A stretch of 64,000 nucleotides of DNA from Antitrichia curtipendula. Lineage: Eukaryota > Streptophyta > Bryopsida > Hypnales > Leucodontaceae. Where the stretch lies: positions 13,516,001 to 13,580,000 of the forward strand of contig OX579642.1 of NCBI GenBank assembly GCA_951230915.1, written 5' to 3'. The notes under the pieces are model-generated. The model saw only the letters and a program-made list of their open reading frames with translations. It was not told the origin of the DNA and did not search any database. This document shows positions 1 to 64,000 of this stretch, piece by piece; positions within the stretch are counted from its first letter, which is position 1; each line of letters starts with the position of its first letter. The translations under genes and the position numbers were made by a program.

Positions 1-1037
1 CTTCTCCCCCTCTTGCACTTGGATTTGGAAGTTTTGAACACACACATGGGAGGATAATGAATAAGAGATTTAGAGAAGATGTTAGAAATTAGTAGCAACC
101 TATAAAAATTTCTGAGTAGGTTTAGCTCAATTATTGTCACGAGTTTGGAGAAGGTTGGATTGAAGTTCAAGTTAGGAGATGGAACCTAGATTAGGAGCAA
201 CAACTTTGGAGGGTTAGATAAAGAAAACCATAAAGATTTTGAAGATCAAACTTAGAGGGATGGTGTGCCTACAAGCTTGCTTTCCAAAGAGCCTAGGTTT
301 ACTTTATTTGGAGCAAGGACAAGGTAGTCGTGGTGGTTTTAGTCATAGAGGGTTTATTTCCACCTAGATTTTGAGTAGCAACTTTGGTGAAAGAAATTAG
401 AAAATAAATAAATTTGAAAGAGATTTTTAGTGATTTGGTGATTAATCAAATTGGCTTCCCAACAAGACTAGTTTCATGTCGAATGGACCTACGAGAATTG
501 GTGGTGTTCATTTTAGTCACAGAGGGTTTGTTGCCACCAAATTTTTGAGCGTCAACTTTGAGGAAGAAGATTGGGAGGACCACAAGTATTTTAAATCTCA
601 TTTTTGGTGGTCTAGTTCTTAGTCAAATCAAGCTTCTATCAAGCCTAGATTCATGTCAGTTGGAAACATTATAAGGTGGTGGTAGACATTTTAGCAAAAA
701 AAGGCCACACAGGTTTGATACTCTCTTTCTCCCAAACTCTCTTGATGTTATGAGTGGTGAATCTTAGCCATTAGTTAGCAATTGAAGAAGATAGGAAGAT
801 GTTTGCTACCATGGCCCTTGATTGTTAGGAATTTGATGTCAATTCAAGTTTTTTACTTAAACACTCAAGGTAGTTCATAATTGTTTTGATAAATGAATTG
901 AGGATTTAAAGATGCATTGAAGTTATCAAGGTAGCAATTAGTTGAAGTGACCACCTTGAGCTACCCTTAATCTCTAATGCTTTAAGTGATCATAAATAGA
1001 TTGGTAATTTTCATTGATTATCAAATTACATCTCTCC
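1..1037. repeat. Degenerate ~175-185 bp tandem repeat, no gene
   Basis: No credible gene is present. Three diverged copies of a segment recur near positions 190, 374 and 548. Each contains an 'AGC(A/G)(A/T)CAACTTTG'-like core, followed by a phrase like 'TTTTAGTCAYAGAGGGTTT' and then a cytosine-poor AT-rich tail. The spacing of about 175-185 bp resembles plant satellite monomers, but the copies are too diverged and too few to call a centromeric satellite. Confidence 0.45.
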
Positions 1038-1040
1038 TTG

Positions 1041-2362
1041 CACTATAAGAAAACAATTTTTTTTTTTATATTGCAGAAAACATGAGATGGCGTCTTGTTT
1101 GACGCGGAAGTAATCAGCTTAGACGTCTTCTAAAATCCGTTTGAATTGACGGGCAAAAAACGTGCAAAAATCACAAAAAACGCGTCGTTTTCAAGCTTGT
1201 TTTTTCCTGATGTCACACATGACAAGGTGAACAAAGGTCTACAGAGGTTGACATGTGGAGGCCACGTAAGCGCCATGTTAGCGCCACATGCTCGACCACT
1301 GCCACGTCATCTTTTTTTCCATCCATGCCATTGCTGATGTGGTCTTTGACGTGGAGGCAGGAAACTGTGACATGGTCACTAACGTGGAGGCCACGTCAGC
1401 TCATTTTTGTGTCATTTGAATAATTTAATGGTGTTTTTTGAGATGTCAAATTAGACATTTTTTGCATTGTCAAATTACACGTTTTTTCAAACATCAATTG
1501 CTACATATCCTACCTACAAGGCAATATCAATAAAAATTTAATAAAAATTAAAAAAATGAAATGAACAAAAAAAAATTCTAAATTCAACAAAAATTGAAGA
1601 AAACTTACCATCAACCATTAAGAGAATTTTTAATGGCCAAATGAAGGAATTACTTCATTAAAAGTTAATAAAATTGAAGGACAAAGACATTGTATTTATA
1701 TCCATTCTCTGCCCATGGAAAGACAAACAATATGGGATAAGTAGAATATGATTATTTCACTTGTTTACATGTCGGTGTTGTTTTTGACGTGTACATGTTC
1801 TTCTAAACATAGAGATGTTTTTTTAAACATAGAGATGTTGTTTCAGACATCTCGACGTTTTTGTGGACATTTCACTTTGAACACAATTGTTTTTTGATAT
1901 ATCCCATATCAATTGTCTCTCTTTCACCTCCCCACCTGTATAAAGACTATCTGTTTTCATCCATGGAATACATCCATTTTCATCCATCCATTTTTCTTTT
2001 TTTTGGAAAGCATGCCACGTCACTGCCTTTTTTCTAAATTTTTTATATGAGGTCAATATTTTTCCATTGACCGTAGTAATTTTTAGTAATTTATCCATAA
2101 TGAAAATGGACTTCATGCTGACGTGGCAGTCTATGTTTGTTGAGATGTCACAACAAAATATAAGCTTGTTTTTTTAAACATCGTTAAAAACATCTTTGTC
2201 TACGGTGACATCTACTTGTTTTCCAACTTAATCTCACACGTTTTTTGCAACATCAAATCAAATTCACTCTTTTGCACTCGTTCACTGCTTAATGCGTGAC
2301 ATTTTAGCAAACATGGCACGGTTCGGTGCAACGACAGCAAAAACAGGGTTTTCTTATAGTGT
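1041..2362. mobile_element. Non-autonomous CACTA (EnSpm) transposon
   Basis: The element starts CACTATAAGAAAAC at 1041, and the same 14 bases occur as the exact reverse complement ending at 2362. It is flanked by a 3-bp direct repeat TTG (1038-1040 and 2363-2365). CACTA ends, a 3-bp target duplication and this TIR sequence are typical of plant CACTA elements. The interior of about 1.3 kb has no transposase, only short AT-rich and GACGT-containing subterminal stretches. It is therefore a non-autonomous derivative that would need a transposase from elsewhere. The perfect TSD and TIRs imply a fairly recent insertion. Confidence 0.87.
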
Positions 2363-2365
2363 TGG

Positions 2366-2742
2366 TGAGGCTACAATCATATGTTCCATTGTTTTTATTG
2401 TCTTGATGAATGAGTAGAAATCCAATAGAAGTAGTGGTGTTCTTAATGGAATGAACATGATTGAAATAGAGTATGTGGTTAGTGAAAAAGATGCAATGTC
2501 TATTAATAATAAGCTGTAGAAAATTAAAAGAGTCCTTCGGCTATGAATGACAATCAAACCTTGAGGGGTATATAATTGGGATGCCTATAACATCAGCAGT
2601 GTTGGTGCATGATCTCCATGGAAGTTTAGGAGTTGATATAATTCATTGGTTGAATTTGGTTATACTTGTTGTATTTTAGAAGTATAAAAAAATATTGAGT
2701 AAAGTCCGATAGGTTCAACATCTATTAATAATAAACTATATC
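2366..2742. other. AT-rich spacer
   Basis: I see no gene, repeat structure or recognisable element in this stretch between the CACTA element and the next repeat. Confidence 0.4.
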
Positions 2743-3420
2743 TTAACCCCTAAAAGACCAAGGTCATTTTTCTGTCAAAACACACTAAAAATTGTCATTT
2801 CTGTTGCATTCATCCAAGAAAACAAAAAGTATGTATATTTTAGAATCTAATTGTAGGATCTTGTACTTTATTTGTCTAAAATCATGTGGTAAAAATTCAA
2901 TGGAGTTTGTCTGTACAGATTGGAAGATATTAGCATTCAAAGTTGGAAAAAAAAGTTTTTTTTGAACACTAGCATGCAATTTTAGATGACTTTGACTGCT
3001 CTTTGTGGAATTTTTTTGCACTATAGACTTTGAAATTTAAATTCTTTTGTATTGAAGATTGAGTTGAAAGTCTAGGAAAAAAAATTCAAAAGAAAAATGA
3101 TTGTTATCATTCTTTAAAAATTTGTCAAGTAGAAGTAGGTCAAAGATTGAAAGAAAAACTAAATCATTAATAGCTCTAAGATGGGATTGAAACACAATAA
3201 TTCTAATGGTGAGATTATTCTAGCAATCAAACTTAACCTTTTCAAAAAAATTGAAAAATTTGAAGAATTGCATTCAAAAATGAATCCTATCAGTTATTTT
3301 TTTAAAAGATGCCTAGATTGTCTAAAAAACAAGATTGTTCATAACTTTCATTAATGGTCATAGGAACCTGCCCGAAATCCATTTTGTCCTCCAACGGGAC
3401 AATGGTCCTTTAGGGATTAA
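2743..3420 (+). repeat. Dispersed repeat R2, copy 1
   Basis: It begins TTAACCCCTAAAAGACC and ends GGTCCTTTAGGGATTAA, an imperfect inverted terminal repeat. The interior contains the family's core, an 'AGGATCTTGTA...' phrase followed by a '...GTGGTAAAAATT...' phrase and 'ATTAGCATTCAAA'. Other copies lie at 17398-18033, 31708-32628, 40892-41840 (inverted) and 50623-51562. No coding capacity is visible. It is probably a non-autonomous DNA element, but the superfamily is not clear. Confidence 0.55.
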
Positions 3421-3821
3421 AATCTAAGGTGGAATCTATTGTTTGAAAAAATAGGCTAGGTATACTTCCCTTTGATCTCTTGATTCTCTTCTAGGGGCAT
3501 TTTTTGCCACGCTAGTGAAAAACACTCATAATTTGTTTTGGAAAAATGTTGGATTTTTGAATGCAACCATATCTAGCCCAGCATATGTAGAGATTCAATA
3601 ATACAAGAGGTAAGATGCATTACTTCCAATTAAAATAAATGCATCATTTATTGTGTAAAAGGTTATTACCCATAAAATGCATACAACTCCGTATACATAT
3701 ATATATAAGACCTTGTATATAATACATATAAATATTATATATCAATATATGTGTAAAAAATTTAAATCATGTGTACACATACTTATGTACATTGTCTAAA
3801 TAAATACCATATAAATTGTAT
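3421..3821. other. AT-rich flank of element A
   Basis: No gene. The last 170 bp are TA-rich with repeated 'TATATA' and 'ATAAAT' steps, and resemble the TA-rich part of repeat R1 near 38830-39180. Element A may therefore have inserted into an R1 copy, whose other half would begin at 23645. Confidence 0.35.
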
Positions 3822-3829
3822 ACAATATA
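3822..3829. repeat. Left target-site duplication of element A
   Basis: ACAATATA directly precedes the CAGGGTTGTC terminus. An identical 8-mer directly follows the inverted terminus at 23637-23644. Eight bases is the normal hAT target duplication. Confidence 0.9.
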
Positions 3830-3849
3830 CAGGGTTGTCTATCCGGACG

Positions 3850-4376
3850 TGACGTGGGCTTTTCATGTCCAGATGTCATGACGCGTCCGTCCTGACGCGT
3901 CACAGCCCGTCGCCGATATTGACGGGACCATCCGGAGCGCGGATGAAGTCTGTCCATTCTGCAACGGCGTCGGGCCGTCTCCTGTACGGTGACTCCGTCG
4001 CCAAATGGACATCCGTCTCTTGGACGGAGAGCCCGTCTGTGGACAAAGAGGCCGTCCGTTGGACGGAGAGTGGGTCGCTGGACGGTAAGCCATCCTCTGG
4101 ACGGAGAGTCTGTCGCTGGACGGTAAGCCGTCCTCTGGACGGAGACTCCGTCGTTGGACGGTAAGCCGTCCTTTGGACGGAGAGCCCGTCTCTGGATGGA
4201 ATTCTCGTCTCTAGGACGGTAATCCATCCCTTGGACGGCCTCTCCGTCCTCTGGACGGGAAACCGTCCCGTCCCCTGGACCGGAATATCACAGGACAAGA
4301 CAGTCGCCGCTTGGACGGTTTCGTTGGCAAGGCTGCGGGTTTAGGGTCCACCCCATCAGCCGTCACTCCGTCTAGC
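3850..4376. repeat. GGACGG block A1 (left subterminal array)
   Basis: This is a GC-rich stretch in an AT-rich context. Between about 4020 and 4200 it resolves into 19-bp units such as GGACGGTAAGCCGTCCTCT, alternating with GGACGGAGA-type units. Most units hold GGACGG near one end and CCGTC near the other, so each is a small imperfect palindrome. It lies between the element terminus and the transposase gene and is about 264 bp upstream of the ATG. It is likely a transposase or host-factor binding array, a promoter module, or both. ORFs read through it are artefacts of the repeat. Confidence 0.8.
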
Positions 4377-4377
4377 T

Positions 4378-4424
4378 GGGTTTAGGGTTTAGGGTTTTAG
4401 GGAGGGCTTCAAGGTGTATATTAA
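4378..4424 (+). promoter_or_regulatory. Candidate transposase promoter: telomere-like motif plus TATA
   Basis: Three GGGTTTAGGG-type units (4378-4402) match the plant telo-box motif. They are followed by GTGTATATTAAGG, with a TATA-like core at about 4417-4424. The position is just downstream of block A1 and about 220 bp before the transposase ATG. The role is inferred from motif and position only. Confidence 0.4.
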
Positions 4425-4535
4425 GGACTTCTGCCTATTCAAGATTACTTTCCCTTGCTAATTTTGCCTTTCCTGACTTGGTTGGAGTACAACCATTGCG
4501 GTAGAGCGAAGTCCAAGAAGAGTGTGTTGTGGTGG

Positions 4536-4559
4536 CACTTGTTGTGAGAGCAACAAGTG
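4536..4559. other. Perfect 9-bp hairpin in the transposase leader
   Basis: CACTTGTTG (4536-4544) and CAACAAGTG (4551-4559) are exact complements around a 6-base loop. It lies upstream of the ATG, in what is probably an exon or intron of the 5' leader. A pyrimidine-rich tract ending TGCAG at about 4605-4612 looks like a splice acceptor. Function unknown. Confidence 0.5.
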
Positions 4560-4639
4560 TTGTTTCCACATCACATTTCAAACAGAATACTAATCTTTTT
4601 TTTGGTGCAGGGGCAGGTAAAGGAGGACAGATAAGAGCA

Positions 4640-7600
4640 ATGGGTGGAACAAGATCACAGTGGGAACCTTGGTACACACTACAGCCAGATGGAAAAGTTG
4701 TTTGCAAGTTTTGCAAAGCTTTGCTAAGCTATCGAAAGGATCGGTTGCTTTTCCATTTGGGATATAGACGAAATGACACCCTCCTTGGAGTGAGAACGTG
4801 CATTAAAGTCAATGCAGCCATGAAGGTAATGTTTTTTAATTGTGGAGGACATATACCTACGGACACTTCGCATGGAACTGGACGCAACGTGGAAGTGATA
4901 TTACCATCAACGATACTACCAAGTGTAGTACGTGGTGAGCAACAACATGATGCTTCAATCTCGGCAAACGATGGAGGAGAAAACACTGGGGGGCAAAGCT
5001 CTCAAGTACGATCATCGGAGGCGCCCAACCCTAGTTTGACCCACAGTCGATCGATGAGGCAACTGTCTCTACAAGAAGGACTGGACGCATCAAACAAGCA
5101 AGTACTTGACAAAAAGTGGGCTAAGTTTTTCTATGAAGCCAATATACCATTCAATGTAGTGAGGCATCTTGCTTTTCTGGATGCAGTGAAATCAACATCG
5201 GAATCAAGAGTTGGCTACAAACCTCCAGCGTACCATGCACTTCGTACAAAGCTCATAAAATCTACAAAAGACGAAGTGGCAGCAATTGTAGCAGAGAAGA
5301 CGAGGACACCAATCCACAAATATGGCGTTACAATATGCTCTGATGGATGGGACAACGTTACACATCGACCATTGATGAATGTCATGTTGGCATGTACAAG
5401 TGGAGAGGTTTTTCTTGGATCGATAGACACAACAGGCGAATGCAAAGATGCTACTTACGTGGCTAATTGCATGGGTGATTACATTGACGAGGTAGGGGCA
5501 CAGAACGTGGTACAAGTTTGTACAGACAATGCAGCAAACATGTTGGCCGCTGGCACTCTATTACTTTGTAGATTTCCACACATATATTTTCAAGGGTGTT
5601 CAGCACATGCACTTGACCTTCTACTTGAAGATTGGAGAAAACAAGATTGGATTACAAGTATGGTCAAGAAAGCCAAGTCAATTGTGAAATACATTCGAAC
5701 GCATCACATGCCACTTGCAATCTTTCGACGACATTCTCCTAATCACGTTTTGAAAAATCCCGTTCAAACACGCTTTGCTACCATGTTCCTCATGATCGAA
5801 CGTTTGGTGGAGGTGAGGGAAGCAATAGAATTGACAGTCCACGATCCGCAGTGGAATGAGTACACGCGGAGATTGGCATCCAATCAAAAGCAAAGAAAAG
5901 CTAACGATGTGCGATGATATGTGCGAACGGATGAATTTTGGAGGAAATGTTTGAACTTTGTGCACATAGTGGAGCCCGTGTTGATTGCTCTTCGAGAGTT
6001 TGATGGCAAGCACCCGTGCTTAGACAAGGCATGGCTTGTAATGAAAAAGGTGGAAAAGCATGTTTTATCTTTGGAGGATCTACCATTTTCATTAGAGCGG
6101 AGATATGCAATTTCTGCCACCAATGATTTCTACAAGCGTTGGGACATGCTCAGGACAGATTTGCATTACGCTGGGGCTCTATTGAATCCCTTTTTACTTG
6201 ACGAAGTCATGCTAATGGATGATAATGAGGCAAGAGAAGCCATATTGAGAGTTTTGCGCAAATTGGCTGTTGGAGATCAAGCATTTGCTTCAGCTTTGTC
6301 TGAGTACCAAGCATTTAGAGATTGGCGAGGCATTTTCGGTGAACTTCCTGATGTTAACACCTTGAATTTGCAGCCTCACGAATGGTAGGACCTTCTCGGA
6401 GCCAGTGCTCGTACACTTGCACCGATTGCCAGAAAGATCCTCGCGCAAGTGTGTTCTGCATCGTCCTGTGAACGCAATTGGAGCATGTATTTGTTTGTCC
6501 ACAACAAATCACGCAATAGATTGACATCAGAGCATGCTGAGGAATTGGTTTACATTTATACCAATTCCAAGACTCTTAGAGAAAGGGCTGCAGCAAATCC
6601 AACAAGGTGATATACTGAAAACATGATGTCAGAGGATTCCATGACAGATGAATCTGATGGTCTAGACCGTGGTTCGGTTCTCTCTGATCCCAATGATGAC
6701 GATTCAGATGATAGTTCCAATGACGACGATGAGCCACCGTTTGATAGATTTCGTAGGGCGGGAGGAGTGCGTCCTCTAATTGATGCATCCGTATTTGACT
6801 TTGAAGAGGGGGATAACAACGACAATGTATACGAGGGACATCAAGGAAGTCCACCACGAATGCCACAAACGTGGAATGCTGGGCCAAGTGGGGGCAATAC
6901 AAATGAGGACGTTGTGGCACCGAGACCACTAAGTCCAGACCCTATGGATGTACAAGTTGATGCCACAATAGAAAGAGATGGTGTTGACGTTCAAAGAGGA
7001 CGTGAAGAAGACGTAGTAGTACCACCGTCATTGCCCATGAGGACTACCCGCAGTGAAGGGCCCCCTCAAGCTGGAGAAGCACATATGGCCCCTCCAAATC
7101 GAGTCTCGGTTGCACAAAGGCAAATGCCAATATTGGAAAATCTACAAATCCAAAGTTCATCAAGGCCATCTAGTTTCGACGTCCGTCCACACGAACCAAT
7201 TTCGTTGATAGGTACACGATTGGCTGGTATGGTGTCACAGCGTGTGACTAGAAATACGACTTCATTGCGGCCACCTGTACATGCCAATAATCGAAGGAAG
7301 CGTCCACAACCACAAGGTACTACTAGTGAACGTGTGAGTAGTAGAACGCGTAGAAGGCTGAGGAGGGAAGAAGCGGCTTCCCAACCATTTTTAAGAGAAG
7401 TTCAAACAGGAGGACCCAATATAGATGGCATTATGGACGCAATGGGCCAACGACCTCTTCGGACGTTGTCTTCTATAGCTCGACCACAACGAAACCGCAA
7501 TTCCGAGGCCTCCAGCGAAAGTGGTAGTGTACCATCCAATGATGATGGTGAATCCATTGGTGGTACTATAGGTGAAGATGGTGAGGTTCCAGGAGATAGT

Positions 7601-7720
7601 GATTACAGGGGGCCGGTGCCTCGACAAGGTCCACTCGAAGAAATGGGTGGTAGTGAACCAATAGTACAAGAAGCAAATGCAAATACTTCTATGCGCATTC
7701 TTAGGCATGGAAGACGTTGA
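4640..7720 (+). pseudogene. hAT transposase of element A (three in-frame stops)
   Basis: This would be the transposase that cuts and pastes element A. ATG at 4640 is chosen because it follows a splice-acceptor-like site and opens directly onto a zinc-finger region. From there one frame stays aligned for 1,026 codons, broken only by TGA at 5915, TAG at 6386 and TGA at 6608. Visible parts are a BED-like finger (CKFC at residues 22-25, His39); a DUF659-type core with SDGW (Asp235), CTDNA (Asp296) and CSAH (Cys320, His323); and the hAT C-terminal dimerisation motif SSCERNWS (about 607-614). A long acidic, basic and low-complexity tail follows. The related gene at 58504-61817 aligns without gaps across the stops. 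It has Trp where this copy has the 6386 and 6608 stops, which shows they are mutations. Likely inactive. Confidence 0.88.
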
Positions 7721-8997
7721 ATGTTTTTGAAAAGACAATAGGGTCTTCATGTTTTCAAATTCAATAGTTTTAGCGGCTCAATACCTTGCATATTGAAATC
7801 AGCATTAATATGAAATATGACTTTTGTTCCTTTCATTCTCATAGAACTGTCTTTTCTCTTGCATTTGCCTCAACATACGGAAAAAATGTTTTTTACAACA
7901 TCTAACCGTAAGATTTTATACTTCACATGTTTTTTATCACGTGGTAAAAATTTCATGAAGTTTGACCGAATAGATTGAAAGATATTAGCATTCAAACTTG
8001 GAAAAACTAGTTTTCTGAATGCTAGCTTTGTAATTTCAGATTAACTTTCACTGAGTGTGATTTATGGAAAATTGGGCCTTCGGAGCACTATTGTTTTTGA
8101 ATTATTTTTTGAATATTCAAGAATCAAGGTCAAAATTTGAAAGAATTATTGCAATTGGAAACTATGTTTGCAATCCAAATAACACAGTGTGGTGTTTTTT
8201 TCATCTATGTTTTCTTTTTTTCAAATTTCATTAAAATTAAAATTATAAAACTATGTTTTGTGTTCATTCATTCATTTATGGCCCTAGTTTCAGATTATTC
8301 TCATACATATTATAATTGATAAAATTTGATTTCCACGTTTAGCTTTATAAAATCACAATAAAATCAATTTTCCATTGAAATTTCTGGAAAAAAAAAGCAT
8401 AAATAGAAAATGAATTCTTACGTATGTTGAAAACTATTAAAATATTATGCTGATTTTCAATAAAAATATAAATTTGGTTTGATAGTCAAATTTGACTTCA
8501 AGCTTTTCTTTGTGGTTGTTTACTAGTTTTGGGCATGAAAAATTAAATAAACAATTGAAAATTTTTCTGACTAGAAATCTCTATTGATATTTGTACCTCT
8601 TTTAAAAAACTAAAAATTTAGAATCTCTTGAATTGTTTTTTCTATTTTTACTTATTTATGGCATGAAGTGCAACAAAAATGTTGACAATTACAATTTTGC
8701 ACAAAACTAATTGAAATTTCTTGTAGTGATATACAATTCAAAGTTTTTAGTACTAAAGATATAAGATGTGTGCTTACACGCAATTTAAATGATAAAGTTA
8801 GGGAAGACAAGAAATTTTTTACAACTCAATGTTTAGGTAAAATACGTTTATAACTTTATATAAACCAAAATGAGTACAAAATGCATTGAAGCCACAAAGT
8901 GTGCTACATTGCTATGGATGTCCTCAAGCCCATACTATAATAACTGCATCTACTAAATAAACACTAATTTTGCAACTACATGGTAATACACTATTAT
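7721..8997. other. AT-rich spacer with an R2 fragment
   Basis: No gene. About 7880-8050 matches the internal core of repeat R2 (the 'CACGTGGTAAAAATTTCA' and 'ATTAGCATTCAAACTTGG' phrases), but I see no R2 termini. The rest is featureless AT-rich DNA between the 3' ends of the convergent transposase and kinase-like genes. Confidence 0.4.
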
Positions 8998-10659
8998 CTA
9001 ATCTTCATTGTGCGCCTGCTTTTCTTGAAGGTCTTGTTCTTTGCAGGCCTCGCGGTAGCAATCCATGGGTGGTGTCCAAAACGTTGGAGCACCACTTAGA
9101 CGTTGCACGACTCCAGTCACCGAGCGTCGTTGTAGTGGCTCCACCTTGTACAATTCATCCAACATGGTTTGAAACGTACCAAGTGCCGTAAGGTCCGGAA
9201 TCATATCTATATTTCCGCAATCTTTTTTCCATACCTTCATAGCCAATTTCCCTATGGAGTATCCGTCCGTGTGTATACTAACACACGGTGGCTTAATCCT
9301 GCGAGTAGGAGATGATGAAGTTCCTGTCTCTCCAATCAAGTACATTAACTCAGGAGCCACCCACCAACGTTGCGCTCGGGTTGCCTGAAACTTCCTTGGA
9401 CAATTGAATTGGTAAAGAGAAGGGGTTTCTTCGTTGATGCGGCTACCCATTCCCCAATCACATAGACCAATCCACACGGTTCTTCCATCATCATTTGGAA
9501 AATGAAGCATAATGTTCTCCGGTGTGATGTCGTTGTGCAATACAGAGCACTGTTGCATTGCATCCACAATGCAAATCATCGCCCACGCAAGTTCAGTGCG
9601 CTTGCGTCTATATGCCATGAGTCGTTTGGCTTCTTGCATTGATTAGGGAGTTGCATGGTAAGCCAACTCCCCAATTTCATCTGGATCTCGGTTCTTCTCA
9701 TCAAGGGTAAACATGGCGCCGAGAGTACCGCCATTCTACCATTGCAAATAACACTCCATGGTCATGTCATTTATAGCAAAGAATTTGATGACCCCTGGAT
9801 GCTCGCACGGACATACCAATGCCTTGATGGACAACTTCTCCCTGAACTTCTTCAATTCATCCACGCGCAAGGCTGACTTCCCAGCTAATTCCATATTCTC
9901 GGGAATATGTTTTGAATTTTGGACACATACTTTGCGCACTCTCCCATGCCCCCCTTGTTTGCTATGGCCAGACAAAGGAACCACCACCACTCCTCTTTCA
10001 AGGAAAACCACTCCTCCTGCAGCTTGTTGACCAAAGGCCAAGTTCTGACTTCGTTGAAACCACGGAGCGGAACGGATGTTGCTTGAAGATAATCCATGCA
10101 CTGCATCATGCCACCAATACACCTTCTTGTGCAACAAACTCAATGCTTGTTGTCTGGGCACTACACTCTTCTCAAAGCCTTTTATTTTTTCCACAACTTG
10201 GGCAAGGTTGAAGATACACGTTTGCACTTGTGACTCCAACCAATGATCGAAGCATTCTTTCGTGCGGTCTTCATGCCACTCATCCGCGCTCATTGTTGTC
10301 TAGAACATGTGGTGGAACTTTTGTTTAATTTTATCCACTCCCTGTAATCCGCATGAGACGTATGTTGAGTTCAACTGCAAAATCGAATACTGATCAAAAA
10401 ATTCCAACGCCACTTCATATAGTTTTTGCGTTGCACCCTTGCTTGGCCACTTCTCTGGATTTGTAGCCTTGTGCCTCCTTCGTTGTTTTTTCTTCCCCTT
10501 CGAAGACTCTCCGCCTCCCACAGCAGCTATAGACCCTTCTGCAGCTACGGCCTTTGAAATGGGCTCTGGTGATTCCGCATCCGGGTCCATAACCGGTGCA
10601 TTTCCAACACCTGTCCACCAATCATCAACCTTTCTCTTCGAGAAATCGCGACCAGCCAT
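8998..10659 (-). pseudogene. Kinase-like cargo gene of element A (three in-frame stops)
   Basis: This is a divergent eukaryotic protein-kinase-like protein of 553 codons from ATG 10659. One frame is broken by TAG 10302-10300, TAG 9738-9736 and TAA 9645-9643, with no frameshift. The N-terminal ~230 residues are basic and helical, without a recognised domain. The kinase-like part has a glycine loop GGHGRV (236-241), a lysine in ELAGK (~261), and the catalytic loop HND...N (HND 375-377, Asn382). DWG replaces DFG (401-403), APE is at 435-437 and DGYSIG at ~464-469. Lysine, both aspartates and the asparagine are kept, so the ancestor may have been active; the HRD and DFG variants are unusual. The relative at 51906-53390 reads Trp at the 9738 stop. 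Its 5' end faces GGACGG block A2. Substrate unknown. Confidence 0.8.
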
Positions 10660-10860
10660 CGTGACAGTAACAAGTAACAAATAATCAAAATGAAAGGAAT
10701 TAGGAATTCGGCTTCTACAAAGTGAAAAACCGCCCCCCTTATTCCTCAAAACAGCCTCTACCCAGCACCCACGCTCGCAAGCAAGGACTGCAACCAATCC
10801 AAGACAAGAGAGCACTGTTAGAGTAGGAGAGACTGTGGCGAAAGTACCCTAAAAACAGTC

Positions 10861-10880
10861 TTATATACCCATTTCACGTG
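10861..10880 (-). promoter_or_regulatory. Candidate promoter of the kinase-like gene (TATA plus G-box)
   Basis: On the minus strand CACGTG (10875-10880) is followed seven bases on by TATATAA (10867-10861), about 200 bases before the ATG at 10659. CACGTG is the plant G-box and the spacing to the TATA box is natural. The G-box lies exactly at the edge of a small inserted fold-back element, so the upstream array has been pushed away by about 200 bp. Confidence 0.55.
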
Positions 10881-11084
10881 GCCGGGGTGAACTGACCCCC
10901 TCGCTCGGCCCTCCGGGCCGACCCTGTTTTCCGCACCATTCCATTTTTGCAAATTATGAATTCATAAAGACCCCTAATTAGTTCAATCACATCAATAATA
11001 ACCCTGGATCGGCCAAAAAGAGAGGGCTTTTTTTTACATGCATCCCTGGTAAGGCCGAGCGAGGGGGTCAATCCACCCCAATCA
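10881..11084. mobile_element. Candidate 204-bp fold-back element (MITE)
   Basis: A 27-bp inverted repeat (10884-10910 and 11053-11079, two mismatches) has a core of GACCCCCTCGCTCGGCC. It is flanked by near-identical 8-mers TTCACGTG (10873-10880) and TTCACGTC (11085-11092). This fits a small hAT-type MITE nested in element A. The 7/8 flank match could also be chance. Confidence 0.5.
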
Positions 11085-11092
11085 TTCACGTC

Positions 11093-11480
11093 GACGGACA
11101 GGCCATCGAGAGGATGAACAAAGCGTCCAGGGCCGTCCAAGGCGTCCAGAGGACGGGATGGCCGTCCAGAGGGCCAAGCCGTCCAGGGGCCAAGCCGTCC
11201 AGCCCGTGGACTGGCCGTCGAGAGGACGGGAAGGCCGTCCAGGGGGGAAGACCGTCTAGCCCACGGACTGCTTGGCCTGAGAGGACGGGAAGGCCGTCCA
11301 CGGAGGGAGACCGTCTAGCCTGCGGACTGCTTGGCATGAGGACGGGAAGGCCGTCCAGCCCGCGGACTAGCCATCCAGGGGGCCAAGCCGTCCAGCCCGC
11401 GAACTGGCCGTCGAGAGGACGGGAAGACTTTCGAGAGACGGGAAGGCCGTCGAGAGGGCGGGAAGGTCGTCGAGCGGGCC
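11093..11480. repeat. GGACGG block A2, upstream of the kinase-like gene
   Basis: Irregular units of about 20 bp are built from GGCCGTC(C/G)AGAGGACGGGA and GCCAAGCCGTCCAG variants, in a sharply GC-rich island. Without the inserted MITE the block would start about 220 bp upstream of the kinase-like ATG. Proline- and arginine-rich ORFs on either strand here are repeat artefacts. Confidence 0.75.
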
Positions 11481-14012
11481 ATTCAAAACAGTGCTGGCCG
11501 AGTGTAATTCATTTCTAATCCTTGTTCGGAGAATTTTTCATTTATGTGGTTTGGCACTCTCGGACTTGTCAGGACAGGTGTCCTCCCTCTTAATCGAGCA
11601 TTAGACTACGGTGGCGGGTAGTTTAAGAGTGCTAACTTAATGTTCACACTTGTTTCAATTAGCGGACAAATAAATACCAGAGAAGACATTCAAATGCTCA
11701 AGAAACAAGGTTTATTGCTCATTTAGAATGGAATTATATTTTGTTGCACGTAAATAATGGAAAAAACATAGAAAAAACCATAGAAGGTCAAATTGAAAAC
11801 TTCTTAATGTCGGTCCTAGAATGCTCTATTTGGATGTTCATGTTAACATTTGATTCATTCTAATTGCACCCATTTTCACGAAAGTTGTTGGCATTGGGCA
11901 ATGTTTTTTTTACAAAAATCCCAGAATCTTGCAATCCCTTAAAATAATTTATATTTTGTAGGGCTCAAATTCGAATTCAAATGAATTTTATCAATTATAA
12001 CTTGAACAATTTCACCTTTGGAATTATTGTATTTTGATTCCATCCTTCCCTGCATGTAAGTGCACCTGACAATTTAGTATTTTGTTGAATTTTAAACCCT
12101 GTCTACACTAATATACTAAACTCAAAGTCTCAAACGTACAAACATTCAATAACTTACTAAGCCCGGATCAAATATACAAAGACCAAGACAAAAACCACCC
12201 TCTAAATGCTCCAGTTAAAGGTAGTAAGCTTAAAACTCTGAAATGGTTAATTATGAAATAAGTGAAAGACCTCCTAAACAACATATGTCATATGCATATC
12301 ACTGATTAATGTAAAACATTGTTTTGGCTTTCCATTCGTACATTACAGAAAAAGAATGTAGCCCTATACATCTAAACTTAAGAATGTTTTACCTTCTAAA
12401 GATATTGTTATGCCGTTTTTTGGTGTCTTCAATATGTTTTATAAAACTTTGATTTTAAATCATTAATCTATTTTTTTCCAATTCAAACTTCAAAGACTAC
12501 ATCTCGATCAAGTTTTGCACTTGTAATGCCAACTAAAAAAAGGAAGAAAATTTTTCGTGGTTTCCGGTCCATGCTAGGTTTTGAAGTAAACCCTATAGGC
12601 CAATATCCTAAATCCCAAACCCTAAACCCTAAACCCTAAACCCTAAACCCTCTTCACTGTTGCAATTTTAAGAGTATTTGATGTTCAAGTTTATGTAACT
12701 ATAGCAAATAAGAGTGGATTGGTGTAATAAAATTAAAATGCAACATTGAATACATGAACTTGACATTTTTGTGGTCTCTATATTTTTTTTATGGCTTCTA
12801 AATTATAAAACAACTAACGGTGAATTATTATAGTTTTTCATATGGATTGTTTATTAATTGCTTATGTAGTACCGTATGTTAACCACTAAACTGACTAAAG
12901 TCCCAAGGCCTCTTTTCCATCCTATATCTGAAATAAATTGCCATTTCTATAGTAAAGAATGTTAAAAAAAAAATGAATGTGTTTAGGACTTTAGGCCTTT
13001 AAGGTGCAAATCTACTTGTAGTATGTAAGATCTCATACTAGAGTACTAGAGTAGTGTTCAATTGACCAGAAGAGATTTCACAAACTTTGCCTATATAGAA
13101 TTATAGATTGCAAGATATTTACAATAAACTTCAACCTCGGAACACCCAACGACATCATTTAGTGCCAATTTGATGGCAATTCAATCACTTCAATGAGATG
13201 GAAAGATTGTGGAAGCGTTCAATTCATTTTTCGGGGACCTTCCATGTTGAGTTACAAAGTGTATCCAAATGATTTTGTAGTCTTTCCGATATTTGCCTCC
13301 GCGTAATTTAGAGTTTAGGAAAAAAAAAAAAAAAAAAAAATGCTACTTTAGTGTATCTTGGGAAGTTGTTGCTCCTTACTCTAAATCTGAAATTTATCCC
13401 CCAAATTGATATTTTCTGAGTTTGAGTCTAACTATCAAGTAAAAGATCATTTTCTCTAGTTCCTATTTTATGTAAAATCCCCCAACACGACCCTAAAAAT
13501 GAAATTTCATTATTGCGATTTGCACTTCGAATGTGTTTTTAATGTCTACTACGTTTAGTACATTCTAAATAAATCATGAAATGGAAATTAAGTTTATGCT
13601 ATGATGGATTCTAATGTCATTATCCTTGTGATATAAGGTAAACCTGCCTATGACAGGCAGAATGATTGATTTGTTGTATTGCCTTTAGCAAAAATAATCA
13701 AATTTTTTCCATACAAAGACACATGTGAGAAATGAAGAACGCAACTGGAATTTTATTTTTTGGATTAATTGTGATTTTTTTTTGAATTTTTGAAGTGTAC
13801 TGTCCAGTAAGCCCAAAAGAATTTGTAGACTACCCCAAATCAGCAAAAAATTGTTTCCATGATGGTCATCTTCCCACTTAAAACAGTCATAACATTTTCT
13901 AAGATGGCTACAAGACTTTCTAACATGGACATGACATGAAGAAATAAAAAAACTGCTTTTTCCTAAAAATAAAAAATGAATTTTCAAAAAAATAAAAATA
14001 AAAATTTTAAAG
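11481..14012. other. Non-coding interior of element A
   Basis: About 2.5 kb of AT-rich DNA with no credible gene on either strand. It contains an interstitial telomere-like tract (12612-12651), an A-run of about 21 bases near 13320-13340, and otherwise unique-looking sequence. It separates the divergent 5' regions of the kinase-like and RING genes. Confidence 0.45.
12612..12651. repeat. Interstitial telomere-like tract (CCCTAAA)5
   Basis: Five consecutive or near-consecutive CCCTAAA units, the plant (Arabidopsis-type) telomere repeat. The tract is short and internal, so it is not a chromosome end. Similar short tracts lie at 4378, 54407 and 57558. Confidence 0.85.
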
Positions 14013-14590
14013 GGCCGTCCAGGACGTTTGGTAGGCCGTCTTGAGGACGGGCAGGCTGTCCCAGACCACGAACAGGCCGTCGAGAGGATGGGCGGGCCGT
14101 TCCCGACCAGCGACAGGCCGTCGAGGAGACGGGCACCCCGTCCTTTTGGACGGCCTTTCCATCCAAGAGACGGGTATCCCGTCGAGGAGACGGGTTTGCC
14201 GTCCACAAGATGGGTAATCCGTTGAGGAGACGGGTACGCCGTCCAGGAGACGGGTACGCCGTGCAGGAGACGGGTACGCCGTGCAGGAGACGGGTATGCC
14301 GTCCAAGAGATGGGTATTCCGTCGAGGGGACGGGCAATCCGTCGAGGGGACGGGCAATCCGTCGAGGGGACGGGCAGGCCGTCGACGGAACGGGCAGGCC
14401 GTCGAGGGGACGGGCAGACCGTCGAGAGGATAGAAAATCCGTCCGTCCAAGTCTCGGGCGGCGGTGTAATTATTTCCCGAACCTGTCGACGGCGCCCTGA
14501 ACCCGTTGACGGCGTCCCAACTTTATGTCGGACCTCTGTGGACGTATCGGCTGTCCATTCCAGGGCTGTCCCACGCCCTGGACGATCTGG
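14013..14590. repeat. GGACGG block A3, upstream of the RING gene
   Basis: Tandem 20-bp units such as AGGAGACGGGTACGCCGTGC and AGGGGACGGGCAATCCGTCG run from about 14160 to 14420, with looser copies on both sides. Each unit pairs GACGGG with CCGTC as an imperfect palindrome. The block ends about 280 bp before the RING-gene ATG. A TATA-like GTATATGTAA at about 14655 lies between them. Confidence 0.78.
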
Positions 14591-14867
14591 ATTCGGGGGG
14601 GGACAGGCTGATGTTATGTTAATTACCCTACCTAATCGGGTCGGTAATTGGGGGGTATATGTAAACTTTTTTGGACAGTTTACGTGCTTCCTCTTTTGAG
14701 TTGCACTGTCCGAGATTGAGAAAGCTTCGCTCTGCAATTTGAGGGGAAGTGTTATACATTTGACATTGTTTTGCCACATTTCAGTTGCCTTCACGCAATA
14801 GAAGGCAAAGCAAATTGTCATTGTATTCGCATACAGTATCGTGTGTGTCATTTCCCAGGTATCAAGA

Positions 14868-17132
14868 ATGGACGCAGAGGATGTAGCAGGAGGTTCGGGA
14901 CCTGGAGGTGACCCCCCAGGAGGTTTGGTACCTGCAGGTGAACCCCCTGGTAGAAGGAAGAGAGGAAACAGAGCAACCTTGGATTGGGGCACACGTAATG
15001 CCGAAGAGGTTATGGCAAAGCCTGGGTGGTTGGAGGCAGATGGCCCATGGACAAGAGTGATATGTCGTCAATATACAGATTGGGCCCACATCAACCGCCA
15101 TTGGCCACACGACCGGTACGAGGTGCACGTGAAATCTGGCGTGGTAAATATTGACCAGTGCCAACATCCGCACTTCAAGAAGAGGATGATTGAAGTATCA
15201 TTGGCACTTTGGGGGGCAAGATCCAAGAAAGACGGGACACTTTCATTGTGCCAAATGGCATATGCGGAGGTTTTTCTTGGCAAGGATGTGGACTGGAGCA
15301 GCTTTTTGGGCAAATCGCGGAATAATGCATTTCCAAACCGAACTCGCCACATTGCACCAAATCCTGCTGCGCCATTGGACAATCTACCAAATCTTGCCGT
15401 GCCATTGGCTGATGTCCAAAATGTGCAAATGGACGTGGTTCCACTGGCGGAGCGTCCAGGGACGGAGTTGATGGAGGTAGAAGTTGGTCAGGGCAGCGGT
15501 CCAGATGTCAACCAACAAGCTGTGATTGGTGGAGTGCAAGCTGACGGTGAAGAAGTAATTTGCTTGCACCAATTAGTACAAACACTGCAAGCAGAAAAAG
15601 AAGAAACATGACGGCAACATGCTGCAGTGTTGGAAGTTCATCATGCAAGGATGCGGGCCGTTCAAGATGAAAATGTGCGCCTCATCGCACGTGAAGCCGA
15701 GCTCGTAGAGCGTGAAAGGCGGGTCAGCACAGACTCAGTTCCACCACTCGATCTTGTAGTGGAACGTGCTACATACGGTGCAGATGAAGACACACCAGGC
15801 CTGAGCAATACATCTGAGTTTGTGCTGCAATCACGATCCACTTTTTCAAGTTCAGAAAGTGCCACATTGGATATTATGCGTGCACGTGCTGAGCGAGTTG
15901 AAGTAGAGCTTGGAAGTACTCGCACAAACATGGAAGAATTAACAAACGCCATGCGTGTTTTGGAACTTCGTGCCAACAACGCCGAGGCAGAGGTGGCGGT
16001 GGTTACTGCAGCTCGAACAACCTTGGAGCAGACCATGACCGCATTGAGTGCTGAAAATATGCGGTTGGTTCAAAATCCTCAGACGGAGCACAGGCTGCTT
16101 CAAATGTGCAATATGAAGTTGACATGCATCTTAGCGCTAAAAGAGGCTGAGCAAATGCAACGTGAAGTGAGGAGAGTGGCTGCAGAATTCAATGATGGCG
16201 GTCAACGTTATTTTGGCTTGACCTCGTGGCCTCGGGTGGCAGAAATGTTCACCGATGATTTACCAACATATAGGGAGAATTCAAGCATCAATTGGAATGC
16301 CCGTCCAGACTTGGAATTCTAATATAATATCGATCGCCAACGGTACGGGCCACCCAACAACAATGGCATTACGCCACTAGTGTGGCCTTCCCTTCCAGAT
16401 TTTGTAAAAGATAGAACAACATGTATAATGTGCCAACAACCGTTTGGCCCCGAGGGTGGATGGAATCTTGGTACATGTGGCCATCTATACCACCCCGTGT
16501 GTCTTATTCCACACATGATCACCAGAAAGAGATGTGCGCAATGCAGGGCTCCATTTCATGCACGACTATACAAAACGTTTGGTTTTGAAGACCACATGCC
16601 TGAACATTACGAGTACAATGAAGAAAATTTACCGGGCCCCGGTAATAGAGTACATTGGGGGTCCGACATGACATGGCTTTGGAAGTGGGGCCACCACAAC
16701 CGACACCTCCCGGCAGGAACGGTGGCTGACATACCATGGACGAGTGACAACCAAGTGACAAAGGTGATCAGGAGGGTGTTTGGAGACAGTGATCCAGGGC
16801 GTGGACTATATTTTGGTCAGATTGCCGGTGGACATTGGGACCCAGAACGCTTAATTTTAATACGCGCACCACATCTACAACGCATCATGTTTAACTCTCA
16901 AGGCCAGCCAGTCGGATTTGAGGGGGAATTGAGCTATAAGGAAAAAATGGCGTACACTGAAGACAATACCTTCCATGAGCCAGCCCTCGTGAATGACATT
17001 TTTTTCCACTTACATGATAGATACGATATAGAAGCACTTCAGCTTCTGAGGACTTTCGAATCACAAGAAGAATTGCAACGATTTTTGAGAAATAGCATAG
17101 CACGCGGCGTTGTAATCGAAGATGTAGACTAG
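14868..17132 (+). pseudogene. RING-H2 coiled-coil cargo gene of element A (two in-frame stops)
   Basis: One frame of 754 codons from ATG 14868, preceded by a splice-acceptor-like TTTCCCAG, with TGA at 15609 and TAA at 16320. Three parts are visible. Residues ~40-150 are a Trp/Cys-rich domain (PGW, VICRQYTDW, KDVDW) shared with the gene at 49254-50352. A long Glu/Arg/Leu-rich coiled-coil stretch follows at ~250-445. A RING-H2 finger begins near residue 519: C-x2-C, then C-x-H-x2-H-x2-C, then C-x2-C, the standard eight zinc ligands in order. About 180 further residues have no recognised domain. RING-H2 proteins are usually E3 ubiquitin ligases; a role in turnover of the transposase or a host repressor is inference. 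Block A3 lies upstream. The stops suggest this copy is dead. Confidence 0.78.
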
Positions 17133-17397
17133 ATTGTGTATAACTAGATAGATGTATAGAATAAAATACTGGAAGTTGTACAAAGTGAACGTATGTAATT
17201 ATGTAAAGCCTTTATTAGTTTACCATGTACTTCAACAGATTTATGAAATATGTACATTTATTGTTTTCTTTCCACCTCGTGTATTGTTGCTTTGCCTTTG
17301 TCAATTTTTGTAATCTATTGGACCTTTTTGTAATAGTATAGAAGAAGCTTGTATGCTTAGATGGTAGGTAAAAGAGTGTTCTATTTTATTTTTGGTG

Positions 17398-18033
17398 AAG
17401 CCCTAAAGTCTGAAGTCCATTTTTTGGCCCAAACCACCCTAAACCACCACTTTTGCTATGTTCACCTATGAATTAAATTTTCCAATTTATTTTATGAATC
17501 GAACCAAAGGATCTTGTTCTCCACTTGTCTTAGATGACGTGATAAAAAATTTGTGATGTTTGACTGTATGGATTGAAAGTTATTAGCATTCGAAGTGAAA
17601 GAAACAAATTTATTTTAAGAAGTTGCTAGGATTGCCCGCTCCACAAAAAACCCATAACTTTTCCATTCCTAATCCAAATGGGATGAATGAAAGCCTTCCA
17701 TTTAAAAGAAAATACAATCCAACTGGAAAAAAAATATACAAATTTGTATTTCATTTTTTTGTGGATTTTTTTGTCTACCCGGAGTCTTGGACCGCCCGGT
17801 GTCCCGATCTCCCTTGTTTGAGGTTATTGTGGCATACCCTTTGCTCCTAGGCACCGATTGGAATAGAAATTGTATTATGAATAAACTCATAAGTTTATCT
17901 ATCATTCCATGTTATCATTCTTATGAAAAAGTTTTCAAAAGTTTCAGTAAAAAATGAGATCATAGGAGCCTATCGAAAATCCATTTTGTCCCTGGCAGAA
18001 AGGACAATGAGAGTATGTTACTTTAGGGGCTAA
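17398..18033 (+). repeat. Dispersed repeat R2, copy nested in element A
   Basis: It starts near GCCCTAAAG at 17400 and ends at TTTAGGGGCTAA. It carries the R2 core ('AGGATCTTGTTCTCC...', 'ATTAGCATTCGAAG', 'CCATTTTGTCCCTGGCAGAAAGG'). It sits just downstream of the RING gene. No coding capacity. Confidence 0.5.
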
Positions 18034-19506
18034 GAAATAAAAACAATGGAAATTCTTTACCAAAGCAAGAAATAAGTAACAAATTATTTGATTGCTTCAT
18101 ATTTGATGAAATCTCCTTTAAGTCTTTAGAATTAAACCAAAAAATAATTCACGTTTTGTAACTTTTGTTCTATTAGTTTTAATGTTTTTTTAGTTGGACT
18201 ATTGATTGACTACTCCCTCATGTTTATTTTTAAATCCAAAGTTTACAAATTAAAGTATTGAACATTTTCCATTTTTTCTCAAATAGCATTATGGAAATCA
18301 AATGATCAAAGTTTAATATCTTGCAATTACTAACTTGATAAGGTCACACTACATGAAATTTATTTGAAAATCAATTGAAATAAATGACTTTATGAATGGC
18401 GATCCTATACTTGAAAGTCTTAAATTGAATAGATTCTAATTTTTTTTTTTTCATTTCATTTCAAGGTGAACATGGAGAAATGCCAACTTGGATTTTTTTT
18501 TGGCAATAATTAGCATAGGGCCTACATGGCTACATGGATTAATATTTTTGAATTTCTTGCCATATAGTCAGTGTAAAATCAATTTAGCAACTTCTCTAAT
18601 TCGAAATTCAATAACAAACTTTAATCCCTAGAATCCTAGATGCCCAAGGCATGTTTTGAGCTTCTACAAATTTGCTCTAAATTGAACAAAATGTTAACAT
18701 TTTGATTATGTGACTAGGCGTATCAATTAAAAAAAATTGTAACCATATAAATTCAAACAAGACATATTAGGGGCTCATAGGTTGGTAAAACACAACAATA
18801 TCACTTATAGAGTAAAAGATTATAATGTTTGAACATGAGGGTGTTAAAACTACAAAAATGATGTGAAGTCTTCCAATCCTCTTTTCAGTTTTCACAAGTA
18901 AAATTAAAAAAGTTTTAGACCACAAAAATATGAGGTTAAATTGCCGAACATGTATAACCCCAAACAATTTATGGCTTTTAAAAATATACTCCATATTTTT
19001 TTTTAAATTAAAAAAAAATTTGAATGTGATTTTTCCTCCAAGATCTTGTGTTTTCGAGGCACATTTCCAAAAGCTCTCAATGCTACAAGAAGTCAAGATT
19101 GCAATGGGTACCCTTGTACAAAGTCTTGAAACGAAAAATCACTATCATTTATTTTTAAGAATAGACTATTGATGCTATAACTAGACTTCAAGAAGAACTT
19201 ACTAAAAATAGCAACTTGGATACTACTAAAAATAGCAACTTGGTTAGGTTTTATTTAACTTCAAAGTTTTGCCAACACCAGATTTGGGTGCTTCGAGCAT
19301 TTAGGCAAAAAACCCAATCCCACCAGTCCAGTCTATTTTCCCGTCTACAGAACCGTCTAGTTACCCGTCCAGATGCCCAACCACCCATTGTGAGCTCCCA
19401 ATTTGTCACTTGGGACTCGTAGAATTATTTTTTTGGAAATTTGCAATTTAAAGTTAAGAAAAATATACAAAAAGCCATAAAAAGAGTGTAGAACCAAAAT
19501 AGGGTT
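18034..19506. other. AT-rich interior of element A with a mini CCGTC cluster
   Basis: No gene. At about 19340-19385 there is a short run of CCGTCTA/CCGTCCAGATG units like the right-end 12-bp array. It may be a relic or translocated piece of the subterminal repeat. The rest is AT-rich and featureless. Confidence 0.35.
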
Positions 19507-21370
19507 GTAACATACCCATTATAGTATTTGGTCTAGATTTGTGTTTAGACTTAGAATCCCACCAAACCGGGCCCAAAAAGAGGTAGAAAGAACGAAACGG
19601 GTGGATTTGTAGGATTCAAGTCACATAGGCCCCAAAGGGCTAAATCCCACCATGAATGTGGCAATTCATGGCTAAGTCGGTCCGAGGGATCCACAACGAG
19701 GCCACTAGGTCGGGTCCTAGAGTTAGGTTTAGAAATACACCAAAACCCCGATTGTTAGCATGCAGGAGCCACTAACGCAAGACCGGGGCCGTGGAGGAAT
19801 CCACAGCCCAAGGATGGTGTCCTAGGGTAAATCCCATGCCAGGAGTCCAACGACAAAATCGATTCGCCAAGATTCCCCTATCTGCAAAAGATTCCCGCAC
19901 CATCGATAAACTCAAGGAGATGACCAATTCATCTCCACTGACCAATTGTGCCAGGTACGGAAACGCACCTGCACATCTTTCATGTGACCCCATGAGAGGT
20001 CCTGTGAAAAAACCCGTCATCTTCCGACTTGTAGAAGAACCTTTTGCGGATGGTCAACCCTGGTAACCTCCAACGGGAATTTCATGGAAATTACCCAGGT
20101 TGCCAGAAAATCTCACTAAAAATTAGACTATCTTGTTTTATGTTAATAATGCGCTCCGTGAAGTTTCGCAACATTCCGATAGTGGCAAGTACCCGAACCG
20201 GCGAGATTCCTCGAGAATTAATCACGTGGCGGGGTTCCCGCCACGTTGACCGGCATTCCGGGACCATACGACGGCGGAACGAAGTCAACCAAGAGTCTTT
20301 TCCGACTCCCTCACACCTACCGGAGACCCTAAGCTATTTACATTTCTCAAAATAGGAGACCCCCAATATCTAGGATTTTACCACGGTTTAGTTTTTGAAA
20401 ACTAAATTAGCCTACAATGGTTTTTTGTCCTCGGTACGGGGGGTAAAGGGGTCTTAGACTAAACACGGCGATCTGGAGCCAATGGCGCAATCCGTTTGAC
20501 GATTGGAGTAATTCTCCAAAAGTTAGGAGGTTGGTCCAGCGTAGATAAGTAAAAGTAGTTTTTAGGGATTAGGATGAAAATCTTTGAAGATGAGGATGAA
20601 AATCCAAGTTGATAAGGTTACTTTAGAACTCTTGAGGGGAAGGTGGGGCCTTGGAAACCTATTTAAGGTCCCCATTTTTCTCTCAAGAACACCCCCAAAT
20701 CTTGTTTTGGGTCCGTGGATCCAACTTATGTTGGGATTTTTGGCGTTTTAGCCAAAAACCCTCTACGGTGTTTTTGGAGCACTTTTGGCTCCCTTTGTTG
20801 CTCTATTTCAAGCTTCCTTTGGAGGTCCTTTTGGGTCCTTCTACCTTACCTTGCCTTGCATCCTTGTTGTGAGTGAATGGGTCTCCCCTATACTTGTGTG
20901 ACTTCTTAGGCCTTGTACTAATCCTAAAGTCACCCCCCACCGTACCTTGGCGATGCCGCTTTGGGGGGCCTTTAGTGTATGAGAATTTTCCCGTTATCAT
21001 TGACCTTGTATGCATGTGTGCCCCCGTATCGAGTCCTAACCGGAGTTGTCCTTTTCATTGTTGGTTGTAAGTGGGCCCATCCCCCGGGGAACGGCGAAGC
21101 TCTGAACCTGTGACCAGCCTTAGTCCTAAAGTACGTGTTAAAAAACAAGCCTTAGACGGCGGAGCTTTGAACGCAGGAGTATCATAAGTCCTAAAGTTGG
21201 TGTTAAAACCAATTCTACGGCGAAGCTTTGAACCCTTATGTGCTCTCGTTCCAAAGTCTAGAGTCCGAGACGTTCTCGGAAAAGTCCAAGGTTTAGCGTC
21301 CGAGATTAAGTCTAAGTTAAGAGTCCCCCCACCCCTTGTGAGCCGGCGTTCGTAAAACAAGAAACCACAC
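19507..21370 (+). mobile_element. Candidate LTR-like segment nested in element A
   Basis: A stretch of more balanced base composition begins TGTAACATACCC, a start common in Ty3-type plant LTRs. It has a TATA-like CCTATTTAAGG at about 20656, followed by a leader-like region. From about 21080 to 21240, three phrases of the type ACGGCG(A/G)AGCT(C/T)TGAAC are each tied to a 'CCTAAAGT' phrase. I found no second LTR, primer-binding site or coding domains, so this may be a solo LTR or something else. Confidence 0.3.
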
Positions 21371-21470
21371 CAAAAACCGGGGAAAGTTTACCAAAAATCC
21401 GATTTAGATTTGCTTAGGTGGGTTCCCTTAAGGAACCCAAAAAAGTCGGGTTGAGTCCCTGGGAGGTTTG

Positions 21471-21700
21471 GTCCAGTGCAAGGAAGTCGAGGTGAGTCCC
21501 TGGGGAGTTGGGGTGAGTCACAAGGGGTCTGGTCCAGTTGCAAGGGAGTCGGGGTGAGTCCCTGGAGTCACAAGGGGTCGAGAAGGTCGCTGGGGAGTCG
21601 GGGAGGTCGCTGGGGTGGTCTGGCAGGTCGCTGGGGTGGTCCGGGCAGGTCGCTGGGGGTCTGAGCAGGTCGCTGGGGTGGTCCAGGGAGTCCAGGGCTG
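21471..21700. repeat. Tandem repeat, ~22-bp GGTCGCTGGGGTGGTC units
   Basis: Direct repeats of AGTCGGGGTGAGTCCCTGG-type units are followed by at least four copies of a 22-bp unit around GCAGGTCGCTGGGGTGGTCC. The composition is strongly G-rich on the plus strand. ORFs here are repeat artefacts. Confidence 0.75.
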
Positions 21701-22469
21701 GGGAGAGAGAGAGAAAAAAAATAAAAACAAAGAGAAAGGTTGGAATTAGTGGGAGAAAGGTTGGGATTAGTGGGGGTTAGGAGAAGGCTAAAGGGGTTGA
21801 AATCAAGGGAAAGAAAGCAACCACAAAAGGGAGGAGAATAGGGGGAAGTAGAAAGAAGGAATAAGTCGCACCTCCATACCTGCATCAAACAACTCTCAAC
21901 TCTCACCAAAATCACAACTATATGCAATGGAGGGAGGTTAGTGAGTCATAGAATTAAATAGGAGAAGGGGGAGAGAGACGATAAATAGTGCCCTAGGCTT
22001 AGCTAAATAGGTGTTAGAAAGGAAATCTTGAGGATTCATAGTGACCATTAGGAAGTAGGATTAGAATGACACGAAGACAAGGTTGTGTAAGAGGTTAGGA
22101 GGGATATTAAAACTTCTTGGGGTTTGAATCTATAGTTGTAAGACACCCCATCAAAGCTTAGGTAGAATAGTGTTAGTGTAGAAAGAGAGGAAGGGAAAGA
22201 AAAGGAGAGAGAAGAAAGGAGGAGGGAAAGAAAGAGGTTAGATTGCACGGGTCCTAATTTTCGAAACATAAGTGATGAAATTGGGAAAAAGTCCCATCAC
22301 CCAAGGGCCACCATGGAGTATGGGAATGTACGCACAAATGCGGACGAGCGTATTTCCGACACCGGAAGTGACGAGATGAGTTCTTGAATCCATACTTGGC
22401 GTTGTGTTTTTTCCTCTTTAGCATTGATCTCCTTAATTAGCCCTTTCCACATGAAAGGTACACCGTAAT

Positions 22470-22820
22470 AAGAAAAGATAAAAATTAGAAATAGAAGTTA
22501 AAATTTAGAGTTACAATTAGGAGTAAAAATTTAGAGTTAAAAATTTAGGAGTAAAAATTTAGAGTAAAAAATTAGGAGTAAAAATTTAGAGTTAAAAATT
22601 AGGAGTAAAAATTTCGAGTTAAAATTAGGAGTAAACAATTAGGAGTTAAAATTAGGAGTAAACATTTAGAGTTAAATTTAGGAGTAAAAATTAGGAGTTA
22701 AAATCAGGAGTAAACATTTAGAGTTAAATTTAGGAGTAAAAATTAGGAGTTAAAATTAGGAGTAAACATTTAGAGTTAAATTCAGGAATAAAAATTTAGA
22801 GTCATATTTAGAAGTCAGGA
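22470..22820. repeat. Tandem repeat, ~24-27-bp TTAGGAGTAAAAATTTAGAG units
   Basis: More than a dozen imperfect copies of TTAGGAGTAAAAATTTAGAG / GTTAAAATTAGGAGTAAACA units. It is purine-rich and AT-rich, with no coding potential. Confidence 0.8.
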
Positions 22821-23215
22821 ATTAAAGGAAAAAACTTAATTAGGGTTAGCCGTAAGATTGAAACTTCCGGGAGAAGTGTCAACCCTCCAAAAATTAGTAT
22901 TCAACACTTATAGAAGGAACATAAGGTTCCCCGCTCACGTAGTTAAGGACGTTAGAAATGACGCCAACTACCCAGCCAACCCTATACATAGGATAGACAG
23001 TTAAAGAGGTAGGAATTACCAATCACCTTTGCTCATCACAGTCAGCTTGCGAGTTATACATGCAATTCTAGTAGTATTCGCTGCCATCCACGACACTCAG
23101 AAAACGTTAGCACAAAAGATCCATTGCTTGGAAGGCACAGTGGACCGCGCTCACAACACCCCCTTATATTTAAAAAGGTGGATAAAGGCATAGAACTTGG
23201 TCGGTGTTCGCCCGA
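22821..23215. other. Non-coding stretch before the right-end array
   Basis: I see no gene or repeat here. A TATATTTAAAA motif occurs at about 23164-23174 just before the array, but there is no gene downstream for it to serve. Confidence 0.35.
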
Positions 23216-23636
23216 TTACCAAGGGTGGGTAATCTTGCGCCCACACCCGCCTATTCACTTACCCGTCCAGATGCCCGTCCACCCGCCTATCCAATTACCC
23301 GTCCAGATGCCCGTCCAGATACCCGTCCACACAACCGCCCCCCCTCCCGTCCACATGCCTGTCCAGATGCCCGTCCACCCTCCCGTCCACCCGCCCGTCC
23401 ACATGGTCGTCCAGTTTTCCGTCCAGATACCCGTCCATCACGCCCGTTCCGTGCCCGTCGACGGAAGCTCGCCCATCCAGTGCGCCCGTTGGTGAAGAAC
23501 GTCCATCCATTTCTGTAGTTTTCATCCTCTGTCAATGGTTCTCGTCCAGATTTCATCCTGATGGACGCCGGGGTTGAATCCTGACGTCCGTCCGGACATG
23601 CTGACGGACGGACAGGACGTGACGGGGACAACCCTG
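23216..23636. repeat. GGACGG block A4 and right terminus of element A
   Basis: Tandem 12-bp units of the form CCCGTCCANNTN (such as CCCGTCCAGATG) run from about 23258 to 23450. They are followed by unique subterminal sequence and the inverted terminus ending GGGGACAACCCTG at 23636. The outer ~330 bp, read inward on the minus strand, is nearly identical to the start of element C at 63404. The 12-bp period gives spurious 4-residue Pro-Val repeats when translated. Confidence 0.85.
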
Positions 23637-23644
23637 ACAATATA
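23637..23644. repeat. Right target-site duplication of element A
   Basis: ACAATATA, identical to 3822-3829, directly follows the terminus. Confidence 0.9.
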
Positions 23645-25530
23645 GTATAAGTGATGTAAAACCTTTGAAAATATAATCAGACTTAGAATGAGTGTCATTG
23701 TCACTTCAAAACTTCAAATCAAATGTGTCTTAGTTTTATGGAAAGCTAAAAAAATTCTGTGTAATTTTTTCAAAATTCAAAGTCAAAGAAGATATTGTCT
23801 ATATTTTATAGCTTGTTGAAGTGGACGCTCCCAATTTCAAAGACAACTATACATCCTTCTACTTTAGAATCCATAACTTTTACTTAATAACTCCAAATTG
23901 AGAGTGTGATAGCTTTTCAAAAGCTAATAAAATATTGCAAAATTCCATCAAATTTTAGAGCAAAAGAAGATTTTATCTATATTCTATAGCTTGTCAAAGT
24001 TTACACTTTCAATCTCAGAGTTAGCTCCTCTCCTTTTCACTTTCAAATAAATAAATTATACTTTCTAAATTCAAACTAATAGTGTGATATCTCCTTGAAA
24101 AGTTAAGTAGTTATCATAAATATCTACAGATCCTTTAAATCTCAAGTGAAAATTTCATACTATTTGATTTTATAGCTTGATAAATTTTCCTCTCTAATTC
24201 AAAAGCAGCTTCTCACTACTTCACTCCCTAGCCCATAACTTTTCTTTCTTAACTCCAAATTAAGTTTACAGTATCTTTTTACAAAGATAACCATTCAATA
24301 TATAAGCATATTAAATCTTAAATACCTCTCCACCATATAATTATGAGTGCTCAAAAATTTTACCCTCAAACTCTGTAACAACTAATCTTCTTCCACTCCA
24401 TCAAACATAACTTTTTTTATACAAATTCTAAATGAAGCAATTCATAATTTTTAGAATCACAAGAAGAAGAAAATCATGCTTACAAACTTTCATTTCAAAA
24501 TTCACAATGTACAACTACCTATGACTCTCCAAACACACAACTCAAACTAAAATAACTATGAGAAAGAAGAAGAAGAATCTACTCCTTGTGCTCCACCTTA
24601 TCTTCTACCTCCGCTTTACAAACCAAACCTTGACCACGTAGATTGCTTAAGATCCATTGGCCATCATTATTTACCATACAACTCTTTCTTATCCTTATCT
24701 AGAGGAATTATCACCCTAAATGTCAACTAGAAAGCAAATTAAGTTTATTTTAGTTTCTTACAACTTCAAACTCATAAAATAAAATGAGAAAATTACATCA
24801 AATATGGAAATAAAGACTAGGGTTTAAAAATTATCTACTAGAAATTTAAATAAATATAATTTCAAGAAAAAAATCACTCCATCCGTAAAAACTTGATGAT
24901 GTGTTTAATAGAGCAGTAATATACTATGTACGGTTTGCCTTAATCAAAAGATTGACTAGCCCTTCTAATCAATGCTGATGGTCACGACTTCTTTCGTTAA
25001 GTTTAATTATACAATAATATTTTTCATTATTGAGACCTTTAAAACATCTTTCAAATGTTATTTCTCGATTGTCTGGGCTTGACACATCCAACCTGCAACA
25101 AGATCATCAAAGCCTGAGCATCATATTCAAGATTTTCATGCCATTGTTTCTCTACATGAGGTTGTTTTGGTAGTCAAGAAGGCCCAACTTCTTCTTGTAG
25201 ATGCTCTCATCATGATGCAAAGTCCAATGGCATTGTAGCAAAAGAGGTTGATCTAATAGTTGTGCCAAAAAAAATCAAGCTCCGGCTTTTATTGAGGTTC
25301 TTCATTTTGAGACTCCCAAAATCCCCTCCAATTTGACATATATAAACTTAAGAAAGTGAAAAAGGAAACTATATTCAACAACAACAAAATTTTATAATTT
25401 GAAAAGATCACATTAAACTAATGAGGCTTTAAAGTGGTTCTCTTATTTTAATAGATGGCATATGTGCGTCAGCAAGAAGATGTCACCTTGAAGCCACTTA
25501 AAGTATTGTCATCTTTCTCTTCGTATTATT
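23645..25530 (+). repeat. Dispersed repeat R1, copy a
   Basis: A long non-coding repeat with several internal passes of a phrase like 'TAACTCCAAATTGAGAGTGTGATA' plus 'TTCAAAAGCTAA', spaced roughly 120-230 bp. A block about 'TCCATTGGCCATC' follows at 24650. The 24980-25260 part matches 45470-45760. Other copies are 32985-33900, 38705-39770 and the split copy 40641-40891 plus 45010-45985. The element type is unknown, and no termini are recognised. Confidence 0.55.
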
Positions 25531-26711
25531 ATAATCAAAATTCAATGAAATACTAAATAACATAATTTTTACATAATGTATGCATTTGCAATACAACAAC
25601 ATGTGCACAAGTTAGGTTGAGCAATATATTGTAATAATATTTGCAATTTTTTAGTATTTGTGATTTTTTAACTTTATTATACATGTATGATTCATTTATA
25701 TGAACTGTTTGATATATGATGTTTGTATATATATTGTTTGTATTCAACAACAGTTAAAATGTACATGTTGTACAAATCACATATAAATTTTTGAATTACA
25801 TTAAAAATATATTTATTGTTCAATGCCTTAAATTTCAATTTTAACTACAATAGGAGGTAGGAAAATGGACAAAAAATAGAAGTAGAAAAAAAAATAGAGG
25901 CATACCTATTGTAAAATAATAGCTATTTAAATAGCCTTCCAAATTAAAAAAATTTATGCAAGTGTATATAGATTACAAGGTCTAATGAAGTACCTAGAGA
26001 TGATTAAAAAAACTCTAATATGGGTGTTGTTTGTGCACGTAAATTAATGTAGCTTTCATTCATTGCCTATGCATCACTATATGTCTATATAATGTCCAAT
26101 TCTTTGCTGGGAGGTTGCTCTTGGTTGTTTCTTGGTTTTGAAATGAACTTGCATTTTCTTTTTCAATAAAAAAATAAAAAAATCTAATGGCTTTTAGGAA
26201 AACAAAAGGGAGATTTTCAAAATATCTATCCTTTTGAAGACTTAGGTACAATGTGCCCTGCTTGACTTGTGCAATCTTTGCATCAAAATAACATTCTTTA
26301 CATATTGTAATGGTAAAAAGAAAGGGTCTTATGTATAGAACAAGAAAGTAAGAGATGATATCAAAAGAAATAAAAATTTCAATGGTAGAATTTCAATGAT
26401 TGGGATATAGCCCGAATAAATTGGCAAAGGGCTATGCACCCAACAGATGCATCTTGTGTTCCTACAATTTTTCCTCCTTCACTAGTTAAAAAAAAAAAAC
26501 CCGTTGATGTTCTTACAAAAAAATTGTTCCCTCCTAGTGTCGTTGATCAAATGATGAGATGAAATAAACTAGCCTTTGGTTGGCCATCAAATAAATTATT
26601 TGGGCTATCCAATAGTTAGGGTTTGGCACTCTTGGATACAAAATATGGAATACATATGAAATACGTACATAAATATACAAAATATGTGTGTATTCCCACA
26701 AATTTAAACAA

Positions 26712-26784
<73 letters not shown>

Positions 26785-28343
26785 CATATCATATCTATTG
26801 CACTCCAAACAAATTTAAAAAAATAGAAATATGAATTTGGGACAAATATTCAAAATCCCAATTTATGAATTCATTTCTCAAGTGTCTATCACAATGTGCT
26901 TGAATGTAAAAGTTTTACAACTAATAGAAAAATTATTTGTGTACCCCTTTCAAAATTTATGTAAAAACTTAACACTTAATGGAAGAATGATATGTATACC
27001 TTTTTTGTTTTTCATGTATGAAGTAGAAGAAAAGAAACATGTTTATCACTATGCATTTAGAAGATGCAATGGGCTAGATGTTCAAAATTGACTCATTTTG
27101 CTCACCAATAAATCGAGTACTCACCAAAACTCTTTTTTTTTCTTAAACAACTTGTGGTCCATTTCCATTCTCTAAGTATTTGGCTAGGATAAGCTGATTT
27201 TAAAAATTGGATCATTATAGTTATAAAATAGCAACACCTTAAAGCAATAAGTACCTAAAACAAACATCTATTTGTTTTGCCTCAAAGCAAACCAAATTTG
27301 CATGTGAAAACCCCAAGTCTCTTACATAGAACTTCAATGAAATAGTAAAGTGCCTCTGCATGTGTACTTCTATTCATGAATCACTCTCTATTGCTTCAAG
27401 ATTTCAAATGTGTTGTTTCCTAGGTACAAATTTATAATCATTGTAGGGGCCTATAGTATGTTGCTTTTGAAAATTTATAAAATATTCTTTGAGTATCAAA
27501 AAAATTAGATTCTATTTGCAATGCCTTTCACTATAATTTCATAATTTATTTGAATATAAGTTTTACTACATGGCCACACAAAAGACATTGAAATTCTTGT
27601 ATTGCTGCTTTAATTCCTAATGATTCAAAGGGGGCATACTTTCCAAATTAAATGGGCCAAAATTGCTAATAACTTAAGCAATTTTTTTGCTCATTTTTTC
27701 TTAAAATCGGATTGAATGTTATTGTAGGATCTTGAATTTTACATTGAAAATGAGCACCTCAAAAATATTCAGATTGTTTGATTGCACAAGTTAGGAAATA
27801 TTTAAGTTTAAAGTTTTATTTGGGTCAATGGAAATACAGGGCAACACACTTTGAAGGAGAAAATCTTTGCAAGAATATTTTGAAATGATGTTTTTTTGTG
27901 CTTCATAAAAGACATGAGAATTAAAAATGTACATGTCAAACTTCAAAACATACCAAGCATTTTTCAATTCATGATGGAACTTGCAATGCATGGTGGGCAC
28001 TAAAATGAAAATAGTGTTTGTAAGGGAAAAAATGGAACACTTGTCTTCTCCTTGAACTCCTTGGGTCTGCCCTTTTCAAGGTAGATTTGCCCTTTGTGAT
28101 GTGGGCAAAAATCACATTGATTGGTTGACTTTTAGTCCATGCCTAAATTGAACCTCCAAACCGAGTTGTAAATTATACTACACCACTAAACTTTAAAACA
28201 CATCAATGTGGACGACATTATGGAGGATGTTGTGCAACTTCAGAGGTGCTTCTACGTTGGCAGCATGTGCACTATGAACAATCCATTGATCCACAATATC
28301 TAAGTAACCAATACCCAGTTTTGGCTTGAGTGACTTTATTTAG
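25531..28343. other. AT-rich non-coding region
   Basis: I find no credible gene on either strand. It contains a (TA)30 microsatellite at 26719-26778. The rest is low-complexity AT-rich DNA. Confidence 0.45.
26719..26778. repeat. (TA)30 microsatellite
   Basis: Sixty bases of uninterrupted TA dinucleotide. Its length is likely polymorphic. Confidence 0.95.
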
Positions 28344-28496
28344 GGCCGCTTCACACTATAGCCGACCAAGTCGAGAGGCCGTGCCCAAACTTTGGGAGAG
28401 AGTCCAAAGAAATGGCCATTAAAGAGCCCATTTCATTGGACTCTCGACCATAGTTTGGGCACGGCCTCTCAACTTGGACGGCCATAGTGTGAAGCC
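28344..28496. mobile_element. Fold-back MITE with ~60-bp arms
   Basis: The left arm begins GGCCGCTTCACACTATAGCC; the right arm ends GGCCATAGTGTGAAGCC. The arms stay complementary for about 60 bp (through GAGAGGCCGTGCCCAAACT) around a short spacer, so the whole unit folds into one hairpin. No coding capacity. The terminal GCTTCACACTA motif recurs at 31632-31649, so this is a family. No clear target duplication is seen. Confidence 0.75.
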
Positions 28497-28767
28497 TCCA
28501 AAGGCCAAGCCCAAAGTCCAAACCTCACCCATGTGTCAATTTTTTCAAGCAAAAGATAAAAAAATATGAGAAAGAAGTCCAAAATGGCCTTGGAAAAAAA
28601 ATCACAGCACATGCTCTTACCATCAAACAAGGAATATGAAGGGTATAAATGGAATAGAAGGGTGGCATTGGCCATTGAAGGGAAGTAGGTTAAGGGAACT
28701 AGGTTCATTGAATACAAAGACTCCCCGTTGTAATGGTGGAGATTAGGTTTCAAACCCCAATGGTGAC

Positions 28768-29285
28768 AAAGAACAAATAATAAAACCTTTCTGGAACATC
28801 CCTGGATTGGGCACTGATCTAATTAAGTCTAGGTTTTTTGCAGGCCACTATTAGATCATAAATACAATACTCATAAATCAATACTTAAACTACAATCTTT
28901 TGGATATTTGTAGATTTGATAGAAGGCTTACAAGCTATTTATACCATAACACACCTCAATCCAAGCTTTGCTGTAACAAATGTAACCCAATTGTTTTCCT
29001 AATAAAATCTGTACAAAGGTGGAGTAACAACCTCCAAAGTTTATACACAAGAAGCTACTCTATATCTTCTAATTGTAGGACAAAACATCATTGCATAATT
29101 ATCACCAAGTAAGAGAATGCAACATGAGAGCTTTAGAGTAGGAATTCTTTGTAGCCTGTCAAAAATCCTCAAAGAGTCTATGGACTTCACCTGTGCCCAT
29201 CCCACAACATGACAAAAAGGAATGTTAATGAGGTACACGAGGTGTCTACAGTCCATAATGCGTGTTATTGCTATTACAAGGAGTC
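28768..29285 (+). repeat. Dispersed repeat R3, copy 1 (LTR-like)
   Basis: About 500 bp alignable with 30081-30548. Both begin with AACAAATAA followed by GAACATCCC(T)G(G/T)ATTGGGCA, and both end with GGTGTCTACAGTCCAT and a CGTGTTATTGC-like phrase. An inverted fragment lies at 55640-55760. Direct copies separated by about 0.8 kb could be the LTRs of a tiny, gene-less retroelement or simply two dispersed copies. Confidence 0.5.
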
Positions 29286-30080
29286 AAGAAAACAAAACTA
29301 ACAAATCTTAAACTAAAATCACATCAATCAACACATCTGTAAAACTTGGTTGTTAGAACGTGAAGAAGAAGCCATTTTCTGAGTACAATCGTCCCTCCAC
29401 AGCTTGTAATTTCTCAGAATAACGGCTCAGTCACAGTGCCGAACTACTCCAGGGTCACTTTAATGGAGCTCCAGAGCATGCCGAACCGAAATCTTACTCC
29501 ACAACCACTCAAACAATTTCAGCCAGTATGCCACTACCTTAACATACCATCAAAATCAAGTCAAAAACTCAATTTGGGCTTAGTAAGATATAATGTGGAA
29601 GCCTGATGTATGAAATATAGTCTAGTCATCAGTAACTTTTCATCAAACATTAAGTTTGCCTTACAGCTAATGTTAAATTCGCTATCATTTTTTCCAAACG
29701 TCCATTGCAGGACAAGTACTAGAAATGAAAGCAAATTTGTCTGCTATGCAGGTTTAGCTGTCATTGCAGCTTCATTTAAGGGAAGAATAAGGTAGCTAAA
29801 TGGAGGTTATTTTGAACTTTAAATCATGATTAAGCCATCACATCCAAAAGATCCTGTAAAATTCCATTAACTCCACAGTGGGAGGGAAGGAGGGATTCAT
29901 TCTACATTTTTCTTTTTTCTTTTTCTTTCTATATTTTTTTCTTTTTACTCCTAGCACTTCTTTTATTTGACAATCTAACGTGATTCATTTACACATAGTG
30001 TTCTCTTACTCATACTAGAGTACAAGTTAAAATAGACATCAAATATTAGTTTAAGAATCTAATCTTGACGTCAAAATCTA
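29286..30080. other. Non-coding DNA between two R3 copies
   Basis: No gene found. If R3 copies are LTRs, this would be the ~0.8-kb internal region of a TRIM-like element, but I see no clear primer-binding site or polypurine tract. Confidence 0.3.
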
Positions 30081-30548
30081 GAGAACAAATAACAAATAAC
30101 AAACTTATCTAGAACATCCCGTATTGGGCATCGATCTGATCCCTACTAGATACTTTTTTTTATTGTAACACTAATGGGACAGGCTCAAATACATCTTTAC
30201 TCAAGACAATCCATAATCAAACTTGCATTATATTTTTATGTGTTCATAATCAAATCATACCTGTACAACTCCTGCTCAAGGTCATGAGCTGTAGAATTTT
30301 GTCCCTAAGCTTTTCTATTACTCTTTGTACATGCTGTGATAGTTTTCAAAACTCAAGAAAGTAGCAAAAAACAATAAGCATGAGAGTATGGATGTAGAAA
30401 TCCTTGAAGTTTTGTTGAAAAATTGCTCCTAGAGGTAATGGACCTCATTTGTACCCATCCCACAACAAAACAACGAGTTGGAGTGTTAGTGAGGAACAAT
30501 AGGTGTCTACAGTCCATTACGCTTGTTATTGCCTTCACTAGGAGAGAA
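30081..30548 (+). repeat. Dispersed repeat R3, copy 2 (LTR-like)
   Basis: This is the second direct copy of R3, diverged from 28768-29285 but collinear from the AACAAATAA start to the GTCTACAGTCCAT end. Divergence between the two copies is substantial, so any retroelement insertion would be old. Confidence 0.5.
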
Positions 30549-31407
30549 AAATTTCAAACAATGTAAAATGCAACATTTGCTCAACAAATCTCATCTTTGT
30601 CAACTTAATTGTAAGTAGGATGTCGTGAACTCAACAATGCCATCTTCACAATATTCCCAATATCACAGCAGCAGCTCGAAATTGTCTTGAACAGCCTAGT
30701 ATGCAGCCTGGGTAGTTCGTACAGATTGAATTGTGGTGTAAGAAAAACTATCGCTAGTAAAGCCTTCTGTTATATAGGGTATTTTTCTACCTGTCTTATT
30801 GATCAAGTCGAAATTGATACAGCTGTGGTCTGTTTCCAGCACTGCAGGGGTGAGAGGCTTCTATTGGAGTGTAGTATTAAGTGCCGCATAACCTGCTTGA
30901 TTGATGCACATAAGTTTTTAGCAGTAATTGGATATAGTTGTTGAGTTACTAACATCTAAAGCGCCAGTTAGCATTATCATATAATGGCGCATTTACTAAC
31001 CATTCACAATTTCAGATTGTGTCTGGGTGTCTGTTAAGTAGTACTTTGCTTTGTCATAGCCGCATGTATGCCTGCTACATAAAGGAGTTAGGCTGCAGTA
31101 GAAAAAATGGTGGCTCACTAGTTTTTAAATATTACTGATCCCATAAACACCTAAGGTTTTCCAAAATCTTTTTAGTGCAATCATGGGTGGGATTTGTGGG
31201 AGTTTAATCAGTTCTTACTGTGATTTAATTGACATTCATTGTTACAAATTCAGTCCTATTTTGCTTGTTTTAAAACATAAAAATAAGAATAAGAACCTTC
31301 TATTTAGGTTTATATAGAAGTTCAATAGCATTTCAGGAATGTATGCTTTGTCATAAGCTAGACGCAATGTTCTGTCAAAAACAAATAACAAATAACAAAG
31401 TGGAAAA
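30549..31407. other. Non-coding spacer
   Basis: No gene or repeat recognised here. Confidence 0.35.
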
Positions 31408-31409
31408 AA

Positions 31410-31650
31410 ATTTGACGAACTCTCGATCATAGTTGGGTCTCCATTTTTGCTTGACCCAAACTAGGGTCGAGAGTCCATCAACATGTAATTAATTTTTTGC
31501 CAGAAATGTCAATTTGGAAGGTGATGGACTCTCAACTGTGTCGTCTAGTGTGAAGGATCAAGAGGCCGAAATTTCAAGAATTCATGGATTCCTGCAATTT
31601 GATTGGTCAAAATTGACGGCCTCTCGACCCTCTGCTATAGTGTGAAGCCA
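31410..31650. mobile_element. Degenerate relative of the 28344 MITE
   Basis: It ends GCTATAGTGTGAAGCC, matching the right terminus of the MITE at 28344-28496, preceded by GGCCTCTCGACC. An internal hairpin pairs ACTCTCGATCATAGTTGGGTC (~31420-31440) with GACCCAAACTAGGGTCGAGAG (31453-31473). The left terminus is not preserved. Confidence 0.4.
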
Positions 31651-31707
31651 CCTTTAGTGTCATTATGTCCTTGTGCAAATCAGGGATTAAGTCTAGGTGG
31701 GATGATA

Positions 31708-32628
31708 TTATCCCCTTAAGTTCCTTGACTATTTTTCCACCAAAAACGCTCCAATACTACCATTTCTAGTACAAGTACAGTTTTTTTGAGAAAAAACTTT
31801 TTTGACATATGTAACCATAGAATCTTGTAGTATGCTAACTTGAAAACATGTGGTAAGAATTTCAGAAATTTCTACCACGTGGATTGCAAGATATAAGCAT
31901 TCAAATTCACTAAAATCATTTCTTTGGCCCTTTGAAAAATAGGGCAGCTGCACTTCACAAGCTCACTTTTCTATGGAAAAATGTCCCAAATGGTGGTTCT
32001 TTGGATTTTTATTCCTAAACAAGTTGGCTACATGCTTAAAAAATTTCACATCATTTGGAATTGTACAACATACAAGAAAAAATAGTAACTAGAAAGAAAT
32101 AGCTAATGATATAAAATTGCTAAGAATTTAATCATGGAATTGAAAAATGTCAATTCCAACAGTTGCAATGTTGTAGTAAACAATCTACATTCTACGGTTT
32201 TATTTTTTTCAAAAAATATTGAAGATTGAGTTAGATAAAGGACTTTCAAGTTTATTTTAGAATAGAGAATCCATGATTGCCCACAAACTAGAGCTTTTCA
32301 TAATTTTTGACTCATTGGTCAAAATGGAATGATTCAAAGCTTTCCACATATACAAAACTCTAGAAAATCAATTTCAAATTTTTATTTCTGAAAAAAATGA
32401 TTTTTTCTTATCTGACCGGACTGCCTACCCGGATGAGAAAATAACACATTAAGCCATAACTTTTGACTCATATTTTCAAATGTCATGAAATTTAGTGCAT
32501 ATGAAAGATATTTCTCGTCCCCACTTTCTATTAAAATTTCACCCCAAAAAATACAAATCTCCAGTCACATGTACTTGCCCAAATTTTCTATACGGCCAAA
32601 AAATGCATGCTAGTCCTTCAGGGGTTAT
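31708..32628 (+). repeat. Dispersed repeat R2, long copy
   Basis: It begins TTATCCCCTTAAG and ends TTCAGGGGTTATA. It is collinear with 50623-51562 and with the reverse complement of 40892-41840 for about 930 bp, through the phrases 'AAAACGCTCCAATACTACC', 'TGTAACCATAGAATCTTGTA' and 'GGCAGCTGC'. It has no ORF of note. Confidence 0.65.
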
Positions 32629-32984
32629 AGAATTAGGATTAATTTTTGGCTAAATGTGCATATAACAATCTTGTGGATCCTCTAGATCCAAAGGAATAAT
32701 ATGATATTTAATTCCATGACATGGATTCAAATTCAAGTTATGGCAAATAATCCCCGATTGTATCTTGATCATTAGTGTCAAGTCTCCTTTTAGAAACAAT
32801 ACAAAATTCTTAAGAAAATTCAAAGAAAGAATGCTATTGTCTCTTTTTAAATTTAGTCACAAATCTCAAGATAATCCAGAAGACGGCAACTACTATTGGT
32901 AATATTGGAATTCAAGTTGCAACAGCCAAGACTAAGAAATGATGCAAAATTCTCAAGTAGAAAGCGACTTTCTTTGAAAGACGT

Positions 32985-33900
32985 TGTCGGATAGAGAGGC
33001 CTTGCTTTGCAAAAATGTAGGGTTTCTAGCCGCAACTAGATGTCGCTCGAAAAATGAAGGATTCCGAAATCATACAACTCACAAACATAATGATAAAAAT
33101 CCATACAATATCATTTAGGCCAGCATAATATCATATGCCCGTATAACCCCATAAGATGCCATACAGTCCCAATATATCTCACATGTTTGTAGAAAAATAG
33201 AAGAAGTTGTACAGAAACCGCATAGACTCCCTTTGAAGAAGTAGTCAATACAAAAATGAGTGTCACAATCTCTCCACAACTTCAAAATGAGCGTGTGATA
33301 TTTCTTTGAAAAGCTGACACAAATATCTACAAAGCCTCCAAATTTCACTTAAAACTAAGATATTGTCCGACTTTTATAGTTGGTCATAGTTCACTCTCTC
33401 CAACTCAAAGGCAGCTCACTTCTACTTTGCTTCACATCCTACAACTCTCACAGAATAACTCCAAATCAAGCGAGTGATATCTTTTTGGAAAGCTAACATC
33501 CCCGTACATAAACAATCCAAATATCAAAAATCAAAACCTCACAAATAGTTATGAGCCCTCGAAGTTTCTGTCCCCACTCTCTATGACAATCACCTCTCTC
33601 TCACCTCCTCATGCATAACTTTCACATAAAAACTCCAAATTGAGTGAGTGATAGTTTTTTGGAACCACAAAACCAAGATGAACAAACTCACAAAATTTCA
33701 TTGCAAAACTTTTCTAATTCAATTTGCTATGGCTTACCAAAGGGTCTTCTTGGAAGAATTGGTGGAAGATAAGAAGACCCTCCACCTTATCTTCCACCTC
33801 ATCCTCCATCCCATCCACCCAAGCAAGTGAATTTTAGCCTCTAAAATGTCACATGGACCACAATTCATCCATTGGCCATCTCTTTTCCCCCATAACTCTA
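32985..33900 (+). repeat. Dispersed repeat R1, copy b
   Basis: It starts with a GTTG.CGGATAGAGAGG..CTTGCT phrase shared with 38715. It continues through several 'ACTCCAAATTGAGTGAGTGATA' and 'GGAAAGCTAAC' phrases to 'CCATTGGCCATCTC'. It is homologous to 23645-24700 and 38705-39770. Non-coding. Confidence 0.5.
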
Positions 33901-35600
33901 TCCTTATCTCCTATGTGGCCTTCAAATCCTTTAAAAAACTAAAAAAAACTAAAAAAAACTTCACCTTTCCATTTAACAACTTAAAATATACAAATAAAGT
34001 TTAAAATGCCTTCAAATATAAAAATAAAAGAACTAATACCAAATAGTTGCCAAATAGAGGTAAAAAAGGTAGATTCTACTCCATCTAGATCTTTAGACTT
34101 CTCAAAAAATCCTCTATTTTGACAACAAATATAGATTTTTATATAGTGAACAAATGTACAATGCGACAACGTATCCTAAACGCCTGCAAATGATTTAATT
34201 TGTTGACCAACTAGCACAATAGCCATTGCAAAAAGGTAGTCCATGCCTATCGTAAACCCTTGAACGACGTATGGGCGTGAAAAATGTGCAATATAGCCCT
34301 TTCTTATAGACAATTTTTTTTTAAAGTTATTTATTTTAAATCATTAAATTTCCCCTTTATCCTTGCCATCAAATTCAAAGTTTGGTGTTTTTTCAAATTC
34401 ACTGAAGTTCATTGCTAAAATGCCAAAATACAAGAAATTTTAAGAGATTGTGACCATTGTTGGTCACAACCTCTTAAAAGGGTTGAGCTTAATTCACTTA
34501 TTTTTCAACAATTTAGAACTTGGAGCAAAATTTATTTGCTTGATATGGTCCATTTTTCAAACAACATGGCTAGTTAGAATTTATATCAACTCTATTAGAT
34601 TATCATGAATTCCTACATAAGGTAAAGTAGTAGCCATATATGGAAGTAATACCTATTCAAGATCTACAGATCTTAAAGGCAACTACAAACTAAAATGATG
34701 TGCGCTTGTTTTACTAAAAGAAAATGGGTTTTTTTGTGACTACAAAGAGCAACTAATTTTTAGGTTGCATCAAAAATTTGCGACTTGTGAGAATTTGTAG
34801 GGGCCCAATTGTTGTGGACAAATTTTTTAGATGTATCATAGTTGCAAGGCGAAACATGATTGTTTCTCATTTGGCAACTTATTTGGAACTTCATTGATGC
34901 ATTTTATGACATGGTTGCTTATGTGGTATTTGAGGTCAGTCACTTAATCAGTGAGTTGTATAACTTATAATTGGCAATTCATTTGCAACTAATGTATGAC
35001 TTGTTTGTGACTCATTTGTGACTTCATTGCAATTCGTTTGTGACTCATTTGTAACTTTACATGAAGAGTTCACTTAGAGTGTCTATTAGAAACCACGTGC
35101 AAACAAAACTTTGGACCCCCTATTTACTTTTTGAATTTTAAATTTAAAACAAACAAAAAAATATGAATAGATTTTCTTACTTTGAAAGTTTATGTTTTGA
35201 ATTATTGATATTTTTATTTGTTAATAATAATTAGTTAAACATTTTTGAAGCAAAAGGATACACTGTAGAACTAAAAAATAACTTTCACACCCCTATATTA
35301 TATAAGAAAAAATTTTCTAAAAAATGAACGAAAAATTCCTAAAAATAACTCTCTATTGTAAGCTCATTTTGAGTTGAATACTGATTCAATGGTCATCTAA
35401 ATGTGTTCTCTTTAATTATTTGAGTTGAAAAACATGCCATTTTAGTTCATTTTTAACCTCTTTTAGAAATCATTTCATATTTTATTTGAGTTGGAAAATT
35501 TGGCAATAGAAACCTATAGTCATTATTAAACAATGCTCTAAACTTTAGATTGAAATTATAATTTATTAAAAACTACTTGTTTGCATGCAGGTTTAGAATT
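33901..35600. other. AT-rich non-coding region
   Basis: No gene. Between about 34960 and 35060 the phrase 'TTTGTGACTCATTTGTGAC' recurs several times as a short degenerate tandem repeat. Otherwise there is nothing recognisable. Confidence 0.4.
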
Positions 35601-38520
35601 CTATTAACAAAATTCATCAAACAAGGATACAACTACTTACAAGTCTTATATTATTTAAGTGGCTGGGGAACCTATCCTAGAACAATATGACCAAATTAGC
35701 CGAGCACATTCTGCATCATGATATGGGGAAGCAAAAACAAAAGTATCCCAAGTTGATGATCAAGTAGATGTCTTCAATGCTTGAGAGTTGCTACACTTGC
35801 AAAGAATGGCGAAGCGATGGAAAAAAAAAATCTTGTGAAGAAGGAGCTCCACAATTTGGACTCAAACTTAGACCTCCTGAATGCATTCAAGGACTTAAAC
35901 GTGGAGAAGTTGAGGGAATTCAAGAGAAGTTGATGCATTACTAGTACGACAATGATTATCCAAATCTCCTAGATTAGCCAAGAGATGACAATTGGAATGA
36001 AGCCAAGTAGACCAAGGCCAAAACAAGAAGACCAAGGAGATATCTCTTTATGCAACCAAATTCTTCAAATTTTTCTTGGAGCAAAGGTCTTATTTTATGA
36101 AGCACCTATCAATCATCCAGAATTAATCATACAACATCACCTTCAACATGCACTCAAATTGGCAAATAGGAGCATGGAGGGAGAATATTGTGGTAGAAAT
36201 CAAATTCGGAATTACTGATTTTTTACATGCTCTTGTGGTATTAAACAAAAACAAATGTAACACCGTTCATGTTGTACTTCTTTGCGACGATGAAGTCTTT
36301 CTAAGAGAAGTAGTGGTTGTTGGAAGAGATCTTAGTGTAGTTCTTCATCTACTCGAATCTTATCAAATAGACACAGACTATGTACTATATGCAGACCAAT
36401 AAAGTCTTGAAGGAGTAGAAGATGGACTTTGCAAACTATTGGCCCGCAAAAAACAAGCGGATGGGAGACTATTCCAGAGCAACAGCAAGGTGATTGAAAT
36501 TTTTTTATCTTATATTCTTGCAAAGCTTTGGCAACACCATTAACTAGATTCCAAAGCCAACGTATTGTGGCCTCGATACATATGTGTTTAAGAAGCCAAG
36601 GGCGTACAATGAGCTTCAATACAAAATTCACAATACAAAGCTTCAAATGAAGTTCTACTTGAATATTCGAAGAGGATTTGGCATAGGAGGGATGGATCAT
36701 GGGTGTGATGTCATTTTTTGTGGGCATAAAATTCACTTGTGTAGCAACGGTATGTTCCATTAAGGTCGACTCGACCTAAACCAACATGCACAAGATTACT
36801 TTTGTCTTTGTCAACTTATTAATTATAGCTTGTACAGTTAGGTCAAGTTGACCTAAGTGATTACATAGGTGAAATTTGCAATAATAAAATTGTTATTGTT
36901 TTTTAGGTCAACTCGACCTAACTGGATATTTTACATCTCTGTTTGTGTAACTAACTTCACTGTACGTTTTGCAAATGTTGGTGCTAAATGTTTTTGCTAT
37001 TGGAACCTTGGACAAGTCCAACAACTAGACAACCATTGCGGAGTTGAAAAAATTGCTAGACATGAACAATTTTCTTTTGAAGGGCTATTTTACTGACAAA
37101 AAAGTGCATAGTCAAAATCTTGGAGGTGGGACAACATTTGCGTCCTCCAAAAGAAGGCGCAAGTCTACTTGGGATTTTCCACTCACTCCGTCATCATGAT
37201 TGGGTAGGTTTCTCATTACAAGAAGGTTTGTCTCATGGGAAGAGTGTAGATATCTCAATGGATGAAGAAGAGATGACTACAACATCAAAGAACTTCAAGA
37301 AAAGCAAATGACATCCGTCAACCTTTCTCCAAGTATTTGGGGGTCATCTGCATCATCAGGGTAGCCGGTAGAGATACAACCCATTGAAACGGAGCCATCC
37401 AACACAACGCCATCCGCCATGCACTAGAAAAAATGGAAGAGGCTTGTTGACAAGGACTACGGCGCTCAAATTGCCAAATAAAGGCTTAAGAGGATGTAGG
37501 ATTGAGCAACAAACATGATAGTGTACGCCAAGACCAACTAGCAAATGGACTAAATCCAACAATACATCTTGGTACTATCCAAGAAATCTTATAACAATTT
37601 TGATGCTAACATGAATAAAATTAAAGGTGGACGGCCCTTGGCAACACTCCTTCCTACTTAGGCAGCCTTCCAATTGATGTTGCAAGGTTAACCCTTGAGA
37701 TCACTGAATACTAGGGAATCCAATATGATAGAGCATGTTCAATCCCTATTTCCGTCAATTAATCTCCTACTCTTATTGGTTCTATTTTGTCTCCTTCTCC
37801 TCTTGTTAGTTTTGTCATGCCTCATTCTCCTCTTCCACCCAGTGAGACATGCCGTGTCATTCCCCCTCCCCCTCCGAAGTTTGACATTGCAATTGCTGTC
37901 GGTCAGCAAGTGAAAGCCACCCTTGAAGTGGCTACTATTCAAGTTGATGCAACTCATGTTGACACGATGGACAAGCCAAAAACAAATGCAACCACAAGTT
38001 AATCCAAAATATATCACTTGATGTCATTTGTATAGTTTAGGTCAATTTGAGCTAATTTGTATTATAGTTTTAATTTAGTTGTAGTTTTTTTATTAGACAA
38101 TACGTTTTTTGAAAATGAACTTACAATAGACAGAACCAAAGAGTTCTAAATTTTGAATATGATTTTTGTATTCTATTGCCCATTTGTTGAAGAACTAATA
38201 TGGGAGTCTTATGGATTATTTTCTTCTAAATTCTTGAATTGCAAGCCTAATTGATGTTGGCATTAAACCTTCTTCACCTAATCTCCAATCTCCATGGAGT
38301 TATCCTCTTTAGTCTCTTTGTAATTTTCCCGTGAAAGAGATTCAATTTGCCCAACCAAACATTGTGGATTCAGAGTGTGAGACTGCTCCGTTAGTAGAAT
38401 TGATTGTTTTGGAAGATGACTTATTGTTCCCGAACAACAAGGTTGTGGAGGTGAAAATTCCAAATTATGTAGTGAAGGTGTATAAAAATGCTGGAGCGTT
38501 TGTTGAATCATCTTGAGAAA
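35601..38520. other. Decayed, possibly once-coding region of unknown origin
   Basis: GC content and codon-like texture are a little higher than the surroundings, but frames break every 60-140 codons on both strands and I recognise no domain. Several AGGTC(A/G)A(C/G)(T)..GACCTA palindrome-like sites recur (about 36762, 36839, 36905 and a weaker one near 38038). It may be an old retroelement body. I cannot assign a gene. Confidence 0.3.
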
Positions 38521-38704
38521 AGATATTTTGCTTGTCTATATAAATCTTGAGTGCATGCATTTGTTGTCATTTTTTTTTGTCTTCCTTCAATAGTATTGCT
38601 TGTCTACAAAGATTTATTTTTACTCTGTCATTTTGATCTAGTCGAAAATGTGTGAGTTCAAGGTAGTAATTGATTGCACTTTAGGGATCTGGTTCTTATT
38701 GCCT

Positions 38705-39770
38705 ACATGGAGGGACGTTGCTGAATAGAGAGGGTCTGCTCTAGGAAAATGCAGGATTTTAGGCTACAATTAAATTTGATTGAAGGCAAAAAATCAAATA
38801 ATCAAGGTGAAAGAAAACATTGTATAGTGAAGACATTCCATAAATAAATAAATTTGTGTCAATGATCATATAAAATACACAGAATATAATATTTTATAAA
38901 AATATGAAACATAAGAGTCATTTTCATACTTGTATAAGATTGCACAATAATTCAAGTCATATACATACATCTATATACCTTGCAAAATACTTTAAGTTAT
39001 ATAAATACTTGTATATACCATATAGAATACTCCAAATTGTATGTATATGTGTATATAGCTTGTGGAATATTTGATTTCTTATAAATACTTGTATATACCA
39101 TATAGAATACTTCAAATTGTATGTATATGTGTATATATCTTGTGGAATATTTGATTTCTTATAAATACTTGTATATATCTTGTATAAGGTCACAAAAGTC
39201 AAATAATATACTATGAGCTTGTATGGAAGTTGTGTAAGTCGAATACAAGCCGCTTGAAACCCTTGGAAACTCAAATGAGTGCCAATGTGGATTTAAAACT
39301 CCAAAAGACAAGTTTGATAGCTTTTTTAAAAGCTAACATAGATGTCTATAAGCCCTCAAAATTTCAAGTTTAGATCTTTTATTTTCTAATTCTTAAGGCC
39401 GCTCAAAGTCTCTTCTCTTCAATTCAATGGCAACTCAACACTCTTTCAGTTCCAAGCCTATAACTATTACATTCTAACTCCAAACTACAATTGTAATGGA
39501 TATTTAGAAAGTTAACACAAAATTATATAAACTCTTTAAGTCTCAAATCAAATCCTTTCTTTTTTCGACTTATATAGCCCGTTGAAGTCTCGTCCCTTCA
39601 TATCAAACAAAGCTCAACACTACTCTATCTCTAAGCCCATACTCTTTCTTCCTAATTGGACACATTTTTTTCAAGATAAGTTTTAAGTCTTCATAAAAAG
39701 ATAAACTTTACATTCATAACTCATCCAAATATCAAATCCAAAAGGGTCAAACCACACTCAAAGGTACCAT
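38705..39770 (+). repeat. Dispersed repeat R1, copy c
   Basis: It opens with GGACGTTGCTGAATAGAGAGG, matching 32980, and contains the repeated 'AACTCCAAAC...' and 'AAAGCTAACA' phrases. The TA-rich middle (38830-39180) includes an 80-bp tandem. Non-coding. Confidence 0.5.
39001..39180. repeat. 80-bp tandem repeat, about 2.25 copies
   Basis: Starts of ATAAATACTTGTATATACC lie at 39001, 39081 and 39161. The two full copies differ at a few bases only. Confidence 0.85.
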
Positions 39771-40640
39771 TGGGATTACTTTCCTAGAATAGGACTCAAG
39801 TCTTTTTTTGAACTTTTAAAGCTATACATTACTTTGATGTTTTTATTTATTTTTTGAATTATAGATGAATAATATTATAATATTGCAATGTTTCCATTAA
39901 GTAAATTGGAGACAAATTTTTATGGAAAAAATCCTTAAAAAGACGTAAATCACCAATTTTAAGGCTAAATTTAGTGTCTTTTTTAACTATATAGCACTTT
40001 AAAAGGATATTTTTATCTAAATTTTTTATATTTCTCAAACATACAACTGTTTAAAATAATTTTTAGTGGTTAAATCTTGAACTCAAAATAGTATAATGTT
40101 TTAATTAATTAAACGATTATTGACAAATTATTGATTCCATCTAATACAAAATTTAAACATATAATTTCAAAAATAGCTTATATGGGGACTTTGAAGTCAA
40201 TAATATATACATTTTTTGCTCTAACAAAATCATCATTTGGATTATTTTTTATATTGACATTGACATGTTATTACTTCTGAATGTTATAGAAAATGAAAAA
40301 GTATTCATATTGTAGCAAAATAATCCTTTTTTACTCTATCATATGATTATATATATATATGATTTTTTTGAATTCAGTTACATAATTATTCATCAAAAAT
40401 TAAAACCCTTTTCTACCATTGAAAAACTTGACATGTTGACATCTGAACTTCAATTGGAACTATAATAGTAAAGTTAGTTTTCTTTTTGATGAATGAAACA
40501 ATATTAGGCTTAACATGACTTGTAATACTAGTCAAAAAGGACTAAACTACCTAAAATTAATGGATCGGTATTAAAAAACGATTAGCTAAAAAGAAATTAC
40601 ATTGCAGATTTTAGTGGGTTCGACCTTTTTGTAGTACAAT
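39771..40640. other. AT-rich spacer
   Basis: I see no gene, repeat family member or element boundary here. Confidence 0.4.
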
Positions 40641-40891
40641 TTGAGTGTGATTTGACCCAAAAGCATTATAGCCACATCTCTACAAGCCCTTGAAGTTGTT
40701 GCCTTCGAAACTAGTAGGCAACTAATCCTCTCTCACCCCAAGAAGCATAATTTCTTCATCCAAGCTTCAAATAGTATGAATCTTAGCTTTTCGGAATTAA
40801 AACAACAAGAAGAAAAAGCTCCCAAAATTTCATTAAAAAAAACATAATATACACCATAAGATGGCTCCTCTAACACACGGCACACTCCCAA
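40641..40891 (+). repeat. Dispersed repeat R1, copy d (left part, interrupted)
   Basis: It carries the 'TACAAGCCCTTGAAGTTGTTGCC' and 'CCAAGCTTCAAATAGTATGAATCTTAG' phrases of R1. It breaks off where an inverted R2 begins at 40892. The missing right part appears to resume near 45010. Confidence 0.4.
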
Positions 40892-41840
40892 TTAACCTCT
40901 AAAGCACTGAACATGTTTTTTTGAGAACATAGCTTTTGGGGGCAGCTCACTACGAGCGGAGATTTTGTTTTTTTTCTTTGAAATTTTCACACAACATTCT
41001 TCCAAGGAGTAGCTTTAAGGTCCAACAATTTTCATAACTTTTGATTATATGGGTAAAAAGTTATTGCATGATAAGTGATTTTAAATGCTCGGCGGACAGC
41101 CCGGACATAAAAAAAAATTCTTTAAATATTACTTTTAAAAAAAATAAAAATTTGAAATTGGTTCTTTGGATTTATATATACGCGGGAAGCTTTGAATCAT
41201 TCCATTTTCATCTGTGAGTCAAAAGTTATGAGGATTCTTAGTTTGAGGGTAGTTATGGAATCTCTACTCTAAAATAAACTTTGAAGTCCTTTATTTTACT
41301 CAATTCTCAATATTTTTGAAAAAAACTAAAAACATTGGGTGTAGATAGGTCTTTACAACATTATAACCATTGGGGTTGGCATTATGTAATTCTTTGATTA
41401 AATTCTTAACAATTTAGTGTTTTGAATCATTTTCTACTTCTTTCTATTTACTATTTTTTTCCTATATGTTGTACAAATCCAAATGATCTGAAATTTTTCA
41501 AGCATATAGCCAACTTGACTTCAAAAATTAATCCAAAGAGTAACCTTCATTTTGGACATTTTTTCATATAAATGTGACCTTGTGAAGTACAGCTGCCCGG
41601 ATTTCGCAGGGACAAAAAAAAGATTTTTCTCAATTCAAACACTAATATCATGCAATCCACACTGTGGAAAATTCTGAAATTTTTTCCACATCTTCTCAAA
41701 CAATTTTACTACAAGATCCTATGGTTACATGTGTCCAAAAATGTTTTTTTTCTAAAATTTGATACTTGTATTAGAAATGGCAGTTTAGGAACATTTTTGG
41801 TGAAAACATAGTCAAAAACCTTTAGGGGCTAACTATGAAG
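40892..41840 (-). repeat. Dispersed repeat R2, inverted copy
   Basis: Read on the minus strand it starts CCCCTAAAGGTTTTTGACTA near 41840 and ends at the complement of TTAACCTCTAAAG (40892). It is collinear with 31708-32628 and 50623-51562 throughout. Non-coding. Confidence 0.65.
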
Positions 41841-42459
41841 GAGAAAGAAGAAACTCTGATTGTGGGAACTCGGAATACCAAATTCTATTACTTTGTAATA
41901 GAATTAGGCTAAAGACATTTCATTTGCATATTTTTTGTTTTGTTTTTAGGATAGAAGTAGAAAGTTTAGTAGATTTTTAGATTAGCAACCATAGTATCTC
42001 TTAAAAGAGATAAAATTGTTAAGCCGGATCTTTATTGTTTCTGTCTTGGACTGGAAACCAAAAACCAATATGGGATCCCTAACAAGAGTCCCAAGTAACC
42101 GGAAATTATCAAACCGGTATCAGAAGTAGAAACGGGGAGCTAACGGTTACTACCGGGTAAGTAGGAGAGCCGTTAAACAGAAACTATTTCCCAGTAAAGA
42201 AGGGAACAATCATTTTCAACAATAGGAAAACCGGATGGGAAATGGAGGAGAAGGGGTCATGTATTAGCCTCCTCATTCCATCTTCTCACCCTTGTTTTTT
42301 CTACTTGTGAGTGAGTGTTTTTCAAGTGAGTGTGGCGCTGGAGCAAGGAGAAGTGTAAGTTTTTGATTCCGGTTCCTGATGAGCGGATGTTAGACTGCCT
42401 ATCTCTTTGAGACGGAGCAGTAGTGTGAAGCAGTTGTTTAGAGGAAGAAAGAGTTGAGA

Positions 42460-42564
42460 GTTTGTAAACCATTCTGAGTAGTTTGTAAACCATTCTGAGT
42501 AGTTTGTAAACCATTCTGAGTAGTTTGTAAACCATTCTGAGTAGTTTGTAAACCATTCCGAGTA
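42460..42564. repeat. 21-bp tandem repeat, 5 copies
   Basis: Five head-to-tail copies of a 21-bp unit, GTTTGTAAACCATTCTGAGT plus A. Four are identical and the last has one substitution. The period is a multiple of three, which produces spurious repeat-containing ORFs on the minus strand. Confidence 0.95.
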
Positions 42565-42654
42565 GTTTGAGAGCCATGGTGAAGGCTGAGGTGAGTGAAG
42601 AGCCACTTTCAATCACACTCTGGTCAGTGACGCCAGGATTGCCTAAGAATCTGA

Positions 42655-43398
42655 AGAAGAAGACGCTCTTTGCGGGAGGATTTGATGGGTCTGGGGTGTA
42701 ATGGCTTCATGAGGAAGCCCTGGAACTTGAAGAACGAGGTGATGGTGGAGGAACTTCTCGCGGACCAGTCAAGCGAGTGGTAGAAGACAATCCAAGCGCA
42801 GCCAACCAAATGGACTTCAGAAATGTGGGGAGAGGTGTACAACTGTCCCAAAGAGGGGGAAGGTATGGCTGGACAATTAGAAAAGTTTGCCAATGGTAAG
42901 TTCTGCAACCCTATCAACCCCAAGGATGGATATGCAGTGACGGATTGCTCAAACTTGAGGCATAGGAGAGTTCTGGATTTTTTGGTTCCGATCTTGAATC
43001 CAGAGCGTCCTACTTGGATCACCATTACCATAGCAAATACAATTTTTGGTGCTCTGACCGGAGAGAGGAAAGTGAGTTGGGGTTTAGTATTGAAAGAAGT
43101 AGTGACCAAGATGGTCATAGTGGTAGGCAAGTCCAAACCCTCTGGTCTCTCTCCCTTTCTCTTCCACCTCTATGAATATAATGATTTACTAAAAAGAAAG
43201 GAGGTTATGATGTACAAATCTACGGATATGATGCTACAGTATGACATTAGTCCGGAAACGAAAGAGACGAGAGAAGTGTCAGTAGATGAGTCAGAATTGG
43301 AAGAAAAACATGAGGTTCCCCGAAAGAAAGGCAAGGAGGTAGTTGGAGAAAGGATCCGGTTTGGGCGAAGTCAGCTGACCCTCTTGGGTTTGTCATAA
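42655..43398 (+). pseudogene. Gag-like remnant of a retroelement (unproven)
   Basis: The frame ending at 43398 runs back past its ATG at 42823, through TAG 42781-42783 (SSEW, then the stop, then KTIQAQ), to about 42655. The stop sits where a second Trp is plausible. Readable segments include KPWNLKNEV, TSEMWGEVYN and KVSWGLVLKEV, and then a charged C-terminal part. A short charged exon-like ORF from ATG 42576 lies in another frame upstream. The Trp-rich, enzyme-free character and surrounding repeats suggest a gag-like or other repeat-encoded protein. I do not recognise a family with certainty. Confidence 0.4.
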
Positions 43399-45009
43399 AT
43401 GAATTGAAAGGCATTCAAGAGAAAATGATGAGTGATAAGGAGGTGACTTGAAAGTTATAAAACCAACTAGCTAGCCTAATCGGTCAAGTAAAGGATCTGC
43501 AAGAAGAGGTAGGAAAAAAGTCTGAGAGTGAGGGTAGATAGCTCTCGGATGAAACTGTGGACACCTTTAAGCGGATCTGAAAGTTTATTGGGAATCCAGG
43601 CGAGGTAGTTAATAAGGCTAAATTTTTTTAAGCGAAGATACTCAAGGAAGGATCTCACGGTGAGAAGGTCACCACCAATTGATCTCGGATCTGAGGAAGG
43701 TGAGTCACTAGAGACCACTGAGAAGTAGGAGAGTCAGTTTGGATTAGAGAAAGAGTCTGAGGAAGAAGAGGAGGAATTGGAACCGGAACTTGCACACGGA
43801 AAAAAGAAAGGTAAACTCCCAACTCCTTCAAAGGAAAAAGTTATTAAGTCGAGCAAACCTTCTGGTAGCCGACAGCAACCAACAAGGAAAGGTGTGGCCA
43901 AGGCAACACCAACACCATCCAAGCGGCAAAAGAAAAAGTAGGTAGAGATTTTGTAGGAATAGATCTAGGGAGTTAGCAAAAACTCAAATTTTTGGTAGGT
44001 AGAAAGCAACTTTCTAGTTACTTTCCGGTTGGATGAACCTGGTCAATCGGATCCAGATTTCTTGGATCTGAGATCTGCTTTTTGTGGACAAGGCCGACTG
44101 TTAGGAAGTAAACGCGGGGATTTTGGGATTGAGGGAATGACGCGTGTCATTCTCTAATCCGTAGTTAGGATTCTCATGGGACCTTTTGGGTGCCCATGTG
44201 TTTGGTATTTAGAGGGGCTGAGTTAATTTTAAATCCAAATATGATAGTATCATTTTGTACTTATGTTCTTTTCATTTCCATTGCAAAGTATTCTGATTTC
44301 CACTTCCTAAGAGTTGGTCTGATAAGTCTTAACACTAGATTGGTATGCCGGTAATGCTAGAACCATTACTTCGTGTGGGTAGCTATGTTTGCAGGTTTTG
44401 GAAAAGATAAGTTGTCCCCAAATGTTTTCTGTATCCGGTTTTTGGGAGTAGCATGGAACTTGGGTTGGGAGAATCTGTTGTTGGAGTAATGTGTGGATTG
44501 TAGGGGTTTTCTAAGTGACCTGCTAGTCCGGATTAGCTTCTGGGTTAGTTGTGAGGAGAAACTAAAGTCCCATTTCTTTTTGTTTTTTTGTTATTTTTCT
44601 TTTAGTGGAACTTCTGTCACTATAAACTTTGAAGGGTAAGAATTCAAGCAGCCTTCTTTAATTGCAATACACGGAAGCCTTTGCTATAGAGGCTAAACTT
44701 CTAAACCGGTTACTAAGTTTGAGGATCCGGAAGCGGAATCAGAAAGAGGTACATGATAATGACACTCCTTCCGGTTTCTGGTTCTGACTCCTAGGGTCAG
44801 AGTATTATCAATGGAAAAGGGAGTGGTACATTGTTTAGACACTTCTCTATTGTTGTTGTATGGATTGGGACTAATGTGGGATAGTCCAACCGGATGGAAA
44901 GCAATCACTTAGGTATTTTAAGCTTTTTGTTCTAGAATCTAGTTCACTTGAGGTTGTAGTAACTTCTGCATCATGTTCCAGTCATCACTATAGAATGTAC
45001 AAATTCAAT

Positions 45010-45985
45010 CTCTATGGGAAAGATACATGAGTCATCCTAAAGGCGTTTTAAACACGTTGGAACATCTACCGAAGGGATTTTGCTTTCTTGTGCTACGACA
45101 CCAATTCCTTATCCTCCTAACAAGATGCTACATCAACCCATGCCTAAGCCACATGGGCTTCAATTTCTCATTGGCTATCTCCTTTGACCCTTTTACAATC
45201 CTATCTATCCTTTTATCTTAGCCACAAACTATTTAAAGTCAATAGAAAAGTAAACTATCTCCAATCTTCCATTTTTTAACTTTATAAATTCAAACTAAGA
45301 ATTGAAAACACTTCTACACATAAAAAAACAAAGGCCTGTCAACTATCTATTAGAGGTGAAAAATAGAGTTTCAAAAAAAATATCACTCCATTTGAGGATG
45401 CCTTTGATAGTGGTTGCAATGTAGTCTACATGATCAACTTTGGTTAAAGGATTAATATGCCTACATTGAGGGGAGTCATTGGTGACCACAACTCCCTCTA
45501 TAGACTTGACCATACAATAATATTGGTCATCATTCAAACCCTCAAAACACCTTTTAAATGTTACTTTTTTATTGTCAGGCTCAATAAACCCAACTTATAA
45601 TAAAATTACCAATGTTTGAGTGTCATGCTGAAGGTTTCCATGCTATTGTTGATCTACACAAGGTTGCTTTGACAGTCAAAAAGGCCCAACTACTTGCAAA
45701 CACTCATGCAACAATGCAAGGCCCAGTGGTAGATGAGATTGATCTGATAATTGCGATAAAAAAAATCTCAAATCCATGCTTTGATTGAAGCTCTTCATCT
45801 TGAGACCCAACTCCCCCCCTCCAATTTGACATACTAAAATCCAAAGTATAATCCAAAGAAAAAATAAATCAAATTGATGAAGCTCTTTGGTGGTTCCTTC
45901 TTCTTTATAGTTTGCTTGTTCATATTGGTAGGAAGGCATCACCTTGAAGCTACATTGAGTGATGTCATCTCTTTCAATATATTAT
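45010..45985 (+). repeat. Dispersed repeat R1, copy e (right part)
   Basis: 45470-45760 matches 24980-25260 (shared phrases 'ACCATACAATAATATT', 'AAAAGGCCCAACT', 'GAGATTGATCTGAT'). 45120-45230 matches the 'CCATTGGCCATCTC' zone of copies a and b. It is the probable continuation of copy d, split by the R2 and retroelement insertions. Confidence 0.45.
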
Positions 45986-46019
45986 TAATATTAAAATCCA
46001 TTCAAACAACATCCAACAA

Positions 46020-46587
46020 TGTAACAACGTCGAAGGAGGTCAAACGACCATTAGGATTCAGGGTGGCTAAGAAGAAGTTCAACGTCATTCTGGACTTGAA
46101 TGGAATTTTATGTGTCTGTAAAGATATGAAGTCCAAAGGCTGGTACAGCCACATAGAAAAATCCACGCTAGGGCACTCTGCTATAGTTCTTACAATTGTG
46201 TGATACAAGGCCATTTACATTAGGCCAAATTGTTGACAATTTTTAAATGAGCTAGGAAGATAGCCATTGTTTCAGTGTAGAGCTCAATAAAGATGTTCAA
46301 TACTAAAGGTGTCTTTAGACATCTTTTTGATGGGGCTAGAAATGCCCTTTTTTGTACTCCGGCAAGACTCATGCACAACATTGAAGTGTAGGAATGTCTA
46401 TAGAAAGATCACAACTTTCAAAGAGCCTGGTATAAGCAAAGAGCTATTTCTTAAAAACTTGAGTACTTTGTTCAATGGCTCACAAGGGAATTTTATGTCT
46501 GAGAATACCATCGTAGATGACACCTCAAATAAGCACATAATGAAAAAGATGAACAAATGTCATTCTCTCAAATATTTGGTCAAATAA
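46020..46587 (+). pseudogene. FCP1/NIF-like HAD phosphatase fragment
   Basis: Two frames resemble the plant FCP1-like phosphatase domain. The first ends at 46203 and holds KKKFNVILDLNGILCVC, a DLNG version of the catalytic DxDG(T/V) motif with its second Asp replaced by Asn. The second (46309-46587) holds FFVLRQDSCTT, VYRKITTFKEPGIS, LSTLF and ENTIVDDTSNK, matching the order of later motifs, including the IVDD loop. Stops separate the pieces, so it is broken. Plant relatives with DLNG exist, so the Asn may be inherited. It was probably captured or duplicated next to R1. Confidence 0.5.
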
Positions 46588-48647
46588 AGAAAATGTTCTG
46601 AAGGACACGTTTCTTGTAGACACCCTGCTACCTTGGTTTAAGCGCCTTCACGTCGCTCAAAACCAAGGATTGAAGTTGTTCAAGGGAAATAGCTCAAGGA
46701 AAATGGGGTGGCGGATGCTTTGCAACAAACAAAATCATCGAGAGTACAATACACTTATGGAAGTGGTTTGAGTGTCCTCAAGTTTGAAATAGACCCATAC
46801 TTTTGTATTTGTAGTTTAGATCCACTTCAATTGTTTGGCATTTAGTTTGAACCTTGGCCATTTTGAGTACAATTTAGCTCGCATTGACTTGATTTGTATA
46901 TAGTTTCAAGCTCAGTAATCTTGTGTTTTATAAAAAGAATTCTTGAAACAATAAAACTATAAACCCTTAATATCTGAAAATGACTTCTATATTTTTAGGA
47001 GTTGATCTCGTGTGGGTGTAATTTTGGTTGAGCCAACCTAATGTAGTCATCATTGTGTTTATTGAGAACTTTAGACATGGTGTACGTAGTGTTTATGAAT
47101 GTTCTCATCTCTACTCTTTTTCTATACCAATTTTGCAATTGACACTTCATTTCAGACTTTTTGCACATTAGTGTCTCTAATTCAGAATGTAAGCCTCACT
47201 TGCAGCGCATCGGTTGATTTCTTTCTAGAGTACAAATATAATGCAATCTTGAGCACATGGAACTTTTTATGCTCGATCATGACAACCAATTCTACAATGG
47301 ACTTCTTTCTCAAACCCTTGGATGATGGTATGGTGAATAGTCCGCCAAATGGAGTTGCCAATTGCCCAAATCATGCTTCCCCTCTCCTTTACGTTCAATC
47401 GCCGTTGTAGCATCAAGAATGTTGCCCTCTACTCCTTCGATAGAGTGCTGTAGAGGAATCTCTACAAAGATGTAGGTGTTCCAATATCATTCCTCGTCAT
47501 GAAATCAATGCTACCAAAAAGAGTACGTGAAGAATTTATTGGTAGGCGTTCTCGTCTATCACCGCTTCTACAATAACGTGTCAGGTCCCTAGGTGTGTGG
47601 AAGATAAAGACGCATGAGGGATTACCTCCAAGGTGATGCGCTCCTCTCTTTTTTGAAGTGTGGAATCAAAAGTTTATACAACTCCAAAGGCTACAGACAT
47701 TATGGGAATACAAAAAGAGTAACAATGGTGATGGGTTGTAGTTGAGGACCTGAGATTCAGAAGGCATTAGAGATGCACAATTCTCTAGTATTGAGTTCTA
47801 TATAGTAACTTTGCAGCTACATACATTTTTAATTTCCTTTTGGATGATGCAAAATTTTAAAAGCTAAGAGAGTGGTAAGAAACAATTGAAGCTGACTCTA
47901 ATTACTACAGATTTTGAAGATGAGGTATTAGAAAACTCCTACTTTGGATGCTATACTATTTTGTAGCAAAGACTCAAATTTAGATTTGTGAGCAATGCAG
48001 ATCATTAAGTATTATAAAACAAGATAGTTAAAGTATATCATCTTTGAAGACTATAGTAGTCTTCCGAGTAGAAGCTTGTGAGGACAAGGCCATGGTAATT
48101 GAAGAATGTAGTGGATGTTGAGCTTTGCCTTGGAGTTGAGCAAGAAAGTTATACAAACAATACCAAGCAGGCGTCCCTCTAAGCACTTTCATAAACAAAA
48201 GCATTTGGAGTGCAGTTTACGATAGTGCTAGAGTGGCGTCTACATGATTTTTTTCTATAATTTCTATAGCTAGATTTAGGCCAAAGCTCAATATTTACTT
48301 CATTCTTTAATCACCATGGCCCTGTCTTTGCAAGCAATCTACTTGTAGTGTCCAGCACAGTCTACAAAGATGAGATACTTTGTTGGCAAGAGTACAGTCA
48401 TAAGCAACGCTTCTACACATATTTGTTTTACAATATATATATATATATATTTGAGGATTATTTTTTATTTATTGCATCACACTTTGTAATTAATGCATGG
48501 TATTTTGGAATTCTACATTTGCATACATATTTTGTATGTCAATGCCTTGCTTTTTTGTATTTCTAGACAAAAAAAATCTACTTTGTTTGTGGTTTATATG
48601 CATCTAGAGACTCCCATTTCACTAGAAAATTACAAAAAAAATGGATA
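46588..48647. other. Non-coding region
   Basis: I find no convincing gene or element. A short TA microsatellite lies at about 48436-48450. The last bases, TGTATATG (48648-48655), are the candidate target site of set B's left end. Confidence 0.35.
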
Positions 48648-48655
48648 TGTATATG

Positions 48656-48970
48656 CAAGGTTGACAGGACGTCCGACGGACGTGGGCGCTGACCCTCGGA
48701 CGTCTTTTGACATCCTTGGACGGGCCGTCTGCGTGGTCGGGACGCCGGCGCGGACGGCCCGACGGTCGGACAGGGCGTCGGGGGGCTCGCGGACAGTCCC
48801 GTGGACGAGATCTTGCGGACGGGCCCTCGGGCGGACAGGGCGTTGGGCTAACGGACGCGATCGTGCGGACGGGACGTCCGCGCGATCCTGTCCGCACGAT
48901 CTGCCCGTCTGATTCTGGGCCGTCCGATTCGCACGTACGCGTCCGCATTGCCTCGTCCGCCTTTGGACGC
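48656..48970. repeat. GGACGG block B1 with a TIR-like terminus
   Basis: At 48656 CAAGGTTGAC resembles the CAGGGTTGTC terminus of elements A and C (8 of 10). It is followed by GGACG/CGTCCG-rich sequence with irregular spacing. The block ends at GGACGCCCTAAATAGC, whose TAAATAG may be a TATA box. It lies 284 bp upstream of the ATG at 49254. No matching right end or TSD was found, so the left boundary is provisional. Confidence 0.6.
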
Positions 48971-49253
48971 CCTAAATAGCACGGCGGATGGCTCATTCCT
49001 CACAATCGTTTCCCTTGCGGAGTGGGTGATCCAGTGCCTCTCAGTGGCTCTGCGCGCCCCTTTCGTTTTGGTGCGTGAACGATTGTGCTCGGATATTGAA
49101 TTGCACCAAATTATTTTGGTGATTACTTGGTTTTGAAGGCCTTGTTAACAACTTCACCCCGTTTCATTGGCAAGTGTCAAACATTTTGTTCAGTTGTTCT
49201 AAAGATTCATGTGAACTTCGTCATCAAATCATTTCATTTTAATCAAGGTTATC

Positions 49254-50352
49254 ATGCCTTGCAATAGTAGCTCAAGGTCTAGTAACAAAGGCAAATCCCA
49301 GGACATGAACTGGGAAGATTGGGCAAATCCAATGTGTATAGCTGAACCTGGATGGGAAGAAGAGCCCAAGAAGGTATGGAACTGTACAATGTGCAAAAAG
49401 TACATCAAAATGACGCACCTCTCCAAAATGTGGTCACAAGAACGAGCAAACAAGCAAGTTCGACGCTGGAAAGGACAAATTTCCACGTGCGAGAGCCAAC
49501 ACTTTGTGCACCGATACGAGAAAGTAACGCAATGGGCTGAGCTGCCTGACTCCAAACCAAATGTCATGAATTATTCCAACATGGCCATGGTTTGGGCAGA
49601 GATTGTACTCCACAAAGATGTAGACTGGCGCACAATTTACGGGAAAAATGTTGACAATATGAAGCGCACACTGACGCTGTTATTTATACAAGTTGGACTC
49701 AACCGAGCGATTGTATGCAAATGTGGTCCAATCGAGGGCAGTTTGGTTTTCCGTTGGTTGTATTGCCGGATGCTGAGGATGAATGGTCGGACGACGATGA
49801 TGTAGAAGACAATCCAGCACCCGTAACATTTACAGTGGGACATGAGCGTCAAGAAGCTCGGGAAGACATCGAGTTCAATCAACAAATGCAAGAAGCTATG
49901 CGTAGAAGCATGGAGGATCAGGGTCAACAACACGGGCATGACAGGTCCTACCAACATGATTGTACTGCATCTGGTTCACAAGATGGTCAAAGGGTCTTAC
50001 ACTACGCTAACGACCTCCGAGGTACTTAATTCAACCCAGAAAGAAGCCATGGAACCACACATGATTTTGGATCTAGCCAAGGAGGCTCCCAATACTATTC
50101 CGGATCTACTACGGGTGGTTCATATGAGCGTCACACAGGCTCTCGTCATGTCGAACCAAGCAAGGAAGGTCTCAACACCGTGATGTAGTTCCTCCTCCAA
50201 CTTTTGGAGGTCCTTACTATGGAAATCCCAATCAAGGAGCTACGCCAAGCGACTATGGATGCACTTGGGGCGGAGGATCATATCTTGGCATTTATGGATC
50301 CGGTTCCACACCACCAAAACGTAGAGATGACATCCATTCAGATTCCGAGTAA
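49254..50352 (+). pseudogene. RING-less relative of the element-A RING gene (frameshifted)
   Basis: ATG 49254 opens a frame with W-rich and Cys-rich segments (EPGWEEE, WNCTMCKKY, KDVDWRTIYGK) that align in order with the N-terminal domain of the 14868-17132 gene. The frame shifts near 49690-49715 to one with a highly acidic stretch (DEWSDDDDVEDN) and a Gln/Met-rich helix. A TAA occurs at 50027, and another shift near 50165 leads into a Gly/Ser/Tyr-rich tail ending SDSE at 50352. No coiled coil of comparable length and no RING finger are present. The shared N-terminal domain may bind DNA or the transposase. Shifts at intron boundaries are possible instead of mutations. Confidence 0.6.
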
Positions 50353-50622
50353 AGTAGGTAGAGCTATTTTAGTCGTTGTCTCACAATCGAGTGGGCCTTG
50401 GAATCTCTTGCCATTGGATTATGGAGTGTGGCAATCATAGTACAAAAATATGGGCATCTCGGCGAATAGCATTTACGTACTAAAATACTTTGATGTAAAT
50501 ATATTGTATTAAAATGTATTTGGAGGTTGGTACTTGGTATCATCATAGCGGTATCGTTCAAGTATCAATTGTATTGCTTTTCAATATAAAAAATATTTGC
50601 ATACGATGAAATTCTATTATCA

Positions 50623-51562
50623 TTATCCCCTAAATGTTTTTGACAATGTTTTCACCAAAAATGCTCCAAAACTGCCATTTCTAATACTAGTGTCAAATTT
50701 TAGAAAAAAAACATTCTTGGACACATGTAACCATAGGATCTTGTAGTAAACTTGTTTAAGAAGATGTGGAAAAAATTTCAGAATTTTCCACCATGTGGAT
50801 TGCAAGATAAGTGTTTGAATTGACAAAAATCCTTTTTTTGTCCCTGCGAAAAAACGGGCAGCTGCCCTTCACAAGGTCACGTTTGTATGAAAAAATGTCC
50901 AAAATGGTGGTTACTCTTTGGATTTATTCTTGAAGGCAAGTTGGCTACATGCTTGAAAATTTTCAGATCATTTGGAATTGTACAACATATAGGAAAAAAA
51001 TAGTAAGTAGGAAGAGGTAGAGAATGATTCAAAACACTAAATTGTGAAGAATTTATTTATGGAACTGAAAAATGCCAATCAAACAGTTGTAATGTTGTAA
51101 TAAACAATCTACACCCAATGTTTTTATTTTTTTTCAAAAATATTGAAAATTGAGTTAAATAAAAGACCTCAAAGTTTATTTTAGAGTTGAAATTCCATAA
51201 CTACCCTTAAACTAAGAATCCTCATAACTTTTGACTCATAGATCTAAATGGAATGATTCAAAGCTTTCCATGTACATATAAATCTAAAGAACCAATTTCA
51301 AATTTTTATTTTCTTAAAAAGTGATTTTTGAAGAAGTTTTTTTTGCTGCCCGTGCTGCCCGCCAAGGACTGAAAATGACATATCATGCAATAACTTTTTA
51401 ACCATGTAGTCAAAATTTATGAAAATTGTTGGGCCTTAAAGCTACTCCTCGGGCACGTGTTGTATGAAAATTTCAAAGAAAAAAAATATAAATTCCATTT
51501 GTAGTGAGCTGCCCAAAATCGCTATGTTGCCAAAAAAACCACTTTGGTCTTTTAGGGGTTAT
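50623..51562 (+). repeat. Dispersed repeat R2, long copy within set B
   Basis: Starts TTATCCCCTAAATG and ends CTTTTAGGGGTTATA. It is collinear with 31708-32628. It lies between the convergent 3' ends of the RING-less gene and the kinase-like gene. Confidence 0.65.
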
Positions 51563-51905
51563 ATGTATTCATTATTGATTATACAATTTTGAACCCAACC
51601 ATACCAAGCTAACATCCATCAACAATAATTGTTGCATTGCACTTCTCATCCAAGGATTTCAAGCAAAACATATGATGAATGCATAAATAGATGGTAGACA
51701 TTGGACATTGGAAGTTTCAAAACACACAAACATTTCAAAACTTTATATCAATTATAAGGGTGCACATATATTGGCATACATTGATGGTGCATATATATAC
51801 TAGATAGTTTGCAAACAATCATGCAAATTTATGTACTCGCCTCTACATTTACCTAATACTTCTATAGTTCTATCACTTCTATGTCGTTCACTAACACCAT
51901 AGACA

Positions 51906-53390
51906 CTAATATGAGTGGCGGAAGTGTTCATCCGGAATAGGCCAGTTGTAATTATTGGTAAATCGATGGATGATTTCAGACAAGCTGCCGCGAAAATCAA
52001 TCACCGAATCACAAAGGCGCTCCAAGTAAAGGTGAAAAATCTTTGCCAAATCCTCATGGCTAAATCTTGTATGTCCTTCATTTTTCCGATGTAAGCTCAC
52101 ATAGTCCACCGACATGCAACCATTGTTGATGGCTTGAGCTATTCGACCAACCGCATATTCCTCCAATTTACGTGATAAATCCGGTATCATTGACACATCC
52201 ACATCTCTTCTATGCAAGTATGCAATAGAAGAGTCCACCCACCACCTCTTTTTCAAGGTCTCAGTCCGCTCACTCTAAGAGGTGAACGTGTAGAAGGACT
52301 TCATTGGTTCATTACGTAAAATAGTCATGCCCCAATCGCAAACTCCAATGTAAACACGTGACTTATCATTGGGAAAGTGAAACATAATGTTGTCCAGTGA
52401 AAGATCATTGTGCAAATGTCCAGCGTTGTGCACTGCATTCATGAGGTGCACCAGTGCCCATGCAAGCTCTGTGCGCTTTTTCCTCCAACGACCAAGAAAA
52501 AAAGCTTTGGTCACCTCTTCCGGGGTCGATTGAGAATAAGCCAACCGAATGCCAATGTTATCGAGATATTCCTTATTCAATTTTAACATTTGCCTCAATG
52601 TTCCGCCATTCCACCAATACGAGTACCCTTTGTTCTGCATTGCATGAACAACAGAAAATCGGATAACTCCATCATGTGGAATTCTCACTGCCATTGACTC
52701 GTTTTGGTGTTCCAACCTTGCGAGTTGAGGTCGTAAGCGTTGTTGATGAGATACCTTCGCTGCGAACTCCCAAAATGTGGGTATCTCACGACATCCTTCA
52801 ATTCGGACCCTCCGAATTGTTGCGTATCCACCCCTCAGGATTTGATCATCTTGTGGAATCACCCTTACTGTTTCCGGAAGCGCTAAGAGATGTCGTCACC
52901 CACGTTGCAACTCCACAAGTCCCTCATCACTATTCCACCAACCCATTGAACCTCGCCTATTTCGATTCTTTGCAAAAGGGGCGCACTGGCAAACGAACAA
53001 GTCTGCCCTTAAAATGACCTGTTCAAAAGCGCCATCACCTACGCAGTGTTGCTTCCCGTACTTCTCTAAGATCACCTTTGCATTCCACAATGCATCATGG
53101 ACCTTGTTCCTCAAGAATTGTTGAAAGCCCTTCCTCTCCATTTCATGAATCCAGTAGGGTACGTTTAAAGCATCCATGAACTTCTGTGCCATATCTCCCT
53201 TGAATTTATCTGGGCACTCATCTTTATACCTCGCATATTTGGTATGCAACGACGCAGTGGTTTCTGACTCATAAAATTTGACAATGCACTCAATGAGAAA
53301 TGCTTTGCAAGCGAGAGAGGGAGCGTCCATACTCGCCTCACTGTCCGGCTTCACTTGTTTGTCCTTCGCAGCCTTCTTTGGTCTTGGCAT
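51906..53390 (-). pseudogene. Kinase-like gene of set B (two in-frame stops)
   Basis: This is a homologue of the 8998-10659 gene. ATG 53390 opens a basic start (MPRPKKAAKDKQ). One frame of 494 codons is broken by TGA 52898-52896 and TAG 52277-52275. Visible features are a helical N-terminal half, a nucleotide-loop-like GGYATIRRV, the lysine in EFAAKVS, the catalytic loop HNDLSLDN and DWG in place of DFG. Where the A copy has APE, this one has DSS after the shared RWWV, so the activation segment is degraded. The rest is shorter and more diverged. Block B2 begins about 220 bp upstream. Retention of HND and DWG in two diverged copies argues that this subfamily, not chance decay, carries those motifs. 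Confidence 0.77.
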
Positions 53391-53609
53391 TGTGATGAAA
53401 TCACGATTAGAAGTGCACTTGCAATTACTAATCCACAAAGCAATATACAATTTGCCAGATGATCATACACGAAATCTAGAAAAAAAAAGCAACAAGTACC
53501 CCCTAGAAATCACACTCTTATCTTCCCTTAGAAAGGAGCCAATGGAGGATAAACCACCAAGCTCTCCGCTCTCTCTTGCATGACACAAGGGGGAAGATAA
53601 AAGTGAGGA

Positions 53610-54260
53610 GCGGACGGGCCGTCCGACTCTTTTATCCAAGGCGGACGCCTCAACCGTCCGCCTAATCGGACAGACCCGACGAGGCGGACGGATCATCGTC
53701 CGCCTCGTTAAGACTGTCCAATCAGGCGGACGCCACCTATCCGACTCATCGGACGGATCATCGTCCGCCTCGTCAGGACCATCCAATCAGGCGGACGCCA
53801 CCTATCCGACTCATCGGACGGATCATCGTCCGCCTCGTCAGAACCATCCAATCAGGCGGACGCCACCTATCCGACTCATCGGACGGCCCCGGTGAATCGG
53901 ACGGCCGCCGTCCGCTCTGGGCCGTCCGACCCTCTTATCAAAGGCGGATGCTTCAACCGTCCGTCTGATCGGACGGACCAGACGACGCGGACGGAAAGTC
54001 GTCCGCCTCGTAAGGACCGTCCGATCAAGCGGACGCCACCCGTCCAACTCATCGGACGGCCCCGATGAATCGAACGGCCGCCGTCCGCCCTGGGCCGTCC
54101 GACTGATTGGACGATTTCGGGTAAGGCGTCGGAATGTCGGACGGGCCCGTCCGATCAGCGGGCGCGTGGGCAATCCGCCTGATCGGACAGCCCCTCTCAA
54201 GTGGAGATCAAACTGAGAGATTTTTCGAGGTCGTCCGACCAGGCGGACGGCTGCATCATC
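53610..54260. repeat. GGACGG block B2 with a 65-bp tandem
   Basis: GC-rich GGACGG/CCGTCC clusters include 65-bp direct repeats starting at 53724, 53789 and 53854, nearly identical, plus a diverged earlier copy. The block ends in an inverted pair CGAGGTCGT (54226-54234) and ACGACCTCG (54272-54280). It lies upstream of the set-B kinase-like gene. Confidence 0.78.
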
Positions 54261-55024
54261 TGACTCCTAAAACGACCTCGACCAGCAAATAATGACAAAG
54301 ATGGGAAAGACAAAAATCTCATCGAGATTCACTTTCTTACTTAAAGAACTTGAATCATTAAATAGAACTCCAGCAATTTTTTAATGCAATGATCTTCAAT
54401 CTTATACCCTAAACCCTACACCCTAAACCCTACACCCTAAACCCTCAATCTTGGTACATTTTGTTTTTTGGCTTTTCTAAAGAAAAAGGATGTTTTCACT
54501 TCTTTAGGATACTACTATATTTATAAGATATTGTTTTAAAAAATATATATTATGCTAATGGCCTAAGCAATATGATGGGCTATTTAGTATATTTAAATGG
54601 TATGAGGATTGAGACTATTAAATTAAATTATACCTTTTAAAGCCTAGTATCTTGTATGCCCCTCCCACCCTCCCATCTTTCTTGATATTTTTAAAAAAAT
54701 TACTCTAAGCTTGTTTCAATTGTTGAAGTTTGGTTGAGGCTTTTTTAGACTCAACCAGTTGGATGAGTAGATGGCAGTGTATGACTTGACTTGCCATTAG
54801 CTTGAATTTAACATGACCATGTTTAAATGATCATTTTCCATCATATGGCTCAACCATGCTACACCATGGAGTTTTTTCAAGTGGTCCTAATTTAATCATG
54901 GGTTTTACGATTTAAATCTAGGATAACCACATCAGATAGAGTCTGGTACAAGTTGGTTGACTTGACTTGCTTCTTTCCTCTTATTGGTTGTACATTAAGC
55001 GGTGAGTATAATTTCACTTGACTA
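54261..55024. other. AT-rich spacer
   Basis: No gene. A short telomere-like tract at 54407-54446 is the only notable feature. Confidence 0.4.
54407..54446. repeat. Interstitial telomere-like tract
   Basis: CCCTAAA and CCCTACA units alternate over about 40 bp. It lies within 150 bp of block B2. Confidence 0.8.
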
Positions 55025-55268
55025 ACTTGACATTATGACAATTGGTGAATGTGAATTTGAATTAGTGGTCCAGGTTCTTTCCATAACTTGACATTATGAC
55101 AGTTGGTGAATGTGAATTTGAATTAGTGGTCCAGGTTCTTTCCATAACTTGACATTATGACAGTTGGTGAATGTGAATTTGAATTAGTGGTCCAGGTTCT
55201 TTCCATAACTTGACATTATGACAGTTGGTGAATGTGAATTTGAATTAGTGGTCCAGGTTCTTTCCATA
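55025..55268. repeat. 61-bp tandem repeat, 4 copies
   Basis: Copies start at 55025, 55086, 55147 and 55208. They appear identical except for one base in the first copy, which indicates recent amplification. Non-coding. Confidence 0.95.
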
Positions 55269-55639
55269 GGTGTGAGGATTTGAATCCACCAATGGGATTG
55301 CCTTCTAGAACAAGTTTGACTTGACTAGAGCTTGTTTTCCTCCAATTTGGCTATCTTGGGGCCCAAGGTATAGACTGCTATCAGCCATGGCTGAACCAAG
55401 CCATGGCTGGAGTCTATAATATAAAGAGATGGCTAAATCTATTCTGGTACCAGCACAATTTGGTGTTTTGGCTAGTCTCCACGAGTGATTTAGCAAGGCT
55501 TACAGGTGTTTGGAGTGTGGTGATCAGAGATGGCGTCTTCACAGGTCCTTTTGGGATGCACAATTTGTTAGACTGGGAGTTGTTGGCCATTTTTTTGTGT
55601 GATGTTTTGAGCTTTGCTGGTTGTGTGTTTTTTCTATTC
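55269..55639. other. Non-coding spacer
   Basis: I see no convincing gene. Two CAGCCATGGCT-type palindromes occur near 55383-55410. Confidence 0.35.
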
Positions 55640-55760
55640 TGATTGCAATAACAAGCTGTTGTGGGCTGTAGACACCTTGCATGCGCCAACTAACCTCATT
55701 TTGTGATGTTGGATATCATGGATGCAGGTGAGGTCCACAGCCTCTTTGGTTAATTCACCA
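55640..55760 (-). repeat. Dispersed repeat R3, inverted fragment
   Basis: The phrases GCAATAACA, GGCTGTAGACACC, CCTCATT and AGGTGAGGTCCACAGCCTCTTTGG are the reverse complement of R3's end at 29160-29270. Only about 120 bp is clearly alignable. Confidence 0.5.
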
Positions 55761-58099
55761 AGCAGACAGCTTATTCCAAGACTATGACAACTTTTCTTTT
55801 GATTAGGGGTTCTAAATCATTGTACTTGCAAGATTTAGATGGTGGCTTGATTTTTTAGTTGATTGTCACCTGACATTTGATTCTATTAAGAATCTTACCA
55901 TGTAATGGTCCTGATTTGATCTATAGTGGTTTATTTAAATAATTTTGTGCAATAGTTAACTGTGAAACTTTGAAATGATTTGATGGTATCTGTGACTTGA
56001 TGGCTTGATATGAGGGGCCTCTATCTTGTTTGTTAGATTTTGGAATATATGAGTCATGTAAAGTTTATGATTGTTTTGAAATTGATAGGATGGGCCTTGT
56101 ATGAGGATGTCCCTCCCACCCACCCGGGTTGCCTAAATTGTATACTCTAAAGTCACAAATGTAAGAAATCATTACTAATTTAAAATATTCATGAAAACAA
56201 ATGCAAATTAATTTCCTCAAGAAATATATGGACCATCTTCAATTAAGGACTTAGCTTGAGGATTCTTGATTGGGTTTAGGTGTTTCTTGAATTTATAGCA
56301 CGCACAAGTTCGCAAATAAAGCTTTCAAGTCAATTTTTAATTTCTTATGTGAATATATTTTGTTAAACAAATTCAACAATAGACTTTTTATGTAACTTTA
56401 TCAACACCATTGTCCCACATTAGTTGAATGAATTTATACCTCAAAGAATTCACCAATGTGCAATTGTGCATGGAATTTAAAAATTAAATGTTTACTTCTC
56501 TAGCTTTTCTAAATTGGGATGTTTGGTCATTCAACCCTTTTAGGAATATTCACGTACGTCTTTCACCTTGTGCATTTTAGCCAAAATTTAGGCAATTGAG
56601 TTATGAATAAATGTGAAATGTTTAACCCCTACTTTTTAGGCACCTTGCTTAACTACATTTTTTGGCTTTGAACCTTTTTAACTAAAAAAGGCTACTCTAG
56701 TGATGGTGAATGTCTAATTTTATATGATAAACAATTGAGTTGAGAATCTAAAAAAAAGATATTTAAAAAGAAACACTTAATTTTCACTCATTAAAAAATT
56801 GTTAAGCAAAAGTAGATTCAAGATCGAAGGAAAAATTAAATCATTAATAGCTCTAAGATAGTAAGATAGAATTGAAATTTACTAATTTCAACTCTGAGAT
56901 TGTTCTAGCAAGGAATCTAGACCTTGTGAAACTTTTTTTTTTTTTTAACTGTTAGAATTCAATTCAAAAATGAATCCTTCAAGTTATTTATTCTAAAAGA
57001 TACCAAAAAAACTCAGAAAATTACAAAAAATATTGAGGCCATAGGAGCCTGACTAAAAATCTGACATCCATTTTGTCCCCCGATGGGACAATGGGACTTT
57101 AGAGGTTAAACTCAAAAGAACTACACATTCATTTTTTTGAATTTGTGAAGTAGAAATTGGTGCACTATTAAATGAAAAATAATGCACGAATAACTTTTGG
57201 AAGAATTGAAGAATTGTTAATCCCAATGAAAAAAATATTCTAATAGACAATTAATATTCTTTGATATCAATTTTGAATAAAGAATTTTGCATTCTAGAAA
57301 CATAAGACAACTCTATATGCTTTTTCTAACTTCATGATCCGCACTCCGCAAGACCGCAAGTCCGCAACATATAACTCCAAATGATTTTTGACAACATTAT
57401 TTGACATTGAATGGGGCAATTTCTTATAAGTAGGTAATTAGGTATCAATCTATACTATCATGACCAAAATGATTTTTTAATATTACATCAAAATATTATC
57501 ACACATCCATTTTCAAAATACACTTCTAATTTGGACAACATTTATATGAATGACATGAACCCTAAACCCTAAATCCTAAATCCTATACTACAACTTTGCA
57601 TACAAATATCTTAGAAGATCGTGACTTTGATGCAATAGTATTATATAAGTACATAGCAATTGTTTTTAGTTTCATGACATGAAGTCGGATTTCGCTTACT
57701 TCGACAAATTTCTTCATAAAAACAATTATTTTAAAATTGAGATGTCTTACAATATATAGTAATATATGATTAAAATCCAAATAAAATTTTGAATAATTAA
57801 ATCTACGATCTATCATAGAAAAATTAGGAAAAAAAATTTAGAACTATAGGTAGCATTTCATTTTGATCTTTCAAGATGGTCATTTCAAAATATCATTGAG
57901 ATGTTTAATTTCAAGATTGAACCTAAAAATATGATGTGCACATTGAAGAATGAACTTTGATGTTTGACCCATGAGGAGTTCAATGTCTTTGAAGTATTCA
58001 CATTGGATGGTTGTTGTCATGAAGGCACACTCTTTGGAGATGAACTGGCCATTTCAGGAATCCTATGCTGCACTAAATGAGAAAAAAACATGAACTAGG
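55761..58099. other. AT-rich non-coding region
   Basis: No gene. 56740-57110 contains phrases related to R2's outer part (the 'CATTTTGTCCCCCGATGGGACAATGGG' type). A weak telomere-like tract (CCCTAAA, TCCTAAA) lies at 57558-57590. The region runs up to block B3. Confidence 0.35.
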
Positions 58100-58325
58100 A
58101 TGGTCCAACAGGCGGTCGGACCGTCCGCCCTTCGGACGGAAGTGACCGAGGCGCGGACAGGCGGTCGGACCGTCCGCCCGTCGGACGGAGGTGACCAAGG
58201 CGCGGACGGGCCACGAGGCGGACGGGCAGTCAGACCGTCTGCCCGTCAAACGGAAGTGACCAAGGCGTGGACGGGCCATGAGGGGGACGGGCGGACGGGC
58301 GGACAGGCGGACAAGTGGATAGACA
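58100..58325. repeat. GGACGG block B3, downstream of the set-B transposase
   Basis: About 53-bp units contain GGCGGTCGGACCGTCCGCCC and TCGGACGGAAGTGACC. The sequence TAGGATGGTCC at 58096 is weakly similar to the CAGGGTTGTCC termini. It may be the left end of a separate transposase-bearing element (58096 to about 62371), but no matching TSD is present. Confidence 0.65.
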
Positions 58326-58503
58326 GTCCAAATTCTTCGCTAGTTTTAAGGTATTTGAAAAAACAAAATTTTGATGGTGTGCACAACATGAATGAGCAAA
58401 TTTGTATTACAAACTTAAAGTTTGAACAATGAATTGTCATAACATAATGTATTTAGGGGAAAAAACTAAACACCCAAGTTTACATCTTCTCAATCTTTAT
58501 AGA

Positions 58504-61500
58504 CTATGGCTGGTAGTCACTATCTCCTTTGACTTCAGCCCCGCTACTATGACCTGTTGTATCCCATCCGGAATCATCGTCACTGGATGAATTTTGCATA
58601 CTATCTGATGAAGATTGTACAATCTTTCCTCCTTCTTGTACTTGTTTCGATGCGCCTGATCTCACTGGTCTACCTAACTTATGATCCCTTTTGACTTTTA
58701 GTAGAGACTTTCCAATACCTCCCTTAAAATCGTGGATTGGTTTCACCTTTCGCTTGGTTAGAGGCAGACTTGCATCAAGGGGGATTCTACCTACATTTTT
58801 TTTTTCAATGGAGAGATTGCAAAAGGCTCCATTATTCTTTTCCTCTTAGCTTTTTTGGACTCCTTCACCGCGGGTGGACGTGCTTCCGAACCTCCTGGAA
58901 TGTTTGTCTTCTCAGCGGACAAAGCTTCCACTGTAGGGTTTGAAAATTTGATCGGAGAATGTTTTGCATGGCCAGAAAATCGACGAAACATAGACTCTAA
59001 TGTTTGCACATCATCGTTGTCTGATGAAATGGATGGATTGGGATTGGCTTCAATGCGCAATTCTTTCAAATTGCTCAAATGTTGTTTTTTAAACCGTGAG
59101 TCTCTAGGACCATTCAAAGTCGTGCTATCGCTTGTATATAGTGCATGTCGAGGACCGCTACGTGATGGTAATTGAGGATCTCGCACGAGGTGCTTCATGT
59201 CTTTGGCGTTGCGGTCTGGCATTGGGCACATGGACTCCAATACACATGGATCTTGACTTCCTTCTATTCGAGGTGCTTGGGCATTTTGAATGCCAAAAAG
59301 TCCAATAGTTTCACTTGTCAATGCCCTTGGTAATTCAATACTTTGGTTGACCACATTTGTGTGGGACTTCACCCCACACTCTCTCATGTCTTCGTGTTGA
59401 TCATTTTCTTCCGCTCCTACCTTTGTCATGGATGGACACTCGGGAATTCGAATCACTTCATCCATTTGAGGAGTTTCATCACCTATAACCATTTCCTCAT
59501 CTTCCTCCGCTATCTTCGCATGAGTATTTTCTCTATTTGCTAGAATGTTTTCACTACGCAACAACCTGGTTCCATCTAAGTATTTAGCTATGGAAGGTTC
59601 ACCTTCGTCATATTCACAGTCGTCCTCATCCAACGGAAACTTGTAAGGGTCTTCACAATCATCTCCGATGTCTGCATCATAACGAGGTGGGCTTCGAAGC
59701 GGTTCATCATCGAAATTGCGGATGCCGTGGTCATCTTCATCGTCCATGAGGGGATCAACTTCTTCACCGGATTCACCACCCTCGTCTTCCGATGAAGACA
59801 AGGCCGAATCCTCTGGCTCGAGGTTCTCATCGTGCCACTTCTTCTTGTCATTTTGCTTTGATGCACCGAGGACTTTGGAATTGGTATACACATATACCAA
59901 ATCATGTGCTTTTTGTGGCTTCAACTTGTTCCGATATTTGTTGTGAACAAAAGAATAGCTACTCCAATTTTGTTCACATGAAGATGATGATATCGGTTGG
60001 GCCAAAATCCTCTTGGCAATTGGAGCAATGAGCTTCCCGCACGCGCCCTCAAAATCCCACCAAGCATGCACCGACAATTGTTGTTCACCCGGATCCAACA
60101 TGTTGTAGAACGGAGGTTCCCTATGGCGGAAGGCTACAAATTCCTTCACCACCTTCGCGTACTCTAAAGGTGTACATATTTGCATTAAAACGCGCTTGCA
60201 TGCAGCCATGGCATCGGTGTCATTGACTAGTTCTTTGTCTTCAAGAAGGTAGGGATTCAAAAGTGCTCTTGCATAATGTAAATCGGTCTTCACCATATCA
60301 CGTCGTTTGTAGAACGCCTTCACCAATGGGATGCCTTTGTCCAAAGCCAAACAAAAAGGCTCTTTGTCTAAAGCGAGGACGTGCTTCTCTAGTTTCCTCA
60401 TAATATGTAACACCTTGCCCATGCATGGTATCTTCGCATCCAAATTACGAAGAGCATTGACAATTGGAGCTGTCACATCTTCAAAATTTTGAAAACGATG
60501 CCAAAAATGTCCACTTAGAATGGTCTTCTTCACCCATTCGGATTCTAAACGAGTTTTGGATTTTCGCGAGTGCTTTCTAGCATATTCCTCCCATTGCGGG
60601 TCCGTCACAGTTTGTTGCAATTGTGCTTTCACCTTGAGCATACGTGCAACCATGTTGTAATTCGAGGCAAATCTTGTTTCCACCGCCAACAACAAGTTGT
60701 ACTGCGTCGAATATTTCCAAAGTATCGCAAGCGGCATGTGCCTCTTCTTGAAGAATTTGACTGTCTTTCGGGAATCTTTCACGACGTCATCAATCCATTG
60801 TTCGTTTGCCCAATCTTTTAGCAACAAATTCAAGGCATGCACCACGTAACCTCGGAAAAAAATGTGGGGATAGGTAGTAGATACCAAACTCCATGCTGTT
60901 GGATTTATAGCCGCATTATCTGTACTCACCTGCACTACGTTTGCAGGGCCCACTTGTTTTATAAAAGTCTTTAATATAGAGGCCAAATATGGAGCATCTT
61001 TAGTTTTCCCAGTTGTATCCACCGATCCTAAGAATTGCTCACCCGCGGATGATACAAGCATGGCATTTATCAATGGCCGATTCGAAACCGAGGTCCATCC
61101 ATCAATAGACAATGTGACTCCAAACTTCTTACTACTGATTTCTGTCCGCTTACGGAGATTGACCTCTAAGTCTACCTTTGCTTGGTCAAGCATTTTATGA
61201 CGTAGATCATGGTATGATGGTGGGTTATAAGGTTGGTGAAACTCCGTTGTTTTCTTCACTGCTTCTTTGAAGGCTGGATTTCGGGCTACAACAAATGGTA
61301 TGTTTGTCGCATAAAAGAAATTGGCCCACATTGCATTCAAAATGCGTTTATTTGCTTCTTTGAATTCCTCTACTAGCCTACTCTGTCTTTGAGGCCTATT
61401 GCTTGATGTCCGCTGAGTTCCATGTCCACCTGATGCTTGTGTACTTGGATTTCCTTGGGAAGAACCACCAACATATTTCTCTGGTGCCGTGCATGAGTCT

Positions 61501-61817
61501 TCTTCGATAGAATTCACAGTGTCTCTGGCATTTGACATAGCACAAACAACCATAGGCATAGGTGTGTCGTTGCCATCCACATTGTGTAGAGTACCTCTTT
61601 GTGGAATCACTCCATTGCAACGAACAAATAGACCTCGAACTTCAGATGTCATTTGGGTACAAAGGCTGATTCCTTTGTCACGACTCCCCGATGTGCCTGC
61701 ATATCCCAAATGACTAAACATATGGACCGGTTTCTTGGCAAATACCAATTTGCAAGCCTTGCATTGTACTTATCCATTTGATAGGGTTTCGTACCAAGAA
61801 GACCAATCCTTGGTCAT
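58504..61817 (-). pseudogene. hAT transposase of set B (stop in the zinc finger, A10 frameshift)
   Basis: A Kozak-like GCCACCATGACC marks the start at 61817. A TAA at 61772-61770 falls inside the BED-like finger, just before CKAC, and the frame is then open for about 985 codons to 58791. Landmarks are the finger CKAC...H, SIDGW (Asp ~239), STDNAA (Asp ~310), and YVVH where A has CSAH, so one expected Cys is lost. Then come SSCEQNWSSYSFVHN and a long acidic tail. At the 3' end an A10 run (58805-58796 in coding order) throws the frame into a stop. The alternative frame reads on for about 98 codons to 58504 with Ser/Asp-rich sequence similar to the A tail. The finger stop and the lost Cys suggest an inactive copy; slippage on the A-run could restore the tail. 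Confidence 0.85.
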
Positions 61818-62099
61818 GGTGGCTGTTTTAGGCTCTGTATATTGAAATCAGAAATTCAAAACGTAATGATAACAATTGGGTAAAATCGTTCAAATGTTTA
61901 TGCACAAAGCCGTGGAAAACAAGGCCCCCCTTTCCACTGAACTATGCATTACCAAGCAAGGGACACAAAAAATTGCAGCTCCTAGCCCTAGGAAATCTTA
62001 ACGTTTAGTTTCTTAGAAGTGCTTGTTAATGTCAATTTCAGGACACTTATAGTCTCCATTTGTTTGTGACCGTTGAATATGGGGAAAAAAAATCCTCCC
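61818..62099 (-). promoter_or_regulatory. Leader and possible promoter of the set-B transposase
   Basis: Upstream of the ATG a TATACAG splice-acceptor-like site occurs near 61840. A weak TATA-like ACTATAAGTG occurs on the minus strand at about 62044-62053, just inside block B4. This is inferred only. Confidence 0.3.
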
Positions 62100-62371
62100 A
62101 CAACGGTCAAGCGGACGGCGGACGGCTAGCTGGGCCGTTGGAACAGCAGACGGCGGACAGCGGACGGGAATCTAAGCCGTCGAATCAGCGGACGGGCGGA
62201 CGGGAATCTGGGCCGTCCGAACAGCGGACGGGCAAACGGTGGACGGGAATCTAAGCCGTCGGATCAGCGAACGGGCCGATGGGCCGACGGGAATCTGGGC
62301 CGTCGCATCAACGGATGGGCGGACGGCAAACGACGGATGGACCGACCTAAAACCTGTCGGGCGGACAACTG
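62100..62371. repeat. GGACGG block B4, upstream of the set-B transposase
   Basis: Units of about 50 bp are built from GCGGACGGGAATCTGGGCCG and AATCTAAGCCGTCGGATCA variants. The block begins about 283 bp upstream of the transposase ATG. Its outer edge, read on the minus strand, is CAGTTGTCCGCC, weakly like the CAGGGTTGTCC terminus. Confidence 0.75.
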
Positions 62372-62768
62372 TTTTTTACAATTTTGGTAAGATGTTTGAA
62401 GTATGCAGACAGGCGAACAAGTGGATTAGGCGAATAGAAATGTATGTGCAAATGAAAATGGGTGATTTGTAGGTACGGGGTTATAGAAGATAACATAACA
62501 ATAACATGAAATGATCTTGTACAAATGTACAATAGGTATGATCTTCTGCAATAGGTACGCAAAAGAAACATATTTGACAAATAAATAAGGCAAAATTTAT
62601 CATGATGAAAAAACAAATCCAAACATATTTGTATTGCATAAATATTTATACATTAATTAAAAGCAACTCATGACATACCATGAGTGTTGTGCATTACTAA
62701 TATTGAATCCTCATGAGATTCAAATAAGTACAAAACAAATTTCATTGGTTAACCCTCTAATACAAACA
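62372..62768. other. AT-rich spacer
   Basis: No gene seen between block B4 and the next ORF. Confidence 0.4.
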
Positions 62769-63403
62769 CTATTTTGCATCATCGCTACCGTTTGCGGAAA
62801 TAGGAGAGGCACCCTCTTGTTCCTTAAATCTTCGACTTGCTCTACGAGTTTGAGGACCACCCGACCCGGAGGCTGTGCCCTCTCCTGATCGGACTTCCAT
62901 GTCCACGGCGATGAATTGTCGTTTGGTTTCTGGAAAGTAGTCATCTTCGTCTTCAATCTTCCGTTTATTTTTCCTTATGGGAGACAAATCTACTTTCTCT
63001 GCCTTTAATGCTCTCAAAGCCAAATAAATCTTTTCTATCATAGCATTTATTGCTTTGTCATCATCTCGAGGGATCAACGAGATCGCTTGCCCTGTGCCAT
63101 GTAGAAAAGTCCTCCACGTCGTTATAATGTCGGTGATCCTCTTATCAAATGCACTTGCCACCTTCACGAGTGCATGTTCTGTGCTTGATAGCCCATCTAC
63201 ATTAAAAGCAGCACAAACTTGTGCAACTTCTTCCAATTTTGATAAGAAGAGGGCCCTCCCTATTAAACTGTGATTGTATGCTCCGTACTGCTCATTGAAC
63301 TCTTGGGATGGTTGCACTTCTATGCAGACGCCATCTTCTCCTTTCCGCACTTCTTTTTCAGGAAACCGGAAGAACTTTTGATGTGAGATGCTCCAGTGTC
63401 CCC
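62769..63403 (-). pseudogene. Unrecognised cargo ORF truncated by element C
   Basis: The reading frame is open from 63403, the base next to element C, to a stop at 62769, giving about 211 codons. It continues upstream into the insertion, so the true start lies beyond the window. It has a mixed helical N-terminal part (HWSISHQKFFRFPEKEV, NHSLIGRALF). A basic nuclear-signal-like RKNKRKIED follows, then an acidic and Ser/Gly-rich tail (GEGTASGSGGPQTRR). I do not recognise a domain. Its codon texture and strand match set B, so it may be a fourth cargo gene, or part of a different element. No counterpart is seen in element A. Confidence 0.6.
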
Positions 63404-64000
63404 CAGGGTTGTCCCCATCACGTCCTGTCCGTCCGTCAGCATGTCCGGACGGACGTCAGGATTCAACCCCGGCGTCCGTCAAGATGAAATCTGGACGAGA
63501 ACCGTTGACAGAGGATGAAAACTACGGAAATGGATGGACGTTCTTCGCCGACGGGCGGCGAGCTTCCGTTGACAGGCACGGAACGGGCGTGATGGACGGG
63601 TATCTAGACGGAAAACTGGACGACCATGTAGATGGGCGGGTGGACGGGAGGGTGGACGGGCATCTGGACAGGCATGTGGACGGGAGGGGGGCCGGTTGTG
63701 TGGACGGATATCTGGACGGGCGGGATGGACGGGTATGTGGATGGAAAACTGGACGAGCAGGTGGACGGGCATCTGGATGGGCAGGTGTACGGGTAACTAG
63801 ACGGGCATGTAGACGGGCATGTGGACGGGCGGGTGGACGGGTAACTGGACGGGCGGGTGGACGGGTAAGTGGACGAGTAATTGGACGGGCGGGTGGACGG
63901 GCATCTGGATGGGTAATTGGATGGGCATCTGGACGGGTAAGTGGACGGGTAATTGGACGGGCATTTGGACGAGTAAGTAGACGGGCGGGTGGACAGGCAT
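63404..64000 (+). mobile_element. Element C: terminus of a young relative of element A (runs off the window)
   Basis: It begins CAGGGTTGTCCCCATCACG at 63404 and matches the inward-read right end of element A (23636 to about 23310) at almost every base for ~330 bp, apart from about ten substitutions and a ~10-bp gap. It then continues as a 12-bp tandem array (GGACGGGYRNNT units) to the window end. It interrupts the ORF at 62769-63403. The adjacent 8-mer GTGTCCCC (63396-63403) is the expected target site; its partner lies outside. Confidence 0.85.

What the first reader, a model, noticed from the sequence alone, without database searches (positions are those of the whole stretch)
3822..23644. 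A 19.8-kb hAT-type transposon with perfect ends and three cargo-scale genes
Identical 8-bp flanks ACAATATA and exact 10-bp inverted termini prove that the whole 19.8 kb moved as one unit. Inside are a transposase, a kinase-like protein and a RING-H2 protein. hAT elements are usually a few kb with one gene, so a cargo-bearing unit of this size is unusual.
Basis: partly seen in the sequence, partly recalled or inferred. Interest (0 to 1): 0.92.

Follow-up and report, generated by a model that had tools for sequence, protein, structure and literature searches.

The report
Three-gene hAT transposon, many copies
The finding is a real mobile DNA element, but its kinase-like and RING-finger genes are probably not passengers: two distantly related families of cut-and-paste (hAT) transposons in this genome carry the same three genes, so the extra genes look like part of how the element lives and spreads.

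Summary
Window 3830-23636 is one hAT insertion with exact ends and ACAATATA duplications. In the host genome (400 Mb, unnamed), 8 of 11 examined A-type copies have both ends with perfect 8-bp duplications, 1 has a one-mismatch duplication and 2 gave no pair. The normal length is about 16.2 kb; this copy holds a 3.86-kb insertion. The left-end 25-mer occurs 547 times, control 0.

"Cargo" looks wrong. A second hAT family (B), also in this window, has 8-bp duplications and the same trio: DUF659 transposase, protein kinase, and a protein with a shared N-domain and a RING. Identities to A are about 39%, 26% and 29% (N-domain). A third kinase family sits beside an N-domain gene at the one locus read; no transposase was shown there. 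GGACGG arrays lie upstream of 7 of 7 A/B genes.

The window copy is broken. A neighbour shares six of its nonsense codons yet has its own duplication, so broken copies probably still moved.

Best reading: a multi-gene hAT lineage with core kinase and RING functions, perhaps anti-silencing as in VANDAL. Function is inferred; within-family tests showed no purifying selection.

The parts
3822..3829 (.). left 8-bp target-site duplication ACAATATA of element A
3830..3839 (+). left terminus CAGGGTTGTC of element A
4013..4268 (.). GGACGG-type repeat array at the left end, upstream of the transposase gene
   Evidence: tandem repeat rows; motif counts on a canonical copy
4640..7720 (+). transposase gene, 1026 codons, DUF659; nonsense codons at 426, 583 and 657
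   Evidence: 45 listed genomic matches, 92-100% identical
8998..10659 (-). protein-kinase gene, 553 codons; nonsense codons at 120, 308 and 339
   Evidence: 78 listed genomic matches, 90-100% identical
11155..11479 (.). GGACGG-type array upstream of the kinase gene
14033..14443 (.). GGACGG-type array upstream of the RING gene
14868..17132 (+). N-domain, coiled-coil-like and RING-H2-like protein gene, 754 codons; nonsense codons at 248 and 485
   Evidence: (zf-RING_2 23.9 bits, below the curated cut-off 27.3); 59 listed genomic matches
19386..23243 (.). insertion of about 3.86 kb in the right subterminal region, absent from the canonical copies compared; nature not determined
23244..23459 (.). 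right subterminal repeat array
23627..23636 (-). right terminus of element A
23637..23644 (.). right target-site duplication ACAATATA
48648..48655 (.). target-site duplication TGTATATG of element B (partner copy beside C10:13600352, outside the window)
48656..63403 (-). part of element B (second hAT family, termini CAGGGTTGAC/CAAGGTTGAC); its left end lies outside the window at C10:13600352
49254..50183 (+). B gene 4: short protein with the N-domain only (broken here; 365-codon ORF in copy B_C3)
51909..53390 (-). B kinase gene (494 codons; nonsense codons at 165 and 372)
54446..56131 (.). insertion of about 1.7 kb in element B relative to other B copies
   Evidence: alignment gap between positions 7272 and 8959
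58791..61817 (-). B transposase gene (DUF659 and hAT dimerisation domain; one nonsense codon at 16)
62769..63403 (-). 3' part of the B RING gene, cut by insertion of element C
63396..63403 (.). target-site duplication GTGTCCCC (GGGGACAC) of element C inside element B
63404..64000 (-). right end of element C, an inverted A-type copy of 17,507 bp that runs off the window

Best explanation
The feature is one broken, full-length copy of a high-copy family of three-gene hAT transposons. Shown: the unit has hAT-type termini and 8-bp duplications, has inserted many times as a unit of about 16.2 kb, and encodes a DUF659 transposase, a protein kinase and an N-domain/coiled-coil/RING protein; a second hAT family in the same genome, diverged to 26-39% protein identity, has the same trio in a different order. 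Inferred: the kinase and RING genes are not captured cargo but core functions of this hAT lineage, kept since before families A and B split. Inferred mechanism: the transposase cuts and joins at the termini; the GGACGG-type arrays at the ends and upstream of each gene are binding sites for an element-encoded DNA-binding protein (the transposase zinc finger or the N-domain), which couples gene expression and end recognition; the kinase and the RING protein (as a ubiquitin ligase) act on host or element proteins to keep the element expressed and mobile, most likely by opposing silencing. Products act in trans, so copies with dead genes still move.
For: Ends and duplications: A-type 8 of 11 perfect plus 1 with a mismatch; B-type 3 of 3 fetched and the window's own B. 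Rigid gene spacing, with few cross-family neighbours (transposase B to kinase A within 20 kb: 3 of 46). Same trio in A and B: transposase 38.9%, kinase 26% over about 480 residues, N-domain 29% over about 125 residues, and the RING stretch with a common FGPEG motif. Kinase A has the glycine loop, the AGK lysine, HND...N, DWG and APE. Open reading frames survive in both families and in database relatives. Arrays upstream of 3 of 3 A genes and 4 of 4 B genes, measured on one copy of each (circular-shift P 0.055 and 0.037 for genes hit, 0.011 and 0.024 for motif totals). A third kinase family has a divergent N-domain gene 3.7 kb away and arrays of a different motif. Elements A and C share six nonsense codons and have different duplications.
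Against: Within-family substitutions fit neutral decay: with a null that keeps the mutation spectrum, no gene has significantly fewer amino-acid changes than expected (lowest P 0.054 and 0.101; kinase A singletons P(null<=obs) 0.98), so the raw dN/dS of 0.53-0.77 is not evidence of selection. No expression, binding, methylation or enzyme data exist here. Kinase B has VDP in place of APE, and its Pfam score (19.3) is under the cut-off of 31.7. The RING score of A is under the curated cut-off. The structure models were too poor to use (mean pLDDT 50.7 and 39.5). Gene order and orientation differ between A and B. The array statistics are modest. Two arrays (A right end, and B between transposase and kinase) have no gene directly downstream.
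Confidence: 0.7

Rival explanations
1. Captured cargo: host genes for a kinase and a RING protein were picked up by a hAT element and are carried along, perhaps to the benefit of the host.
For: hAT elements that carry an unrelated gene exist, e.g. the 14-kb ToxhAT (PMC9594970, passages); the genes lie between the transposase and the right end in A; within-family variation looks neutral.
Against: The same trio occurs in two hAT families with 26-39% identity and in rigid positions over dozens of copies. The genes have no introns in the copies read. Database relatives of kinase and RING are few, unnamed, and resemble the element proteins over most of their length. Not tested: a direct search for single-copy host homologues.
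Confidence: 0.1
2. The extra proteins serve the transposition reaction or its timing (for example phosphorylation of the transposase, cell-cycle coupling, turnover of the transposase) rather than opposing silencing.
For: Kinase A keeps its catalytic motifs. Near-identical neighbours exist (A and C 65 kb apart; 14 listed same-family kinase pairs within 100 kb), as expected if transposition is local and tied to replication.
Against: No data separate this from anti-silencing. Arrays of differing motif upstream of genes in different families resemble VANDAL anti-silencing targets more (PMC10398659, abstract and Introduction read).
Confidence: 0.3
3. Self-restraint: kinase and RING limit transposase level or copy number and so protect the host.
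For: Arrays next to each gene would allow feedback.
Against: High copy number (547 A and 278 B left ends) speaks against strong restraint, though not decisively.
Confidence: 0.1
4. Assembly error or chance nesting that joined separate elements into one apparent unit.
For: Some duplicated loci look like assembly duplicates (small contigs C22 and C282 give the same scores as loci on C2).
Against: Nine of 11 A-type copies at different places have the same order and length with their own duplications, B-type likewise, and there is a paralogous empty site.
Confidence: 0.02

Closest known systems
Plant-type hAT transposons with DUF659 and Dimer_Tnp_hAT transposase
   Same: Transposase domains, 8-bp duplications and short terminal repeats, non-autonomous short derivatives.
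   Different: About 16 kb with three or four genes; typical elements are a few kb with one gene (recalled). Named plant transposases found are only 27-34% identical to B.
VANDAL Mutator-like elements (VANA/VANB/VANC), with sequence-specific anti-silencing
   Same: Transposase plus accessory proteins; short-motif tandem repeats in the non-coding parts that differ between related families (PMC10398659, abstract and Introduction).
   Different: Different superfamily and different accessory proteins (kinase, RING). No VANC similarity was tested. Anti-silencing is not shown here.
Fungal hAT7 elements with TET/JBP, and fungal IS3EU elements with transposase, TET/JBP and alpha-kinase genes
   Same: DNA transposons that carry an enzyme gene; IS3EU has a kinase of its own in a conserved order (PMC12730594, passages).
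   Different: hAT7 has 7-bp duplications and a TET/JBP gene. The kinase here matches Pkinase, not an alpha-kinase family, and is paired with a RING protein.
ToxhAT, a 14-kb hAT that carries an effector gene in fungi
   Same: A hAT of similar size with an extra gene (PMC9594970, passages).
   Different: There one gene is moved as cargo; here the same trio recurs in two divergent families.
MuDR/Ghost Mutator elements with a second reading frame
   Same: Second genes such as mudrB; one Ghost element has a separate RING reading frame (PMC6446971, passages).
   Different: Mutator superfamily; no kinase named in the passages seen (0 hits for the word kinase).

Membership tests
hAT superfamily | 8-bp target-site duplication | tested here: met
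   A-type: 8 of 11 perfect, 1 with one mismatch, 2 unresolved; B-type 3 of 3 fetched plus window B
hAT superfamily | short terminal inverted repeats | tested here: met
   CAGGGTTGTC (A) and CAGGGTTGAC (B)
hAT superfamily | hAT transposase domains | tested here: met
   DUF659 138.5 bits in A and 110.5 bits in B; Dimer_Tnp_hAT 36.5 bits in B, cut-off 21.4. In A the stretch between the second and third nonsense codons, where that domain should lie, was not scanned
hAT superfamily | catalytic acidic triad of the transposase | not tested
   no residue-level comparison with a solved hAT transposase was made
Protein kinase | catalytic motifs (glycine loop, lysine, HxD...N, DxG, APE) | tested here: met
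   for A and relatives P0001 and P0007; Pkinase 35.3 bits, cut-off 31.7. P0003 has HNN in place of HND
Protein kinase | the same motifs in family B | tested here: inconclusive
   GGYATI, AAK, HND...N and DWG present, APE replaced by VDP; the piece scanned scored 19.3, under the cut-off
RING-type ubiquitin ligase | RING-H2 metal ligands | tested here: inconclusive
   Cys/His pattern present in A, B and relatives, but Pfam scores 22.9-27.3 lie at or under the curated cut-off of 27.3
RING-type ubiquitin ligase | ubiquitin transfer activity | not testable with these tools
   needs an enzyme assay
VANDAL / Mutator-like element | MULE transposase | tested here: not met
   the A and B transposases match DUF659 (and in B Dimer_Tnp_hAT), no MULE family
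VANDAL / Mutator-like element | VANC-type anti-silencing protein | not tested
   no VANC sequence was compared
Cargo hAT (ToxhAT-like) | extra genes acquired by one lineage, not shared by divergent relatives | tested here: not met
   kinase and N-domain/RING proteins shared by families A and B

The most novel reading that the evidence does not exclude
This genome hosts a clade of multi-gene hAT transposons with a conserved kinase plus N-domain/RING module, each family with its own repeated DNA motif (GGACGG in A, CGGACG/GCGGAC with GGACGG in B, CCGCGG/GGTCGC in the third kinase family) placed upstream of its genes: an independently evolved, sequence-specific control and anti-silencing system in hAT elements, working by phosphorylation and ubiquitination, with target motifs that diversify between families as in VANDAL.
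Probability: 0.35. Interest if true: 0.85.

Novelty: new variant of a known kind. Interest (0 to 1): 0.7.

Why it matters
hAT elements are the textbook one-gene cut-and-paste transposons. A high-copy hAT lineage that keeps a kinase and a RING-type protein as standing equipment would show that accessory gene modules arose in this superfamily too, and would offer natural, family-specific sets of proteins and target repeats to test how a transposon opposes or tunes host silencing. It also corrects the cargo reading: size and extra genes alone do not show capture. In print I found fungal hAT elements with a TET/JBP gene and the effector-bearing ToxhAT, but no hAT with a kinase plus RING set in the listings of nine searches; those cover open-licence papers only.

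Tried and rejected
Cargo reading: rejected as the main account because families A and B share the trio. Purifying selection from dN/dS: raw ratios of 0.53-0.77 looked supportive, but a null that keeps mutation type and CG/CHG/CHH context explains them, so the claim was dropped; 496 of 635 singletons (78%) are C>T or G>A. In one search copy C was left out of the A set because of its kinship with A; B rests on at most four copies. Structure: both models were too poor, so no fold search was run. Solved structures: 0 hits for kinase relative P0001. Viral contigs: no relatives of kinase or RING. Third family: a transposase search with P0048 gave 41 usable places (one fragment row of 42 dropped), of which only 2 lie 15.8 and 17.6 kb from one of the 77 third-family kinase places that I entered (of 85 listed, 8 rows not entered) and a third 36 kb away in the other orientation: suggestive only, so the third family is not claimed as a hAT. 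Composite-transposon idea from inverted neighbour pairs (11 of 14 inverted, one-sided P 0.029): not pursued, because A and C have separate duplications. Solo-LTR idea for the 3.86-kb insertion in A: no TG...CA ends with a 5-bp duplication found in the stretch scanned. Host identity: not resolved.
Full report
What is there. Element A runs from 3830 to 23636 with exact CAGGGTTGTC ends and ACAATATA on both sides. Its left 15.5 kb aligns at about 95% to canonical copies; about 3.86 kb (19386-23243) is an extra insertion in the right subterminal repeats. Three intronless genes lie inside: transposase 4640-7720 (+), kinase 8998-10659 (-), N-domain/RING 14868-17132 (+). All are broken by nonsense codons: transposase codons 426, 583, 657; kinase 120, 308, 339; RING 248, 485. 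The decay fits methylation-driven mutation: 78% of the singleton changes in the A genes are C>T or G>A.

It is one of many. The host assembly has 400,189,583 bases in 303 contigs and no name. Protein searches score only the best candidates, so the numbers are lower bounds: transposase A 45 matches of 1836 candidates, kinase A 78 of 1438 (27 of the 78 have no stop), RING A 59 of 2452, transposase B 46 of 1843, kinase B 87 of 1380. The A left-end 25-mer with up to 2 mismatches occurs 547 times and the B one 278 times, with 0 for each reversed control. These ends include short derivatives. Among the 100 listed CAGGGTTGTC places on contig C1, 34 adjacent pairs face each other; 11 are under 1 kb apart and 5 are 15-21 kb apart, against 0 and 1 in the opposite orientation. 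Of six short ones fetched, five have perfect 8-bp duplications and one has a mismatch; one of the five shows no similarity to the A ends beyond the terminus.

The unit moves whole. I fetched ten A-type copies. With window A that makes 11: eight perfect duplications, one with one mismatch, two without a pair. The lengths of seven are 16,129-16,348 bp; C is 17,507 and A 19,807. Copy C (C10:13579404-13596910) sits inside element B: B homology stops at window 63404 and resumes beyond C with an 8-bp overlap, and two of three other B copies show the uninterrupted site with a single GGGGACAC.

Gene spacing is rigid. Transposase-to-kinase start distance is 6019-6078 bp in 30 of 45 listed transposases. 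43 of 59 listed RING genes have a listed kinase within 20 kb, all divergent, 3958-5316 bp apart. Both lists are capped, so a missing partner is not evidence of absence. 18 of 45 listed transposases have both partners in the lists, within 20 kb (kinase) and 30 kb (RING).

A second family has the same trio. Element B (termini CAGGGTTGAC) has perfect 8-bp duplications in three of three fetched copies of 16.1-16.5 kb and in the window, where TGTATATG flanks a B that is split by C. In transposase orientation B reads RING (+), transposase (+), kinase (+), and a short N-domain gene (-). Identity to A: transposase 38.9%, kinase 26%, N-domain 29%. 25 of 46 listed B transposases have a listed B kinase 6299-8358 bp away on the same strand. 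Gene order and orientation differ from A.

A third kinase family. A database kinase (P0010) finds at least 60 further kinase copies of about 61% identity to it, unlike A and B, plus smaller groups at 51-54%. The one 7.5-kb stretch read beside such a kinase holds a divergent 276-residue N-domain ORF about 3.7 kb away (32-39% to the A and B N-domains) and clusters of CCGCGG/GGTCGC upstream of both genes. No RING domain, transposase or terminus was found in that stretch, so this family is not shown to be a hAT.

Repeat arrays. GGACGG/CCGTCC occurs 83 times in a canonical A copy and 59 times in a B copy, about 20 and 13 times the base-composition expectation. At least four motifs lie within 900 bp upstream of 3 of 3 A genes and 4 of 4 B genes; circular-shift P is 0.055 (A) and 0.037 (B) for genes hit and 0.011 and 0.024 for motif totals. 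One array in A (right end) and one in B (after the transposase) have no gene directly downstream. These figures rest on one copy per family and are modest.

Selection. Raw dN/dS is 0.62, 0.72, 0.77 for the A transposase, kinase and RING, and 0.60, 0.53, 0.54 for B. A null that keeps spectrum and methylation context reproduces the observed ratios; no class is significantly low, and kinase A singletons tend the other way. So these copies decay neutrally after insertion. The case for long-term constraint rests on open frames and retained motifs between A, B and database relatives, which is an inference.

Broken copies probably still moved. A and C share nonsense codons 426 and 657 (transposase), 120, 308, 339 (kinase) and 485 (RING), differ at 14 of 3078, 2 of 1659 and 14 of 2243 sites, and have different duplications. 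Their ancestor was already broken, so one at least moved with products supplied in trans; gene conversion between the two is an alternative. Some of these codons are also hit in other copies (kinase 120 in two more, transposase 657 in one more).

Relatives elsewhere. Kinase: 12 database proteins, eight at 57-80% and four at 29-36%. RING: three, at 48-65% (only the best-sharing candidates were scored). Transposase: 45, of which 35 at 35-57%; the rows with an organism name are plants at 27-34%. In a quick tree the long transposases of A, B and 35 database proteins form one group (support 99; long-branch warnings were given). Their contigs could not be read here. None was found in viral contigs.

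How it most likely works. Shown: movement of a whole three-gene unit. Inferred: transposase acts at the termini; arrays bind an element protein; kinase and RING act on host or element proteins. The nearest model is VANDAL, whose VANC proteins bind family-specific short-motif repeats and remove silent marks (PMC10398659, abstract and Introduction). Kinase and TET/JBP genes in fungal DNA transposons show that enzyme modules occur in such elements (PMC12730594, passages). Anti-silencing against reaction timing is open.

Verdict. Observation confirmed; cargo reading not supported; a new multi-gene variant of hAT with a function that can be tested.

Noticed in passing
window 63404-64000 and L001, L002: An inverted A-type copy (C) is inserted in the RING gene of element B; A and C are 99.1% identical over the longest aligned 9 kb.
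   Followed up: yes
genome: Listed same-family kinases closer than 100 kb are mostly inverted (11 of 14, one-sided P 0.029), some with identical scores; local transposition or assembly palindromes could explain it.
   Followed up: partly
contigs C22 and C282 against C2: Small contigs give the same match scores as loci on C2 for B genes, which looks like duplicated assembly pieces.
   Followed up: no
window 31707-32629, 40893-41832, 50623-51563: A repeat of about 0.94 kb occurs three times (74-87% identical), one copy inside element B.
   Followed up: no
window 4379-4398, 12607-12651, 54406-54445: Short runs of the plant telomere-like motif TTTAGGG/CCCTAAA lie near the GGACGG arrays upstream of the A transposase, the A kinase and the B kinase.
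   Followed up: no
L037 3991-4821 and genome: A third high-copy kinase family with a divergent N-domain gene and arrays of another motif.
   Followed up: partly
window 49254-50183: Element B has a fourth gene that is a short copy of the N-domain without a RING.
   Followed up: partly
window 42455-42569 and 42823-43398: A 21-bp tandem repeat and a nearby 191-codon ORF of unknown nature.
   Followed up: no
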